A DNA stretch of 59,806 bases from Actinomycetes bacterium (lineage in GTDB: Bacteria > Actinomycetota > Acidimicrobiia > Acidimicrobiales > GCA-2861595), in assembly GCA_023264975.1 (NCBI GenBank), contig JAHFUS010000015.1:1-59806 (forward strand). Direction: 5' to 3'. Of the stretch, positions 1-59,806 are shown piece by piece (position 1 is the stretch's first letter; every line of letters begins with the position of its first letter). The position numbers and the translations under genes were made by a program. Below the pieces are notes generated by a model. It was given only the letters and a program-made list of their open reading frames with translations. It was not told where the DNA came from and did no database searches.

Positions 1-105
1 GCGGTTCACGAGGACGCCGGCCAGTACGACCGTGATGAGGGCCAATACCACGGAGAACGAGGCTTGGCCCCGTTCGCTCCGGGTACGCCACCACCGGTTT
101 GTCAT
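1..105 (-). CDS. TadE/pilin-like membrane protein, N-terminal fragment
   Basis: Only the first 35 codons are inside the window; the gene runs off the left edge. The start ATG at 105 is preceded by a purine-rich ribosome site (AGAAGGGGAG, 109-120). The peptide begins with basic and Trp-rich residues, then RGQASFSVVLALITVVLAGVL, one hydrophobic span preceded by a G-Q-A-S-F motif. This R-G-Q-(A/S)-x-F-x-x-x-L layout is typical of TadE/TadG-like and related type IV pilin-like proteins of actinobacteria, but a general small membrane protein is also possible. Confidence 0.5.
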   Translation of the reverse strand, partial: MTNRWWRTRSERGQASFSVVLALITVVLAGVLVNR

Positions 106-457
106 GTGATCTCCCCTTCTGGATGAGCCGGGCAAGCACGGGGACGATCACGTGGTGCGGCTGAGGTGCGCAGCGATCCGGCAAGGCTCCGGACGCACCG
201 CGCACTCCATGGAACCGGAACATGTGCTCCGATGCCACTGCCACCTGATGACGTGGACTGCCCCTGTGTGCTGAGACAGATGCGCGGCGTCGGAGAATTA
301 TTCGCAGTTTCTCAGATTCTTCTCTCGCCGGATACCCGATCGGCCGATAGGGGGCGCTTCCGTCCCTGGGCCCGGACGCGGTCCATGGCGCCCCCTTTGG
401 GGGCGCCATGGCGGAACGAACCGTTGCTCTCGGAGCAGCCCCCTCGAGGGGCCGCAG
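106..457. other. Non-coding stretch with a perfect palindrome
   Basis: I see no convincing gene here; the one long plus-strand frame has Arg/Pro-rich shadow composition. The stretch contains the hairpin at 383-411 listed separately. It probably holds the promoter of the leftward fragment at 1-105 and the end of the leftward operon that starts near 1279. Confidence 0.5.
383..411. terminator. Strong GC hairpin, terminator-like
   Basis: CCATGGCGCCCCC (383-395), a TTT loop, then GGGGGCGCCATGG (399-411): 13-bp perfect arms with a 3-nt loop. It lies just downstream (leftward) of the frameshifted small gene at 458-607. There is no T-tract, so it would be an L-shaped actinobacterial-type terminator. 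A protein-binding palindrome is the alternative. Confidence 0.45.
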
Positions 458-607
458 TCACCGGCGGATCTTGGTCTTGATGAAGCTCGTGATCGTGTCG
501 GTGGGTGTCTGTACCTTGTGGACCTTGCGCACGTGATCGGCGACCTTGCGCATCAACTCTTCATCAGTACCGGCTTTGCCTTGCCAACGGCAGGCATGGT
601 CGGCATC
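458..607 (-). pseudogene. DUF1059-like small protein, apparent frameshift at start
   Basis: The frame ending at the TGA (458-460) reads ADHACRWQGKAGTDEELM, then a V-A-D-H-V-R-K-V-H segment and a basic C-terminus. This is the C-x-W ... A-x-H-x-x-x-x-H pattern of the small DUF1059 family (about 50 residues). The frame has a stop just upstream and no usable start. An ATG with a good ribosome site (AGGTGAAGGG) sits at 605-607 but in another frame; inserting one G after it would give M-A-D-H-A-C-R-W exactly. So the gene is broken by one base, either truly or by sequencing error. It is the last member of the leftward operon below the two small membrane genes. Confidence 0.45.
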
Positions 608-691
608 CCTTCACCTGAACTCCGGCAACGTTCCTCCTTCTTGGTGTAAGCGCTCCTACCAGTCTGGCGGACCGCTGCTGGTACGGGCGAA

Positions 692-982
692 CTAGGCGCC
701 GAGGGCGCGGGCGCGACCGGGGGCGCGCAGTGCCCGGCGCGAGGGGCCGTCTCCGAGGAGGCCCGACAGGGCGCCCTCGATGGCCTGCGTCTGCCGGTGG
801 ATGTCGCCCACCACGGCGCCGATCGGTTCGCACTGGGAGGCGATGGACCGCACACCGATGAGGACGGTGCCGACAGTGAAGCTCACCTTGTTGAGGGTGT
901 AGGCGATGATGATGAGGTACAGGGCCACAGCCCCGACCCCGAGGAACACCCCGATGAGGGTGACAACCGTTGCAAGACCCAT
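692..982 (-). CDS. Small membrane protein with one N-terminal span
   Basis: 96 residues. One hydrophobic segment lies at about residues 3-32 (LATVVTLIGVFLGVGAVALY and onward), followed by a polar helical part with Q/E heptad-like spacing (IHRQTQAIEGAL) and an Arg/Ala-rich tail. The start ATG at 982 has an upstream GGAAAGG site. It lies 48 nt after the other small membrane gene (1031-1279), and the two are almost certainly co-transcribed. The architecture resembles the membrane protein at 15270-15557 inside the hydrogenase operon. No enzymatic motif is visible; a membrane anchor or sensor helper is only a guess. Confidence 0.7.
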   Translation of the reverse strand: MGLATVVTLIGVFLGVGAVALYLIIIAYTLNKVSFTVGTVLIGVRSIASQCEPIGAVVGDIHRQTQAIEGALSGLLGDGPSRRALRAPGRARALGA

Positions 983-1030
983 ATCCTTACCTTTCCCCGT
1001 GGATTGACGTGCGACCGGTGGAGGATGCCA

Positions 1031-1279
1031 TCACAGAATCCGCTGCAGCGCACCGACGTAGCGGCCGGCTGCGCCGTGGGCCGTACCCGCCAGCTCACGC
1101 GTGCGGACGAGCTTAGGCACCGAGTCGAGCGCGGCGGTGATGCCCACGCCGTGTTCGAGGATGTCGTTGGCGTAGGCGTTGATCTCCATGATCTGGCGCA
1201 GCAGCCGGTTGAGCAGCAGCAGCACCACCGGCACCACTACGAAGAGCAGGACCAAGTTCCCGAGCCACCACAGAGCCAC
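1031..1279 (-). CDS. Small membrane protein, one N-terminal span
   Basis: 82 residues with a GTG start at 1279. A single very hydrophobic helix (WLGNLVLLFVVVPVVLLLLN, residues about 5-24) is followed by an amphipathic, probably coiled cytosolic part (MEINAYANDILEHGVG). It is the first gene of the leftward small operon. I do not recognise a named family. The conserved-looking pair of single-span proteins, with the similar one at 15270, suggests a set that assembles at the membrane. A TACAAT box at 1327-1332 could be its -10. Confidence 0.7.
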   Translation of the reverse strand: MALWWLGNLVLLFVVVPVVLLLLNRLLRQIMEINAYANDILEHGVGITAALDSVPKLVRTRELAGTAHGAAGRYVGALQRIL

Positions 1280-1433
1280 GGCAAACCCCCGTTCGAGTCA
1301 TCAGGTCGGCACCGCCGACGCCGTTCATTGTATGTTGCCAACCTATAGAGCGAAAGCCCCTATGACAAGGCATTCCTGCTATCGGTCCCAATATGATGCC
1401 TGACGGCGGCTCCCGCCGCAGATCGGACTGAGC

Positions 1434-3092
1434 GTGGACGTCCCCGCCGAGGCGGCCCGACCCCCGGACGAGGCCGACACAGTGGTCGCCGAGATCGACG
1501 CTCTGCGCCGGGCGCACCTTGAGACGGAGTCGCTCCTCGGCCTCGTCCTGGCCGCCATGCCCGACGCTGTGGTGGTGGTAGACGACCGGGGCCGCATCAC
1601 CCGCGCCAATGAGACTGCCGGCCGACTGGCGGGCGTCGCCGCCGGCGAGCTGGCGGGACAGTCGGCGAAGGAGCTGTTCGGCGACCGAACCCCCGCCACG
1701 CCCCTGCAGGTGTTCGAGAGGGCGCCCGGTGGCCGCCTCAGCTTCGAGACGGTGGCCGGCGTCACGGGCTCGACGGTGCCGGTGTGCGTCACGTGCACCC
1801 TGCTGCGCGACACCACCGAGCGGGTGGTGGGCGCCGTCTACGCCGCCCGGGACCTGAGCGAGACCCGGCAGCTGGTGACCCGCCTCGAGCAGGCCGAGGC
1901 CCGGTGGCGTCTCATCGCCCAGCTAGGCGACCTCCTCGGTCGCCAGCTCGATCCCCGCGAGTCGCTGTTGGAGACGTGCAGGTGGCTGAGCCGCAGCACG
2001 GGCGCCGGTGTGGCCGTGATTCTCGCGTCCAAGCTCACGGTGGGGCGCGTCGTCGCCTGGCCGCCCGACTCGCCCGTGGCGGCCCGGCTGGAGGAGCTGG
2101 CGCCGCGGCCGCTGGAGCCGGGCTCTGCCCTCTACACCGCCGTGCAGGGCCAGCAGACGGTGCACGCCCCCACGCTGTCCGCCGATCTCCCGCTACTCGA
2201 CCACGGGCCCGTGCCCGAGGGCATCGGATCAGCCGCCGTCGTGCCCCTAGTCGCCCGCAACATGACGCTCGGGGCCCTCCTCGTCCACAGCCCCGAGCCC
2301 GGCGGGGTCCGCCAGCGGGCCCTGATCGAGCAGGCCGCAGACCGGGTCGCCCTGGCTCTCGCAAACAGCGAGCTGCGCGCCGCCGTCTCGCGCTTCGAGG
2401 CGGACGAGGAGGCGTCGCACTTCCGCGAGGAGCTGCTTGCGGCGGTGTCGCACGACATGCAGACGCCCCTGGCCGTGCTCCTCGGGTCGATCCGGGCGCT
2501 GGAGGCGGGCGACGACCTAGGCCCCCGCGAGCGCGGGCACCTCTACGAGCGCATGGGCCGGCGCGGGCTCCAGCTGCGCCGCCTGGTGCAGCAGTTCCTC
2601 GACTACTCCCGCCTGGGCGCCGGGCGGCCGGTGGTGGTCCGCCCGGCCATGACCGACATCCGCTTCGCCCTCACCCAACTGGAAGCCGACATCGCCGGCC
2701 GCCGGCCGGTGATCTTCGACATGCCGAACGACCTCCCGCCTGCCTACGTCGACCCCGACCGCCTCGACCAGGTGTTGGCCAATCTGGTTTCCAACGCGCT
2801 GAAGTTCTCGCCCGCCGGGTCACCGATCAAGGTTCGGGCCCACGCCACGGCCGACAGCGTCGAACTGGAGGTGACCGACCAGGGCCAGGGCATGAGCCCG
2901 GCCGACCTCGCCACGGTGTTCCGCAAGTTCCATCGGGGCGCCGGCGCCGAGGACATCCCCGGCACCGGCCTGGGGCTCTACGTGAGCCGGGCCCTCCTGG
3001 AGGCGCAGCACGGCCGCCTCCTCGCCGCCAGCGCGCTGGGCAAAGGGAGCAGGTTCACGGTGGTGCTGCCCCGCCGGGCACCGCCCGAATAA
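1434..3092 (+). CDS. PAS-GAF sensor histidine kinase
   Basis: 552 residues with a GTG start at 1434. Domain order: PAS (about 35-150, with AMPDAVVVVDDRGRITRANE), GAF (about 165-320), a linking helix, HisKA with H-box AAVSHDMQTPL (phosphoacceptor His340), and a HATPase domain with N-box NLVSNALKFSP, G1 box DQGQGM and G2 box GTGLGLYVS. No membrane span is visible, so it is a soluble sensor. The GAF domain could bind a small ligand or cofactor. No ordinary response regulator lies beside it; the only receiver domain nearby is the PadR fusion at 3544-4314, which faces it. Confidence 0.9.
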   Translation: MDVPAEAARPPDEADTVVAEIDALRRAHLETESLLGLVLAAMPDAVVVVDDRGRITRANETAGRLAGVAAGELAGQSAKELFGDRTPATPLQVFERAPGGRLSFETVAGVTGSTVPVCVTCTLLRDTTERVVGAVYAARDLSETRQLVTRLEQAEARWRLIAQLGDLLGRQLDPRESLLETCRWLSRSTGAGVAVILASKLTVGRVVAWPPDSPVAARLEELAPRPLEPGSALYTAVQGQQTVHAPTLSADLPLLDHGPVPEGIGSAAVVPLVARNMTLGALLVHSPEPGGVRQRALIEQAADRVALALANSELRAAVSRFEADEEASHFREELLAAVSHDMQTPLAVLLGSIRALEAGDDLGPRERGHLYERMGRRGLQLRRLVQQFLDYSRLGAGRPVVVRPAMTDIRFALTQLEADIAGRRPVIFDMPNDLPPAYVDPDRLDQVLANLVSNALKFSPAGSPIKVRAHATADSVELEVTDQGQGMSPADLATVFRKFHRGAGAEDIPGTGLGLYVSRALLEAQHGRLLAASALGKGSRFTVVLPRRAPPE

Positions 3093-3113
3093 AGCGACGG
3101 GGGCGATCGGACG

Positions 3114-3150
3114 GCCGCGAGCGGCGGCACAAGGGCCGCGCGCTCGCGGC
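3114..3150. terminator. Hairpin between convergent genes
   Basis: GCCGCGAGCG (3114-3123) pairs perfectly with CGCTCGCGGC (3141-3150) across a 17-nt loop. It lies between the kinase stop (3092) and the stop of the leftward zinc-ribbon gene (3160), so it could end transcription from both sides. No U-tract. Confidence 0.35.
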
Positions 3151-3159
3151 GCCCGTGTC

Positions 3160-3408
3160 CTACGACTCCAGTTCGAGCACCTGGCGCCGCTCGTGGAGAC
3201 CCACGGCCGGGGCCACCTGGACGACGGTGCGCTCTTCGCAGTCGGCGCACTGCGCCTTGCCGCTGCCGAAGTACATCTGGCCCTGCACCTTGCAGCGGTG
3301 ACACACGTCGTCCGGCCAGACGATCTCGTACGGCACGTCTTTCCCGGAGTGCTGCACCGCGCGCCAGCCTTCAGGCGTCGGTCGCGAATGGCCCTTGAAC
3401 AGCCCCAT
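3160..3408 (-). CDS. Small zinc-ribbon protein
   Basis: 82 residues, start ATG at 3408 with AAAGGGA upstream. A C-x2-C pair (CHRC) and a second C-x2-C pair (CADC), separated by about 15 residues, form a four-Cys zinc ribbon. The N-terminus (MGLFKGHSRPTPEGWRAVQ) and C-terminus are polar. No family name is certain; similar short proteins in actinobacteria are annotated hypothetical. A 15-bp palindrome (3517-3531) lies about 110 nt upstream of its start and may be its operator. Confidence 0.7.
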   Translation of the reverse strand: MGLFKGHSRPTPEGWRAVQHSGKDVPYEIVWPDDVCHRCKVQGQMYFGSGKAQCADCEERTVVQVAPAVGLHERRQVLELES

Positions 3409-3516
3409 GCGGGTCCCTTTCTCGTCGGGAACGGTCGACAGTCGCCGGCATGGCCGTCGCTCCGCCGCTCCGGAAGGATGCCTGAACTCTACGCAATTCG
3501 CGCCCGATGTGCAGTA

Positions 3517-3531
3517 TATGTGTAGCACATA
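3517..3531. promoter_or_regulatory. Operator-like palindrome TATGTG-N3-CACATA
   Basis: TATGTG, TAG, CACATA: perfect 6-bp arms. It shares the 8-mer TATGTGTA with the palindrome at 13115-13129 in front of the hydrogenase genes. PadR proteins bind ATGT...ACAT-type inverted repeats, and a PadR-receiver fusion is encoded right beside it (3544-4314). The site is upstream of the zinc-ribbon gene. Confidence 0.4.
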
Positions 3532-3543
3532 CACTGGCCGGGT

Positions 3544-4314
3544 TCAGGCCCGCGTGGGACCCTTCTTCTTCCAGGTCGCCTCGTACTGGGCCAGGGCGTC
3601 GAACAGCTCGGTGAAGTTGGCCTTGCTCAGGGTCTGGACCTCGAGGGCGGCCGCCCTGGCTTCGAGGTCGGGCTGGATGTAGGCGGAGTAGAGGAGAATG
3701 GGCCCGTCGTAGCCGGACTTGCGCATGCTGGTGGCTACTTCGATGCCGGACATGCCGGGCATGCGCTGGTCGAGCAGCACGATGCCGTCCGACACGTTGG
3801 ACCAGCGGTCGAGCGCGGTCTCACCGTCGGGCGCCTCCTCCACCAGCCAGCCCCGCTGCTCGAGAAGAACCCACAACGTGTGGCGCATGTCGTCGTCGTC
3901 CTCGACGACCAGGACCCGGTTGCGCTGCCGCTTGGTGGACTTGCGCTCCTGGTGCACCAGGCCGCGGTAGCGGTCGAGGAGGCCGCCGATGGCCCGGCGC
4001 TGGTTGACCAGCGCCGGCGCCGTCTCCTTGAGCTGCGTCTCGCCCTCGGGGGTGATGCCGTAGACACGCCGGGCCGGACCACGCGCCGGCGTTCCCCAGT
4101 GCGAGGTGACGAGGCCCTCGTCCTCCATGGAGCGCAGCGCCCGGTAGAGGCCCCCGAAATCGGGCACGTCGAAGCCGAGCTCGGCCAGGCGGCTCACAAG
4201 CTCGTAGCCGTGGCTCTCCCGCTCCTTCAGCAGGAGGAGGATGGCAGGGCGCAACAGGCTCCGGGACCGGAGGTCGTCGGTGCCTCCGCCCTCGCTGTTC
4301 TTCGGTCTCGTCAC
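3544..4314 (-). CDS. PadR winged-helix and response-receiver fusion
   Basis: 256 residues. The start chosen is GTG at 4314 because AAGGAG lies 5 nt before it; an ATG at 4401 is in frame but has no such site. Residues about 15-110 are a PadR-type winged helix (LLRPAILLLLKERESHGYEL, GGLYRALRSMEDEGLV). Residues about 130-250 are a receiver domain with the acidic pocket VVEDDDD, phosphoacceptor Asp in LLDQRMPGMSG, Ser in LYSAY and the conserved Lys in LSKAN, so it is probably phosphorylatable. A PadR domain N-terminal to a receiver is unusual. The soluble kinase at 1434-3092 is the obvious candidate partner. Confidence 0.85.
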   Translation of the reverse strand: MTRPKNSEGGGTDDLRSRSLLRPAILLLLKERESHGYELVSRLAELGFDVPDFGGLYRALRSMEDEGLVTSHWGTPARGPARRVYGITPEGETQLKETAPALVNQRRAIGGLLDRYRGLVHQERKSTKRQRNRVLVVEDDDDMRHTLWVLLEQRGWLVEEAPDGETALDRWSNVSDGIVLLDQRMPGMSGIEVATSMRKSGYDGPILLYSAYIQPDLEARAAALEVQTLSKANFTELFDALAQYEATWKKKGPTRA

Positions 4315-4416
4315 CCGGACTCCTTCCCGCTTGCCCCCCGAGCACGGCTCTGGCGACCCGCCGACGCCATCGACTGGATGAACGCTAGAGACATTATGCA
4401 CCTAGTCATCCGGGCC

Positions 4417-4435
4417 ACCAGGGATAACCCCTGGT
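4417..4435. promoter_or_regulatory. Inverted repeat upstream of PadR-receiver gene
   Basis: ACCAGGG (4417-4423) and CCCTGGT (4429-4435) with a 5-nt AT-rich centre, about 100 nt upstream of the start at 4314. It could be an operator for autoregulation or a terminator for the hydrogenase operon ending at 4539. A CATAAT box on the minus strand just downstream (about 4393-4398) could be the -10 of the PadR-receiver gene. Confidence 0.3.
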
Positions 4436-4538
4436 TGCGGGTACCGGCAGGACGAGGCGACGGATGAGCGCGAATCCATGGCCATCGCCGACTCCGACCA
4501 CGAGCAGGGTCCGGGCAGGCGCCTGCCTGCCTTGCTTC

Positions 4539-5579
4539 CTACACCGCTTCTATGGCTCGGAGGGAGTCGATGGCCACCTTCTGGACCATCCCCGTGCTGG
4601 ACTCGAGCTCGAGGCGGGCGCTGCGGTCGACGCCTCTGGCGACGCCTCGGGTCTCGCCCTTGGGAAGGAGGCGGAGCTTGACGCGGCGGCCCAGCATGCC
4701 GCAGCGCCCGTCGTAGGCGGCGGCGACGCCGGCCGAGCCCTCGGCCAGGTCGGCGCTGTTGCGGTCGAGGGCACCGAGAATCCCTTCGAGCACCGCCTCG
4801 CGTCCGTCGGAGCCGAGCCCGAGGGTGTCGAGGTTGACGCGGATGGTGGCGACGGCGCTGCGCACCTTGCCCGGACCGAGCTGGATCTCGACCTTGACCG
4901 CCGCAACCTCGTCGCCGCTGTCGGCGTGGACGACCAGGTCGGGCCACCACGTGGCCAACTCGCGATCCGACGCCGCCGCCGCTCCCTCGGCCGCAGCCAC
5001 GCCGGCGAGCAGCCAGATGGCGTCGGCCTCCTCCACCGACAGCGGCGGCCGCAGCACGATGGCGCACGACAGGGTGGACTCGGGCGGCGTGGTCCACAAC
5101 CGGCCGAGACGACCGAGCGGGCTCACCTCGCGTTCGACCACGACCGTGGCCCCATCGGGGGCATGTTCCTGGCGCGCCCACGCCAGCGCCAGGGCCGCGC
5201 CGGACACGCCCATGCGGTAGTGCCGGACGAGGTGACCGAAGCGCTCTGTCGCCTCGCCCGGACCGAGACCGCCGGTAGGAGAGGACTGGGGAGCCGGGCC
5301 GGTCGGGCTCCGCACGCGCCTGGCGTCACCTGCGTCGGCGCCGACGGGCTGGTCGGGATCTGGGCCGGCCTCCCCCACGAGCTCGGCCATGGCCGCCTCA
5401 CGCCCGGCTCGGTCGTCGTCCGGCTCCTCCTCGGCGACATCGGTCCCGGCGCCGCTCGGGCCCGACTGCTCGGGCGTCTCGTCGGGAGGCGGGGTGAAGT
5501 CGGACCCGCTCGGGCCCGACTGCTCGGGCGTCTCGTCGGGAGGCGGGGTGAAGTCGGACCCGCCCTGTCCGCCGCTCAT
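4539..5579 (-). CDS. Biotin-ligase-fold protein, catalytic Lys lost
   Basis: 346 residues, ATGA overlap with the gene before it. The N-terminal 110 residues are Pro/Glu/Gly-rich and contain an exact 18-residue tandem repeat (SDFTPPPDETPEQSGPSG twice). Residues about 115-346 follow the BirA/LplA plan: SPLGRLGRLWTTPPES at the GRGRxGRxW site, IVLRPPLS, then TWWPDLV where active ligases have KWPND, and a C-terminal RCGMLGRRV...G-V-D-R-S-A-R-L segment like the BirA cap. The ligase Lys is replaced by Trp and the Gly-rich loop is degenerate, so biotin transfer is unlikely. Last gene of the hydrogenase structural operon; a scaffold or binding role in hydrogenase assembly is an inference. Confidence 0.7.
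   Translation of the reverse strand: MSGGQGGSDFTPPPDETPEQSGPSGSDFTPPPDETPEQSGPSGAGTDVAEEEPDDDRAGREAAMAELVGEAGPDPDQPVGADAGDARRVRSPTGPAPQSSPTGGLGPGEATERFGHLVRHYRMGVSGAALALAWARQEHAPDGATVVVEREVSPLGRLGRLWTTPPESTLSCAIVLRPPLSVEEADAIWLLAGVAAAEGAAAASDRELATWWPDLVVHADSGDEVAAVKVEIQLGPGKVRSAVATIRVNLDTLGLGSDGREAVLEGILGALDRNSADLAEGSAGVAAAYDGRCGMLGRRVKLRLLPKGETRGVARGVDRSARLELESSTGMVQKVAIDSLRAIEAV
5452..5559. repeat. 54-bp exact tandem duplication
   Basis: Two consecutive 54-bp units (5452-5505 and 5506-5559) encode the duplicated 18-residue Pro/Glu-rich segment at the N-terminus of the biotin-ligase-fold protein. They are identical as read, so the duplication is recent or maintained. Confidence 0.9.
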
Positions 5580-6067
5580 GGTGTGACCCCAGGGGGCCGG
5601 GGGACGAGTCGCTCCACCAGCCAGGCGCCGTCGATGGCGGCCAGCTCCACCGAGCCGACCGGGAGTCCCACCGGCCCGAGCAACGGCGGGATCGGCGCCG
5701 TCAGCACGACCCGGACCTGTCCGGGTGCGTGCTCGGCGTCGGCCGCGTATTCCAGGTCGTCGAGGTTGTTGCCGGCGAGGTCGGCCCGGAGTCCGTCGAC
5801 CAGCTCACTGAGGAACTCCTCGCTCTCGCCCGCGCCGGCGGTGCCATCGCGCAGCCTGGCGGCCAGGGCCTCGTCCATGCCGTTCTTCACGCCGATGCGC
5901 AACACGGTCTTTCGGCCCTCCGGGCCCAGCAGCGCCCAGACGGTGCGATGCTCGCCCCAGGCCACAGCCTCGACGAAGGCCCTCGCTGCCGCCGTGGCCT
6001 CCGCTGTTCCCGGCCCCGCCTCGGGCGCACGCGGCACGACGCTGTCGCCGGGCTCCCGATCCGTCAC
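5576..6067 (-). CDS. Unknown protein of the hydrogenase operon
   Basis: 163 residues. Overlaps the following gene by ATGA and the preceding TPR gene by 4 nt. The segment RAFVEAVAWGEHRTVWALLGPEGRKTV looks like the start of an NTF2/SnoaL-like cone fold (helices, then sheets such as VRVVLTAPIP and VELAAIDGAWLVERLVP), but no catalytic residues stand out. No signal peptide and no span. Tight coupling suggests it works with the TPR and ligase-fold proteins in hydrogenase assembly. Confidence 0.7.
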   Translation of the reverse strand: MTDREPGDSVVPRAPEAGPGTAEATAAARAFVEAVAWGEHRTVWALLGPEGRKTVLRIGVKNGMDEALAARLRDGTAGAGESEEFLSELVDGLRADLAGNNLDDLEYAADAEHAPGQVRVVLTAPIPPLLGPVGLPVGSVELAAIDGAWLVERLVPRPPGVTP

Positions 6068-7455
6068 GGTCGCTCCCAGCCGATCGAGTAGAGGAAGTCG
6101 CGTGTCATGATCCGCTGCGGCCCCTGGAGTGCGCCGCCGATGGCCGCGTCGAGCAGGCGGTCGGCCGCCTCCTGCCCCTCTGGGCCGACCGAGCGGTGGG
6201 CCTCGAAGCGGGAGCGCAGGGCCACGTCGAGGGTCTCGGGCGGAAGCTCCATGAGTACCTTCAGTTCCGCCTCCATTAGCAGCTGGGCGCGGGCGCCGAC
6301 CATCAGGGAAGCCAGCGCCAGCTCCTTGAGGAGCGAGCGCCGACGGGCATCTGGCATGGCCAGCAGCCGGATGACCCGTTCCCGGACCAGCGCCATCCGC
6401 TCCTCCTCGGACGTGGAGGCGGCCAGGATGGCGAACTGCTCGGTGCGCGACGTACCGGGGGAATCCGCCGCCAGCAGCCCCTCGACGCGGCTGAGGCTGG
6501 CGAAGGCCTGCTTCCAGGCGTCGGCGTGCAGCCGGGTGTCCAGCAGGGCGATGGCGTCCTCGAAGTTGGCCAGGGCCCGCCGCAGGTTCTGCAGCCGTGC
6601 CTTTCCGCCCCCGCCGTCCTGCTCGGCGGCCACGTCGGCCTGGGCGGCGTACGCCAACCCGAGGTTGTGCTTCGCCAGCGCGTGCTGGTACGGGAAGCCG
6701 CTGCGGGTGAACACCGTGAGCGACTCCCGGAACGCGGCGGCCGCCTCGTCCAGCAGCTGGGGCCGCTCGTCGGGACGACGGGCGGCCAGCGCACTGCAGG
6801 CGGACCCGAGGCTGTGGTGGACGAGCGCGTAGTGGTACGGCGCCTCGTCGGCATCGAGGTCTCCCAGGGCCTCCTCGAAGTCGGCCAGGGCCAGCTCCAG
6901 CGCCTCTTCGGTCCCGGCCGACGCATGCGCCTGTCCCCGGTTGACCACGGTGGCGACGAAGCCGCGCCGGCCGTCGGCCGTGGCGGTGTCGAACAGAGCC
7001 GCCGCCTCGTCGAAGGCCGTCACCGCCTCGTCGATCTCACCCAGCTCGCTGCGCGCCAGGCCCACGTTGTTCAGGGAGGCGGCCCGCTCGTCGTGGCGCT
7101 CGTGGCCGTCGAAAAGGTCGGCTGCCTTCTGGAACAGGTCCGCCGCCTTGCGCCGGTCGCCCAGGGCCCGGTGGCACGCTCCGGCCGCGTTGAGGACCCG
7201 GGCGTGCTCGACCGGGTCGAAGCGTGGGTCGAAGATAGCGGCCGCCACGTCGAAGCAGGCCAGCCCCTTGCGCAGGAGCTCGCCCCGGTTGCCGACCGGG
7301 CACTCGGCGTACGCCAGCCCCAGGCGGTACGCCACCGTGGCGTGCTCGTACGGGCGCATGGCGCGCGGGGTCGCCTTGAGCTGCGCCTCGAGGCCCTCGA
7401 TGGCGCTCGTGGGGTCGTTCGCCTGGGTCGGGCTGACCGCTTCGCTCGACGACAT
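6064..7455 (-). CDS. TPR-repeat protein of the hydrogenase operon
   Basis: 463 residues. The start ATG at 7455 overlaps the stop of the maturation protease gene (TGATG). Several tetratricopeptide-like helix pairs run from about residue 30 to 330 (for example LNAAGACHRALGDRRKAADL, LNNVGLARSELGEIDEAVTA, KHNLGLAYAAQADVAAEQ). The C-terminal 120 residues form a separate helical region (LVRERVIRLLAMPDARRRSL). TPR proteins are scaffolds for protein-protein contact. I recall TPR genes in other actinobacterial-type hydrogenase clusters, so a role as assembly chaperone or subunit adaptor is plausible but unproven. Confidence 0.85.
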   Translation of the reverse strand: MSSSEAVSPTQANDPTSAIEGLEAQLKATPRAMRPYEHATVAYRLGLAYAECPVGNRGELLRKGLACFDVAAAIFDPRFDPVEHARVLNAAGACHRALGDRRKAADLFQKAADLFDGHERHDERAASLNNVGLARSELGEIDEAVTAFDEAAALFDTATADGRRGFVATVVNRGQAHASAGTEEALELALADFEEALGDLDADEAPYHYALVHHSLGSACSALAARRPDERPQLLDEAAAAFRESLTVFTRSGFPYQHALAKHNLGLAYAAQADVAAEQDGGGGKARLQNLRRALANFEDAIALLDTRLHADAWKQAFASLSRVEGLLAADSPGTSRTEQFAILAASTSEEERMALVRERVIRLLAMPDARRRSLLKELALASLMVGARAQLLMEAELKVLMELPPETLDVALRSRFEAHRSVGPEGQEAADRLLDAAIGGALQGPQRIMTRDFLYSIGWERP

Positions 7456-7958
7456 CAGGCGGCTGAGGGGTCGAGGGCGTTCAGCTCTTCGACGTGGCGG
7501 AGAATCTCGGCGATGGCGATCTCGACCGCCGCCGTCACCGGCTCGGACATCTCGACACCGATGGCCTCCACGTCCAACGGCTGGCACCCCACCATGAGCA
7601 GCCGCTCGGGCAGCACGCCGAGGGCCCGGGCCAGCATGAACACCCGCTCCGGGGTGGCCAGGTGGGCGTCGGACAGCAGGTCGCTACGCTCACCCCACGA
7701 CAGCGCCTTCACGTCGATCACGTCAGGCTCGATGAGCATGACCGTGCCAGGCGGCCGGCCCCGGTCGACGGCGTCGGCCACGATCAGGGCGTCCCAACCG
7801 TCCTGCAGTTCCTGCACCAGGGCAATGCCCCCGATGCCGGTCTCCACGACCCGCACCCCGTCTGGCAGCTCCATCGCCTCCAGCCGGTGCGCGACCTCCA
7901 CCCCGAACGCATCATCCGCCTTCAGCACGTTCCCCACGCCCGCGATCAGTATCCGCAT
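7455..7958 (-). CDS. Hydrogenase maturation endopeptidase (HyaD/HybD family)
   Basis: 167 residues, start ATG at 7958 (MRILIAGVGNVLKADDAFGV). The family trims the C-terminal peptide of the large subunit after nickel insertion. The three nickel-sensing positions of HybD (Glu16, Asp62, His93) correspond here to Asp16 (in ADDAFG), Asp62 (in ADAVDRG) and His99 (in DAHLATP). The C-terminal MVGCQPLDVEAIGVEMSEPV segment is the usual family tail. The large subunit at 9753 has a 20-residue tail after its final His for it to cut. The 94-nt gap before this gene could hold an internal promoter. Confidence 0.92.
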   Translation of the reverse strand: MRILIAGVGNVLKADDAFGVEVAHRLEAMELPDGVRVVETGIGGIALVQELQDGWDALIVADAVDRGRPPGTVMLIEPDVIDVKALSWGERSDLLSDAHLATPERVFMLARALGVLPERLLMVGCQPLDVEAIGVEMSEPVTAAVEIAIAEILRHVEELNALDPSAA

Positions 7959-8052
7959 AACCCCTGCCCAACTCCACAAAGCGTCCGGACGGGCGAACAG
8001 TCCGTTCCGCGACGAGGTCGGCCCAGTGGCGCCAGACCGGAGTGGCCAGGGG

Positions 8053-8559
8053 TCAAGCGAGGACCCCAGAGGACTGTTCTGCCGCCCGCAGCGCATACCC
8101 CTGCACCGTCCACCACGTGAGGAACTCCTCGATCTCGATGGCGGCTTCCTTGTCGATGGAGCTGCGCAGGTTGTCGAGGCGCCGGCTCACCTCCGAGGAG
8201 ATGATGCGGTCGAGGGCGCCGACCACGCTGTCCTCGTCGATGAGGAAATGGGCGTCCGACTCCGGCAGCCGCAGGTCGGCTGCGATGCGCGCCGCCTCGG
8301 TGCCCAGCGCGTCGATGTCGACGCCCGATTCGGGCTGCACCTGCAACACCAGGCCCGCCTCGTTCTCCTCGACGCGCCGCAGGCAGTAGCCGTTGGTGAG
8401 GCAGGCGCCGGCCCACGTGCCGATCTCGGGAGAAGGCTGACTCGCGGTCTGCTCGGCCACGGACCGGTTGACGAACACCCCGGCCAGCGGACTCAGGGGA
8501 TGGGCCTGGGCCAAGGTGCGCGCCTGGCGTGCCAAATCGTCCGCGTCGGGACCCGTCAT
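8053..8559 (-). CDS. Unknown protein of the hydrogenase operon
   Basis: 168 residues, start at 8559, 28 nt after the NifU-like gene. A mixed helix/sheet protein with no signal peptide or span: WAGACLTNGYCLRRVEENEA, then a predicted sheet LVLQVQPESGVDI, and a C-terminal helical region rich in acidic residues (SSIDKEAAIEIEEFLTWWTV). Two Cys sit close together (ACLTNGYC) but no firm metal motif is visible. No family recognised; the position argues for an assembly or electron-transfer role. Confidence 0.7.
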   Translation of the reverse strand: MTGPDADDLARQARTLAQAHPLSPLAGVFVNRSVAEQTASQPSPEIGTWAGACLTNGYCLRRVEENEAGLVLQVQPESGVDIDALGTEAARIAADLRLPESDAHFLIDEDSVVGALDRIISSEVSRRLDNLRSSIDKEAAIEIEEFLTWWTVQGYALRAAEQSSGVLA

Positions 8560-8587
8560 CGAGCCTGGCCCGGCAGTCGGAGCATCT

Positions 8588-9223
8588 CTACCGGCCCTCG
8601 TGCCCGCGAATCTGCAGCAGCGGCGCCTGGGGCTCAGGGATGGCGCTGGCGCCGGCCGGGGCGGTGACGCACTCCAGGTCGACCGTCTCCGGGTTGACCT
8701 CGGCTGCCGGCTCGACCTCCTCCAGCCGGCGGAAGCTCGGCCAGTGAGTCTTGAGGGCCGCCTCCAGCCCGTAGGTGAGGGTGGCAGAGGAGCTGGCGCA
8801 CCCGTCGCACGTGCCGTGCATCTTCACGCTCACCACGCCGTCCACGACCGACACGATCTCGATGGACCCGCCGTGCGACTCGACCAGCGGGCTGATCTCG
8901 GCCATGGCCGCGTCGACCGCCTTGCGCATCTCCTCTTCGGCCTCGGTGTCGAGGCCCTCCCCCAGGCCGTAGGCGTTCAGCATCGTGCCCACGATCTCGT
9001 CCCGGGCGAGGGACTCCAGGAAGATCTCCCCTCGCCACGCCCGGGTCATGTCGATCATGCGCCCGAGACCGTCGCGGTGGACCGCGTCGACCCAGTCGAG
9101 CAGCTCCAACACCCGCTCCGAGACCTTCGAGTCGGGATGGTTGGCCAGGCCGTCTGCCAGGTCGGCGATGTGCTCCCACGCCCCCCTGTACGAAAGCTGG
9201 TCCTCGTCGGGCCCGATACTCAT
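8588..9223 (-). CDS. NifU-like Fe-S scaffold protein
   Basis: 211 residues, ATGA overlap with the gene before it. The N-terminal 90 residues are a helical domain without recognised motifs. Residues about 95-170 are the NifU C-terminal domain: helices, ISPLVESHGGSIEIVSV, then HGTCDGCASSSATL with the C-x2-C pair at residues 139 and 142 that binds a transferable Fe-S cluster. A low-complexity tail follows. NifU-like genes are a regular partner of actinobacterial-type (group 1h-like) hydrogenases. It may load the three clusters of the small subunit or carry electrons. Confidence 0.9.
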   Translation of the reverse strand: MSIGPDEDQLSYRGAWEHIADLADGLANHPDSKVSERVLELLDWVDAVHRDGLGRMIDMTRAWRGEIFLESLARDEIVGTMLNAYGLGEGLDTEAEEEMRKAVDAAMAEISPLVESHGGSIEIVSVVDGVVSVKMHGTCDGCASSSATLTYGLEAALKTHWPSFRRLEEVEPAAEVNPETVDLECVTAPAGASAIPEPQAPLLQIRGHEGR

Positions 9224-9753
9224 GCGTTCGTCACCTCCTCGGCGATGGCGCCGATCTCCTCACGGACCATGGCCAGTACCTGCTCCACCGTCGCCTCCAC
9301 CTCATTGGAGAACCCGAGCCCGAACGACCTGTCGCCTGGTTCCACCTCGATCACAACTGTGTCCTCGGGCAATGCCTTCCAGTACCGGATGATGGCGAGG
9401 GTGTGGTCCAAGTCGATGATACCGCCGACCGCCTCACCAAGTCGGTCGATGACCTCCTGGTCGGGCGGCGGGGTGAGGTCGAGCTTGTACCGGCGGATGG
9501 TGCCGGGCGGGTCGATGTCGCGCGGCATGGCGCCGACGAACACGACCTTGGCCGGCCGCAGGTCCTGCAGCAGGTGCAGCACCCGGTGCGCCGAGTAGGA
9601 CAGGTCCTCGATCACCACGCCCTCGGGCCAGTCGAGCCCTTCGACGCGCTTGATCCACTGGGTACCGAAGTCGAGGTCACGAAGCCACGGCAGACCAACG
9701 CCGCCCACCAGTATCTGGCGGGCGGCGTCGGTACCGTCGGAAGACGGAGGCAC
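9220..9753 (-). CDS. Second hydrogenase-protease-like protein, degenerate site
   Basis: 177 residues. The GTG start at 9753 shares bases with the TAG of the large-subunit gene (TAGTG). The chain follows the HybD/HycI fold: ILVGGVGLPWLRDLDFG (Gly-rich strand-loop, Asp28), VVIEDLSYSAHRVLHLLQDL, then VVFVGAMPRDIDPPGTIRRY where true proteases have VDAVD-x-G, an Asp-His pair (DLDHTLAI, His117), and the family-typical VIEVEPGDRSFGLGFSNEVE. The Asp of the central strand is replaced (VGAM), so one nickel ligand is missing. It may be a non-cutting chaperone for the large subunit; activity with altered ligands is not excluded. Confidence 0.75.
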   Translation of the reverse strand: MPPSSDGTDAARQILVGGVGLPWLRDLDFGTQWIKRVEGLDWPEGVVIEDLSYSAHRVLHLLQDLRPAKVVFVGAMPRDIDPPGTIRRYKLDLTPPPDQEVIDRLGEAVGGIIDLDHTLAIIRYWKALPEDTVVIEVEPGDRSFGLGFSNEVEATVEQVLAMVREEIGAIAEEVTNA

Positions 9754-11633
9754 TACTCCAGCGTGCAGCCGCAGGAGTTCACCTCTCGGGTGATGATGCC
9801 CCTGCCGGTGTCCATGTGGGTGGTGCAGGGCATACAGGGGTCGAAGCTGCGGATGGCCCGCAAGACGTCGAGGCCCTTGACCTGCTCGTCGGGCACGCTC
9901 TCGAGCAGCGGCGTGTCGATGATGGCCTGCTCGTAGGGGCCGAGGCCACCGAACGGGTCGCGGGGCGACGCGTTGAGCGTGGACGGCGTGGTGATCTGGT
10001 AGTTGAGCAGCTTGCCCTTGTCCATGTGGAGGTGGTGCGCCAGCCAGCCGCGCCCGGCCTCCCAGAAGCCCATGGCGATCCGCTCGTCCTTGGGCACCTT
10101 GTAGGGGGTGTGGACCTTGGTCTCGCCCCGGCGCCAGTACTCGAGGGCCTTGAGCATGCAGTTCATGCCGATGGCGGCGGTGAAGGCCATGGAGTAGGCC
10201 CTGGCCCGGTTGCGCTCGAGGGCGTTGATGGTCCGGGGGACCTTCCAGAACAGCTCCTCCTCGGGGAGGCCGTGGCGGGGCATGACCATGCGCAGGCCGT
10301 CGCCGGTGGACTCGAAGAAGGGGTTGTCGACGGTGTTGTTGGCCAGGGCGGTGGCCCACAGCTGGCCGTAGGCGCCGGTCTCGATGGTGCGCCGGTCCCA
10401 GCGGGGGGCGGTGTCCCAGGTGTACTTGCCACGGAAGTCGGTGGCCTGCGGCTTGGGGATCGTGGTCTTGTTCCACGGGTGGTACGGCGAGATGGGGTTG
10501 CCCAGGGGGTCCGTACGGAACCGGGGCGGGCCGGCGGTGGTCCAGTCCTCGTAGAAGGAGTGGTCGATGAACTCCTCGAAGCCGATGTTGATGTCGGTGA
10601 TGTTGGTGGTGACCAACTTGCCGTCGAGGATGACCGCCGGCTTCGACCAGCGGGCGTTGCCCCAGGCGTCGATGTTGGCGTAGGTGCCGTCGTAGTACTC
10701 GGAGTTGTCCCAGATGCCGGTCTGGGCGAGGTTCATCTCGCGGGCGCCCACCTGCTCGTAGGCCGGGTTGGCTTCGAGGAAGAAGTCCATCAGGTCGTCC
10801 CAGATGCGGCAGATGACCTTGGCGAAGTCGAAGATCTTGCCGAGCTGGGTGTAGTACTCGTTGAACGACGAGGTGGAGATGGTGGTGGTGACGCCGCCGG
10901 GGGCCAGCGTCGACGGGTGCGGGTACTTGCCGTACATGAGCATGCACATGATGCGGCCGACCCGGGTCCACTCCAGGGCTTCCAGGTAGATCTGGCCCGT
11001 GAGCGGGTTGAGGGCATCCATGATGTCCTTGATGGTGCGGTAGCCGTGGATGTCGCCGTGGGGCGACAGCGTCTTCTCGGCCCGGGTGACCAGCTCGGGG
11101 TTGGTCACCGACACCAGGGCGGTGGAGTAGTCGGGCCCGGCCAGCAGGCCGAGGTGCAGCGGGCGGTCGTAGAACATCTCGCCCACCTCGCCGAGGTTGC
11201 GCACCTCGATGCCGAGGGGGGGCGGGGTGACGCCGAACGCCATGTCGAGGCACTGCGACGAGACGGTGGCATGGACGCCGCCGCACACGCCGCATGCCCG
11301 CGAGCTGATGTCGATGGCGTCACGGGGGTCACGGCCCTGGAGGATGATCTCGTAGCCACGGAAGAGCATGGCCCGGGAGTGGGCCTCGACGGCCACGCGG
11401 TTCTCGAGATCGAGCACGCAGTGGACGGCGAGGGCGCCGGCCACGCGGGTCATCGGGTCGATGTTCCAGTCGCGCAGGCGGGGCGGCGCGGCCAGCTGGG
11501 CGCCGGGGCCTTCCTGGCGCCGTACGTAACCCTTGGGCTTGGCCACCGACACCGCATAGGGGTCGTTGACACCCTCGCGCAGGGTGGCCTTGCCGCTCTG
11601 GTCGAACTCGATGGGCAGATTCTTGAAGCACAT
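9753..11633 (-). CDS. [NiFe] hydrogenase large subunit
   Basis: 626 residues, start ATG at 11633 (MCFKNLPIEFDQ). It oxidises H2 at the NiFe(CN)2CO centre. Ligands seen: RACGVCGGVH (Cys114, Cys117, His121) and DPCMPCTTH (Cys600, Cys603, His606). After His606 comes a 20-residue tail ending SCGCTLE, expected to be removed by the maturation protease. Overall sequence (for example EAHSRAMLFRGYEI, GVTTTISTSSFNEYY) fits the actinobacterial-type group 1h and its near relatives rather than membrane-bound Tat enzymes. It lies 129 nt downstream of the small subunit gene. Confidence 0.96.
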   Translation of the reverse strand: MCFKNLPIEFDQSGKATLREGVNDPYAVSVAKPKGYVRRQEGPGAQLAAPPRLRDWNIDPMTRVAGALAVHCVLDLENRVAVEAHSRAMLFRGYEIILQGRDPRDAIDISSRACGVCGGVHATVSSQCLDMAFGVTPPPLGIEVRNLGEVGEMFYDRPLHLGLLAGPDYSTALVSVTNPELVTRAEKTLSPHGDIHGYRTIKDIMDALNPLTGQIYLEALEWTRVGRIMCMLMYGKYPHPSTLAPGGVTTTISTSSFNEYYTQLGKIFDFAKVICRIWDDLMDFFLEANPAYEQVGAREMNLAQTGIWDNSEYYDGTYANIDAWGNARWSKPAVILDGKLVTTNITDINIGFEEFIDHSFYEDWTTAGPPRFRTDPLGNPISPYHPWNKTTIPKPQATDFRGKYTWDTAPRWDRRTIETGAYGQLWATALANNTVDNPFFESTGDGLRMVMPRHGLPEEELFWKVPRTINALERNRARAYSMAFTAAIGMNCMLKALEYWRRGETKVHTPYKVPKDERIAMGFWEAGRGWLAHHLHMDKGKLLNYQITTPSTLNASPRDPFGGLGPYEQAIIDTPLLESVPDEQVKGLDVLRAIRSFDPCMPCTTHMDTGRGIITREVNSCGCTLE

Positions 11634-11762
11634 AGAGCGCTGCTCCCCTTCGTTGCGCCCTCCGGATCGGGAGGACTTCTGGTGTTCTCTGGACCCTGGT
11701 TGCCTGGCACTACGTGGCGGGGAGAGCGACCGGATGGCCGCCCTCCCCGTGTTCAACTACTG

Positions 11763-13085
11763 CTAGCGGCCGCCCTCGTGTGAGTGCTGCACCGACGAGT
11801 ACGCCTTGTGGAAGGCCTTGAGCGCACCCTTGGGCGGGGTCTTGGACCTTGCCCAACCGCTGGAGATGGCGCCGTCGGCGGTCCACCTGGGCGTCATGTT
11901 CTTGTCGACCCGCGTCATGTTGCGCATACGGCGGATGAACCCGCCGGTGATCTTGCTGGTGGTGCTGGACAGCATCGAGCCGGGCGACTTCTCGAAGATG
12001 GGCGAGAACTTGTCCGGGAAGCCGGGCATGGTGCACCCGATGCAGATGCCGCCCATCTGCATGCACCCGCCATGGCCGTCGACGATGCCGCGCTCGGCGA
12101 TGTTGCACTGGACCACAGGGCCCCAGCAACCGAGCTCGACGAGACACTCCTTGTCGCCGTACTCCTCGGCGAACACGCCCTCTTCGTAGTAGCCGGCACG
12201 GGGGCAGTGGCGGTGCACCGTCTCGCCGAACAACCAGGCCGGGCGGCCCAGCTCGTCGAACTCGGGCAGCGGGGCCAGGCCGTTGAGGAACAGCAGGGCG
12301 GCGGCCGCCGTCTCCAGGTAGTTGTCGCCGATGGGCGAGCAGCCCGGGATGTTGACGATGGGCACGCCGAAGGCGGAGCGGTAGTCGCGGCCCAGGTAGT
12401 CCATCATCCCCATGGAGTTGGTGACGTTGCCCTTGGCCGCCGGGATGCCGCCCCAACTGGCGCAGGTACCGATTGCGATGATGGCGGCGGCGCCGGGCGC
12501 CAGGCGGTCGAGCCACTCGAGGCTGGTGATCTGGCGGCCGGTGGCCGGGTCCTCGCCGAGGCCCATCCAGTAGCCGCCGGTCTGGGCGGCGATGGACTCG
12601 TCCATGATCGACCCCTCCCACGTGATGACGTAGGGGGCGTCGAGTTCGCCGCGCTCGGCCATGAAGAGGTTGTGCGTCCACTCGGGGCCCACCTCGGTGG
12701 ACACCACGGTGTGGATCAGCTCCACCCGGGGCAGGCCCGGGATGATGCCGGCCAGCAGGTGCTCCACCCGGGGATGGGTGCCACCCGCCACGGCTACGGT
12801 GCAGCCGTCGCAGGAACCGCCCACCATCCAGATCAGGTAGATCTTCTTGAGGGGGCCGAGGGCCAGCACGTCGGGCGGCTCTTCGAGAGCCCGGCTGCGC
12901 ACGCCGATGGGCGCCATGGGATCGAGGGGGTCGTACCCGTCGATGAGGCCGATGTCACGCCGGCCCCGCTTGAAGCTGTCCATCTCCGAGCCACGGGACG
13001 TGGGCCCAGCGGTCGTCGTGGAGACGGCGCTGCCCGTATCAGGCCCTGCTTCGCGCCTCCGGCGACTGCGACCTTCGGTTGCCAT
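11763..13085 (-). CDS. [NiFe] hydrogenase small subunit, group 1h-like
   Basis: 440 residues, start ATG at 13085. It carries electrons from the active site through three Fe-S clusters. Ligands: SCDGC (Cys92, Cys95), GTCASWGG and NIPGCSP for the proximal cluster; HRHCPRAG, ECLVELGC and VVQC for the distal one; GGCMQMGGICIGCTMPGFPD for the medial one. The first 60 residues are polar and basic (SRRRR) with no hydrophobic stretch, so there is no Tat signal and the enzyme should face the cytoplasm. In characterised group 1h enzymes the first motif is CDGD (Asp ligand); here it is CDGC. An internal Met at residue 35 is an alternative start. Confidence 0.95.
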   Translation of the reverse strand: MATEGRSRRRREAGPDTGSAVSTTTAGPTSRGSEMDSFKRGRRDIGLIDGYDPLDPMAPIGVRSRALEEPPDVLALGPLKKIYLIWMVGGSCDGCTVAVAGGTHPRVEHLLAGIIPGLPRVELIHTVVSTEVGPEWTHNLFMAERGELDAPYVITWEGSIMDESIAAQTGGYWMGLGEDPATGRQITSLEWLDRLAPGAAAIIAIGTCASWGGIPAAKGNVTNSMGMMDYLGRDYRSAFGVPIVNIPGCSPIGDNYLETAAAALLFLNGLAPLPEFDELGRPAWLFGETVHRHCPRAGYYEEGVFAEEYGDKECLVELGCWGPVVQCNIAERGIVDGHGGCMQMGGICIGCTMPGFPDKFSPIFEKSPGSMLSSTTSKITGGFIRRMRNMTRVDKNMTPRWTADGAISSGWARSKTPPKGALKAFHKAYSSVQHSHEGGR

Positions 13086-13114
13086 GGATTCGAAACCCCC
13101 TCGTTTGGGTCGTG

Positions 13115-13129
13115 GTATGTGTACACTAC
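13115..13129. promoter_or_regulatory. Operator-like palindrome at hydrogenase promoter
   Basis: GTATGTGTACACTAC, a palindrome with a perfect 8-bp core GTGTACAC (13119-13126) and matching outer GTA/TAC. It lies 30 nt upstream of the small-subunit ATG and overlaps the best -10 candidate. It shares TATGTGTA with the palindrome at 3517-3531. PadR or the Cys-rich winged-helix protein encoded divergently are candidate binders. Confidence 0.5.
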
Positions 13130-13151
13130 ACCTATCTGGCGGCGACGTCAG
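13123..13151 (-). promoter_or_regulatory. Candidate hydrogenase operon promoter
   Basis: On the minus strand CTGACG (13146-13151) and TAGTGT (13123-13128) are separated by 17 nt, a weak sigma70-like pair. Transcription would begin near 13116, giving a leader of about 30 nt. The -10 lies inside the palindrome, which fits repression. Confidence 0.3.
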
Positions 13152-13273
13152 CGGGCAGATGGGGAGAATTTTTTCCGGCACTGTTCCCCCAGGTGCCCTG
13201 ATGATGCTTCAGTGGAAGAAGGACGACGGCGTCCCTATCGACGCCGAGACCTTGCCCTCCAGGAAGGATAGAC

Positions 13274-13687
13274 GTGGACGAACTGCTGCACCCGCCCAAG
13301 TCGCAGGCACTGCGGGAGATGTTCTGGCGGAGCGAGATCCTCCAGGTCATCTATTGGCTCCGGGGCGAGCAATTCGGCCTTGGCGAGTTCCGCGACCAGG
13401 CCGACGCCAAGATGCTGGAGCGCTTCCTCGGGGTCGACGCGGAGATCGGGGTCCTGTACCTCGACCTGCTGGTCGACCGCGGCGACCTGGAGCGCGACGA
13501 CGACCGCTACCGCCTCTCGGAAGAGGGGGTCCGGGAAGGCGCTCTCGAGTTCGCGGCCAGCTGGAGCGACCTCACCAGGCCCACCCACGGCGAATGCAGC
13601 GCCGACTGCTGGTGCCACAACTCGCCCGACGAGGCAGCGGCGTGCCAGCAGGAACGGGCCGCCGCCCACGCGGACCACGACCATTAG
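13274..13687 (+). CDS. Winged-helix protein with C-terminal Cys cluster
   Basis: 137 residues, GTG start at 13274 with GGAAGGA upstream, transcribed divergently from the hydrogenase structural genes. Residues about 15-90 look like a winged helix (SEILQVIYWLRGE, VLYLDLLVDRGDLERDDDRY, then RLSEEGVREGALEF). The C-terminus holds Cys108, Cys112, Cys114 and Cys124 (C-x3-C-x-C-x9-C) and ends in a His-rich tail (HADHDH). This could bind Fe-S, zinc or nickel, making it a candidate O2-, redox- or nickel-responsive regulator of the island. No named family recognised. Confidence 0.75.
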   Translation: MDELLHPPKSQALREMFWRSEILQVIYWLRGEQFGLGEFRDQADAKMLERFLGVDAEIGVLYLDLLVDRGDLERDDDRYRLSEEGVREGALEFAASWSDLTRPTHGECSADCWCHNSPDEAAACQQERAAAHADHDH

Positions 13688-13703
13688 GAGGACGGACGTC
13701 ACC

Positions 13704-14114
13704 ATGGCCACCGAAGGCAAGTCCCGCAAGTCCCTCGAGGAGCCCCAGGGCGGCCTCCCCCGCAACTACCTGCGGGCCAGCCTGCTGCTCCTCATCGGCG
13801 AGGCGCCGGCCCACGGCTACGACCTCCTCGACCAGATCGCCCAGCTCGGGCTGCGTTCCGTCGACCCGGGCGGGCTGTACCGCACGCTGCGGGTAATGGA
13901 GGACGACGGCCTCGTCGCCTCGTCCTGGCAGCACTCCAGCGCCGGCCCCGCCCGCCGCACCTACCGCCTCACGGCCGACGGTGTCGACTGGCTGCACGCC
14001 TGGGCCGGTGCCCTGCGCGAGAGCCACCGCTACCTGTCCGCCTATCTGGGCCGCTACGACGACATCGCCACCACGGTCAGCGCCACCCTCGACGAGGTGA
14101 CCATCCTCCCGTGA
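13704..14114 (+). CDS. PadR-family transcriptional regulator
   Basis: 136 residues, start ATG at 13704, 16 nt after the preceding gene. Winged-helix motif of PadR: YLRASLLLLIGEAPAHGYDL, then DPGGLYRTLRVMEDDGLV and ARRTYRLTADGVDWL, followed by a C-terminal helix for dimerisation. It has the same DNA-binding plan as the PadR-receiver fusion at 3544-4314 but no receiver. Its first residues, MATEGKSRKS, nearly match those of the hydrogenase small subunit (MATEGRSRRR). Likely controls the divergent hydrogenase promoters. Confidence 0.88.
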   Translation: MATEGKSRKSLEEPQGGLPRNYLRASLLLLIGEAPAHGYDLLDQIAQLGLRSVDPGGLYRTLRVMEDDGLVASSWQHSSAGPARRTYRLTADGVDWLHAWAGALRESHRYLSAYLGRYDDIATTVSATLDEVTILP

Positions 14115-14178
14115 CCGGCACGGGAGGTCGGTCCATGGGCAACTCACCGGCGTGCCATCACGAAGGGATGCCACGCCG

Positions 14179-14997
14179 GTGACGACGTTGGACATCGAGG
14201 CGGGCGCGTCCGCCACAGCCCCCCCCGAGAGCGGGCTACGCATCGCGCTGGCCGGCAAGGGCGGTGCCGGCAAGACCACCATCTCGGCGACACTCTCACG
14301 GCTGCTGGCCAGGCGGGGCCACCCCGTGCTCGTCATCGACGGCGACAGCAACCCCAACGTGGCCGTCGCCCTGGGCGTGTCCCAGGCCGACGCCGCCGCC
14401 ATCCCGCCACTGCCGCTCGGCCTCGTGTCCCGCCGCCTCGACGGGCCGGCGCTGAAGGACCCCGTCACCAGCATCGTCGAGCGCTTCGGGGCCACCGCCC
14501 CCGACGGTGTCTCCGTCGTGCACATGGCCATGCCGGCGCACGCCGACGAGGGCTGCCTGTGCTCCTCGCACGCCACGGTGAGCGCCATCCTGGCCGATAC
14601 GGGCCGCACCCGCGAGTCGGTCACCCTGCTCGACCTCGAGGCGTCCCCCGAGAACTTCAGCCGCGGCACCACCCGCCACGTCGACGCCCTGCTGTTCGTG
14701 GTGGAGCCGTACTACCGCTCGCTGGAGACGGCCCGGCGCATGGGCGTACTGGCCGCCGAGCTCGAGCTCGACAGGGTGTGGGTGGTGGCCAACAAGCTGC
14801 GCTCCCCCGGCGACATCGAGGCCATCGACGAGTTCTTCGGCAACCACAACCTGCATGTGGCCGCCTACGTGCCGTGGGGCGACTCGGTGCTCGACGCCGA
14901 CAAGGAGGGCACCCCCCTCCTCGACTTCGAGCCCGACGGCCCGGTCGTCGCCGCCATCGCCGGCCTGGCCGACCGCCTCGTCGACGCCCAAGGCTGA
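14179..14997 (+). CDS. CooC/MinD-like metal-insertion ATPase
   Basis: About 272 residues from GTG 14179 (in-frame GTG at 14152 is the alternative; neither has a perfect ribosome site). The deviant Walker A motif GKGGAGKT is at residues 26-33, with VIDGDSNPN after it and LLDLEASPENFSRG as the switch II region. A Cys-x-Cys pair (GCLCSSH, about residues 126 and 128) matches the metal-binding CxC of CooC, the ATPase that loads nickel into CO dehydrogenase. There is no hypB in the window, so this protein is a good candidate for nickel delivery to the hydrogenase here (inference). Confidence 0.88.
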   Translation: MTTLDIEAGASATAPPESGLRIALAGKGGAGKTTISATLSRLLARRGHPVLVIDGDSNPNVAVALGVSQADAAAIPPLPLGLVSRRLDGPALKDPVTSIVERFGATAPDGVSVVHMAMPAHADEGCLCSSHATVSAILADTGRTRESVTLLDLEASPENFSRGTTRHVDALLFVVEPYYRSLETARRMGVLAAELELDRVWVVANKLRSPGDIEAIDEFFGNHNLHVAAYVPWGDSVLDADKEGTPLLDFEPDGPVVAAIAGLADRLVDAQG

Positions 14998-15039
14998 TCC
15001 CGGCCCGTTCTCGTCGGTAGAACGCCGAGCCGGTCGGCG

Positions 15040-15223
15040 CTACATGAAGTTGCGGGTATACAGGGGCGGACAACGCGGCCGCCTGCCCGGGCGGGAAGCC
15101 CAGCTTCACCAGGCGCCTGCGCCGGCCGTCGCCCATCTCGGCCTGGAGCTCCTCCGTCGCCAATTCGCTGTGAGAAGTCGACGAAGCGGACACCAGACCG
15201 CGTCCGGTAGGTGTAACATTCAC
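15040..15223 (-). pseudogene. Short conserved-looking gene with apparent frameshift
   Basis: A minus-strand frame reads SELATEELQAEMGDGRR, then LVKLGFPPGQAAALSA. Skipping one C of a CCCC run gives LYTRNFM followed by TAG (15040-15042), a natural-looking protein end; without the skip the frame runs on antisense to the CooC-like gene. GFPPxQAAAL is the kind of motif found in short actinobacterial hypothetical proteins. The upstream limit (start at 15223 or later) is uncertain. It may be an indel error or a decayed gene. Confidence 0.35.
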
Positions 15224-15269
15224 TTATTCGATCGGCAACAAGTACCTCGTCGCGACACAAGGCTCCCCG

Positions 15270-15557
15270 ATGAGCGGGTGGTTCATCGCGTCCCTCCTCG
15301 GGGGCCTGTTCGCCCTGCTGGTCCTCGGCCTGCTGGTCGTGGTCTCGAAGGCAGTTATGCGCACGGCCCACAACGCATCCGAGCTGATGGTGGCGTTGGA
15401 GCAGGTCCAGGCCCAGACCAAGGTGCTGGCCGACCTCGAGGCCCAGAGCGGTCATACGGCCCGGGTGGCGACCGACACCGCCACCGCGCTGGCGGAGATC
15501 CGCCTCTACGAGCGGGTGTCGGAGCAGGAAGGCAACGGACGCGATGGCAGTCGTTGA
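15270..15557 (+). CDS. Small membrane protein with coiled tail
   Basis: 95 residues. One strong hydrophobic helix (FIASLLGGLFALLVLGLLVV, residues about 5-25), then a predicted coiled region (ALEQVQAQTKVLADLEAQ) and a charged end. It sits between the CooC-like ATPase and hypC. The layout is the same as in the two small membrane proteins at 692-1279. It might tether the cytoplasmic hydrogenase or its partner to the membrane, but nothing in the sequence proves this. Confidence 0.7.
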   Translation: MSGWFIASLLGGLFALLVLGLLVVVSKAVMRTAHNASELMVALEQVQAQTKVLADLEAQSGHTARVATDTATALAEIRLYERVSEQEGNGRDGSR

Positions 15558-15701
15558 TTGGCCTGTCCGGCACGAGGTGGGAGGCCGGCAGATCACTCCC
15601 ACACCTGTACGATTGAAGGTCCCGGCGCTTCTCGGTAGAGGCGCCCGACCTTCCGGCGAGGCAGCCTTCGCCGCATCTCTTCGAGCCTCAGGAGGCGCGC
15701 C

Positions 15702-15980
15702 ATGTGTCTAGGAATTCCCGGCCAGGTGGTCGAGATCATCGACCCCGCCCAGCACAAGGCCATCGCCGAGGTCGACGGCGTTCGCCGTGAGATCAACGTC
15801 GGCCTAGTCATGGGCGACGTGGGCGGCCTAAACGTGGGCGACTGGGTGCTGATCCACGTCGGCTTCGCCATGTCGAAGATCGACGAGGAGGAGGCAGCCC
15901 GCAATCTGGCCTGGCTCAAGGAACTGGGGTCCGTCTACGACGACGAGATCGACCAGTTCAAAGAGTCCTCGCCGCTCTGA
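15702..15980 (+). CDS. hypC: Hydrogenase maturation chaperone HypC
   Basis: 92 residues, start ATG at 15702 with a strong GGAGG site. It begins MCLGIPGQVVEI with the essential Cys2, and contains GVRREINVGLV and GDWVLIHVGFAMSKIDEEEA, the standard HypC/HybG pattern. It carries the Fe(CN)2CO unit with HypD and hands it to the large subunit. The C-terminus is slightly extended and acidic. Confidence 0.96.
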   Translation: MCLGIPGQVVEIIDPAQHKAIAEVDGVRREINVGLVMGDVGGLNVGDWVLIHVGFAMSKIDEEEAARNLAWLKELGSVYDDEIDQFKESSPL

Positions 15981-16025
15981 TCGCTCCTTCGCCTCGCAAC
16001 CGGAGGCTGCACGGGTGAAAACCAC

Positions 16026-16751
16026 ATGACCATCTCTCCTTCACTCTCCGACTCGGCCGGCGACGCGCTCGTCGACGGGCTCATGTCCGACCTGGCGCGT
16101 GCGTCTCTCGCTCTGGCCAGGCGGTTCTTCGCCGGAGGGACGATGTGGTGCGCGTCACCGGAGTGGCCGTTCCACTCGCACCATGTGGCGGTGGAGTTCG
16201 TGCACCCCGTGATCATGGGCAAGCGGGCGCTGCCGGCGGTGGCGGTGCCGGCCGACGAGGACCTGGTGGCCATGCTGCGCACCACCGCCCGCACCGGCGA
16301 CATCGTGGTGGCGGTGGCGCCGGCCGACGACGCGGCGGTGGCGGCGGCCATGCGCCGGGGCGACGCGTGGGGCGTGGAGACGGTATGGATCGGGGCCGGC
16401 CCCGGTCCGCCGGCAGGCGCCGCCAAGCACGTGCTGTGGCTTCCCACCGAGGACCCGCTGCAGGCGTCCGAGCAGTTCGTGCGCATGTACCACCTGCTGT
16501 GGGAGCTCACCCACGTGTGCTTCGAGCACCAGGGCCTGCTGAAGTCCGACGACTGCCTGTCCGACGTCTGCATCACCTGCTCCGACGAGGGCCGACCCGC
16601 AGAGGTATTGGCCGTGGACGGCGACGAGGCGCTGGTGCGCACGGCCGAAGGCCGCGAGCGCATCGACACCTCCATCATCGAAACGCCCCGCCCCGGCGAC
16701 CTGCTCCTCGTCCACGCCGGCTCGGCCATCACCAACCTGGACGCCGCATGA
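16026..16751 (+). CDS. SIS-domain and HypC-like fusion protein
   Basis: 241 residues. Residues about 15-165 resemble a sugar-isomerase (SIS) fold: HHVAVEFVHPVIMGKRALPA, TGDIVVAVAPADDAAVAAAM. Residues about 175-241 are HypC-like: CITCSDEGRPAEVLAVDGDE, then a short strand and PRPGDLLLVHAGSAITNL, matching the GDyVLVHxGfAi core. The HypC N-terminal Met-Cys is replaced by an internal Cys (DVCITC). So a HypC-type domain is fused behind a SIS domain, directly before a complete GmhA-like SIS gene and hypD. Its job could be to couple a small-molecule step to iron-ligand assembly; this is inference. Confidence 0.8.
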   Translation: MTISPSLSDSAGDALVDGLMSDLARASLALARRFFAGGTMWCASPEWPFHSHHVAVEFVHPVIMGKRALPAVAVPADEDLVAMLRTTARTGDIVVAVAPADDAAVAAAMRRGDAWGVETVWIGAGPGPPAGAAKHVLWLPTEDPLQASEQFVRMYHLLWELTHVCFEHQGLLKSDDCLSDVCITCSDEGRPAEVLAVDGDEALVRTAEGRERIDTSIIETPRPGDLLLVHAGSAITNLDAA

Positions 16752-16761
16752 GCGGTCGATC

Positions 16762-17421
16762 ATGAGCCCCGAGGCGAGCGACTTCCTGTACCCGTTCATC
16801 GAGCGTGAGGAGACCGGCGCCGAGTCGTTGCTGACCGACCTGGCCACGTCGGCGTCGGGCAAGTGGGCCCAGAGCACAAAGCTGCGCCTCGACACCCTCG
16901 CCGCTCTGGGCCCCGAGATCCGCGCCACCGCCGCAGCCATGGCCGAGCGGTTCGGGGCCGGCGGCCAGCTGTTCTCCTTCGGCAACGGGGGCAGCTCCAC
17001 CGACGCCCTCGAGTTCGCCCGCGTGCTCACCCGGCCGCCTTGGGGCACCCCGGTGCCGGCCCGTTCGCTGGCCGTCGACCAGGCCGTGCTCACCGCCATC
17101 TCCAACGACGTGGGCTTCGAGATCGTGTTCTCCCGCCAGCTCATCGCCTACGCCCGTCCGGGCGACATCGCCTTGGGCTTCTCCACCAGCGGCAACTCCG
17201 ACAACCTCATGGCGGCGTTCGCCGAGGCCCGCAAGCGGGGCATGCTGACGATCGGTCTGGCCGGCTACGACGGCGGGCGCATGGGCGCCAGCGACGACGT
17301 GGCCCACTGTCTCACGGTGCGCTCCGACAGCGTCCACCGCATTCAAGAAGCACAAGCCGCAGTCGCCCACGCCCTGTGGGACGCTCTGCAGACCGAGCTC
17401 CGACAGGAGGGCGCAGCATGA
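16762..17421 (+). CDS. GmhA-like SIS-domain isomerase
   Basis: 219 residues, ATG at 16762. Motifs of sedoheptulose-7-phosphate isomerase GmhA: FSFGNGGSSTDALEFARVL, TAISNDVGFEIVFSRQL and GDIALGFSTSGNSDNLMAAF. GmhA normally starts ADP-heptose synthesis, yet no heptose pathway partner is near; the gene is locked between the SIS-HypC fusion and hypD (ATGA overlap with hypD). This suggests a substrate linked to hydrogenase maturation. Confidence 0.88.
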   Translation: MSPEASDFLYPFIEREETGAESLLTDLATSASGKWAQSTKLRLDTLAALGPEIRATAAAMAERFGAGGQLFSFGNGGSSTDALEFARVLTRPPWGTPVPARSLAVDQAVLTAISNDVGFEIVFSRQLIAYARPGDIALGFSTSGNSDNLMAAFAEARKRGMLTIGLAGYDGGRMGASDDVAHCLTVRSDSVHRIQEAQAAVAHALWDALQTELRQEGAA

Positions 17422-18542
17422 AATTCGTCGACGAATATCGCGACCCCGCAGCCGCACGGGCGGCCATCGCCGAGATCACCGCGCTGGGCGGTGACGACCA
17501 CCTGAAGTTCATGGAGGTCTGCGGCGGCCACACCCACACGATCTACAAGCACGGCATCGAGAATGTGCTCCCCGAGAGCATCGAACTCGTGCACGGGCCC
17601 GGTTGCCCGGTGTGCGTGATCCCGATGGGCCGGGTCGACGACGGCATCGCCATCGCCGAGACGCCCGGCGTCATCTTCACCTCGTTCGGCGACATGATGC
17701 GGGTGCCGGGAAGCAACGGCAACCTGCTCGAAGCCAAGGCCCGGGGCGCCGACGTGCGCATGGTGTACTCGCCGCTCGACGCCCTCCGCATCGCCCGCGA
17801 CAACCCCGACCGCGAGGTCGTGTTCTTCGCCATCGGCTTCGAGACCACCGCCCCGTCCACCGCCGTCACCCTCATGAAGGCCCGTGAAGCCGGGATCATG
17901 AACTTCAGCGTGTTCGGCAACCACGTGCTGATCGTCCCGCCCCTGAGGGCCATCCTCGACTCCCCCGACCTGCGCCTCAACGGCTTCATCGGCCCCGGCC
18001 ACGTGAGCACGGTGATCGGCAACCGCCCCTACCGCTTCGTGCCCGCCGAGTACGGCCTGCCGCTGGTCACCGCCGGCTTCGAGCCGCTCGACATCCTCCA
18101 GGCCATCGTGATGCTCCTGCGCCAGATCCGCGAGGGCCGCTGCGAGGTCGAGAACCAGTACGCCCGGGCCGTGCGCGACGAGGGGAACCTCAAGGCCCTG
18201 TCGATCCTGCGCGAGGTGTTCGAGGTGCGGCCCCACTTCGAGTGGCGGGGCCTGGGCTTCATCTCCCAGAGCGCCCTCAAGCTCACCGAGGCGTTCGCCC
18301 CCTGGGACGCCGAGCTGCGCTTCTCGGTGCCCGGCGTGCGGGTCGCCGACCCCAAGGCGTGCCAGTGCGGCGAGGTGCTCAAGGGCGTCATCAAGCCCTG
18401 GGACTGCAAGGTCTTCGGCACCGCCTGCACCCCGGAGACGCCCATCGGCACGTGCATGGTGTCGTCCGAGGGCGCCTGCGCCGCCTATTACAACTACGGG
18501 CGCTTCACCAAGGCGACCAGGATCCCCGTCCGCTCCGCATGA
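17418..18542 (+). CDS. hypD: Hydrogenase maturation protein HypD
   Basis: 374 residues, ATG at 17418 inside the previous stop, with a GGAGG site. Motifs: FMEVCGGHTH, GPGCPVCVIP, FGDMMRVPGS, FAIGFETTAPST, GPGHVS and the C-terminal cluster Cys (KACQCGEVLKG, GTACTPE, GTCMVSSEGACAAYYNYGR) that hold the [4Fe-4S] cluster. HypD is the scaffold on which Fe(CN)2CO is built with HypC. Full length. Confidence 0.97.
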   Translation: MKFVDEYRDPAAARAAIAEITALGGDDHLKFMEVCGGHTHTIYKHGIENVLPESIELVHGPGCPVCVIPMGRVDDGIAIAETPGVIFTSFGDMMRVPGSNGNLLEAKARGADVRMVYSPLDALRIARDNPDREVVFFAIGFETTAPSTAVTLMKAREAGIMNFSVFGNHVLIVPPLRAILDSPDLRLNGFIGPGHVSTVIGNRPYRFVPAEYGLPLVTAGFEPLDILQAIVMLLRQIREGRCEVENQYARAVRDEGNLKALSILREVFEVRPHFEWRGLGFISQSALKLTEAFAPWDAELRFSVPGVRVADPKACQCGEVLKGVIKPWDCKVFGTACTPETPIGTCMVSSEGACAAYYNYGRFTKATRIPVRSA

Positions 18543-18560
18543 GCCGCACGACCGAGTTCC

Positions 18561-18599
18561 CGAGTAAATAGGGTGTCAAAACGACACCCTATTTACTCG
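18561..18599. repeat. Stop-codon palindrome, copy 1
   Basis: CGAGTAAATAGGGTGTC (18561-18577), loop AAAAC, then the exact reverse complement (18583-18599). It lies between the hypD stop and the hypE start. Each arm reads TAA and TAG in two frames. A second copy sits at 36943-36987. It is far more AT-rich than its surroundings. It could act as a terminator or attenuator between hypD and hypE, and looks like a dispersed REP-type element. Confidence 0.9.
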
Positions 18600-18613
18600 A
18601 AAGTGGGCCGACC

Positions 18614-19705
18614 GTGAGCGACGGCGACGGGCCGTCCCGGGAGGACATCGTCCTCGACCGGATCGAGGCGTTCCGGCGCCGGCGGCCGCGCCTGTTGGAG
18701 GAGGCCGTCAACTCGGCCCACGGGGCCGGCGGCAAGGCGTCGGCCGCCCTCATCGACGCCGTGTTCCTGGAGGCGTTCCGCAACGACACGCTGGCCCCTA
18801 TGGCCGACGGCGCCCTGCTGCCGCTGCCGTCGGGCGAGCGGCTGGCGTTCAGCACCGACTCGTTCGTGGTGAAACCCCTGCGCTTCCCGGGCGGGTCCAT
18901 CGGCCACCTGGCCGTGCACGGCACGGTGAACGACGTGGCCATGATGGGTGGCATCCCCCAGTGGATTTCCGCCGCCTTCGTGCTCGAAGAGGGCTTTCCC
19001 ATCGCCGAGCTGCGCGAGATCGTGGCCGACATGGCCGAAGCGGCGGCGGCGGCCGGGGTGCAGATCGTGACCGGGGACACCAAGGTCGTGAACAAGGGCG
19101 CCGCCGACGGTGTCTACATCAGCACCGCCGGCGTCGGTGTGGTGCCGGCCGGCGTGGAGCTGGGGGCCGACAAGGTGAAGCCGGGCGACAAGGTCATCGT
19201 CTCCGGCCGCATCGGCGACCACGGCATCGCCGTCATGCTGGCCCGGGGCGAGCTGGGTATCACGGCCGACGTCGAGTCCGACACGGCGCCGCTGGGTGAG
19301 CTGGTCCAGATCCTCCTCGCCGCCGCGCCCAACACCCGGTGGCTGCGCGATCCCACCCGAGGCGGTGTGGCCACCGTGTGCAACGAGCTTGCCAAGGCGA
19401 GCGAGCTGCACGTGTCCCTCGACGAGGCCGCCCTCCCCGTACAGAACGCGGTCAACGGGGCGTGCGAGATCCTCGGCATCGATGCGCTGTACGTGGCCAA
19501 CGAGGGCAAGTTCGTGGCCATCGTCCCCGCCGACGAGACCGCCGCCGCCCTCGCCGCCCTGCGGGCCCACCCCCTCGGCGAGAAGGCGGCCGTCATCGGC
19601 GAGATCCACGAGGAGCCGCCCGGCATCGTCATCATCAACACCGTGTTCGGCGGCACCCGCATCGTCGACATGCTGGTCGGTGATCCCCTCCCCCGCATCT
19701 GTTAG
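18614..19705 (+). CDS. hypE: Hydrogenase maturation protein HypE
   Basis: 363 residues, GTG at 18614, just after the palindrome; the ribosome site is weak. It dehydrates a C-terminal thiocarboxamide to thiocyanate for the cyanide ligands. AIRS/PurM-type motifs: FSTDSFVVKPLRFPGG, GTVNDVAMMGG, TGDTKVVNKG, DPTRGGVATVCNE. It ends in PRIC, the acceptor Cys. 16 nt separate it from hypF. Confidence 0.97.
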   Translation: MSDGDGPSREDIVLDRIEAFRRRRPRLLEEAVNSAHGAGGKASAALIDAVFLEAFRNDTLAPMADGALLPLPSGERLAFSTDSFVVKPLRFPGGSIGHLAVHGTVNDVAMMGGIPQWISAAFVLEEGFPIAELREIVADMAEAAAAAGVQIVTGDTKVVNKGAADGVYISTAGVGVVPAGVELGADKVKPGDKVIVSGRIGDHGIAVMLARGELGITADVESDTAPLGELVQILLAAAPNTRWLRDPTRGGVATVCNELAKASELHVSLDEAALPVQNAVNGACEILGIDALYVANEGKFVAIVPADETAAALAALRAHPLGEKAAVIGEIHEEPPGIVIINTVFGGTRIVDMLVGDPLPRIC

Positions 19706-19721
19706 CCATCTGCAACTACCG

Positions 19722-22166
19722 ATGACCGAGCGCCGCCGCCTCCGGGTGCGGGGCACCGTGCAGGGCGTGGGCTTCCGGCCCTTCGTCTACCGAACGGCGG
19801 TCGCCCTAGGGGTGGTCGGCTCGGTATGGAACGACAGCGAGGGCGTGGTGGTCGAGGCCGAGGCGCCGGCGGACGTGCTCGACGAGCTGGCCCGTCGCAT
19901 CGCCGAGGAGGCCCCGCCCCTGGCGCTGGTGACGTCGGTGGAGGCTACGCCCCTGCCGGCGGTAGCCGAGGAGGCACCACCGTTCGCCGGGACCTCGGTC
20001 GGCCTCACGCTCCAACCCCCGGCCGGCGGCGTCCCTTCGTTCGTCATCGTCGACAGCAGGGCAGGCGCCGCCCCGGCCGTGGCCGTGAGCGTCGACGCTG
20101 CCACCTGCGCAGACTGCCTGGTCGAACTGCACGACCCGGGCGACCGCCGCTTCGGGTACCCGTTCGTCAACTGCACCAACTGCGGGCCCCGATACACGAT
20201 CATCCGCTCGATCCCCTACGACCGGGCCGCCACCACCATGGCCGGGTTCGTGCTGTGCGCCGCCTGCCGGGCCGAGTACGAGGACCCGGCCGACCGGCGC
20301 TTCCATGCCGAGCCCAACGCCTGCCCGGTCTGCGGCCCCCGCCTGCGCTATCTCGACACCGCCGGCGGGCTGCTGGCCGAGGCGGGCGATGCCCTTGATG
20401 CGGCCGCCACCAGCCTGGTGGCGGGGCGAATCCTCGGGGTCAAGGGCCTCGGCGGCTGGCACCTGGCGGTGGACGCCGGCAACGAAGCGGCCGTCGCCGA
20501 GCTCCGCCGGCGCAAGGCCCGCGACGACAAGCCGTTCGCCGTGATGGTGCCCGACCTGGCCGCCGCCCACACCCTGTGCCGCCTGTCGCCGGCGGCGGTG
20601 GAGGCGCTGTCGTCCCCCCGCCGGCCGATCGTCCTGGCGCCCCGCCTACCCGCCGCCCCTTTGGCGCCGGGCGTCGCCCCCGGGCTTCCGGAGCTCGGCC
20701 TCATGCTCCCCTACACGCCGTTGCACGACCTGCTCCTCGACCGCACGGGCCGCCCCCTAGTGATGACCAGCGGCAATCGCAGCGACGAGCCCATCGCCCA
20801 CGAAGACGCCGACGCCGTCGCCCGCCTCGGCCCCCTGGTCGACGCCCTCCTCGGCCACGACCGCCCCATCCACATCCGCTGCGACGACTCGGTACTGCGC
20901 GACCTCGGGCCGGGCCGAGACCCGGTACCACCGTCCACTCTGTCGGCGTCAGACCCCGGGTTCCGGGGGCCGGCGCCGACGGTTTGGTCGACGTCCGGAC
21001 CAGAGCGACGCGCCGGCGGCCCGGGCGGAGTCCAGCTGCTGCGCCGGTCGAGGGGCTTCGCGCCCGAGCCGCTGGTGCTGCCGGTTCCGGCCCGGCGCCA
21101 CCTGCTGGCCGTGGGCGCCGAGCTGAAGAACACGGTGGCGGTGGCCAAGGGCGCCGATGTGGTGGCCAGCCACCACATCGGCGACCTCGAGCACCTGCCC
21201 GCCTACCAGTCGTTCCTGCAGGCCGTCGAGCACCTGTGCCACCTGGCGGGCGTGGAGCCCGAGGTGGTGGTCCACGACCTGCACCCGGAGTACCTGTCGA
21301 CCAAGTTCGCCCTCGACCTCGACCTGCCGGCCGTGGGCGTGCAGCACCATCACGCCCACATCGCCTCGTGCCTGGTCGACCACGGCCGCGACGAGCAGGT
21401 GCTCGGCGTGGCCTTCGACGGCACCGGCTTCGGCTGCGACCGGTCGCTCTGGGGTGGCGAGTTCCTGGTGGCCGGCCTCCGGGGCTTCGAGCGGGTCGGC
21501 CACCTGGCCGCCGTGGCGCTGCCCGGCGGGGCCATGGCCATCCGCGAGCCGTGGCGCATGGGCATGGTGTGGGCCGGCGAGGCGTTGGGACGGGATGCAG
21601 CCGAGCGGTTCGGTGCGTCGGTCGACGACCGCTGGGAGCCGGTGCTGGCCGTCGCCGGCCTCGACCGCACACCCCGCACCACCAGCGCCGGCCGCCTCTT
21701 CGACGCCGTCGCCTCCCTGCTCGGGGTGCGCCAGCGGGTCACCTACGAGGGCCAGGCCGCCATCGAGCTGGAGGCCCTAGCCGCCTCGGTGCCGTTCGCC
21801 GACGCTCCCGACTACCGGCTGGACCCGCCCGCCAGGGGAACGGGGCCGGTGGTCCTCGATCCGGCGCCGCTTGTCGCCCGGGTGCTGGCCGAGCGCGACC
21901 GAGGCACACCGGTCGCGCTGGTGGCCGCCGGGTTCCACCATGCGCTGGGCCGGGCTGCCGCCGACCTGGCCTGCCGGCTTGCCTCCGAGGCGGCGCTCGG
22001 CACTGTCGCCCTCAGCGGCGGCGTGTTCCAGAACGCCCGCCTCACCGCCGTCGTGGCGGACGCGGTCGAAGAGGCCGGCCTGGAGGTGCTGGTGCACCGT
22101 CGGGTGCCGCCCAACGACGGCGGCATCAGCATCGGCCAGGCCGCCGTGGCCGCCGCTCTCGGCTGA
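19722..22166 (+). CDS. hypF: Carbamoyltransferase HypF with an insertion
   Basis: 814 residues, ATG at 19722. It turns carbamoyl phosphate into the cyanide donor on HypE. Domains: acylphosphatase (VRGTVQGVGFRPFVYR), two C-x2-C...C-x2-C zinc fingers (CADC, CTNC, CAAC, CPVC), YrdC-like (VKGLGGWHLAVDA, KPFAVM), and the Kae1-like carbamoyltransferase with HHHAHIASC and GGVFQNARL. Between the YrdC end (RCDDSVLR) and LLRRSRGFAPEPL there are about 40 extra Pro/Gly/Ser-rich residues (about 394-438), where HypF usually has only about ten. A stem-loop DNA element lies exactly in this insert (20942-20980). Confidence 0.96.
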   Translation: MTERRRLRVRGTVQGVGFRPFVYRTAVALGVVGSVWNDSEGVVVEAEAPADVLDELARRIAEEAPPLALVTSVEATPLPAVAEEAPPFAGTSVGLTLQPPAGGVPSFVIVDSRAGAAPAVAVSVDAATCADCLVELHDPGDRRFGYPFVNCTNCGPRYTIIRSIPYDRAATTMAGFVLCAACRAEYEDPADRRFHAEPNACPVCGPRLRYLDTAGGLLAEAGDALDAAATSLVAGRILGVKGLGGWHLAVDAGNEAAVAELRRRKARDDKPFAVMVPDLAAAHTLCRLSPAAVEALSSPRRPIVLAPRLPAAPLAPGVAPGLPELGLMLPYTPLHDLLLDRTGRPLVMTSGNRSDEPIAHEDADAVARLGPLVDALLGHDRPIHIRCDDSVLRDLGPGRDPVPPSTLSASDPGFRGPAPTVWSTSGPERRAGGPGGVQLLRRSRGFAPEPLVLPVPARRHLLAVGAELKNTVAVAKGADVVASHHIGDLEHLPAYQSFLQAVEHLCHLAGVEPEVVVHDLHPEYLSTKFALDLDLPAVGVQHHHAHIASCLVDHGRDEQVLGVAFDGTGFGCDRSLWGGEFLVAGLRGFERVGHLAAVALPGGAMAIREPWRMGMVWAGEALGRDAAERFGASVDDRWEPVLAVAGLDRTPRTTSAGRLFDAVASLLGVRQRVTYEGQAAIELEALAASVPFADAPDYRLDPPARGTGPVVLDPAPLVARVLAERDRGTPVALVAAGFHHALGRAAADLACRLASEAALGTVALSGGVFQNARLTAVVADAVEEAGLEVLVHRRVPPNDGGISIGQAAVAAALG
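20942..20980. repeat. Nested palindrome inside hypF insert
   Basis: GTCGGCG (20942-20948) pairs with CGCCGAC (20974-20980), and inside it CCCCGG (20954-20959) pairs with CCGGGG (20963-20968) around a GTT loop. It lies in the extra segment of hypF and is read through in frame. It looks like a REP-type element captured in a coding sequence. Confidence 0.5.
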
Positions 22167-22185
22167 GCGGCCTCGTCGAGGCCGC
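22167..22185 (+). terminator. Hairpin after hypF
   Basis: GCGGCCTC, GTC, GAGGCCGC: perfect 8-bp arms starting at the base after the hypF stop codon. Likely terminator of the maturation operon; no T-tract. Confidence 0.5.
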
Positions 22186-22494
22186 CATGCGCGGAGGGGG
22201 CCACGCGGGAAACGAGGTGTCGCCGCCGGGAGCGGCCACGTGCCGGGCGACCCTTTGACACGCCGGCTCCGGACCTACAGGTCGTCGTCGATTCCGGGCG
22301 ACATCGCCCCGACCAGCTCCTCGCGGCACAGTCGCCGACGTCCATCGGGGTGAGCTCGAGGGCGGCTCCGGACTCCAGGTCGAAGGCGTGCTCCTTCCTG
22401 GCGGCCCTACCCTCGCCCTTCCCGTGCCCGTGACGCGACCCGCAGCACTTTGCCGGCCCTCGGCCGCCCGGCGGCCGCCAACTTCCGCCGACGC
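22186..22494. other. Gap with a possible broken small gene
   Basis: No intact gene. On the minus strand a GTG at 22498 overlaps the stop of the secreted protein (GTGA), and the frame gives GHGKGEGRAARKEHAFDL then ESGAALELTPMDV; with one base shifted it continues LCREELVGAMSPGIDDDL and stops at TAG (22275-22277). This reads like a short conserved protein broken by a frameshift, but it is weakly supported. Confidence 0.25.
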
Positions 22495-25338
22495 TCACCT
22501 GGGCACCGTGGCCAGGCCCACCACGGCGGCGTTGAGGCGGCTGCCGCCGAGGGAGCCCAGGAAGGGGGCGCCGAGGGCGTAGACCGAGCCGTCGGAGCCC
22601 ACTGTCCAGTAGCCGGTGGTGCCGGGGGCGGCCTCGATGCCCACGATCGGCGCGGCCAGGCGGGTGGCGGCGGTGGAGCCCGAGAACACGGCGTCGCCGA
22701 AGGCGAAGATGCCCCCGTCGGCACCCACCAGGTGGTAGCCCCGGCCCGAGGCGGTGGCGCGCATGCCCACGACGGGGGCCTTGAGCGACAGCGAGCCGGT
22801 GGAGCCGTAGAAGCGGGCGTCGCCGAAGGCGAACACGCCGCCGTCGGAGGCCACCAGGCGGTAGCCCCGGCCGCCGGGGGTGGCGGAGATGCCCACGATA
22901 GGGCGGTTGAGGCGAGTGGCGCCGAGGGATCCGAGGAAGCGGGCGTCACCGAAGGCGAACACGCCACCGTCGGACGCCGCCAGCCAGTAGCCGTTGCCGG
23001 TGGGTGTGGGGGCCATGCCCACGATGGGGGCGTTGAGGCGGCCGCCGCCCATCGAGCCCCGGTAGGTGGCGTCGCCGAAGGAGAACACCCCGCCGTCGCG
23101 GGCGACCAGCCAGTAGCCGGCCCCGCTCGGGCTGGCGGCCAGGCCCACCAACGGGGCGGTGAGGCGCAGCGCCCCGGCCGAGCCGAGGAAGGGGGCGTCG
23201 CCCAGGGCGAACACCCCGCCGTCGGCCGAGGCCACCCAGTAGCCCCGCCCGGCGGCCGGCGCCGGCTTCTCCAGCACCCACAGCCCCGAGTTCATGTCGG
23301 AGATCACGATGTGGCGAGGGGTGTAGTCCACCCCCACCACGTAGGCCTTGGCCGGCACGGTGCCGGTGGGGTCGGCCGTGTCGGGGGGCACGAAGGAGCC
23401 GACCTCGACGGGCACGCCGCCCTTGAGGTCGAGCACCCGCAGCCCGTCGGAGTTCCACGCCCCATACACCCGTGTGCCGTCCACCACGGTGTGGTGGACC
23501 GAGTAGATGCCGCGGTGGTCGGGCGGGGGGAACACCCTCGCCCCCGGGCTGCGGTAGACAGAGACCTCCGAGGAGGCGGCCGGATTGGACACGTCGAGCA
23601 CCCGCAGGCCCCCCCACTCGCCGGGCATGTCCACCAGGGCGCCGGTGACGGGCTGGCCTCCGGTGCACTTCCCGTCGGCGCCGATGGCCGGGCACATGGT
23701 GGCCCTGATGGCGTCCCCCGCCGGCCCCTTGACCTGGAACCCGGGAATGTTGAGCGGGGCGATCTCGGCGCCGGAGAACTCCGTGGTCTTCACCGGCCAG
23801 CCGGGACCCGGAAAGCCTGCGATGGCCTCCGTATGGCCGCCGGTCCCGCCGGCGGTACGCAGCATGTTGGCGATGGCCCCGTTGGTCTGGGACCACTTGA
23901 CCCGGCTGGCGAAGCTGCAGCCGGCCGAGGTGGGGCTGAGGGTGGGTTGGGTCACCGGGTTGGGGGCGTTGTCGGTGAAGGCGATCTTTCCGGCCGGGTC
24001 GGAGAGGTAGGGATCGGCAGGGTTGAGGGTGCCGTCGGCGTTGCGGCGCGGGGGACAGCCGCGGCCGACGTAGGCCAGCTCGCCCGCGATTTGGCGCCCG
24101 GGCCGGCTGGAGATCTGAGCGTCGAACTCCGGGTCGACGGTGGTGAACAGGTCGGAGCAGCCGAGCTTGACGCCGGCCAGTTGGGGCGGCGAGTCGACCC
24201 GGAACGCCGATGTGGTCCCCCACCAGTCCTCGTCGGCCAGCAGTGCCAGGCGGCGGCCGCCGACCGCGGCCTCGGTGGCGTAGGCGCCGTTGCCCTCCAC
24301 GTCCCAGTCGGCCGGGTACTTCCACTGGCCCTTGATCGTGGGGTTGAGCAGGTCACGGGCGTCGAGGACGAACAGGCCGCCGTCCGCATAGGGGACGAAC
24401 ACCTCGGTGCCGTCGGCGCTGAACTCCACCGAGCGGCTGCCCGCCCGCGGGTAACAGCCGTTCGGCGACAATCTGGCCGGGACGTCGGTGAGCGGCGGCC
24501 ACACCCCGAGCCGCACGGGCTTGGAGGGATCGGTGACGTCGACCAGGCGCACGTCACTGGACGGCGTGACGTTGTCGGCGCCGTCCACCCTGCTGGCCAC
24601 CATCATGATGCGTCCGTCGCGGATCCGCTTGAGGTCGACCGAGTAGACGTCCTTGGCGCAGTTGGTCTCGAATCCCCCCGGCGGCGGCCCGCACGGGGGC
24701 GCCTCTGGGTCGAAGTTCTCCGAATCGGCCACATAGCGGCCTACCAGGCGTGGCCGGTCGGGATCCGAGACGTCGTAGAGGCCAACCCCACGGTGGGCGA
24801 AGCTGCCGTTGGCCGACGTGCCGATGGCGGCGGCGGCCTCGTTGGGCTTGCAGGTGGCGAACGCGAGGGCGGCCAGGTCGCCGGTGAATGACGGGGTGCT
24901 CACGTGGAGCGCGTCGACCTCCCGCACTAGCTGGCCGTCGGGCACTGGGATCTTGCTGGCCACCCTCGGCCGGGCCGGTTCGGAGATATCCACCACGTTC
25001 ACGGGCGGGCTGGCGCACGGAGGAAAGGTGTTGAGGCTCACCATCTTCGCGTTGGCCGGCAGCGAGGTGCCCATGGGAAGGTAGCCGGCGGCGACCACGG
25101 CTGTGGCGCCCACCACGGCGACGTCGCCGTTGAGCCCCTGGCCGCCAAGGTTGGTGTAGCCCACCACCTTGAGGCCCTGGGCCACGCCGCCCGCCGGGAT
25201 GGGTGAGCCCGTGGTCTGGGCCTCCCCCGGCCGGACCGGCGCGCTGAGGAGGCCTGCCACCAGGGCGAGAGGGACGACGAGGCGTAGCCCGGTTCCTATC
25301 CGCCCCCCGTGCCGCCGTCGCGCAGAACCCACATGCAT
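22495..25338 (-). CDS. Secreted double-propeller protein
   Basis: 947 residues from ATG 25338. Signal peptide with hydrophobic core LVVPLALVAGLLSAP and likely cut near GEA-Q. Residues about 40-700 are LVIVD-type propeller repeats (VNVVDISEPARPRVASKI, GLYDVSDPDRPRLVGRY, VRLVDVTDPSKPVRLG, LRVLDVSNPAASSEVSVY) with several Cys. Residues about 700-947 are six 42-residue repeats of the type GYWLAASDGGVFAFGDARF. No enzyme motif seen; probably an extracellular binding or adhesion protein. Its neighbour at 25440-27740, 101 nt upstream, carries the same six-repeat module, so the two are likely co-expressed. Confidence 0.85.
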   Translation of the reverse strand: MHVGSARRRHGGRIGTGLRLVVPLALVAGLLSAPVRPGEAQTTGSPIPAGGVAQGLKVVGYTNLGGQGLNGDVAVVGATAVVAAGYLPMGTSLPANAKMVSLNTFPPCASPPVNVVDISEPARPRVASKIPVPDGQLVREVDALHVSTPSFTGDLAALAFATCKPNEAAAAIGTSANGSFAHRGVGLYDVSDPDRPRLVGRYVADSENFDPEAPPCGPPPGGFETNCAKDVYSVDLKRIRDGRIMMVASRVDGADNVTPSSDVRLVDVTDPSKPVRLGVWPPLTDVPARLSPNGCYPRAGSRSVEFSADGTEVFVPYADGGLFVLDARDLLNPTIKGQWKYPADWDVEGNGAYATEAAVGGRRLALLADEDWWGTTSAFRVDSPPQLAGVKLGCSDLFTTVDPEFDAQISSRPGRQIAGELAYVGRGCPPRRNADGTLNPADPYLSDPAGKIAFTDNAPNPVTQPTLSPTSAGCSFASRVKWSQTNGAIANMLRTAGGTGGHTEAIAGFPGPGWPVKTTEFSGAEIAPLNIPGFQVKGPAGDAIRATMCPAIGADGKCTGGQPVTGALVDMPGEWGGLRVLDVSNPAASSEVSVYRSPGARVFPPPDHRGIYSVHHTVVDGTRVYGAWNSDGLRVLDLKGGVPVEVGSFVPPDTADPTGTVPAKAYVVGVDYTPRHIVISDMNSGLWVLEKPAPAAGRGYWVASADGGVFALGDAPFLGSAGALRLTAPLVGLAASPSGAGYWLVARDGGVFSFGDATYRGSMGGGRLNAPIVGMAPTPTGNGYWLAASDGGVFAFGDARFLGSLGATRLNRPIVGISATPGGRGYRLVASDGGVFAFGDARFYGSTGSLSLKAPVVGMRATASGRGYHLVGADGGIFAFGDAVFSGSTAATRLAAPIVGIEAAPGTTGYWTVGSDGSVYALGAPFLGSLGGSRLNAAVVGLATVPR
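22498..23244. repeat. Six 126-bp repeats coding for GYWL-type blades
   Basis: The C-terminal region of the gene at 22495-25338 has six diverged copies of a 126-bp unit. The last copy lacks one codon after the YALG motif. The same count and the same shortened last copy are found at 25443-26186. Confidence 0.85.
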
Positions 25339-25439
25339 CGCGCAACCCCCAGGTCGTTGCTCACCGTCTCGGGCCGACTCTACTTCCGCCACTAGCACCT
25401 CCGCGTGGGCCGTCCGCCGGGCCGGGTCGAAGGTCCCGC

Positions 25440-27740
25440 TCACCGAAGACCGGCCATGCCGACCACGGGGAGCGCAAGCTTGATGGCGCCCGTGGACCCG
25501 AAGAACCGCGTCCCGAAGGCGAAGATCCCTCCGTCCGCGCCGACCAGCCAGTACCCGGGCCCACCGGCGCCGGACGCCATCCCGACCACGGGTCGGGCCA
25601 GGCGCAGCGCGCCGGTGGAGCCCTTGAAGTCGGCGTCACCGAAGGCGAACACGCCGCCGTCGGAGGCCACCAGCCAGTAGCCCCTGCCCGTGGGCGTGGG
25701 CGCCATCGCCACGATCGGCCTGTTGAGGCTGAGAGCGCCGGTGGAGCCGAAGAAGGCGGCGTCACCGAAGGCGAACACGCCGCCGTCGGAGGCCACCAGC
25801 CAGTAGCCCCTGCCCGTGGGCGTGGGCGCCATCGCCACGATCGGCCTGTTGAGGCTGAGAGCGCCGGTGGAGCCGAAGAAGGCGGCGTCACCGAAGGCGA
25901 ACACGCCGCCGTCGGAGGCCACCAGCCAGTAGCCGAGGCCACTGGGCGTCGAGGCCATCCCAACCACCTGGCGGTTGAGCGGCTTTCCGCCCATCGACCC
26001 GAAGAAGCGCGCGTCGCCGAAGGCGAACACCCCACCGTCCGAAGCGGCCAGGACGTAGCCGGCGTTGCTCGGCGTGGCGGCCATGGCCACCACCGGCTGA
26101 GCGAGGCGGATTGCGCCGGTGGAGCCGAAGAAGCCGGCGTTGCCGAAGGCGAAGACGCCGCCGTCGGAGGCCACCAGCCAGTAGCCGTCGGCGGCGGTGG
26201 GCAGGAGGATCGTCTCGACGTCGGCGGCGACGTTGTCGCGCTCGCCCGCCTCCCCGTCGTTGGCCACGCCGTCCCGCGAGACCCGCACCAGGTTCGAGCG
26301 CTTGGAATAGTCGACCTTGTCGGTCCCGGCCGCGCCGCGCAGGACGTCGGCCCCGTTGCTCGCCGGCTCCTGGTTCAAGGTGTCGTCGCCGTCGCCACCG
26401 TCCTCCACGTCGGCATCGGGGCCCCCGACCAGCGTGTCGTCGCCACCCAGGCCCGACAGGTTGTCGTTGCCGGCGCCGCCCGTCAGAGTGTTGTTCAAGC
26501 CGTTCCCGGCCAGCGTGTCGTCGCCGAGGGTGGCGGTGAGGTTCTCCACCAACCCGTCAGCACCCACGTTGTCGCCCTCGGTCGGGCCGTCGGTGGCCGC
26601 GCCCGAGGCGCCGTCGTTGGCCGCCCCGTCCAGCGTCACGTTCACCGCCGCGTCGCGGCTGGCGTAGGTGGCGGTGTCAGTGCCGGCCCCGCCGTTGATG
26701 GCGTCGGCGCCGTTCGGGACGCCGAGAGTGCCCTGGTCGAACGTGTCGTTGCCGGCTCCGCCACTCTCGGCGTCGTTGCCGAAGCCGCCGTCGACGATGT
26801 CGTTCCCATCGCCGCCGTTGAGGATGTCGTTGCCGGCGTCCCCGTTCACGGTGTCGTTGCCGGCGTCCCCGTTCAGGGTGTCGTTGCCCGCGCCGCCGTT
26901 GACGGTGTCGTCGCCGGCGCCACCGTTCAGGGTGTCCGTGCCGCCGTCGCCGTTGAGCGTGTCACCGCCGCCGGCCCCGCTCATGGTGTCGTTGCCGTCG
27001 CCGCCGGTGAGGGCGTCGTTGCCGTCGCCGGCCGTGAGGGTGTCGTCGTCACCCTGGCCGTTGAGCGTGGTGGCCAGGGCCGATCCCCCCGTCCCCGCCC
27101 CGCCGGCCGCGCTGAGCACGTCGTTGCCGGCGCCCCCGAGCAGCTGGCGGTCGCCCGCCGCCTCGTCCACGCCGGTGAGGTTCACGTCGGCGTCGTCGTC
27201 GTTGTTGAGGTTGGCGCCGCCGGCCCCGACGGTCATGGACTCCACCGCCGCGCCGCCGACCAGGATCAGCCCGTCACCGGCGTCCGCGGCGGCACCCGCG
27301 GTCGCCTCCCCCAGGTCGATGACGAACTCGATCTCCGAGAGGCCGGCCGCCTCGGCGGTTGTACCCGGCTCGAACGGCCCGCCGGACAGGTCGACGCGGA
27401 GGTCCTGGTTGTTGGCGGCAGTGCCGTTGACCACGATCTGGTCGGTGGTGGTGACGGTGGGCACCCCGCCGGCGCAGACCACGGCGGCGAAGGCGGTGGC
27501 GGGCGTCACCCGCTGTGCCACCGCTACCTCGGTGCCCGACCGCAGGAGGCGGACCTCCTGGTTGGCCACGTCGAAAGCGATGGTGACCGTGCCCGTAGCC
27601 GGCGCGAAGGTGCAGGTCGCGGCGGCCTGGGCGGGCGCGGCCGTCACGACGAGACCGGCGGCGACGAACGCCACGACGCCGGCGATGACCGCGGCCCGGC
27701 GCCCTCGGTTGCTGGACGGGGTGACACTCCTGGAAACCAT
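25440..27740 (-). CDS. Secreted RTX protein with six GYWL repeats
   Basis: 766 residues from ATG 27740 (GGGAGAG site). The signal peptide has the core AAVIAGVVAFVAAGLVVTA and a cut site after APAQA. Residues about 200-400 hold many glycine-aspartate nonapeptides (GGAGNDTLNGDAGNDTVNG type), the calcium-binding beta-roll of RTX proteins; a second short block follows near residue 460. The C-terminal third has six 42-residue repeats built on GYWLVASDGGVFAFGDA. No protease or lipase motif found. Likely a large calcium-folded surface or secreted protein. Export route unclear: there is an N-terminal Sec signal, not a C-terminal type I signal. Confidence 0.88.
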   Translation of the reverse strand: MVSRSVTPSSNRGRRAAVIAGVVAFVAAGLVVTAAPAQAAATCTFAPATGTVTIAFDVANQEVRLLRSGTEVAVAQRVTPATAFAAVVCAGGVPTVTTTDQIVVNGTAANNQDLRVDLSGGPFEPGTTAEAAGLSEIEFVIDLGEATAGAAADAGDGLILVGGAAVESMTVGAGGANLNNDDDADVNLTGVDEAAGDRQLLGGAGNDVLSAAGGAGTGGSALATTLNGQGDDDTLTAGDGNDALTGGDGNDTMSGAGGGDTLNGDGGTDTLNGGAGDDTVNGGAGNDTLNGDAGNDTVNGDAGNDILNGGDGNDIVDGGFGNDAESGGAGNDTFDQGTLGVPNGADAINGGAGTDTATYASRDAAVNVTLDGAANDGASGAATDGPTEGDNVGADGLVENLTATLGDDTLAGNGLNNTLTGGAGNDNLSGLGGDDTLVGGPDADVEDGGDGDDTLNQEPASNGADVLRGAAGTDKVDYSKRSNLVRVSRDGVANDGEAGERDNVAADVETILLPTAADGYWLVASDGGVFAFGNAGFFGSTGAIRLAQPVVAMAATPSNAGYVLAASDGGVFAFGDARFFGSMGGKPLNRQVVGMASTPSGLGYWLVASDGGVFAFGDAAFFGSTGALSLNRPIVAMAPTPTGRGYWLVASDGGVFAFGDAAFFGSTGALSLNRPIVAMAPTPTGRGYWLVASDGGVFAFGDADFKGSTGALRLARPVVGMASGAGGPGYWLVGADGGIFAFGTRFFGSTGAIKLALPVVGMAGLR
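25443..26186. repeat. Six 126-bp GYWL repeats, second set
   Basis: Six units in the C-terminal region of the RTX protein gene. Units three and four are identical (see 25631-25934). Confidence 0.88.
25631..25934. repeat. Exact 126-bp tandem duplication
   Basis: Bases 25631-25756 are repeated without change at 25757-25882, and the match runs on to 25934 before diverging. This is a recent duplication or gene-conversion tract within older, diverged 126-bp units. Confidence 0.9.
26380..27150. repeat. RTX nonapeptide-coding repeats
   Basis: Short GC-rich repeats of about 27 bp encoding GGxGxDxLx calcium-binding units in the gene at 25440-27740. Not a CRISPR array: the units are contiguous and coding. 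Confidence 0.85.
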
Positions 27741-28135
27741 CGATCTCTCCCGCTCCTGAGCGCGACCGTTGTGTCTCCGCATCCCGCCTAGCTCGTCGTG
27801 CCCACGGCGGTGACCGGGCCACCGGCTGGCAGCAAGGCCGAGACATAAGCAGCCGGCCGCCAGCCTGTCAAGGGTTGGCATCGCCACCGTCCGACGGGCT
27901 GCGCGATCAATGGATCCCGTCGCGGGCATTCCTCGCGCCCAACGTGGTGGACCGACCGCGGCATGCTAAGTGCGTTTCCCATCTAGTCAGCGAGAGTCTC
28001 ACTGCCGACCGGTCGAAAGCCTTGTTTCCCGAAGTGCGAGCGGTCATACTTCCGTCGTTGGTGGAAGCGTCGGCTCACCGGGCCGCGTCGTCTGCCGACC
28101 AGGGTGCGCCTGACAACGAGCGGAAGGGGACAGCG
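27741..28135. other. Divergent promoter region
   Basis: 395 bp between two divergent exported-protein genes; no gene seen. It holds the plus-strand promoter candidate at 28022-28050. The leftward promoter must also lie here but I cannot point to it. Confidence 0.6.
28022..28050 (+). promoter_or_regulatory. Candidate promoter for surface protein gene
   Basis: TTGTTT (28022-28027), 17-nt spacer, CATACT (28045-28050): a fair sigma70-like pair about 85 nt upstream of the ATG at 28136. Confidence 0.4.
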
Positions 28136-29008
28136 ATGGACGGACGGAGGACTACGTCTCGGCGAGGCTTGGCGGGGGTCATCGGCATATTCGCCGTACT
28201 GGCTCTCGTCGGCGGCACGGCCTGGGCCTGCACGCCACAGGCGACGCTCAAGGCCACGCCCACCAGTGGGGCGGCCGGCACGAAGATCACCCTGACCGGG
28301 TCCACCTTCGATGCCACCGGCCAGCCGGTGAAGCTCTGGTTTGACGGCGTCGGCAAGCTGGCCCTCGGCACCGCCGTGGTGAAGACCGACCGGACGTTCA
28401 GCGCCACGTTCGACCTCCCGAGCGCGAGCGGCGGCACCCACATCGTGTCGGCCACGCAGAACGATGCCAACGGGCAGCCGATCGCAGGAAGCCCGGTGAA
28501 CACCATCGTGAAGGTGGACGGTTCCGCTCCGGCGGCCACCGCTTCCAACCTCCAGGCTGACCCCGATCAGGGTGTCACTGAGCCCGCTCCCGCCGCCGCA
28601 CCGGTGGCCACGGCTGCTCCCGCCCCGGCGCCTGCTCCGACCCGTGCGGCCACCGCGCCTCGTGTCCGGGTTGCGCCTGCAGCACCGGCCCGTCCCGCCG
28701 CCGCACCGGCCCCTGCTGCCGCGCCTGCCCCTGCGGCTGCGCCGGCACCTGTGACCGCCGCCGCACCTGAGGCGACTCCTGCACCGGTGGCCACACCGGC
28801 ACCCGCGGTCACGCCGGCTCCCGAGTCGGCACCGGCTGCGCCTGCTCGGCGGTCCGTGATGGTGAGCATGTCCGGTGGTGACTCCGGTGGCTCGCCCGCC
28901 CTGGCCATCGCGCTGGTGGGCATCGGCTTGGTGCTCGCCCTGGGCGCCTCTGCCGTCGTCCTTGCCGGTCGCCGCGAGCGCAAGGCCCCGGCCGGAGCCC
29001 GTCGCTAG
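28136..29008 (+). CDS. Pro/Ala-rich surface-anchored protein
   Basis: 290 residues from ATG 28136 (AAGGGG site). Signal peptide (GLAGVIGIFAVLALVGGTAW), then about 110 residues of an Ig/IPT-like beta domain (TLKATPTSGAAGTKITLTGS, VKLWFDGVGKLALG), a long Ala-Pro-rich wall-spanning stretch (residues about 145-240), and a C-terminal membrane span (ALAIALVGIGLVLALGASAV) with a basic tail. There is no clear LPxTG, so it is probably held by the C-terminal span. Confidence 0.85.
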   Translation: MDGRRTTSRRGLAGVIGIFAVLALVGGTAWACTPQATLKATPTSGAAGTKITLTGSTFDATGQPVKLWFDGVGKLALGTAVVKTDRTFSATFDLPSASGGTHIVSATQNDANGQPIAGSPVNTIVKVDGSAPAATASNLQADPDQGVTEPAPAAAPVATAAPAPAPAPTRAATAPRVRVAPAAPARPAAAPAPAAAPAPAAAPAPVTAAAPEATPAPVATPAPAVTPAPESAPAAPARRSVMVSMSGGDSGGSPALAIALVGIGLVLALGASAVVLAGRRERKAPAGARR

Positions 29009-29028
29009 CAGGTACGAGAGTCTGCGCA

Positions 29029-29058
29029 CGAAGGGGCAGCCTGCGGGCTGCCCCTTCG
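29029..29058. terminator. Bidirectional terminator hairpin
   Basis: CGAAGGGGCAGCC (29029-29041), TGCG loop, GGCTGCCCCTTCG (29046-29058): perfect 13-bp arms between convergent genes ending at 29008 and 29085. Confidence 0.8.
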
Positions 29059-29084
29059 TCGCGTCCGGGCCCGCCCCTACAGGG

Positions 29085-29675
29085 TCAGCGCCCGCCGAAA
29101 CGGCGGGAGATCAGCAGCCGGTCGCAGACCGAACAGAAGAAGTCGAGCTCGTCGAGCCGGTCGGCCCAGCCGGCCGGCAGCCACTCCAGGCTGCGGCACG
29201 TGCGGCAAACCACCTTGTTGGTGTGCAGCGCCTCACCCAGGCCGGCGAGCGTGGACGGGAACTGCTTGGCCGGCTTGGCGCGGACAACAGCCTTGCCGTT
29301 GTGCACCGCCTGCTCCCGGGCCATCCGGGCGGCGTGGGCCGTGGCCGACTGCTTGGCCCGTTCCTGCTGGGCCACATCCCACGGCACTCCGAAGTTGGGC
29401 GCCGGCGTCGGCGTGTTCCTGCGGACGCGCTCCCGCTTCTCGTCCTGCTTGACCCTCGTGTAGTGCCTGGTCTGCACCGGCGTGGCCTTGCGGGCGAAGG
29501 CGTAGGCGTCGTTCAGCTCCTTCATCCGCCGCTCCGCCTCCTTGCGCACGTGCTCGGGCGCCTCCACGTAGCGGTCCGGATGGAACAGCTGCGCCATCGT
29601 GCGGTAGGCGGCCGTGAGCTCGGCCTTGGACGCCGTGGCCGGCACGCCCAGCGCCTGGTACGGGTCGACGTCCAT
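29085..29675 (-). CDS. J-domain protein with C-terminal zinc pairs
   Basis: 196 residues from ATG 29675. Residues 1-65 are a J domain (DVDPYQALGVPATASKAELT, LFHPDRYV with the HPD triplet). A charged middle region follows. The C-terminus has two C-x2-C pairs (CRTC and CSVC) that may form a zinc ribbon. It would stimulate a DnaK ATPase. It lacks the Gly/Phe region and the central zinc domain of DnaJ, so it is a specialised co-chaperone. Confidence 0.85.
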   Translation of the reverse strand: MDVDPYQALGVPATASKAELTAAYRTMAQLFHPDRYVEAPEHVRKEAERRMKELNDAYAFARKATPVQTRHYTRVKQDEKRERVRRNTPTPAPNFGVPWDVAQQERAKQSATAHAARMAREQAVHNGKAVVRAKPAKQFPSTLAGLGEALHTNKVVCRTCRSLEWLPAGWADRLDELDFFCSVCDRLLISRRFGGR

Positions 29676-29759
29676 GAAGGGGTCTCCGTCACGACCTAGC
29701 AGGTCGGACGCCCGGAATGCCCACAAAGGAGCCGCTGCATGGGTCGCACCGGGACCCGC

Positions 29760-31451
29760 TCAGCAGTGCTCGAGGTGGCGGGCCAGGGCGGCCAGGCCCA
29801 TGGGCCCGAGCTCGAGGGCCCGGGCATGGAAGGTGCGCAGGTCGAAGGCGGAACCCCGGCGTTTGCGGGCCGCCTCCCGACCGGCCAACCACACCCGCTC
29901 CCCCACCTTGTAACTGATCGCCTGCCCGGGCATGCCCAGGTAGCGGTCGACCTCGCTGGTCACGAACGAGTGGGGCTGGGACACACGCTCCCTGAGAAGG
30001 TCGACGGCGCTGGTGGGCGTCCACCGCTCGCCAGGTGCCAGCGTCTCGGCGGTGGGGATACGCAGCTCCAGGTGCAGGCCGATGTCGATCACAACCCGTG
30101 CCGCCCGCATGGCCTGGGCCGAGAGCATACCGAGCTCGTAGTCGGGATTGGCAAGGTAGCCGAGCTCGCCCATCAGACGCTCGGCGTACAGGGCCCACCC
30201 CTCCCCGTGGCCGGCGGTGAAGGCCATGGTGCGTTGGAACCGGTTGAGGCGGTCGGTGAGGTACTGGGTCATGGCCACTTGGAGGTGATGGCCCGGAACG
30301 CCCTCGTGGTAGGCAGTGGACACCTCGCCCCACAGAGGGAACCGGGTGCGCCCCTGGGTGGGGTACCAGGTACGGCCGGGGCGGGAGAAGTCCTCGGACG
30401 GCCCTGTGTAGTACTGGGCCGCGGCGCCGCCGGGAGGGGCGATCATGGCCTCCAGGCGAAGCAGCGGCGCCGGAATGTCGAAGTGGGTGCCGTCGAGGTC
30501 GCCGAGGGCCTCGTCCATGAGGTCCTGGAGCCAGCGGCGCAAGTTGTCCTCACCCTCGATCGCACGTGCAGGGTCGGTTTCGAGGAGCTCTCGCACCTCG
30601 GCGACGCCGGCACCAGGCAGGATCTGCTGTGCGACCCGCGCCATCTCGTCCTCGATTCGGCGCAGCTCCTCCCATCCCCAGCTGTACGTCTCGTCGAGGT
30701 CGAGGTCGGTCCCGTTCCAGCCGCGGGCCAGCAGGCGGTAGCGGTCGGCGCCCACCCCGTCGCGCTCGGTCGCCCGCGGGGCGTACTCCTCGGCCAGCCA
30801 GCGACCGAGATCGGCCATCGCCGCATTGGCGGCACGGGCGGCGGACCCGAGCCGGGCCGCCAGGGCCGGACGCCCCCCCGCCCCGACCAGGTAGGGCTCG
30901 ACCAGTCGGGTGAAGTACGGGAGCGACCCGTTGGTTGCGCCCCCCCACGAGCGGGCCTGCCCGGCGCAGGCCAGCGCCTGGCGACGGGCGACCGGCGTGC
31001 GCGCCGCCAGTCCTTCGCCCAACGTGGCCCGCAGGCCGGCCAGTGATGCGGGCACGGCCACCATGCGGGCGGCCAGGGCCTCCCAATCCTCCACGTTGGC
31101 GGTGGGCATGAGGTCGAAGCACTCGCGGATCTGCTGGAGAGGGCTGGACAGCACGTTCAGGTCGCGGCACCACTCGCCTGCGTCGTGGGCGTCGAGATCG
31201 GCGCTGAGGCGCTCGACCATCACATCGGCGGCGATCTGCTCCCGGTCGTCGCCCGGCCGGATGGTCTGCACCTGGCGCCGGGACCGGCGGGCCAGCTCTG
31301 CTCTTGCGGCCACCCCGTCGGGACTGAAGTCCGTCAGCTCCGACTCGTGGCCGGCGATGCCCTGGCGGGTGGCGCCCGCGGGGTCGAGGGCGGCGGCGGC
31401 GGCCACATAGGCCTCCGCCACCTGGTCCACCGTGGTGACCGCCTCAGGCAT
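29760..31451 (-). CDS. DUF885 family metallopeptidase-like protein
   Basis: 563 residues from ATG 31451. The family signature HEGVPGHHLQ (an HExxH-like zinc site variant) is present in STAYHEGVPGHHLQ. Also MAFTAGHGEGWALYAERLM and the C-terminal YKVGERVWLAGREAARKR, all typical of DUF885. Helical throughout, no signal peptide. Substrate unknown; family members are annotated as carboxypeptidase-like. Divergent from the radical SAM gene by 96 nt. Confidence 0.9.
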   Translation of the reverse strand: MPEAVTTVDQVAEAYVAAAAALDPAGATRQGIAGHESELTDFSPDGVAARAELARRSRRQVQTIRPGDDREQIAADVMVERLSADLDAHDAGEWCRDLNVLSSPLQQIRECFDLMPTANVEDWEALAARMVAVPASLAGLRATLGEGLAARTPVARRQALACAGQARSWGGATNGSLPYFTRLVEPYLVGAGGRPALAARLGSAARAANAAMADLGRWLAEEYAPRATERDGVGADRYRLLARGWNGTDLDLDETYSWGWEELRRIEDEMARVAQQILPGAGVAEVRELLETDPARAIEGEDNLRRWLQDLMDEALGDLDGTHFDIPAPLLRLEAMIAPPGGAAAQYYTGPSEDFSRPGRTWYPTQGRTRFPLWGEVSTAYHEGVPGHHLQVAMTQYLTDRLNRFQRTMAFTAGHGEGWALYAERLMGELGYLANPDYELGMLSAQAMRAARVVIDIGLHLELRIPTAETLAPGERWTPTSAVDLLRERVSQPHSFVTSEVDRYLGMPGQAISYKVGERVWLAGREAARKRRGSAFDLRTFHARALELGPMGLAALARHLEHC

Positions 31452-31547
31452 CACGTCGCCCCCACACATCCGCATCCTCCCACGTCGTCCGGTACCCGCC
31501 GGCAGCCGCATCCTGCCCGGGACCCTGGTCGTGGCAGACTCGGCGGA

Positions 31548-33122
31548 GTGAGGAAGGCATCGCGAGGCGAGCGGCCGCTGCTGCACCTGATATTCCCCAA
31601 GTGGCAGGGCACCGGTCTCCAGCTCACCTTCGGGCATCGCATGCCGCCCATGGCGCTGCTCGTCCTTGCCGCCCTGGCCCGACGGGCGGGCTGGGACGCC
31701 GAGGTCATCGACGAGAACTTCGACCGAATCCCCGACGAGCGGCCCGACCTGGTTGCCTTCACCGTCTGGACGCCCGTGGCCAATCGCGCCTACCAGCTGG
31801 CCGACGCCTACCGGGCCCGTGGTGTGCCGGTCGTCGTGGGCGGCGTCCACCCGTCACTCCTGCCGACCGAGGCGCTGCGCCACGCCGATGCGGTCGTGTC
31901 CGGCGAGGCCGAGGGCATCTTGGCCACTGTGCTGGCCGACGCCCTGGCCGGCAGCCTCAAGCCGCTCTACCAGGGCGAGTGGCAGGGCATGGACACCGTC
32001 CCCACGGCCGACGAGTGGGCGGCCGACATCAAGCGCATGCCGCTCACCCGCTACGCCCCCCTCAACACGTTGCAGACCACCCGGGGCTGCCGCTTCAACT
32101 GCGACTTCTGCTCGGTCATCCGCATCAACGGCAGGGGCTCGCGCCACCGCGACCCCGAGCAGGTGGTGGAGGAGCTGCGGGTGGTGAAGAGGGCGGGCCA
32201 GCACCTGGGCCGCTTCGCCTACGTCTTCTTCCTCGACGACGACCTGGCCGCCGACCTCGACTACACCCGCGAGCTGTGCGAGACGCTGGTGCGCTCCAAG
32301 GTGCACGTCACCTGGGGCGCCCAGGCGTCCATCGGGCTGGCCCGCGACACCGAGCTGCTCGACCTGGCGCGGCGCAGCGGCTGCCGGGTGCTGTTCACCG
32401 GCTTCGAGAGCGTGTCGCGTGAGGCTCTCATCGAGTGCAACAAGAAGAACCGGCCGGGCCAGTACGGCGAGCTGGTCGACCGCCTGCACACCCGCGGCAT
32501 CGGCGTCGAGGGCGGGTTCATCTTCGGCTTCGACACCGACCGCCCCGACGTCTTCCAGGACACGGTGGAGTTCGTGGACAACATCGGCGTCGACGTGGCC
32601 CACTTCTCGATCCTCACGCCCTACCCGGGCACGCACACCTACTCCCGCATGCTGGCCGACGACCGGATCACTTCCTTCGACTGGCGGCGCTACAACCTCT
32701 ACAACGCCGTGTTCGAGCCGGCCCAGATGTCGGCCCAGCAGCTGGAGGACGGGCTGCGCAAGGCGTACAAGTGGTACTACGCCCGGTCCCGCCGGGCCCG
32801 GCGCTTCCTGCGGGAGACGGGCCGGCGCGACCCCCGCTTCAACATCGCCCTGGCCGCCGCCGCCAGCAACTACCACAAGCACTACAGCCGCCTCCGTCTC
32901 TACCCCGGCCCCGGCTACGAGGCCTCGATGGACGACGTCCGGCGCCTGGCCCGGGCCAGCGCCGCGCCTGCCCAGGAGGCGCTGGCGGTGGCCTTCGCCG
33001 ACGCCACAACCGGCACCGGCACCGGCGGGTCGATCGGCGTCGGCGCCGGGTCGCCGGCGACCGCAGGCACGTCGGTGCCGGTCGTCCTCCGTTCCCGCCC
33101 AGGCCGCAGCGACCTGGCGTGA
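31548..33122 (+). CDS. B12-binding radical SAM protein
   Basis: 524 residues from GTG 31548 (start not certain). The N-terminal cobalamin-binding domain (residues about 15-150: MALLVLAALARRAGWDAEVI, VVGGVHPSLLPTEAL, DAVVSGEAEG) is followed by the radical SAM core with TRGCRFNCDFC, the C-x3-C-x2-C cluster site, then FLDDDLAADLDYTRELCETL and GFESVSREAL. The C-terminal part (residues about 400-480) is helical and basic, then a Gly/Thr/Ser-rich tail. Related to B12 radical SAM methylases and ring-forming enzymes, but the substrate cannot be read from the sequence. Stands alone between terminators. Confidence 0.9.
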   Translation: MRKASRGERPLLHLIFPKWQGTGLQLTFGHRMPPMALLVLAALARRAGWDAEVIDENFDRIPDERPDLVAFTVWTPVANRAYQLADAYRARGVPVVVGGVHPSLLPTEALRHADAVVSGEAEGILATVLADALAGSLKPLYQGEWQGMDTVPTADEWAADIKRMPLTRYAPLNTLQTTRGCRFNCDFCSVIRINGRGSRHRDPEQVVEELRVVKRAGQHLGRFAYVFFLDDDLAADLDYTRELCETLVRSKVHVTWGAQASIGLARDTELLDLARRSGCRVLFTGFESVSREALIECNKKNRPGQYGELVDRLHTRGIGVEGGFIFGFDTDRPDVFQDTVEFVDNIGVDVAHFSILTPYPGTHTYSRMLADDRITSFDWRRYNLYNAVFEPAQMSAQQLEDGLRKAYKWYYARSRRARRFLRETGRRDPRFNIALAAAASNYHKHYSRLRLYPGPGYEASMDDVRRLARASAAPAQEALAVAFADATTGTGTGGSIGVGAGSPATAGTSVPVVLRSRPGRSDLA

Positions 33123-33160
33123 GCGGCCGTCCCGGGAACCCCCCTCCCGGGACGGCCGCT
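33122..33160. terminator. Strong convergent terminator
   Basis: AGCGGCCGTCCCGGGA (33122-33137), 7-nt loop, TCCCGGGACGGCCGCT (33145-33160): 16-bp perfect arms. The left arm begins in the stop codon of the radical SAM gene and the hairpin faces the DUF1338 gene end at 33226. Confidence 0.85.
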
Positions 33161-33225
33161 GCGCCTGCCGCCCCCCCGCCGGTGAGACAGAGCGCGCCGC
33201 CGGCGCCGTGATACATGCGCGGGCG

Positions 33226-34278
33226 CTACGGCGCGGCCTCGCGCCGCGTCATGGCGAAGATCTGCTGGGCGTTGGCGGCGTCGAACGCCAGGTCGGGCCC
33301 CGACCCGTCGGGCAACGTCCTGCGGGTGATGAACTCGTAGAACGAGCCGGGCACCTGACGGGTGACGGTGGACCCGTCCGCCGCCCGGAACCTGCGGTCC
33401 ACCACTGCCGCCCGGTGCGCCGTCTGGAGGATGCGGCCCGTGCCCGACACCTCGACGTCATCCTTGATCGGTCGCCCCGCCGCCCGCTCGGCCTCGGCCA
33501 CGGCCACCACGTCGGCCACCCGGTCGGTGGCGTGGTTGAAAACCGTGCCCTCGGTGGCGATCCACGCCATCTCGGCCGACTCGGCCAGCAGCGCCTCGTA
33601 GTCGTCCAGCGACGGGTCGGCGTGCTGTCGGCCGAAGCAGGCGACCAGGACCGGGAGCACGGCGGCGGCCCGATCGGCCGGGAGGGCGCCGTCCGCCTCC
33701 AGCCGGGCCAGGTCGCCCCGCGCCTCCTCGCCCAAGGGGTCGGTCGACGTGGACAGCACCCGGGCGGCGGCCTCCCGAAAGGCGGGTGAGAAGCGCTCGG
33801 CGTGGAGCTCGCTCACGAAGTACTGGGGGACGTCGGCGGGCAGGTCCAGGTGGCACCACGAGCGGCCGGTCATGCGCAGGCGGGTTAGCCCGTAGGTGTG
33901 CCTGTGGGCGTAGCCGAGGGCGGCCAGCACGCGGGTCACGCCCTCCTGCCCCCACGGCAGGGCGCCGCAGTCGACCCCCTCCACCGTCCGCACGGCGCCG
34001 TGGTCGAGGAAGAGGGTGCCTCCGCCGGCCCAGCAGTCGGCCACGTAGGCGGCGCCGGACGGCACCCGCGCCAACAGGTCGTCGAGCAGCAGGACACCCA
34101 GGGCCTGCGCCAGCACGGCCCGGGGAACGGAGGCGGCTGCCGGCGCCAGCACGTCGGGGTGGAGCTCCAGCCCGGCCAGCAGCTCCCCCGCCCGCTCCTC
34201 GCCCAGGAGCGGCGCCACCAGGGCGTGGAGGGCGGATCCGTCCGCCCGCCGGTGGTGGTGGTTCACAGGTCGCGCCAC
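33226..34278 (-). CDS. hglS: 2-oxoadipate dioxygenase/decarboxylase (DUF1338)
   Basis: 350 residues from GTG 34278; a GTG at 34266 with GGAG 11 nt upstream is an alternative. The DUF1338 family (HglS/YdcJ) converts 2-oxoadipate to D-2-hydroxyglutarate with Fe(II). Family features: a long C-terminal block (AWIATEGTVFNHATDRV, RQVPGSFYEFITRR) with the His and Glu metal ligands, and YFVSELHAERFSPAF. It follows the dehydrogenase gene by 6 nt. With the neighbours this gives a lysine-to-2-oxoglutarate route. Confidence 0.88.
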   Translation of the reverse strand: MARPVNHHHRRADGSALHALVAPLLGEERAGELLAGLELHPDVLAPAAASVPRAVLAQALGVLLLDDLLARVPSGAAYVADCWAGGGTLFLDHGAVRTVEGVDCGALPWGQEGVTRVLAALGYAHRHTYGLTRLRMTGRSWCHLDLPADVPQYFVSELHAERFSPAFREAAARVLSTSTDPLGEEARGDLARLEADGALPADRAAAVLPVLVACFGRQHADPSLDDYEALLAESAEMAWIATEGTVFNHATDRVADVVAVAEAERAAGRPIKDDVEVSGTGRILQTAHRAAVVDRRFRAADGSTVTRQVPGSFYEFITRRTLPDGSGPDLAFDAANAQQIFAMTRREAAP

Positions 34279-34284
34279 TCCGGC

Positions 34285-35361
34285 TCACGCGGCCAGCAGC
34301 GGACTGTCGGCGAACAGGCGGCCGGCGGTGGTGGCGGCCAGGGCCTCGTAGCTCACGTCCTCCTGACGGATGAGGCCCCGACGGGGCAATACACCACCGG
34401 CCACGAGTTCCACCACCGCGCAGGCCGACGCCGCCGTGGTCCACGAGATGGCCCGCCACCAGCGCCCGTCGAAGCGGAGCGGCACGTAGGACCGCACCAC
34501 CTCCTCGCGCACCGCCAGCCCCGACCGCACCCCTTCGGCCGCCGCGTAGAGGTACACCACGTCGTCGTCCACCGGCGGCTTGGCCTGCACCAGGATGCGC
34601 CCGGCCAGGGCCCGGTCCTGGCGCAGGTGCAACTCGTCGAAGAAGAAGCGCATGAGCTGACAGTGGCCCGGGTAGCGCAGGGTCTTGTAGTCGAGGCGGT
34701 CGAGGCGGCCGGCGAACGTCTCGCACATGGTGCCGAGGCCGCCCGAGGTGGCGAACGCCTCCAGCTGGGTGCCGCCGATCCATACCGTCTCGAGGTCACT
34801 CATGGCCGGCACCAGCCGGATGCGTCCGTCGCGGACGACCTCGCAGTCGTTGAGGTACTCGTTCACCACGCCCTCGGGCGACCAGTTGAAGGCGTAGCCG
34901 AGCAGCCCGCTCGGGTTGCGGGGCAGCGCCCCCACCTTGAGCTCGAGGGAGTGGAGCTCCTCGAAGCCCCTCCCGAGGGCAGCGCCCACGATGGCGATGA
35001 GACCGGGGGCGAGGCCGCATCCGGGGACGAAAGCCCTCGGTGCGCCGGCCGCCAGCTCGGCCACCCGGTGGGCGCTGGTGACGTCCTCGGACAGGTCGAA
35101 GTAGTGCACGCCGGCGTCCACCGCGGCGTCGGCCACCACCCGGTTGAAGCGGAAGGGCAGGCACGACACGACCGCCTCCGTGGCGGCCAGTGCGGTCTTC
35201 AGGGCGTCGGGGTCACTGACGTCGAGGGCGATCATCGGGAACGGGACGGACGCCCGGGTCGCCATGTCGGCGCCGGTGACGGCGAAGCCGGCGCTGTGCA
35301 GCAACCGGGCCAGCAGCTCTCCCACGTTCCCAAGCCCGACCACGAGGACCCTCGAGAACAC
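34285..35361 (-). CDS. Saccharopine/lysine 6-dehydrogenase family enzyme
   Basis: 358 residues. The GTG at 35361 is chosen because GGAGGTG lies 7 nt before it; an ATG at 35400 is also in frame. Rossmann motif VLVVGLGNVGELLARLL, then VVSCLPFRFNRVVADAAVDA and GCGLAPGL, and the family C-terminal domain (LRYPGHCQLMRFFFDELHLR). Both saccharopine dehydrogenase and lysine 6-dehydrogenase of this family yield 2-aminoadipate 6-semialdehyde, the substrate of the enzyme encoded divergently at 35415. Which of the two reactions it does cannot be told here; no separate lysine-ketoglutarate reductase is seen, which slightly favours lysine 6-dehydrogenase. Confidence 0.85.
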   Translation of the reverse strand: MFSRVLVVGLGNVGELLARLLHSAGFAVTGADMATRASVPFPMIALDVSDPDALKTALAATEAVVSCLPFRFNRVVADAAVDAGVHYFDLSEDVTSAHRVAELAAGAPRAFVPGCGLAPGLIAIVGAALGRGFEELHSLELKVGALPRNPSGLLGYAFNWSPEGVVNEYLNDCEVVRDGRIRLVPAMSDLETVWIGGTQLEAFATSGGLGTMCETFAGRLDRLDYKTLRYPGHCQLMRFFFDELHLRQDRALAGRILVQAKPPVDDDVVYLYAAAEGVRSGLAVREEVVRSYVPLRFDGRWWRAISWTTAASACAVVELVAGGVLPRRGLIRQEDVSYEALAATTAGRLFADSPLLAA

Positions 35362-35414
35362 CCGAGCCACCTCCACATGGTACGAGGCTCCTGTCATCAT
35401 GGGTTCACCTCACC

Positions 35415-36956
35415 ATGAGCCCGCTTCCCAGCACCGACCACCTGGCGCAGTCGGCCCGCCTCGCCTTCGAGCGGCTGGGCGTCCCGTGGCCCGGCGATGA
35501 CACGGGCGGGGTCGCCGCCCGTACGCCGATCACCGGCGGCACCCTCACCACGCTCGTCGCGGTCGACGCGGCCGGCGTCGATATGGCCATCGAGCGTGCG
35601 TCCGCCGCCTTCCTGGCCTGGCGCACCGTGCCCGCTCCTGTGCGGGGCGATGTGGTGCGCCGCCTCGGCGTCCTCCTCCGCGCCCACAAGGATGACCTGG
35701 CGGCATTGGTCACGCTGGAGGCGGGCAAGATCGGTTCCGAGGCCCTGGGCGAGGTTCAGGAGATGATCGACATGTGCGACTTCGCCGTCGGCCTCTCCCG
35801 CCAGCTCTACGGGCTCACCATGGCGTCGGAACGGCCGGCCCACCGCATGATGGAGGTCTGGCACCCGCTCGGGGTGTGCGGCGTGATCACGTCGTTCAAC
35901 TTCCCGGTGGCGGTGTGGGCGTGGAACGCGGCGCTGGCTCTCGTGTGCGGCGACCCGGTGGTGTGGAAGCCATCGGAGAAGACGCCCCTCACGGCGCTCG
36001 CCTGCGCCGCTCTGGCCGAGCGGGCAGCCACCGCGGCGGGCGCCCCGGGTGACCTCGTCCAGGTGGTGGTGGGCGGCGCCGACGCCGGCCGGCGTCTGGC
36101 CGGGTCGCCCGCCGTGGCGCTGGTGTCGGCCACCGGCTCCACCGTCATGGGCCGTTCCGTGGCGCCGATCGTGGCGGCCCGGTTCGGCCGCAGCCTGCTG
36201 GAGTTGAGCGGCAACAACGCGGCGGTCGTCACCCCTTCGGCCGACCTCGACCTCGCCACCCGCGCCGTCGCCTTCGCCGCCGCCGGCACCGCCGGCCAGC
36301 GCTGCACCACCCTGCGCCGGCTCCTCGTGCACCGCTCGCGGCAGGCCGAGTTGGTCGACCGCCTGGCCGCTGCGTACGCCACCCTTCCCGTTGGCGACCC
36401 GCTCGACGACGCCACCCTGGTGGGGCCACTGATCGACGGCGCCGCCCACGACGGCTTCGCCACCGCCGTATCGCGCGTCACGGCCGACGGCGGAACGGTG
36501 GTGTGCGGCGGCGAGCGGGTGCTGGCCGACGAAGCCCCCCACGCCTTCTACGTCCGGCCCGCCCTCGCCGTGATGCCGGCCCAGACCGGCCTAGTGCTCC
36601 ACGAGACATTCGCCCCGCTCCTCTACGTCCTCGCCTACGACGACTGGGACGAGGCGGTGGCCCTGCACAACGCGGCCAGCCACGGCCTTTCCTCGTCGGT
36701 GTTCACCACCGACCTCCGTGAGGCCGAGCGCTTCACCGGGCCGGCGGGGTCCGACTGCGGCATCGCCAACGTCAACATCGGCCCCTCCGGCGCCGAGATC
36801 GGCGGCGCTTTCGGCGGCGAGAAGGACACCGGCGGCGGCCGGGAGGCCGGCTCCGACGCCTGGCGTGCCTACATGCGCCGCATGACCTGCACGGTCAACG
36901 CCTCCGACGACCTCCCCCTCGCCCAGGGCGTCGAATTCCCGCTTTCGAGTAAATAG
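35415..36956 (+). CDS. Aminoadipate semialdehyde dehydrogenase (ALDH7 type)
   Basis: 513 residues from ATG 35415. Aldehyde dehydrogenase motifs: SFNFPVAVWAWNAALAL, WKPSEKTPLTALAC, LELSGNNAAVV with the general base Glu, and GQRCTTLRR with catalytic Cys297. The end FGGEKDTGGGREAGSDAWR is the antiquitin (ALDH7) signature. ALDH7 oxidises 2-aminoadipate 6-semialdehyde to 2-aminoadipate using NAD. The last codons and the TAG stop lie inside the palindrome at 36943-36987. Divergent from the saccharopine-family gene by only 53 nt. Confidence 0.92.
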   Translation: MSPLPSTDHLAQSARLAFERLGVPWPGDDTGGVAARTPITGGTLTTLVAVDAAGVDMAIERASAAFLAWRTVPAPVRGDVVRRLGVLLRAHKDDLAALVTLEAGKIGSEALGEVQEMIDMCDFAVGLSRQLYGLTMASERPAHRMMEVWHPLGVCGVITSFNFPVAVWAWNAALALVCGDPVVWKPSEKTPLTALACAALAERAATAAGAPGDLVQVVVGGADAGRRLAGSPAVALVSATGSTVMGRSVAPIVAARFGRSLLELSGNNAAVVTPSADLDLATRAVAFAAAGTAGQRCTTLRRLLVHRSRQAELVDRLAAAYATLPVGDPLDDATLVGPLIDGAAHDGFATAVSRVTADGGTVVCGGERVLADEAPHAFYVRPALAVMPAQTGLVLHETFAPLLYVLAYDDWDEAVALHNAASHGLSSSVFTTDLREAERFTGPAGSDCGIANVNIGPSGAEIGGAFGGEKDTGGGREAGSDAWRAYMRRMTCTVNASDDLPLAQGVEFPLSSK

Positions 36957-36987
36957 GGTGTCATTTTGACACCCTATTTACTCGAAA
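36943..36987. repeat. Stop-codon palindrome, copy 2
   Basis: 21-bp perfect arms (36943-36963 and 36967-36987) with a TTT loop; the central part is the same as the element at 18561-18599. It encodes the final Ser-Ser-Lys-stop of the ALDH gene on one strand and the final Phe-Glu-stop of the flavoprotein gene on the other, so both convergent genes end inside it. Likely also a bidirectional terminator. Confidence 0.92.
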
Positions 36988-38357
36988 CCCGGGGGGAGGA
37001 GGACGTTGGGGTTTAGGATGCCGGCGGGGTCGAGAGCGGCCTTGACGGCCCGGAAGGCGGCGATCTCGGCCGGGCTGCGAGCGTGGGCCAGCCACGCCTT
37101 CTTGGCGGTGCCGATCCCGTGCTCGGCGCTGATGCTGCCGCCCATCTCCACGACCAGCGCCAGCACGGCGTCGTCGACGGCCGCGTCGTCCGGGCCGACA
37201 CCGGTGACGTTGACGTGGACGTTGCCGTCGCCGGCGTGGCCGAACAGCCACGTGCGGGCGGCCGGCGCCACCGCCGCGACGACGCCGGGGGCGGCGGCCA
37301 GAAAGGCGGCCAGGGCGCCGAAGGGCAGGGCGACATCGAGCTTGTGGGGGGTGCCCAGTGTGGCGAGCGCCTCGGTGTGGGACTCCCGGTAGCGCCAGAG
37401 GTCGGCCCGGCGCAACGAGTCCTCGGCCACGGCCACGTCGGCCACCGCCGCCAGCGAGCCGACTGCGTCAGCCAACTCGGTGAGCGGGCTGGTGCGACCG
37501 GCCGCCTCCACCAGCAGGTATGCCCGGTGGGTGGCGGGGAAGGGTGGGGCCAACCCGACCGCTTCGCACACGAGGGCCAGCCCGTCGTCGAGGAACAGTT
37601 CCGCTGCCTCCAGGGACGCCACGGCACGGCGCAGCACTCCGGCCGCCTCGACGGCCGCCGCCACGGCGTCGAAGGCGAGGAGGGCCACGACCCGCTCGCC
37701 CGCCGGGGGTACGAGCCGGAGGCGAACGGCGGTGACGAGACCGAGCGTGCCCTCGCTGCCACACAGGAGGGACGGCAGGTGATAGCCGGTGTTGTCCTTC
37801 ACCAGCCCGCCCAGATGCGACACCACCGAGCCGCCGCCCAGCACCGCCTCCACCCCCACTAGTTGCGCCCTCGTGTCGCCGTAGCGCAGCACCCGGGTGC
37901 CGCCGGCGTTGGTGGCGACCGAGCCTCCGATGGTGGCCGAGTCGCGGCTGGCGAAGTCGACGCCGTAGGCCCAACCCGCTCCGGCAGCCGCCCGCTGCAC
38001 GGCGCCGATGGTGACGCCGGCGCCGGCCGTCACCTGTCCCGCCCGCCGGTCGACGGGGTCGAGCGCCGACAACCGGCGCAGGCTCACCACCACCTCGCCG
38101 GCGAGCGGCACGCCCCCGCCCACCAGGCCGGTGTTCCCGCCCTGGGCCACCACGGCGGCGCCGGCCGCCCGGCACACGTCGACCACCCCCGCCACCTCGG
38201 CGGTCGACCCAGGCCGCACCACGGCCGGCGTGGCGCCGGCATAGCGACCCGTCCAATCGACGCAGTAGCCGGCCACCACGTCGGCGTCGGTGAGCACGTG
38301 GTCCGGCCCCACCACCTCGATCAACTGCGAGCGCAGCCGCGCCCCGTCGCCGTCCAC
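36978..38357 (-). CDS. FAD-linked D-2-hydroxyglutarate dehydrogenase-like
   Basis: 459 residues from GTG 38357; an ATG at 38408 is an alternative. FAD-binding type 4 (GlcD/D-lactate dehydrogenase) family: VVRPGSTAEVAGVVDVCRAA, QGGNTGLVGGGVPLAGEVVV, DFASRDSATIGGSVATNAGG, YHLPSLLCGSEGTLGLVTAV. The C-terminal domain has FGHAGDGNVHVNV and SAEHGIGTAKKAWL. Its place beside HglS makes D-2-hydroxyglutarate the likely substrate, producing 2-oxoglutarate. Glycolate or D-lactate oxidase is the alternative from sequence alone. Confidence 0.88.
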   Translation of the reverse strand: MDGDGARLRSQLIEVVGPDHVLTDADVVAGYCVDWTGRYAGATPAVVRPGSTAEVAGVVDVCRAAGAAVVAQGGNTGLVGGGVPLAGEVVVSLRRLSALDPVDRRAGQVTAGAGVTIGAVQRAAAGAGWAYGVDFASRDSATIGGSVATNAGGTRVLRYGDTRAQLVGVEAVLGGGSVVSHLGGLVKDNTGYHLPSLLCGSEGTLGLVTAVRLRLVPPAGERVVALLAFDAVAAAVEAAGVLRRAVASLEAAELFLDDGLALVCEAVGLAPPFPATHRAYLLVEAAGRTSPLTELADAVGSLAAVADVAVAEDSLRRADLWRYRESHTEALATLGTPHKLDVALPFGALAAFLAAAPGVVAAVAPAARTWLFGHAGDGNVHVNVTGVGPDDAAVDDAVLALVVEMGGSISAEHGIGTAKKAWLAHARSPAEIAAFRAVKAALDPAGILNPNVLLPPGFE

Positions 38358-38827
38358 GCCACCGATGGTCGCACGCTTGCGGTGGGCGGACCGCTGCGAA
38401 CGTCGCATCGTCGCATCGACGATGACGGCGGCGTGGTGCGTAAGGCGGTGTCCGGGTCCTTGCCGCCCCGGCGGATAATCCCGTTGACCCGCTCGCACTC
38501 GGCCGTCAGGTCGTCGACGGCGGCATCGATTCCCGGCGTACCCCGGGCTCCCTCCAGTTCCTCCAGCCGCGCCAACAGGGGCGCCCAGCGGTCGTCCACA
38601 GTGGCGGCCGCCCCGGCGTCCGCCAGGGCCTTGTCCAGCACCTCGGTCGACGGCAGCGCCTGGTCGGCGACCGGCGCGAGAGCGCCGATGCAGGCGTCCT
38701 GGGCGCGCTCGGCCGCCCGCGACTCGGCGCTCTGGCGGCCGCACGCGGCCGTGGCGAGCCAGAGCAGGCCCACGACGGGGAGAAGGGCGGCGGCGACCGG
38801 GCGCCGCCGGCGACGGGCCTGGATCAG
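38321..38827 (-). CDS. Small lipoprotein, non-standard start
   Basis: About 168 residues. After a basic stretch (ARRRRRP) comes VAAALLPVVGLLWLATAAC, a lipoprotein signal with the lipobox A-T-A-A-C. The mature part is helical (LPSTEVLDKALADAG, LLARLEELEG). No ATG/GTG/TTG precedes the signal in frame near the MMPL stop; the best start is CTG at 38827, overlapping the MMPL stop (CTGA) with AAGGGCGA 7 nt before it. The 3' end overlaps the start of the flavoprotein gene by about 37 nt. Function unknown; coupled to the MMPL transporter. Confidence 0.6.
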   Translation of the reverse strand: MIQARRRRRPVAAALLPVVGLLWLATAACGRQSAESRAAERAQDACIGALAPVADQALPSTEVLDKALADAGAAATVDDRWAPLLARLEELEGARGTPGIDAAVDDLTAECERVNGIIRRGGKDPDTALRTTPPSSSMRRCDVRSGPPTASVRPSVAWTATGRGCARS

Positions 38828-41115
38828 GTGTCGCCCTTGGGGCCGCCCGCGGCGGCGGGGACGTCGGGCGCGTTCCCGTTGACCGTGGCCGAGTGCCCGG
38901 CCGCAGCCGGCGTGGTCCCCCGCAGGTCGTAGACGTGGGTGGACGGCCCCTCGACGCCGAAGTGGGGCAGCCACTCCAGCCAGCCTGGCAGGTACCAGTT
39001 ACGGTTGCCGAGGAGCTTCATGCTGGCGGGCACGAGGATGGACCGGACGATGGTCGCGTCGATCAGCACGGCTGCGGCCAGGCCGAAGCCCATCTGCTGG
39101 AAAGCCACCATGCGGCCGGCGGCGAAGCCGCTGAACACGGCGACCATGATGAGGGCAGCGCCGGTGATGATGCCGGCGGTGGTGCGCAGGCCGTAGGCCA
39201 CCGACTCGGTGTTGTCGCCCGTCTCGTCGAAGTGCTCGCGGATCCTCGACAGCAGGAACACGTGGTAATCCATCGACAGGCCGAACAGCACGGAGAACAG
39301 GAACAGCGGGAGCCACGCCTCGATCACCTCGACCTGCTGGAAGCCGAGGAGACCGGCCCCCACGCCCTTCTGGCTCACCAGCACGATGAGCCCGTACGCC
39401 GCGCCGACCGACAGCAGGTTCATCACGATGGCCTTGGCCGGCACCACGATCGAGCGGAAGGCGATGGTGAGGAGGAGGAACGACAGGCCGAGCACGAAGA
39501 CGAACACGATCGGCAGGTAGCGGCTGGCGATGTCGAAGAAGTCCTTGTTGAATGCCGTCTCGCCTCCCACGAGCGCCCTCGCCGGACCGCCGTCGGGGAA
39601 GGCGGCGGGCACGTAGTAGTCCCGCACCCTGCCCACTGCGTCGACTGCGGCCTTGCTGCTCGGGTCGCCGTTGACCGGCACGGCTATGAGGGTGAGGTCG
39701 CCGCCGTCGTTGACGGTGACCTCGGGCTGCCCGAAGAAGTGGTCGCTGGCGAGCGACGTCTGCAGCTTGTCGATCGAGGCGGCAACGGCGGGCTCGTCGG
39801 CGACGCCGTCGACCACGATCTTCACGGGCGAACTGAGGCCGCCGGCGAAGTCGCGGGCCAGCACGTCGAACGCCTGCTTGGACGGAAGCTCGTTCGGGAT
39901 GGTGCTCACGCCCGAGAAGCCGGTCCTCATGTCGAGGGCCGAGGATGCACAGGCCAGCAGGATGCCGACACCGACCACCAGGCTCACCACCGGCCGGCGC
40001 ATCACCGTGCGGGTGACGCCGTCCCAGAAGCCGCCCCTGTGGTCCGGGTCGACGGCTTTGCGGCGATGGATGCGCAGCGAGTTCACCTTGTCGCCCAGCA
40101 GGCCCAGCACGGCGGGCAGGAGGGTGAGCGACGCCAGCACGGCGATGACCACCACGAAGATGGCGCCCGCGCCCAGGCTCTTGAAGATCGAATTGGGGAT
40201 CAGGATCATCCCGAGAAGAGCGAGCACCACGGTGAGGCCACTGAAGAACACCGCCCTGCTGGCGGTGGCGCCGGTGGCCTCGATGGCGTCGAGCTTGTCC
40301 TTGCCTCGCTGGCGTTCCTCCCTGTAGCGGGACACGACGAACAGCGAGTAGTCGATACCCACGGCCAGGCCCATCATCGAGATCATGTTGGTGACGAAGA
40401 ACGAGAATTGGACGACCTGTCCGACCACCGACACCACACCGACGGCGACGAAGATCGACGCCATGCCGATGATCACCGGCACCACGCCGGCCACCACGGC
40501 CCCGAACACGACCACCAGGATGACGAGGGCGGCCAGGATGCCGACCGATTCGCCCTTCTTCAGGTCCTCCTCGGAGACGGTGTTGAAGTCGTCGCCCAAG
40601 GCGGCCGGTCCGAAGATCTGAGCCTTGAAGCCGCTCTGGGCGTTAGCCTTCAACACCTGCTGGAGCTCCGGGATGTGGTCGATGGCGTCCTCGGGCGCGC
40701 CGGCCAGGAGCGTGGGCAGAAGCGTGGCGTGGCGGTCCTCTGACACCAGCCCGGCCTCGTCACCGGCGTCGGCGAACGTGGTGACGCTCTCCACCACGTC
40801 GCCCCCGAGTGCGGCCAGATCGGCAGCCAGGCCCCTGACGTAGGCCGCATAGGCCGGGTCGTCGACCGTGGCTGACTCGTTGCGCACGATGACTATCTCG
40901 GTGTCGCGCTCAGGCCCGGTGAGCCGGTCCTCGAGCAGCTTCTGGGCCTGGTTGGACTCCGGGTCGTTGGTGATCGCGACGTCCGTGGTCGTGGCGCTCG
41001 ACAGCAGGCTGCCGCTCGCCGCGCCGGCAGCAGCCATCAAGGCGACCCAGATGCCGACGGTGCGCCACGGATGGCGACTGCTCGATCGCGCCAGCGATTG
41101 CGGGGAAAGGCGCAT
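38824..41115 (-). CDS. MMPL/RND-family transporter
   Basis: 763 residues from ATG 41115 (GGAAGGA, good spacing). Twelve expected membrane spans in two halves, each with a large extracytoplasmic loop. MMPL motifs: MISMMGLAVGIDYSLFVVSR in the first half and LFGLSMDYHVFLLSRIREHF in the second. The Asp-Tyr pairs are the proton-relay positions. Substrates of the family are lipids or drugs. A TTAAC-CCT-GTTAA palindrome (41183-41195) lies 70 nt upstream, so a TetR-type regulator is likely though none is encoded next to it. Confidence 0.93.
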   Translation of the reverse strand: MRLSPQSLARSSSRHPWRTVGIWVALMAAAGAASGSLLSSATTTDVAITNDPESNQAQKLLEDRLTGPERDTEIVIVRNESATVDDPAYAAYVRGLAADLAALGGDVVESVTTFADAGDEAGLVSEDRHATLLPTLLAGAPEDAIDHIPELQQVLKANAQSGFKAQIFGPAALGDDFNTVSEEDLKKGESVGILAALVILVVVFGAVVAGVVPVIIGMASIFVAVGVVSVVGQVVQFSFFVTNMISMMGLAVGIDYSLFVVSRYREERQRGKDKLDAIEATGATASRAVFFSGLTVVLALLGMILIPNSIFKSLGAGAIFVVVIAVLASLTLLPAVLGLLGDKVNSLRIHRRKAVDPDHRGGFWDGVTRTVMRRPVVSLVVGVGILLACASSALDMRTGFSGVSTIPNELPSKQAFDVLARDFAGGLSSPVKIVVDGVADEPAVAASIDKLQTSLASDHFFGQPEVTVNDGGDLTLIAVPVNGDPSSKAAVDAVGRVRDYYVPAAFPDGGPARALVGGETAFNKDFFDIASRYLPIVFVFVLGLSFLLLTIAFRSIVVPAKAIVMNLLSVGAAYGLIVLVSQKGVGAGLLGFQQVEVIEAWLPLFLFSVLFGLSMDYHVFLLSRIREHFDETGDNTESVAYGLRTTAGIITGAALIMVAVFSGFAAGRMVAFQQMGFGLAAAVLIDATIVRSILVPASMKLLGNRNWYLPGWLEWLPHFGVEGPSTHVYDLRGTTPAAAGHSATVNGNAPDVPAAAGGPKGDT

Positions 41116-41182
41116 GCTGTTGTCCTTCCACGCCGGGTGTCTCCCCCTCCACCAGGGGCTCGGCCCGGACCGAAGTTGATTG

Positions 41183-41195
41183 TTAACCCTGTTAA
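41183..41195. promoter_or_regulatory. Operator-like palindrome upstream of MMPL gene
   Basis: TTAAC, CCT, GTTAA in an AT-rich pocket of otherwise GC-rich DNA, 68 nt upstream of the MMPL start. Fits a TetR- or MarR-type operator overlapping the promoter. Confidence 0.4.
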
Positions 41196-41347
41196 GTAGC
41201 ATGGTTCCGGGACCGGCACAAGGGATTCCTGCTCGTTACCCGGGGACCTGGGTCGTGGCCGCCCGGATGGATCGGGCCGGGCCGGTGGTTGGCAATCGCC
41301 CGGTCCGGGGAACATCGGATTGGGAGTGACTCCCGAAAGGAGGTTCG

Positions 41348-41539
41348 ATGGAGCCGAAGGTCGCGTTCTGGTTCTACCTGGCGTCGGTGATCTGCTTCGT
41401 GCTGGCCGCGGCCGGCGAGGCATGGAAGTACGGCAGCCTCGGGCGCCGGGGGTCTCCCCCGCGCCTCATGCTCGTGCCCCTGGGCCTCGCGCTGTTCGCC
41501 TTCCCCACCCTGTGGACCGTGGGCACCCAGGCCTTCTGA
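41348..41539 (+). CDS. Small two-span membrane protein
   Basis: 63 residues, ATG at 41348 behind an excellent AAAGGAGG site. Hydrophobic segments FWFYLASVICFVLAAAGEAW and LMLVPLGLALFAFPTLWTVG with a short basic loop between (RRGSPPR). No family recognised; single gene. Confidence 0.8.
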   Translation: MEPKVAFWFYLASVICFVLAAAGEAWKYGSLGRRGSPPRLMLVPLGLALFAFPTLWTVGTQAF

Positions 41540-41571
41540 GCGACTGCACCGGCGGCGCCAGGTTCGTAGCG

Positions 41572-41850
41572 CTAGTCCTCCAGTTCCTCGCCCTCGTAGG
41601 TGCGGATGGCGCCAAACCGGCTCTGCACGCCCATAGGACTGGTCACGAACACGTCGGCCAGCTCCTGCCATGAATGGCCCTTCGTGCGGGCCTGGCCCAC
41701 CAGGATGCGCAGGATCGTCTCCAGGTACGGCCCGGCCGTGTTGGCCTGGGCGATCCGGGGCAGGACCGGCTTGCGGCTGTCGACGGCCCGCTCGAGGATG
41801 GTCGTCAGCTGGGCCACCACGTCGGCGAGGCCGTCATTGTCGTCAGGCAT
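41572..41850 (-). CDS. Small helix-turn-helix-like protein
   Basis: 92 residues from ATG 41850. Helical; the segment SWQELADVFVTSPMGVQSRF resembles a helix-turn-helix, and the C-terminus is acidic (YEGEELED). Probably a DNA-binding or small conserved actinobacterial protein. Divergent from the gene at 41896 by 45 nt. Confidence 0.7.
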   Translation of the reverse strand: MPDDNDGLADVVAQLTTILERAVDSRKPVLPRIAQANTAGPYLETILRILVGQARTKGHSWQELADVFVTSPMGVQSRFGAIRTYEGEELED

Positions 41851-41895
41851 GGCGATTGATCCTAGGAGCGGGCAGCCGGGCGCGACAATGGGCCC

Positions 41896-42294
41896 ATGTC
41901 CATGGAGGGAGCAGACCTTCTGGCGCTGGTGCTGGAGCTCGTCGCCGAGGGGAGCGATGACAACGAGATCGTCAGTTCCGCTGTCATGGCCGCCGGCGGC
42001 AGCGCCACGAACCTTATGGGTGCGTGCACCTACGCCCTGTCGCTGACCAAGGACATGCCGTACGACAAGGGCAACGAGCGCACGCTCCGGCTCCTCACCG
42101 AGGCACTCCAGCGTGCCGTGCACACCAGTGGCGAGACCTCATCGGAGGACCGCGACACGCTGCTGCGCCACATCGTGGAGTACTCGGGGGGCTGGTCCAT
42201 GGCGCCCGACGCCGTGGCCACCCGGACGGCCGAGCTGGATGCAGAGTTGGAGACGCTGCGCCCGCCCGAGGACGGCGGGGCTGCCTCCGCCTAA
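41896..42294 (+). CDS. Conserved hypothetical helical protein
   Basis: 132 residues from ATG 41896. Entirely helical and acidic (LLALVLELVAEGSDDNEIVS, DRDTLLRHIVEYSGGWSMAP). No signal, span or known motif. It lies 57 nt upstream of the ABC transporter ATPase gene and may be co-transcribed with it. Confidence 0.7.
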   Translation: MSMEGADLLALVLELVAEGSDDNEIVSSAVMAAGGSATNLMGACTYALSLTKDMPYDKGNERTLRLLTEALQRAVHTSGETSSEDRDTLLRHIVEYSGGWSMAPDAVATRTAELDAELETLRPPEDGGAASA

Positions 42295-42351
42295 GTCGCG
42301 GCACGAGCGCCGCCGCTCACTGTTGCCGCACGGCTCTGGGACACTCGCAGC

Positions 42352-43311
42352 ATGGGCTCCGTCATCACTTCCGAGGATCTGAGCAGGAGCTTCGACGGGC
42401 GGCTGGCCCTCGACGGCCTGGCCTTCGACGTCGAGGAAGGTGAGATCGTCGCCCTGCTCGGGCCCAACGGTGCCGGCAAGACCACCACCGTCCGTCTCCT
42501 CAACGGGGTGCTCCGGCCCGACAGGGGCCACGCCACCGTGCTCGGCCTCGACCCGTCCGTCGATGGAACGGCGCTGCGCCGGCGCACGGGTGTCCTCACC
42601 GAGACGGCCGGCCTCGACGACCGGCTCACGGCACGGGAGAACCTGGTGCTGGTGGCCGGGATCCGCGGGATGAAGACGGCCGAGGCCCGCCGCCGGGCGG
42701 GCGACCTGCTCGAGCGCCTCGGCATGGCGCCCGACGCCGACCGCCTCGTGCAGGGTTTCTCCACCGGCCAGCGCAAGCGGGTGGCACTGGCCCTGGCGCT
42801 GCTCCACGATCCCGAGGTCCTCTTCCTCGACGAGCCCACGTCGGGCCTCGACCCGGCTGCCTCGCGCGACGTGGTGGAGCTCATCGCCGACCTGGCGCGT
42901 GAGCGGCGCCGCACCGTCATCGTGTGCACGCACTTCCTGGGCGACGCCGGCCGCCTCTGCCACCGCATGGCCGTGCTCGACCAGGGTCGGCTGCGGGCCT
43001 TCGGCACCACCGAGGAACTGGCCGCCGCGCTGTGGCGGGGCACCGTGGTCGACATCGACCTTGGCCGGCAGGCCGGGGAGCGGGAGGTGGCGGCCATGGC
43101 CGCGTGTGCCGGCGTGCTCGACAGCCAGTCGACCCCGGGCGGAGCACAGTTGCGGGTGCTGGACCGAGAGGCGGTGCCACCGCTCGTGGCCGCGCTGGTC
43201 AACCGGGGCGTCCCCGTCTACGCGGCCGTGCCCCGCCCGCCCACCCTGGAGGACGTCTACTTCGCCCTCCAACAAGGCGAGCGCGCTGACGAAGGAGTGG
43301 GCCGCACGTGA
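42352..43311 (+). CDS. ABC transporter ATP-binding protein
   Basis: 319 residues from ATG 42352. Walker A GPNGAGKTTT, Q-loop region GVLTETAGL, signature FSTGQRKR, Walker B VLFLDEPTSGLDP, H-loop VCTHFL. The C-terminal extension is typical of ABC-2 (NatA/DrrA-like) exporters. Translationally coupled to the permease (GTGATG overlap). Confidence 0.95.
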   Translation: MGSVITSEDLSRSFDGRLALDGLAFDVEEGEIVALLGPNGAGKTTTVRLLNGVLRPDRGHATVLGLDPSVDGTALRRRTGVLTETAGLDDRLTARENLVLVAGIRGMKTAEARRRAGDLLERLGMAPDADRLVQGFSTGQRKRVALALALLHDPEVLFLDEPTSGLDPAASRDVVELIADLARERRRTVIVCTHFLGDAGRLCHRMAVLDQGRLRAFGTTEELAAALWRGTVVDIDLGRQAGEREVAAMAACAGVLDSQSTPGGAQLRVLDREAVPPLVAALVNRGVPVYAAVPRPPTLEDVYFALQQGERADEGVGRT

Positions 43312-44111
43312 TGGGGTCGAGCCCGGTCGCCGCCGTCATCCGGAAGGACCTCACCGCCATCCGCCGATCGAAGGCGGTGATCATTCCCATGATCGCCGTC
43401 CCGTTCCTGCTCCTGGTGGTCCTGCCCATCGGCATAGGCCTGGCCGCCCGGTCCCAGAAGCATGCCGACGTGAGCGGCTTCCTCAGCCGCCTCCCGGACA
43501 ACGTGGTCGCGCCCATCGTGCGCCTGCCGGCGGGCGAGCAGCTGGTGGTGCTGGTGAGCGGCTACCTGCTGGCGCCGCTGTTCCTGATCGTGCCCCTCAT
43601 GGTGGCCGCCGTCCTGGCCGCCGACGCCTTCGCCGGCGAGAAGGAACGGCGCACCATCGAGACGTTGCTGCACCTGCCCATCCCCGACCGCCAGCTGTTC
43701 TACGCCAAGGTGCTCGGCGCATTCCTCCCGGCCGTTGCCGTGTCGTGGTTGGGGTTCCTCCTGTTCGCCGTCGTCACCAACACGGTGGCATGGCCGGTGA
43801 CCCACCGGATCTTCGTCCCGACCCGGCTGTGGGCGGTCGTCATCGTGTGGGTGGCGCCCGCGGTGGCCGCCCTCGGCATGGGCGTGATGGTGCGGGTCTC
43901 GGCCCGGGCCAAGACGGCCCAGGAGGCCAACCAGCTCGGCGGCGCCGTCATCCTCCCCCTGCTCTTCCTGGCGGTCGGCCAGTCCACCGGCCTGCTCCTC
44001 GTCACCCTGCCCATCGCCGTCGGGATCGGTGCCGCGGTGTGGGCGATCGCCGTCCTGCTCATCGTCCGCGGCGCCAACCGCTTCACCCGCGACCGCCTCC
44101 TGTCCGGCTGA
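43308..44111 (+). CDS. ABC-2 type permease
   Basis: 267 residues from GTG 43308 (or ATG 43311). Six hydrophobic segments, including VIIPMIAVPFLLLVVLPIGI and LAPLFLIVPLMVAAVLAADA, with the family motif FAGEKERRTIETLLHLPIPD after the second. NatB-like. With the ATPase it forms a two-gene exporter, substrate unknown. Confidence 0.92.
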   Translation: MMGSSPVAAVIRKDLTAIRRSKAVIIPMIAVPFLLLVVLPIGIGLAARSQKHADVSGFLSRLPDNVVAPIVRLPAGEQLVVLVSGYLLAPLFLIVPLMVAAVLAADAFAGEKERRTIETLLHLPIPDRQLFYAKVLGAFLPAVAVSWLGFLLFAVVTNTVAWPVTHRIFVPTRLWAVVIVWVAPAVAALGMGVMVRVSARAKTAQEANQLGGAVILPLLFLAVGQSTGLLLVTLPIAVGIGAAVWAIAVLLIVRGANRFTRDRLLSG

Positions 44112-44183
44112 TGCATGGCACGGCGACGGAACGGCGCTCGAGTGGTCCGCCGATCGGTACCCCGGCGGTCCGTCCCGGCTGAC

Positions 44184-44214
44184 CAGAGCCGGCGAGCCGG
44201 CGCCACCGGCTCTG
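44184..44214 (+). terminator. Hairpin after ABC exporter
   Basis: CAGAGCCGG (44184-44192) and CCGGCTCTG (44206-44214) with a 13-nt loop, 73 nt after the permease stop. Probably separates the exporter from the glycan locus. The rest of 44112-44376 shows no gene. Confidence 0.4.
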
Positions 44215-44376
44215 CGCCGGCCGCCGTCTTGGTGTAGGCCCGCAGGGCGTGCCGTCGGGTATGCCATCGGGTTGGGGGTCGGGACTGCCGACATCTAGGG
44301 TGCAAGCCATGCGGAGGCGCAGGTCGCGGCGGATCAGCCCGTCGGCCATCCCCCTGGGCTGCCCGCCGCCGGCGCG

Positions 44377-46308
44377 GTGAGAACCGGCCTGGGCTTCGTC
44401 GCAGTGGTGTTCGCTGAGGACCGGGGCGTCTCCTACGCGCCCACTGTGGCGTCGCTCCGCCGTGCCCATCCCGACCTTCCGGTGGTCGTTGCCGCGCCCG
44501 TCGCCGGTGACGTGGCATCACTCGCCGCACTCGGGGCGACGGTGGCGACGGCCGCATCTGCGCCGGAGATCGTCAACCGCGTATGGGCCGAGCGCCGATG
44601 CCATGTCCTCGCAGTCACCGACGCCGCCGTCTTCCCCGCCGCCGCCCTCGATCCGGCCATGGCCCTGGTGGAGGAGGACATGCGGGCGGCCACCGTGTCG
44701 TTCCTGTGCAACGCCGCCGCCTTCCTCAGCTTCCCGACGCGGAACACCAGCGTGTCCCACCAGATCGAGAGCTTCGACGAGCAGTCCATCACCCGAGTGC
44801 TGCGCACGACCTCGCCCGACCAGGTGCCGGCGCCTATCCCCTTCTGCGCAGGGCCCGCCGTCCTGTTGTCGTCGTTCGCCCTGTCGGCGGTGGGCCCGCT
44901 GTCGGACGTCGGGGGCCACCGGGGCGCCCTCGCCCTTGTCGACTTCAGCCTGCGGGGCCGGTCAAAGGGCTTTCTCGACATCGTCGATCCGTCCACGTTC
45001 GTCGCCCGCCCCTACGACCTGGGCCCCCTCCGCGACCCGTGGCTGAGCGCGGCCGAGCAGTCTTGGCTCATGGACCGCCATCCGTACTTCGCCGCCATCC
45101 TGCGCGAGGAGTCCATGTCCGACCGCTCGGCCCTGGCGACCGTCCACGCCACGGCGAGGTCGAAGCTGATGGGACTGCGGCTGCTGGTGGACGGCTCTTG
45201 CCTCGGGCCCAAGGAGATGGGCACGCAGGTGCAGACGGCCGCCCTGATCGGCGCCCTGGCCGAGCGGCCGGACGTGGAACGTGTCTGCGTCCCGCTGGCC
45301 GGCGACGTCCCTCCCTACGCGGCAGCGGCCCTGTCCCACCCGAAGGTCGACGCACGTCAGGTGGTCGACGGCGACGTGTCGGCGTTCGGGAGGGTCGATG
45401 TGGCCCACCGCCCGTTCCAGGCCGTGGGCACCCTCCCTCAGTCGTGGTCGACGGTCGCCACGCGGACCGTCGTCACCATCCTCGACCTCATCTCCTACCA
45501 GGTGGGCATCTACCACGCCTCGGCAGAGGACTGGATGAGGCACCGCGCCGCCGTCCGTGCCGTCGCCGGCGCGGTGGACGGCATCGTCACCATCTCCCAC
45601 GACGTCAGGCACCACGTGCGGCTCGAGCGCCTTCCCATCGAGGCCGAGCGGGTGGCGGTAGTCGGCCTCGGCACGGACCACAGGCACGGCGACGAGCTGG
45701 AATCGGCGCCCCGCGAGCTGCTGGCGCGCGACTTCGTGGCGACCGATTTCGCCCTTGTGCTCGGCACGAACTACGCCCACAAGAACCGGGACCTGGCCAT
45801 CGACGTCGTGGTCGACCTGCGCAAACGCGGCCACGACCTGTCGCTCGTACTAGCCGGAGCGGCGGTGCCGTTCGGGTCGTCGCGGGTCCAAGAGGCGCAG
45901 CGGGCACCGGGCGAGGACTGGGTGTTCGCCATCCCCGATGCCACGTCGGCGGAGCGCAACTGGCTCCTCCGCCACGCCGCCATGGTGGTGTACCCAACCT
46001 CCGCCGAGGGGTTCGGAATGGTCCCCTACGAGGCGGCGCGATTCGGCACGCCCACGGTCATGGTGCCGTTCGGGCCCCTGGGCGAGGTCGGAGGCGACCT
46101 TCCCGTCCACGCGCGCGATTGGAGCCCGAAAGCGCTCGCCGACGCCGCCAAGCAGTTGCTCGACGATCCGGAGGTCGCCCACCGCCAGGTCGTCGCCGCC
46201 CTGCGAGCGGGCCGGGATTTCACGTGGGCCGCCACCGCTGCCAAGCTGGTCGATGTCTACCGGTCGCTCCTGGCGGCACCGGCCAGAGGAGGCGGCGAAG
46301 GACGATGA
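44377..46308 (+). CDS. Glycosyltransferase, GT4-like C-terminal domain
   Basis: 643 residues from GTG 44377. Residues 1-260 form a domain of unknown kind (FVAVVFAEDRGVSYAPTVAS) that resembles an incomplete nucleotide-sugar fold. Residues about 265-643 are GT-B: LRLLVDGSCLGPKEMGTQVQ, ISHDVRHHVRLERLP, VLGTNYAHKNRDLAIDVV, and the donor-site motif YPTSAEGFGMVPYEAARFG. First gene of the glycan locus; ATGA overlap with the next. Confidence 0.85.
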   Translation: MRTGLGFVAVVFAEDRGVSYAPTVASLRRAHPDLPVVVAAPVAGDVASLAALGATVATAASAPEIVNRVWAERRCHVLAVTDAAVFPAAALDPAMALVEEDMRAATVSFLCNAAAFLSFPTRNTSVSHQIESFDEQSITRVLRTTSPDQVPAPIPFCAGPAVLLSSFALSAVGPLSDVGGHRGALALVDFSLRGRSKGFLDIVDPSTFVARPYDLGPLRDPWLSAAEQSWLMDRHPYFAAILREESMSDRSALATVHATARSKLMGLRLLVDGSCLGPKEMGTQVQTAALIGALAERPDVERVCVPLAGDVPPYAAAALSHPKVDARQVVDGDVSAFGRVDVAHRPFQAVGTLPQSWSTVATRTVVTILDLISYQVGIYHASAEDWMRHRAAVRAVAGAVDGIVTISHDVRHHVRLERLPIEAERVAVVGLGTDHRHGDELESAPRELLARDFVATDFALVLGTNYAHKNRDLAIDVVVDLRKRGHDLSLVLAGAAVPFGSSRVQEAQRAPGEDWVFAIPDATSAERNWLLRHAAMVVYPTSAEGFGMVPYEAARFGTPTVMVPFGPLGEVGGDLPVHARDWSPKALADAAKQLLDDPEVAHRQVVAALRAGRDFTWAATAAKLVDVYRSLLAAPARGGGEGR

Positions 46309-46613
46309 TGGAACACGAGATGAGCATGGTCCAGCCGGCCGCCGAGAACAGCGATGCTGCCGCCGATCCCGGGCCCGAGATCGATCGCCTCTCGCTCGTC
46401 CACGCCCTCCACGACTTCGAGGTGGCCAACGCTCGGGTGATCGACCTCACCCAGCGTCTCATCGGCACCGGCCGCGAGCTGGCGGCGGCCAAGGAGGACC
46501 TGGCCGCGCTGCAGGGCGAGTACGAGAAGCTCCGCCTCGCGCACGAGCTTGTCCAGCGCTCGCGGGCGTTCAGGCTGGCCACCCGGATCGGGGCCATCCG
46601 CAATCTTCTCTAG
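46305..46613 (+). CDS. Small coiled-coil protein of the glycan locus
   Basis: 102 residues from ATG 46305 in a four-base overlap. Acidic start, then one long predicted coiled coil (residues about 30-85: LIGTGRELAAAKEDLAALQG), ending with QRSRAFRLATRIGAIRNLL. That amphipathic tail, S-x-x-F-R-x-(A/T)-x-x-(I/L)-(G/R), recurs at the ends of coiled coils in glycosyltransferase proteins, as at 56019-56918 here. Possibly a membrane- or partner-docking piece. Confidence 0.75.
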   Translation: MMEHEMSMVQPAAENSDAAADPGPEIDRLSLVHALHDFEVANARVIDLTQRLIGTGRELAAAKEDLAALQGEYEKLRLAHELVQRSRAFRLATRIGAIRNLL

Positions 46614-49029
46614 GGCCCTGGCCAGTCGGGCCGGCACGGCCCAGGCGTGCACCATCGTCGCGAGGAACTACCTCGCCTACGCACGCGTCCTGGCGGCGTC
46701 GTTCCTCGAGCACCATCCGGGGTGGCGGTTCACCGTCGTGGTGGTCGATGCCGAACCTGGCGAGGTCGGCGCCGGCGAGACGTTCCGTGTGCTGCGACCG
46801 GCCGAATTGGGCATCCCGGACGGCGAGTGGCACCGGATGGCGACGATCTACGACGTCACCGAGTTCTCCACCGCATTGAAGCCGTTCGTCCTCCGCCGTC
46901 TCCTCGCCGAGGAGCCTGGCCCAGTCGTCTACCTGGACCCTGACATCGAGGTGCACGCCCCGTTCGGCGAGGTGGCCGGCCTGGCCCTCCGGCACGGAAT
47001 CGTCCTCACGCCGCACGTGCTCCAGCCCATGCCGCGCGACGGGTACACGCCGACGGAGGCGAACATCCTCATCTCGGGCATCTACAACCTGGGCTTCATA
47101 GCGGTGGGCCCGACCGCCGCCCCCTTCCTCGACTGGTGGGGCGAGCGACTGCGGCGCGATGCCGTCATCGACCCGCGCCGCGGCCTGTTCACCGACCAGC
47201 GCTGGATCGATTTCGTACCGGTGCTCTTCGACCACCACGTCGTACGCAGCCCGGCGTACAACGTGGCCTACTGGAACTGCTTCCAGCGGGCGCTCACCCT
47301 GGGGGCTGGGCGCTACCGGGTCGACGGGGAGCTGCTCCGCTTCTACCACTTCAGCGGTTTCGACCCCCGACGGCCCGAGCTCCTCTCCAAGCACGCGGGC
47401 GAACTGCCGCGGACGCTCCTGGAGGACTCCCCCGTCCTCGCCCGGCTGTGTCGCGACTACGCCGACCGCCTGTGCGCCGCCGGCCATGCTGACGCCGGCT
47501 CGATCCCGTACGGCCTGGGGACCTTCCCCAACGGCCTGCGCCTCGACGCTCGGGCGCGGCGGGCGCTCCGGGCGGCCATCGACGATCCGCCCGGCGAGGG
47601 TTCCCCGCCGGACCCGTTCACGCCAGGCGGTCCCGACCGGCTGCTGCAGTGGCTCCGCACGCCCGACGCCACCGGGGACGGCACTGGCGTCGCCTCGCGG
47701 TACCTCGCCGCCTTTTGGAACGAGCGGCCCGACGTCCGGTCCGCGTTCCCGGAGCTCAGCGGCCCCATCGGCGAGCGCTTCCTCGAGTGGGCCGCCCATG
47801 ACCCCGCCCTGGCGGCCGAGGTCGGCCACCCGTCGCTGCGGACGACGGCAGGGAGCGCGCCGGAGCGGTCCGCCCGCCACGTCACTGTCCCCCCGCCGGC
47901 CTCCGTCGACGTCCTGGCACCCGGCGTCACCGTGGCCGGCTATTTCACGGCCGAACTCGGCGTGGGCCAGGCCGGCCGGCTCCTCCTCTCCGGTGTCGAG
48001 GAGGCGGGCATCCCGTTCTCCACCGTCGCCTACGAGCGTACGCCCAGCTCCCAGACGCACCCGTTCCGCTCCCGCGGCGAGGCGCAGCGGTTCGACGTGA
48101 ACATCATCTGCGTCAACGCCGACCAGACGCCGATCTTTGCCCGGGACATGGGCGAGCAGTTCATGCGGGGGCCGTACAACATCGGGCTGTGGTTCTGGGA
48201 GGTCGAGGTCTTCCCGCCTTCGATGCACGGGGCCTTCGACCACGTCGACGAGGTGTGGGTGGCCAGCGAGTTCGTCGCCGAGACGATCCGGCCGCTCACC
48301 GCCAAGCCGATCCACATCGTGCCCCTTCCTGCCGTCGTCCCGTCGGCGCCGACGCACCTCACACGCCAGGACCTCGGCCTGCCGGAGGGCTTCTTGTTCC
48401 TCACCTCGTTCGACTTCTACAGCGTGGTCAGCCGCAAGAACCCCGCCGACCTCATCGACGCCTTCGCCAAGGAGTTCGAGCCTGGCGAAGCAACCCTGGT
48501 CCTCAAGACGATCAACGGGTCGGACGTCGCGGAGAGCCTGGAGGCGCTGCGGGCGCACGCGTCGCGCCACCGTGGGGTGCACGTGCTGGACGGGTACCTG
48601 CCGGCGGCCACCGTGCGGGCCCTCACCGGCCTGGCCGACTGCGTCGTGTCGCTCCACCGTTCCGAGGGCTTCGGCCTGTCCCTTCTCGAGGCGATGGCCA
48701 TGGCCAAGCCCGTGATCGCCACCGGCTACTCAGGCAACCTGGCCTTCATGGACGACGAGAACAGCTTCCTCGTCGACTACGACCTGGTGCCGGTCGGCGC
48801 CGGCAAGGAGCCCTACCCGGCCCATGCCCGCTGGGCCCAGCCCCGCGTCGACGATGCCGCCCGCCTGATGCGGCTCGTGGTCGACGACCGCCAGGCGGGC
48901 ATCGCCCGTGGCCTGGCGGCCCAGCGGGCGGTCAGCGAGCACAACACGCCCGCCCGCACGGCCGCCTTCATCGAGTCCCGGCTGCGGGACATTCGCGCCA
49001 GGGGCGTTCGAACATCGCGACGCTTCTGA
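46549..49029 (+). CDS. Two-domain glycosyltransferase
   Basis: 826 residues if started at TTG 46549, which overlaps the previous gene by 65 nt; no later ATG/GTG precedes the first domain. Residues about 35-330 are a GT-A type domain with IYDVTEFSTALKPFVLRRLL and VVYLDPDIEV, a DxD metal site. Residues about 450-826 are GT4: GYFTAELGVGQAGRLLL, LWFWEVEVFPPSMHGAFDHV, FDFYSVVSRKNPADLIDAF, VSLHRSEGFGLSLLEAMAMA. It could add two sugars in succession. Confidence 0.9.
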   Translation: MSSARGRSGWPPGSGPSAIFSRALASRAGTAQACTIVARNYLAYARVLAASFLEHHPGWRFTVVVVDAEPGEVGAGETFRVLRPAELGIPDGEWHRMATIYDVTEFSTALKPFVLRRLLAEEPGPVVYLDPDIEVHAPFGEVAGLALRHGIVLTPHVLQPMPRDGYTPTEANILISGIYNLGFIAVGPTAAPFLDWWGERLRRDAVIDPRRGLFTDQRWIDFVPVLFDHHVVRSPAYNVAYWNCFQRALTLGAGRYRVDGELLRFYHFSGFDPRRPELLSKHAGELPRTLLEDSPVLARLCRDYADRLCAAGHADAGSIPYGLGTFPNGLRLDARARRALRAAIDDPPGEGSPPDPFTPGGPDRLLQWLRTPDATGDGTGVASRYLAAFWNERPDVRSAFPELSGPIGERFLEWAAHDPALAAEVGHPSLRTTAGSAPERSARHVTVPPPASVDVLAPGVTVAGYFTAELGVGQAGRLLLSGVEEAGIPFSTVAYERTPSSQTHPFRSRGEAQRFDVNIICVNADQTPIFARDMGEQFMRGPYNIGLWFWEVEVFPPSMHGAFDHVDEVWVASEFVAETIRPLTAKPIHIVPLPAVVPSAPTHLTRQDLGLPEGFLFLTSFDFYSVVSRKNPADLIDAFAKEFEPGEATLVLKTINGSDVAESLEALRAHASRHRGVHVLDGYLPAATVRALTGLADCVVSLHRSEGFGLSLLEAMAMAKPVIATGYSGNLAFMDDENSFLVDYDLVPVGAGKEPYPAHARWAQPRVDDAARLMRLVVDDRQAGIARGLAAQRAVSEHNTPARTAAFIESRLRDIRARGVRTSRRF

Positions 49030-49050
49030 AGGGGCACTAACTTTTTCCTG

Positions 49051-49932
49051 GTGCGACTCCCGTTCGGCCGCAGCCGCCGGGGCGACCAACCGGCCGGCGG
49101 CTGGCAAACCTTGTTCGCCGGCTCGGTGGGCCAAATCCCGGTGCGGTCGGTGACCTACCTTGGCCACCCGTTCGTCTACCCGCCGGACAGCCAGGTCGGG
49201 CAGGCGATCGGCAGGGAGTGGGAGTGGGACGCCGTGCTCCGCCCCATGGTGGAGGCGCTGGTCGCCGAGGACGACCCGATCATCTGCGAGGTCGGGAGCA
49301 ACATCGGGGCGAGCATCCTCGAGATCCTGCTGGTGAAGCCGAGGGCGCGCATCTTCTCCTTCGAGCCCTCCGACGCCTTCCGGGCGGTGCTGCTGGAGAA
49401 CCTTAGGCTGGCGGGCTTCGCTACGCAGGAGGTGCTGCCCTACATCGTCGGCTCGGCGCCCGGCCAGGGCTTCATCTACACCGACGCCACCAGCGGCTCG
49501 GTGCAGGAGCTGCCGCACTATGCCCGCAGCCAGCCGGCGCGGGTGGTGAGTCTCGACGAGATCCTGGAGGGCTACGCGCCGGTGCGGTTCATCAAGATCG
49601 ACACCGACGGCAACGACGTCGAGGTCCTCCGTGGGGCGGCCGGGATCCTGGCCCGTGACCGGCCGGCAGTGTTCTTCGAGTTCTGCCCGAGCCTCATGCC
49701 CGCCGACCCGGTGGCCGAGCTGGAGTGGCTCCAGGCCGCCGGGTACCCGCAGCTCGTCTGCTTCGACCACCTCGGCCACACCGTCGGGGTCACCGAAGAT
49801 GCCGGGCAGGCCGCGGGGTGGTCGATCGACCACGGCTACTGCGACATCCTCGCCCCGCCCGACATCGAGGCTGCCCGGCCGCTCGTGGAAGCCTTCCTGG
49901 CCTCGTCTCGCGACCTCGGTCAGGCCGGCTGA
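49051..49932 (+). CDS. FkbM-family methyltransferase
   Basis: 293 residues from GTG 49051. SAM-binding motif ICEVGSNIGASILEILLVKP, FSFEPSDAFRAVLLENL, and the FkbM core VRFIKIDTDGNDVEVLRGAA followed by FFEFCPSLMP. FkbM enzymes O-methylate sugars or polyketides. Here most likely sugar O-methylation in the glycan locus. Confidence 0.9.
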   Translation: MRLPFGRSRRGDQPAGGWQTLFAGSVGQIPVRSVTYLGHPFVYPPDSQVGQAIGREWEWDAVLRPMVEALVAEDDPIICEVGSNIGASILEILLVKPRARIFSFEPSDAFRAVLLENLRLAGFATQEVLPYIVGSAPGQGFIYTDATSGSVQELPHYARSQPARVVSLDEILEGYAPVRFIKIDTDGNDVEVLRGAAGILARDRPAVFFEFCPSLMPADPVAELEWLQAAGYPQLVCFDHLGHTVGVTEDAGQAAGWSIDHGYCDILAPPDIEAARPLVEAFLASSRDLGQAG

Positions 49933-49948
49933 ACGCCGGCCCGCCCGC

Positions 49949-51052
49949 CTACGGGGCGGGGCGGCGCCCCAGGACGCGCAGGCCCCGCTTGGCGATGGAG
50001 GCCGCCGCCGGGAACCCGCTCGACGCCCGGGACAGCCGCCGGGCCACGGCGATACCGGTGGGGCCCAGGCCCCCGAGCAGCCTGCGGGTGGAGTCGAGGT
50101 CCTCCCGCACGGCGATAACGGTGCGCTGCAGCTCGGCGGCGTGGTCCTCCGCCGCCTGGAGAGCGCCGTGGCGGAGCGCCTCGCATTCGGTCCGGATGTT
50201 GGTGAGGGCGCGGTCCATCTTCTCGTACTCCGCCCGCAGTCGGCCGAGCTGGTACGGCATCAACCCGAGTTGCGTCTGGAGCGCCTCGTTCCTGGCCCGG
50301 GCGGCGGCCAGGTACCGCTCGTACGACGTCGCCGCCAGCCGCAGGTCCTCGAGTTGGCGCACGTGCTCGTGCACCACGTAGTTGTCGAAGATGTTCACCG
50401 GGACCTCGAACACCTCGCGCAGGTGCAGGTCCTCCTCGCGGACGTAATAGCGGTTGAGGCCGTCGAAGGTGGCGAAGGTGTAGCCGGCGGCCAGGAGGAT
50501 CTTCTCCCAGTCCTCGTGGGCGGGCACGGCCGAACCTGGCTTGGTGGCCTCGACGAGCACGATGCGGGGCCGGAAGCGCTCGAAGTCGGCGCCCTCCAGG
50601 ACGTGGCGCTCGAAGCCCTCGACATCGACGGACAGGAAATCGATGGTGGTCGTGCCGACGTGCTCCTCGCAGACGGCGGCAAGGGTGGTGACCGGGACGG
50701 AGCGCTCGACGAGCTTCCAGCCGGCCTCGCGGTGGTGGCGCGCGATCTCCGGCGAGAACGACGACAGCCCCGTGCCTGGCGGCGACTCGAACAGCGTGAG
50801 CGAGCCCTCCTCGTCGGAGATGCCCACGTTGAGGTTGACGTCGCGGTCGCGGTCCGCTGCCAGCCGGCCGAACACCTCGGGCACCGGCTCGATGTTGATG
50901 CCGTGCCAGCCCTGGTCGTAGAAGTGCTTGGTGACCGAGTGCACCACAGGGTCGTGGGCGCCGACGTCGATGTAGAAGCCCTTGATCCCCCGGGCGAAGG
51001 CACGGTCCAGCAGGACGTCCTCACGGTTCTGGGCGAAGGAGGTGAAGCTCAT
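49949..51052 (-). CDS. FkbM methyltransferase with coiled-coil tail
   Basis: 367 residues from ATG 51052 (ATGA overlap with the upstream gene). Residues 1-230: FAQNREDVLLDRAFARGIKG, FYIDVGAHDPVVHSVTKHFY, INIEPVPEVFGRL, and IDFLSVDVEGFERHVLEGAD. Residues about 250-330 are a coiled coil (YERYLAAARARNEALQTQLG), with a basic tail. Closely similar in plan to the gene at 56019-56918. Confidence 0.9.
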   Translation of the reverse strand: MSFTSFAQNREDVLLDRAFARGIKGFYIDVGAHDPVVHSVTKHFYDQGWHGINIEPVPEVFGRLAADRDRDVNLNVGISDEEGSLTLFESPPGTGLSSFSPEIARHHREAGWKLVERSVPVTTLAAVCEEHVGTTTIDFLSVDVEGFERHVLEGADFERFRPRIVLVEATKPGSAVPAHEDWEKILLAAGYTFATFDGLNRYYVREEDLHLREVFEVPVNIFDNYVVHEHVRQLEDLRLAATSYERYLAAARARNEALQTQLGLMPYQLGRLRAEYEKMDRALTNIRTECEALRHGALQAAEDHAAELQRTVIAVREDLDSTRRLLGGLGPTGIAVARRLSRASSGFPAAASIAKRGLRVLGRRPAP

Positions 51053-53328
51053 CTGCCGTTCCTTCCGTTGCTGTGCTCGGGCGCCCACCAACCGGCGGCC
51101 GCCCGCACGGGCTCTTCCGGGTCGGCCTGGAGACGGGTGAGGGCGGCAGCGATGGCCGGGTGGGCCAAGGTGTCGGGCGCCTCGGCCGACAGCACCTGGG
51201 CGATGTAGGCGCGGCAGTGCAGGTTGGGGCTGGCGCTCTCGGCCACGAACCTGTCGATCCGCGCCGCCGATGACAATGACGGCTCGACGGTCCACCCGGC
51301 GGGCCGGGAGGCACCCTTCTTGAGCGCCAGCACGTCGACCTCGGTCTGGGGCTGGGCGTCGCCCGTGCGGACGTGGATCAGCCGGTCGGGCTCGACGATG
51401 TAGCCGGTGTACCCCGTCGCCTCCAGCTCGCGGACGATGTCGTCGGGATCGATGCCGGCCAGGCGGAGCGTGTGCCCGTTGGACTCGAACAGCAGAGCGG
51501 GCGCGGCCGGCCCGGCGAGCATCCTGCTCATCCCCCGCAGGGCGCGCAGCTCGGACCCCTCGACATCCATCTTCACGAAGGCGGCGCCACCCCATCCGAA
51601 CTCGAACAACAGCTCGTCGACGGTTACCGCCGGCACGGTGGTCTCCGTCGGTGTCGCGTCGTCGGACGTGACACGGCCCCACGGACCGTTGGACGAGAAC
51701 GTGACGTCGGCCGGCCCGTCCATGGCGGCAGCTCGGACCACGTGCAGTTCGCTGAAGCCGTTGAGCGCGGCGCTCGCCCGCAGCATGGCCGCGTTCTCCG
51801 CCGACGCCTCGACGGCCAGGACCTTGCACCCGCGAGCCGCCGCCGCCAGCGCGAAGGTGCCGACGTGCGCCCCCAGGTCGAGGACGCACTGACCGGGGCC
51901 CACCATGGCCAGCATCAGGTCGACCAGGAACAGGTTGGCCGGGACGATCCCGTGGCCGGCGGCGAAGTAGTCGGCGATGGGATCGCCGATGGTGGGGTCG
52001 ACCACGACCGTGAACTGGATGTCCTCGCTGACGACCACCTCGGCGACCGTCCAGTTCGGCGCGAGCTCGAAGTCGGCGCCCTCGGCCCTGTCGAGGAGGG
52101 CGACCTGCGTGGTGGCGAGCCGGATGACCTCGTCGGCGTTCGCCTCGACCACCGACGCGAACTCGCGCGTGGTGTCGACCCAGCGCACGACCTGCGAGAC
52201 CTGGTCGTCGAGCACGGCCACCCTCGCGGCTGCCCTCGCTTCGCTCGACGCGATCACGGCCGCGTCCTCCTCGAGTCGCTCGGCGTGGTCCGCCCACGAC
52301 ACGGGTGCCGGCCTCGACGCGGCCGGGGCTGCGGACGCCGGCCCGTCGGCTCCGGCGGCCGACGCACCTGCCCGGTAGAGGGCGGCCGCCTTGTTGCTCT
52401 CGGCGATGGACAGCTGGACCTCGGCGGTCGGGCGGGCCCACTCGTTCGGGGTGACCGGGTAGTTGTCGGGCTTGCGCAGCGCCAGGTGCACCGAGCCGAA
52501 CACGTACCCGTCGTGCACCATCACGACGTGGGGGAAGTCCCAGAAGGCGAACTCGGTGGGCTGGGCGGCGGGGCCGATCTCCGCCATGCGCGCGTCATGG
52601 TCGATCTTCGACGCCACCAACCCGCGCTGGGTGGCCAGGGTGGCCTCCGACACGGTGTCGTCGAACTCGTCGACCGGCTCCAGGCCGCTGGCCTCGACGA
52701 TGAACCGACGGATCTGCTCCGCCGAGAACAGCAGCGTGAGCCCGGGCCAGCCCATCCCGCCGGGCGGGCCGGTCAGTTTGAACTCGGTGGAGACGCTCAG
52801 GATGCCGCCCGGCTTGAGCACGCGGCCCATCTCGTAGGCCGCATGGGCGACGTCGAGCAGCTGGCCGAAGTGCTCGATGGAGCCCGACGAGAAGATGCCG
52901 TCGAACATGGCGTCCGGGTACCGCAGGGACCTGGCGTCCATGTGCTGGACCACGAGGCGGGTGGGGTCGAAGTCGTACGGCGCCAGCGCCTCCGGCTCCA
53001 CGAGCATGGTCATGGGCGCTATGGCGTCCCACTCCTCGGCGAACAGGTAGCGGTCGGTCGCGAAGACCTGGTGCACGTGGCGGCTGAGGTAGAAGACGGT
53101 GTCCTCCGTGCCGACGGCGACACCGAGGATCGTGGCGTCGGGCCGCAGGGCGCCGTGGTCGCGCAGCGTTCGCACGGCCATCGCGACCTCCCAGTCCTTG
53201 CGGTGCTCGCTGCCGACCGGGAAGTCCTGCGAAAACGACGCGACCTTGTAGCTCGAGATCTCGCGGATGACGGACGCCAGCTCGGGGTCGGCGAAGTCCT
53301 CGAGCTCACAGAGCTTGTTGAACCTCAA
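51049..53328 (-). CDS. Fused methyltransferase: class I plus FkbM
   Basis: 759 residues from TTG 53328, which overlaps the stop of the upstream gene. Residues about 60-235: a SAM methyltransferase of Methyltransf_11 type (ILGVAVGTEDTVFYLSRHVH, DGIFSSGSIEHFGQLLDVAH, MGRVLKPGGILSVSTEF). A helical linker follows, residues about 330-440. Residues about 445-680: FkbM-type domain (QCVLDLGAHVGTFALAAAAR, AAFVKMDVEGSELRALRGMS). The C-terminal 70 residues are helical. Two methylation domains in one chain suggest coordinated modification of a glycan or its carrier. Confidence 0.88.
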   Translation of the reverse strand: MRFNKLCELEDFADPELASVIREISSYKVASFSQDFPVGSEHRKDWEVAMAVRTLRDHGALRPDATILGVAVGTEDTVFYLSRHVHQVFATDRYLFAEEWDAIAPMTMLVEPEALAPYDFDPTRLVVQHMDARSLRYPDAMFDGIFSSGSIEHFGQLLDVAHAAYEMGRVLKPGGILSVSTEFKLTGPPGGMGWPGLTLLFSAEQIRRFIVEASGLEPVDEFDDTVSEATLATQRGLVASKIDHDARMAEIGPAAQPTEFAFWDFPHVVMVHDGYVFGSVHLALRKPDNYPVTPNEWARPTAEVQLSIAESNKAAALYRAGASAAGADGPASAAPAASRPAPVSWADHAERLEEDAAVIASSEARAAARVAVLDDQVSQVVRWVDTTREFASVVEANADEVIRLATTQVALLDRAEGADFELAPNWTVAEVVVSEDIQFTVVVDPTIGDPIADYFAAGHGIVPANLFLVDLMLAMVGPGQCVLDLGAHVGTFALAAAARGCKVLAVEASAENAAMLRASAALNGFSELHVVRAAAMDGPADVTFSSNGPWGRVTSDDATPTETTVPAVTVDELLFEFGWGGAAFVKMDVEGSELRALRGMSRMLAGPAAPALLFESNGHTLRLAGIDPDDIVRELEATGYTGYIVEPDRLIHVRTGDAQPQTEVDVLALKKGASRPAGWTVEPSLSSAARIDRFVAESASPNLHCRAYIAQVLSAEAPDTLAHPAIAAALTRLQADPEEPVRAAAGWWAPEHSNGRNGR

Positions 53329-55838
53329 GCCACGACTCCGGCGTCGGGGGCCCAGGTAACGGGCGAGCCGGGCCCGTCGACAGTGGCGGTGCGCAACCGG
53401 ACTTCGTGCATGACTCTGCTGTACCCCTCCGCCATGGCGGCCACCGTGGCGTGCCGCTCGAACCAGGACCGCGCGGCACCCGAGACCACGGCGGCCAGAC
53501 GTGGGTCTCGGGCCAGCGCCGTGAGGTGCCCCGATACCGCAGCGACCTCGCCCGAGTCGCTCGGGACCCGGAGGCAGGCTCCGTCGGGAATGGACGCCCA
53601 GTCGTCGAGGGAACTCATCACCACTGGCTTGCCGGCGCCGAGGGCCCGCATGAGGATCGCCGACATGTGGCTGGCCGACGGTGCCCGGAGGTTCACGACG
53701 ACATCGCAGGCGGCCAGCTCCAGATCGAAAGTTTCGCGCCGCACATGGCCCCGGAACCGGAGGTGCTCGGCCACGCCGACGTCGTGTGCCAGCTCCACCA
53801 AGCCGTCAGCATAGCTGGGCGTCAGTGCCCGCCCCACGACGACGAGCAGCGCGTCGGGACGCTGGGCGACGAGCTCAGGCAGGGCGAGGATGCACTGCGC
53901 CAGGCGCTTGGTCTCGTGCACGATGCCGAAGGCCGAGACGATGAAGGCGCCGGGCGGGTAGCCGAGCGCCCGCCTGGCCCGGTCCCGGCGGAGTGTGCCG
54001 CGGGCGGGGCGCGGGGCGGCAACGCCCATGCCGACCACCGTCACCTCGGCATCCGGGCACTCACGCCGGAGCCGTCGTGCCGCATCCTCGGTGTGGACCA
54101 CGACGGCGTGCGAACCGGCCGTGACGCTGCGCAGCATCGGGTGGCTCCGGAGGAAGTCGACGCTGAAGGCGTCCCGCTCGCTTCCCTGCAGGGAAGAGAA
54201 GCGCTCGGCGAACCGGCGCCGGACGGCCTCACCCTCGATCGCCCCCAGGGCGCGCAGGAAAGGTTCGAAGTCGCCGGACGTGTGGCACCGGTCGTAGAGG
54301 ACCGGGCTGACCCCGAGATCGTGGAGCACCACGATCCCGGCGTGGCGCTGAAGCTGCTGATAGATGTACCAGTGGAACTTCGAGTTGCCCATCTGGTAGA
54401 TCGTCACGTCGAACGGGCGCTGGGCGTGCCGCCGGTCGAAGGCTGACGCGTGATAGACGCGGAAACGTTCGAGGAGGGCGGCATCGGGCAGGTACCCGCC
54501 GTCGACGAAGACCTCGATCTCGAAGCGGCGGTCGAGCTGCTGCAACAGCTCGACCGCGTAGTCGGCGATGCCCGTCTGCAGGGGAGGCAGCGGCGTCCAC
54601 ATGGCCACCCGCATGCGGCCCGGCGCAGCGACGGCGGCGGGACGCCCGGGCTGCTCGCCCGCGGCTGTCCGCTGGAAGCACCGCAGGGTGGCCTCGCCCA
54701 ACGCTGCCGCGCTGAACCGGGAGGCCTGCTCCAGGCCCTTATCCCGCATCCTGCGCCGCAGGCCCGCGTCGCCAGCGACGTCATGCATGGCCGATGTGAG
54801 ACCGTCGACATCGTCGGGATCCACCACGACGGCGGCATCGCCCGCCACCTCGGGGAGCGACGACGAGGTGCTCGTGATCACCGGCGCCCCGCAGCTCATC
54901 GCCTCGAGGACGGGGTACCCGAAGCCCTCGTACCGGGAAGGGTGCACGACGACGGTGGCGAGGCCGTAGAGCGCAGCCAGCTGCTGATCGGTGACGACAC
55001 CCACGAACACCAGGTCGTCGACGATCCCCAGGCGGGAGGCGATACCCCGGATGGTGGCTTCCTCCGGCGGGCCGAAGTGGCCCCCGAGCAGCAGCGGGAG
55101 ACGTGTTCGGACAGGCGCCGGCAAGGCGGCGTAGGCCTCCAGCAGGACGACCACGTTCTTCGACTGGTGGAGCGCAGAGACGGCGAAGGCGAACGACTCG
55201 GGGACCCGCCCCCATCGGGACAGCACGGCGCGGGCCAGGGCCGGGGGCATGGGCGCGAAGACCTCGTCGGCCGCCGGGTAGGCGACGTCGACCCGGTGGG
55301 GCTGGATGCCCACGTAGAGCTCGGCGTCCTTCTTGGCCGACTCCGAGATGGCGAGCACCCGGTCCGCCCGCGTCACCAGCTCGAGGGCGCGGAAGTACGG
55401 CCCCTCGTGCCCGTCGCTCAGGTAGTGCGAGGGATACACGAGGGGGATGAGGTCGTAGAGCGTGGCCACCACTGGGCAGGCGTCGAACTGCGGCACCAGC
55501 GGCTCCCAGAGCAGGAACGGTGTGGCCGCGTGGTAGAGCCCGACATCCAGGCTGCAAAGCCACTCCTGGAGCTCCTCGCCCCTGCGCAGCGTTTCGTCGA
55601 AGCCGCACGCCGGGTCCGACGTCCAGGCCGGAGGGACCGTGACGAAGGCGTTCTCCGCCGACCGGATGCCCGGCGCGAGGAGGGAAACGTCGGCCGTCGG
55701 GTCGCACAGGACGAGGTAGTCGTTGGCCTGGTCGAGGGCGAGAACGGCGCTGAGCTGCTGCTGGGTGAACCTCCCCATGCCACGGTTGATCCACCGCTCG
55801 CCCACGACGAGGATCCTGAGGTCGACGGCGATCCTCAC
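53325..55838 (-). CDS. Tandem GT4 glycosyltransferase
   Basis: 837 residues from GTG 55838. Two GT-B units. First, residues about 1-385: [74 protein letters not shown]. Second, residues about 395-820: [55 protein letters not shown], then [19 protein letters not shown] at the usual E-x7-E region. The second unit lacks the standard Glu pair, so its catalytic status is less certain. Confidence 0.9.
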
Positions 55839-56018
55839 GCAGCCGGAGACTACCCGGTGCCGCGCGGCGACCGACGAATCATGGCCCCCTGTGAGGTCGA
55901 CCACTACACTCGGCGTCGGCCAGGCAGGACCACGGTTGACTGGCGGGCCGACGCACCACCCGGTCCCGATCGACCGGTCGCCGCGGCACAGCGGCCGACG
56001 GTCAAGAGGAACAGCTGC

Positions 56019-56918
56019 ATGCCCATGGTCTCGTATGCCCACAACGGCGAGGACGTCGTGCTGGCGCGGGTGTTCGGTGACCGGCGGGCGGGCTTCTACG
56101 TCGACGTCGGGGCGGGCCATCCGGAGGTCGACTCCGTCACCAAGCACTTCTACGACCTCGGGTGGCGGGGCATAAACGTGGAGCCGGTGGCCGAGAAGCT
56201 GGCGCTGCTCGGCAAGGAACGGCCGCGCGACGTGAACCTGGGGACGGCGCTCGCCGAACAGGCCGGGGAGGCCGTGCAGCGGTACGAGGAGCGGACGGCG
56301 CAGGTCTCGACCCTCCAAGCCGTCCTCGACGCACACGCGGACGCCACGATCGACTTCCTCAAGATCGACGTGGAGGGCCACGAGGAGCAGGTCCTGCGGG
56401 GCGTGGACTTCGGAGTCTGGCGGCCGCGGGTCGTGGTGGTGGAGGCGACCCAGCCGAGCTCGACCGAGGCATCCCACGAGGCGTGGGAGCCACTTCTGGT
56501 CTCGCACGGCTACGAGCACCGGTTGTTCGACGGGCTCAACCGCTTCTACATCCGGGAGGAGGACCGGGACGCCCTCGGCCCCGCCCTGTCGGCGCCGGCC
56601 AACGTCCTCGACGACTTCATGCCGTTCCGCTTCTCCACGGATCACAGCGAGGCCCGCGCCCGCCGGGCGGAAGCGGAACTGCACGCCGCGCAGGACGCCG
56701 TCGAGGAGCTGCGCGACGAGCTCGGCCGCATCGAACGAGCAGCAGAGGCGGCCCGCGGCGTCGCCGCCCGGGAGGGCCTGCGCCGCGTGGTTGCGGAGAA
56801 GGCGGCGGCCGAGGCGGCCGGCGAGCTGGAAGCCCTCCGGGGCACGGCCACGTTCCGCTACACGGCCGAGTTGCGCCGGCTCTACGGCTCGCTCCGGCGA
56901 CTGGCGGGCGGCCGCTGA
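56019..56918 (+). CDS. FkbM methyltransferase with coiled-coil tail
   Basis: 299 residues from ATG 56019 (AGAGGA, 8 nt). MVSYAHNGEDVVLARVFGDR, GFYVDVGAGHPEVDSVTKHF, INVEPVAEKLALL and ATIDFLKIDVEGHEEQVLRG define the FkbM domain. The C-terminus is a coiled coil (residues about 215-275) closing with ATFRYTAELRRLYGSLRRL, the same tail type as the protein at 46305. A paralogue of the gene at 49949-51052. Confidence 0.9.
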   Translation: MPMVSYAHNGEDVVLARVFGDRRAGFYVDVGAGHPEVDSVTKHFYDLGWRGINVEPVAEKLALLGKERPRDVNLGTALAEQAGEAVQRYEERTAQVSTLQAVLDAHADATIDFLKIDVEGHEEQVLRGVDFGVWRPRVVVVEATQPSSTEASHEAWEPLLVSHGYEHRLFDGLNRFYIREEDRDALGPALSAPANVLDDFMPFRFSTDHSEARARRAEAELHAAQDAVEELRDELGRIERAAEAARGVAAREGLRRVVAEKAAAEAAGELEALRGTATFRYTAELRRLYGSLRRLAGGR

Positions 56919-56924
56919 GCGGCT

Positions 56925-58079
56925 TCAGATTCGCTGCGGGTAGCGGCGCCGGTCGTCGAAGGGAATGGTGCCCGCCCACATCGCGCTCAGCTGGTCCGCG
57001 AACAGCCCCCGGTCGTGAAGGGCGACGCGGGTCGGGGCGGTACCCGTCAGCGCCGTGAGCATCGCCGGGAGGTCACCGCCCGGCACGTCGAGATCGGTCC
57101 GGAACCCGCAGTAGTCGACGTGGGCGGTAAGCGAGCGTCCGTCGGGGTCCACCACGAACCGCACGCCCTCGCCGTCGGGCAGGCCGGGGACCCACGTGGC
57201 CTCCACCTCGTAGCCCGTGCGGGCGATGGCGCCGACGACGATCGAGCGCACGGCCCGCTCCGCCATGACATCGAGCGCTCCCGAGGCCGTGAAGGCACTC
57301 TCGTCGGCGCGACGCCAGGGATAGCGGAGGTCGACGACTCGCTCCTCATTGTCGGTCACGGGGACCTCGCCGTGGACCCCGGCAGTCCGGAGGCCGCTCC
57401 CGTCGTCCTCGAGCACGAAGGCCGAAGGCGCAAGGACGGCACGGCAGCCCCGCTCGCGGCTTCGCAGGCACCAGTCGATCGTCTCGAACTCGCCCGAGCG
57501 GTACACGGGATCGAACTGGCCCACCTTCACCACCGCAGGCACCGGGACCAACATGCAGGGCCCGGCCCCGGCCGGGATGTCGAGCGCCGACGAGCCGAAC
57601 TCGTCCGCCAGCTGCGATGCGACCCAGTCCACCATGCCCGCGCGCCGGAGCATCCCCGTGCCGTCGCCGCTCGGCACCGACAGCGACGACCCGAGGTTCG
57701 ACCACGCGGTGACCGACCCGATACCCGCATTCGCCTCGGTGACCCGGATCATCGCGTCGGCGATCCGCTGCGGCAGCACCGCGGGCGACCGGACCAGCAG
57801 GGCGTGGTCGTACCCCTCGGTGACGGCCCGGCCGAGGCCAAGGTTCATGCCGCGTGCCACCCCGAGCCGGCGGGGCGAGCGGTAGTACGTGAGGCCGAGC
57901 TCGTCGCACCTGTTGTTCAGGTCGAGGCAGCTCGCCTCGTCGGGGTGGCGGTCGTCGATCACCAGCGCGTCGACGTGGTGGACGCCCTCGCGCGTGGTCG
58001 CAGCCGACTCAAGGCAGGTGGGAGCCAACCAGCGGTCGTCACGGACAACGGTGACCAGCAGAACGCGCGAGCGCGGCAT
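56925..58079 (-). CDS. GT2-like glycosyltransferase with altered DxD site
   Basis: 384 residues from ATG 58079. GT-A fold layout of GT2: VLLVTVVRDDRWLAPTCLES, VDALVIDDRHPDEASCLDLN, RSPRRLGVARGMNLGLGRAV. At the place where GT2 enzymes have the metal-binding N-x-D or D-x-D (after YDHALL) it reads VRSPAVLP, so the acidic pair is missing. Later acceptor-site-like parts remain (GAGPCMLVPVPAVVKVGQFD, ETIDWCLRSRERGCR). The C-terminal 130 residues are a separate beta-rich domain. Ends 6 nt from the convergent FkbM gene. Confidence 0.8.
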   Translation of the reverse strand: MPRSRVLLVTVVRDDRWLAPTCLESAATTREGVHHVDALVIDDRHPDEASCLDLNNRCDELGLTYYRSPRRLGVARGMNLGLGRAVTEGYDHALLVRSPAVLPQRIADAMIRVTEANAGIGSVTAWSNLGSSLSVPSGDGTGMLRRAGMVDWVASQLADEFGSSALDIPAGAGPCMLVPVPAVVKVGQFDPVYRSGEFETIDWCLRSRERGCRAVLAPSAFVLEDDGSGLRTAGVHGEVPVTDNEERVVDLRYPWRRADESAFTASGALDVMAERAVRSIVVGAIARTGYEVEATWVPGLPDGEGVRFVVDPDGRSLTAHVDYCGFRTDLDVPGGDLPAMLTALTGTAPTRVALHDRGLFADQLSAMWAGTIPFDDRRRYPQRI

Positions 58080-58532
58080 GGGCGAAGCATGGTCGTCGGT
58101 CGCCCTCCCGCACAAGCCGCCGCCCACCGGGGTCGAGCGGCAACTTCGTGCGACGAGCCCCTCCTGGATGGTGAAGGTGGCCATCGGGGTGGCCGTCGAG
58201 GAGGACGTCGTCGCCCTCGCCGTGTTCCTCGCCGTGGCCGGTGTGGAGGACACCCAGGTAGCCGCGAGGAGGACCGCCGGCGCAGCGTCGACCGGGCCAC
58301 CGAGGAGATGTCCACGCTGCACGACCGCGACACGGCAGTCAGGGCGGAGCGGGAGCGGCCGACCGGGGAGACCGACCGGCTGGCAGTGCCCGAGAATGCC
58401 GCCCGTCACCCCCGCCTGGTCACCGATCCGGGGTGTGGGCTACCACCTGGTCGACCGCTCCCCCACCACGGGCCCGGCGTGACCGAGCACGAGATCGGGG
58501 ACTCCTCGCCTTAGCGGTGCGAGTATGAGGAG
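58080..58532. other. Gap with fragmentary coding signal
   Basis: No intact gene. On the plus strand ATG 58168 opens MVKVAIGVAVEEDVVALAVF and onward, and a different frame further on reads SVDRATEEMSTLHDRDTAVR. Together they look like a small membrane/coiled protein split by a frameshift. The rest is GC-rich with no clear signal. The promoter of the GT2-like gene should lie near its left end. Confidence 0.3.
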
Positions 58533-59351
58533 GTGGACGCAGCCGCGCTGGCCGGTCGCACCATCGGCATCACCGCCCAACGGCGGGCCGACGAGCAGGC
58601 GCGCATGTTCCACACCCGAGGGGCCGAGACCCTGCACGGCCCGACGCTGGCGCTGTCCACCGCCGGAGACGACACCGCTCTGCGGGCGGCCACCGAGGCG
58701 GTCCTCGCCGACCCGCCCGACTACCTCCTCGCCTCCACCGGGTACGGCATGCGGGCATGGCTGGCGGCGGCCGACGGCTGGGGGCGCCGGGAGGACCTGC
58801 TGTGCGCCCTGGGGTCGGCGCAGGTGGCCAACCGGGGCGCCAAGGCGGCGTCGGCCAACACGGCAGCAGGTCTCGTCGAGTGGTGGCGGGCGCCGAACGA
58901 GCGCTTCGAGGAACTGGTCGACCGCCTCTTGACGGAGCCACTGGCCGGCGCCCGTGTCGTCCTCCAGCTGCACGGCGCACGACTTCCCCGCTCCGTCGTC
59001 CGCCTGGCTGCGGCCGGCGCCACCGTGATCGAGATCGACGCCTACAGCTCCACCATGCCCGACGACACCGGCCCCGCCCTCGTCCTGGCCGAGGCGGCCT
59101 GCGCCGCCGCCCTGGCGGCCGTCACCTTCACCACCGCCCCGGCACTGCACAACCTCTTCACCGTCGCCGCCGGCGCAGGGCTCCGGGGCGCGCTGCGCGA
59201 CGCGTTCAACGGACCGGTCGTGGCCGCCTGCATCGGGCCGGTGTGCGCCGAGGCGGCCCTGGAGGAAGGTGTGCTGGCGCCCCTGGTGCCCGAGCGGGCC
59301 CGCCTGGTCCCCATGGTCGACACCCTCACCGCCCGCATCGGGGCCCGCTGA
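58533..59351 (+). CDS. hemD: Uroporphyrinogen-III synthase
   Basis: 272 residues from GTG 58533. HemD closes hydroxymethylbilane to uroporphyrinogen III. The two-domain bilobal pattern is visible: LAGRTIGITAQRRADEQARM, PDYLLASTGYGMRAWLAAAD, VVLQLHGARLPRSVVRLAAA, AVTFTTAPALHNLFTVA, and VVAACIGPVCAEAALEEGV. It lacks the C-terminal winged helix found fused to HemD in some actinobacteria. No other haem gene is in view. Confidence 0.88.
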   Translation: MDAAALAGRTIGITAQRRADEQARMFHTRGAETLHGPTLALSTAGDDTALRAATEAVLADPPDYLLASTGYGMRAWLAAADGWGRREDLLCALGSAQVANRGAKAASANTAAGLVEWWRAPNERFEELVDRLLTEPLAGARVVLQLHGARLPRSVVRLAAAGATVIEIDAYSSTMPDDTGPALVLAEAACAAALAAVTFTTAPALHNLFTVAAGAGLRGALRDAFNGPVVAACIGPVCAEAALEEGVLAPLVPERARLVPMVDTLTARIGAR

Positions 59352-59806
59352 CCATGCGCCTACTCCGGAACCCCCACGCCGGGTCGCTCCACTCCCCAAG
59401 CACAAGACACGTTGCGTCGTATACGTCCTTCTCGTAACGCAACTTCCTCAGCATGTCGATGATGCGATCGAGGCGCCCGGTCCGCCGGCGGCAGTCGAAC
59501 GAACGAGGATCAGAAACTCCATCGCCACAAGCGGATAGCGACCTCCGAGATGTCCTCGAGTAGGGACGTTGTCAGCGCTCCCCGTTCCACCACCGAGCGG
59601 TTTCGCCAACCTCGCCCGGGACGCACCGCAGTAGATCAAGGTGTCATCGGATCCGAGCGCGTGGCGGAGCCAGCCTTTTGGCCATGGCGAAGCCGTGGAC
59701 ACGCTCGATGTAGGCCCGGCTGACAGGCTGTCTCACGCGCCGTGGCCCCGTTCGGCGCCTCGTCGAAGTGGGAAGGCTCCCAGTTGGTGGTGTCGGAGGG
59801 GGGACT
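59352..59806. other. Right-end region without recognisable gene
   Basis: I see no supported gene in the last 455 bases. There is an inverted repeat GTTGCGT (59411-59417) and ACGCAAC (59437-59443) about 60 nt after hemD, possibly its terminator. A minus-strand frame near 59640-59730 (PVSRAYIERVHGFAMAKRL) looks faintly coding but has no recognised relative. Confidence 0.4.

What the first reader, a model, noticed from the sequence alone, without database searches (positions are those of the whole stretch)
12801..12812. Hydrogenase small subunit has CDGC, not the CDGD of characterised group 1h enzymes
The actinobacterial-type hydrogenase of Ralstonia eutropha and related high-affinity group 1h enzymes coordinate the proximal [4Fe-4S] cluster with three Cys and one Asp (CDGD). 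The enzyme here is very like them elsewhere (EGSIMDE, LGCWGPVVQC, GGICIGCTMPGFPDKF) but has Cys95 in place of that Asp. It may represent a separate branch (1f, 1l or new) with a different redox potential, O2 response or H2 affinity.
Basis: partly seen in the sequence, partly recalled or inferred. Interest (0 to 1): 0.75.

Follow-up and report, generated by a model that had tools for sequence, protein, structure and literature searches.

The report
Four-cysteine hydrogenase of group 1m type
This actinobacterium carries a hydrogen-consuming enzyme whose first iron-sulfur cluster is probably held by four ordinary cysteines; comparison with relatives shows that this is the normal state of its branch (groups 1l and 1m), and that the aspartate of the better-known group 1h enzymes is the exception.

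Summary
In detail: minus strand 12812-12801 reads TGC GAC GGC TGC, CDGC. Cys to Asp would need two base changes and close relatives share the motif, so it is not a sequencing error. It is not an oddity of one enzyme either. Of 120 small subunits, all 15 CDGD rows plus one CDGE form the 1h clade; all 1l-type and Actinobacteriota S-L-adjacent enzymes, with archaeal relatives, are CDGC, apart from three CEGC paralogues. The window enzyme sits in an Acidimicrobiia clade (100/100) outside 1h and outside 1l. Its gene cluster has every accessory gene published for group 1m: HybD, NifU-like, CooC-type ATPase, TPR, BirA-like, DUF1059 and single-TM proteins. So it is a group 1m-type hydrogenase with an inferred standard four-Cys proximal [4Fe-4S] cluster, without the extra cysteines of a [4Fe-3S] cluster. 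Whether published "1m" covers this clade, a second Actinobacteriota clade with much the same toolkit, or both, is open (one joint clade is rejected, AU p=0.012). O2 response, redox potential and H2 affinity are untested.

The parts
11763..12983 (-). [NiFe]-hydrogenase small subunit, 406 aa (alternative start ATG 13085)
   Evidence: Pfam PF14720 and PF01058; 5aa5_A best in sequence and fold
12801..12812 (-). CDGC: Cys58 and Cys61, inferred first and second proximal-cluster ligands
   Evidence: aligned to CDGD of HofK
12462..12464 (-). Cys174 (GTCASWGG), inferred third proximal ligand
   Evidence: Cys in 120/120 aligned small subunits
12339..12341 (-). Cys215 (IPGCSP), inferred fourth proximal ligand
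   Evidence: Cys in 119/120 aligned small subunits
9753..11633 (-). [NiFe]-hydrogenase large subunit, likely start ATG 11633 (MCFKNLP), C-terminal CxC tail; the ORF opens at 11756
   Evidence: Pfam PF00374; alignment; tail survey
9220..9792 (-). hydrogenase maturation protease directly downstream of the large subunit (start uncertain)
   Evidence: NCBIfam TIGR00072 above cut-off
8588..9223 (-). NifU-like Fe-S assembly protein
   Evidence: Pfam PF01106
8053..8559 (-). conserved protein of unknown function (168 aa), colinear across the clade
7455..7958 (-). HybD/HycI-type maturation protease
   Evidence: Pfam PF01750
6064..7455 (-). TPR protein (ORF opens at 7587, likely start 7455)
   Evidence: Pfam TPR_12
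5576..6067 (-). conserved protein of unknown function (163 aa)
   Evidence: conserved in the clade
4539..5579 (-). BirA-like protein (biotin protein ligase C-terminal domain, weak)
   Evidence: Pfam PF02237 just above cut-off; birA_ligase below cut-off
3544..4401 (-). PadR plus response-regulator receiver protein
   Evidence: Pfam; homologues in relatives
1031..1279 (-). 82-aa single-TM protein
   Evidence: hydropathy scan
692..982 (-). 96-aa single-TM protein
   Evidence: hydropathy scan
464..622 (-). DUF1059 domain
   Evidence: PF06348 above cut-off, E 9.5e-10
13274..13687 (+). 137-aa protein, winged-helix-like by eye, conserved in the clade
   Evidence: no Pfam or NCBIfam match
13706..14114 (+). 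PadR regulator (start approximate)
   Evidence: Pfam PF03551
14152..14997 (+). CooC-type (CbiA/MinD-like) P-loop ATPase, proposed Ni-insertion factor
   Evidence: Pfam PF01656; clade-conserved
15270..15557 (+). 95-aa single-TM protein
   Evidence: hydropathy scan
15702..15980 (+). HypC
   Evidence: Pfam PF01455
16026..16751 (+). protein with HypC-like C-terminal domain
   Evidence: Pfam PF01455
16762..17421 (+). SIS-domain protein
   Evidence: Pfam PF13580
17418..18542 (+). HypD (assigned by reading the sequence)
   Evidence: homologues beside other hydrogenase loci, including at the annotated hypD of L134
18614..19705 (+). HypE (AIR synthase related)
   Evidence: Pfam PF00586 and PF02769
19779..22166 (+). 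HypF (assigned by reading the sequence; start approximate)
   Evidence: homologues beside other hydrogenase loci, including at the annotated hypF of L134

Best explanation
The window encodes a two-subunit uptake [NiFe]-hydrogenase of the group 1m type, a branch separate from 1h and related to 1l. CDGC supplies two of four cysteines (Cys58, Cys61, Cys174, Cys215) that hold an ordinary proximal [4Fe-4S] cluster next to the NiFe site. H2 is split at the NiFe site and electrons pass through the proximal, medial and distal clusters to a partner, perhaps through the small single-TM proteins, and on to the respiratory chain. Shown: the motif, the clade, the gene content, and the absence of the extra cysteines of [4Fe-3S] enzymes. 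Inferred: Cys ligation (by homology to HofK, where the aligned residue is the Asp ligand), the electron path, the direction, and H2 oxidation at low concentration. The four-Cys state is most likely ancestral to the 1h/1l/1m assemblage, with Asp gained on the 1h branch.
For: Motif and its conservation. Trees: 1h is one clade of CDGD/CDGE rows (96* small, 100* large, 100/100 concatenated); the window clade is 100/100. Cys at the third and fourth ligand positions in 120/120 and 119/120 rows. No supernumerary Cys compared with HoxK. The full 1m accessory set is in the window against the definition in PMC9561532. Five small single-TM ORFs between S and L in four 1l-type loci, none in the window. 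The fold model matches 5aa5 best.
Against: No biochemistry. Polarity is not proven: outgroups are distant, four of five have Asn at the position (CSGN/CNGN) and only one is a standard CxxC enzyme (L136). The fold model is weak in the Fe-S domain (mean pLDDT 66.8).
Confidence: 0.8

Rival explanations
1. The clade is not group 1m as published but an unnamed lineage of Acidimicrobiia; published 1m is the Pseudonocardia/Thermoleophilia clade (B), which shares the accessory genes.
For: A and B are each 100/100 clades, B groups with 1l-type enzymes (100/99), and A+B as one clade is rejected at p=0.012.
Against: Clade A carries every gene named for 1m, including DUF1059 and single-TM proteins; the published 1m phylogeny could not be read here.
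Confidence: 0.3
2. The enzyme is a group 1h member that lost the Asp by a recent reversion.
For: Best solved relative is HofK; the region of the medial and distal clusters is very alike.
Against: Not inside 1h in any tree; lacks the one-residue 1h insertion before the motif; has the large-subunit CxC tail that the eight 1h large subunits examined lack; genomes G009 and G050 carry both a CDGC and a CDGD enzyme.
Confidence: 0.02
3. CDGC is a sequencing or assembly error for CDGD.
For: None found.
Against: Two base changes would be needed; the same motif stands in independent genomes at 71-98% identity.
Confidence: 0.01

Closest known systems
Group 1m [NiFe]-hydrogenase HhmSL (Ray et al. 2022, PMC9561532)
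   Same: Adjacent S and L genes; HybD, Fe-S assembly protein, CooC, TPR, BirA-like, DUF1059 and small single-TM proteins nearby; Actinobacteriota host
   Different: No ligand comparison was found in the paper's main text ('ligand' and 'coordinat' do not occur); 1m sequences could not be compared; one TM protein is 96 aa against 82-92 published
Group 1l [NiFe]-hydrogenase (Hyl)
   Same: CDGC motif; large-subunit CxC tail; similar single-TM proteins
   Different: 1l has five TM genes between S and L; here S and L are adjacent; separate clade
Group 1h [NiFe]-hydrogenase (HofKG of R. eutropha, 5aa5; Hhy)
   Same: Best solved structure match; very similar region around the medial and distal clusters
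   Different: 1h has CDGD with a one-residue insertion before it, GTCATYGG instead of GTCASWGG, and no CxC tail

Membership tests
group 1m | small and large subunit genes adjacent | tested here: met
   S 11763-12983 and L 9753-11633 on one strand with no gene between
group 1m | HybD peptidase, Fe-S assembly protein, CooC-type ATPase and TPR protein in the cluster | tested here: met
group 1m | BirA homologue in the cluster | tested here: met
   PF02237 at 21.7 bits against a cut-off of 21; weak
group 1m | DUF1059 gene in the cluster | tested here: met
   464-622 (-), over the cut-off
group 1m | two small single-TM proteins of 82-92 aa | tested here: met
   82 and 96 aa at 1279 and 982 (-), plus 95 aa at 15270 (+); two are slightly longer than published
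group 1m | falls in the published 1m clade | not testable with these tools
   1m sequences are in supplements that were not available
group 1l | five TM genes (HylTM1-5) between S and L | tested here: not met
   S and L adjacent in the window; five such ORFs in L063, L058, L060, L069
group 1h | Asp as proximal-cluster ligand (CDGD) | tested here: not met
   CDGC
group 1h | placement in the 1h clade | tested here: not met
O2-tolerant group 1d type | two extra Cys for a [4Fe-3S] proximal cluster | tested here: not met
   alignment with HoxK
group 1f | placement with 1f reference enzymes | not tested
   no 1f reference was included

The most novel reading that the evidence does not exclude
A hydrogenase lineage of Acidimicrobiia, distinct from 1h, 1l and the other 1m-like clade, oxidises trace H2 in air with a plain four-Cys proximal cluster, so its O2 tolerance would rest on neither the 1h Asp nor a [4Fe-3S] cluster.
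Probability: 0.3. Interest if true: 0.55.

Novelty: new member of a known kind. Interest (0 to 1): 0.38.

Why it matters
The Asp ligand has been offered as a reason for the O2 tolerance of group 1h (PMC8498564). If 1l and 1m enzymes oxidise atmospheric H2 with four cysteines, Asp is not required for that, and swapping Cys and Asp between related enzymes becomes a clean test of what the ligand does. The segregation of Cys and Asp by clade also gives a simple sequence marker: CDGC plus a large-subunit CxC tail for 1l/1m, CDGD for 1h.

Tried and rejected
Sequencing error (two changes needed, relatives agree). 1h reversion (trees, insertion, tail). [4Fe-3S] cluster (no extra Cys). NCBIfam gave no model over cut-off for either subunit. 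Two AlphaFold jobs gave only moderate models (62.9 and 66.8), poor in the C-terminal Fe-S domain, so cluster geometry was not judged from them. CoxL: no match over cut-off in this genome. The plasmid search for named relatives gave 1h enzymes and outgroups but no CDGC relative among the rows listed. The papers of Ortiz (2021) and Schafer (2013) are not held. A search of solved structures with the RuBisCO failed on wrong coordinates and was not repeated.

Full report
Observation. The minus strand at 12812-12801 reads TGC GAC GGC TGC, C-D-G-C, in an ORF that is a [NiFe]-hydrogenase small subunit. The nearest solved structure is HofK of R. eutropha (5aa5), which has CDGD there. An error would need two base changes, and close relatives carry the same motif.

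Distribution. In an alignment of 120 small subunits from named genomes, genomes of the same order and plasmid records, the motif is CDGC in 96, CDGD in 15, CEGC in 3 and CDGE in 1; the five outgroup rows have CSGN (2), CNGN (2) or CTGC (1). A few genomes are represented twice under two identifiers. The next two ligand positions are Cys in 120/120 and 119/120. With the motif columns removed, the CDGD rows plus the one CDGE row form a single clade (96*); in the large-subunit tree the CDGD partners are one clade (100*). A concatenated careful tree gives the window clade A, a second Actinobacteriota clade B, 1l-type enzymes and 1h as separate clades at 100/99 or better. Of 296 genomes of the class, 16 had a strong match of any of these types. 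A+B as one clade is rejected (p=0.012); Aeropyrum with 1h is not (p=0.113). These groups were named after the trees were seen, so the p-values are indicative.

Gene content. Ray et al. (PMC9561532) describe group 1m by adjacent S and L and a set of accessory genes. The window has a HybD/HycI protease, a NifU-like protein, a CooC-type ATPase and a TPR protein, a weak BirA-like domain, DUF1059 at 464-622 and single-TM proteins of 82, 96 and 95 aa. The order S-L-protease-NifU-p168-HybD-TPR-p163-BirA is kept across clade A where the contig reaches. Clade B carries most of the same genes in another order, so gene content alone does not separate A from B. In four 1l-type loci five single-TM ORFs lie between S and L, as published for 1l; the window has none.

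Mechanism. By homology, Cys58, Cys61, Cys174 and Cys215 hold a proximal [4Fe-4S] cluster. Neither extra Cys of the [4Fe-3S] enzymes is present. In a different hydrogenase, Cys-to-Asp at the second proximal position (C81D) was tolerated (PMC4070099), so either ligand can work. Asp has been suggested to underlie the O2 tolerance of 1h (PMC8498564); how a four-Cys cluster behaves in air in 1l/1m enzymes is the open question. [quoted passage not shown] The genome also encodes a RuBisCO large subunit (form not determined) and no CoxL match over cut-off.

Polarity. The four-Cys state is the more likely ancestral one: it occurs on every branch of the assemblage except 1h, and an Aeropyrum-like archaeal enzyme combines a 1h-like one-residue insertion with CDGC. 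This is inference; the outgroups are distant and mostly carry Asn.

Further marker. Of the large subunits whose C-terminal tail could be read, 74 that are partners of CDGC or unlabelled relatives carry a CxC tail (some genomes counted twice), three paralogues (L090, L102, L104) end without any tail, and none of the eight CDGD partners carries it.

Verdict. Real, well conserved, and ordinary for its branch: a group 1m-type enzyme, with an unsettled question of which clade that name covers.

Noticed in passing
L111:7959-9188 (G000:C83), L113, L116: Orphan small-subunit paralogues with CEGC and no large subunit found in the fetched stretches, in three genomes of one family; in L111 it lies between recA and miaB.
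   Followed up: partly
L147:10126-12048 (G000:C82): A second large subunit close to the window's own, without a small subunit beside it; it might pair with the orphan CEGC small subunit.
   Followed up: partly
L110:3060-4148: A small subunit with CDGE (Glu at the ligand position) in an Acidobacteria genome, in the 1h clade.
   Followed up: no
L107:9941-11023: Aeropyrum-like small subunit with a 1h-like one-residue insertion but CDGC; its placement differs between trees.
   Followed up: partly
window 9753-11633 and CDGC relatives: Conserved CxC in the C-terminal tail of the large subunit, past the expected protease site, absent from the eight 1h partners examined.
   Followed up: partly
L084, L090, L102: Tandem second S-L pairs in Solirubrobacteraceae/Thermoleophilaceae; the second large subunits of L090 and L102 end right after DPCxxCATH, without a tail to cleave.
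   Followed up: no
window 22495-27929: Long ORFs with many GGVFAFGDA-type repeats on the minus strand next to the hydrogenase cluster.
   Followed up: no
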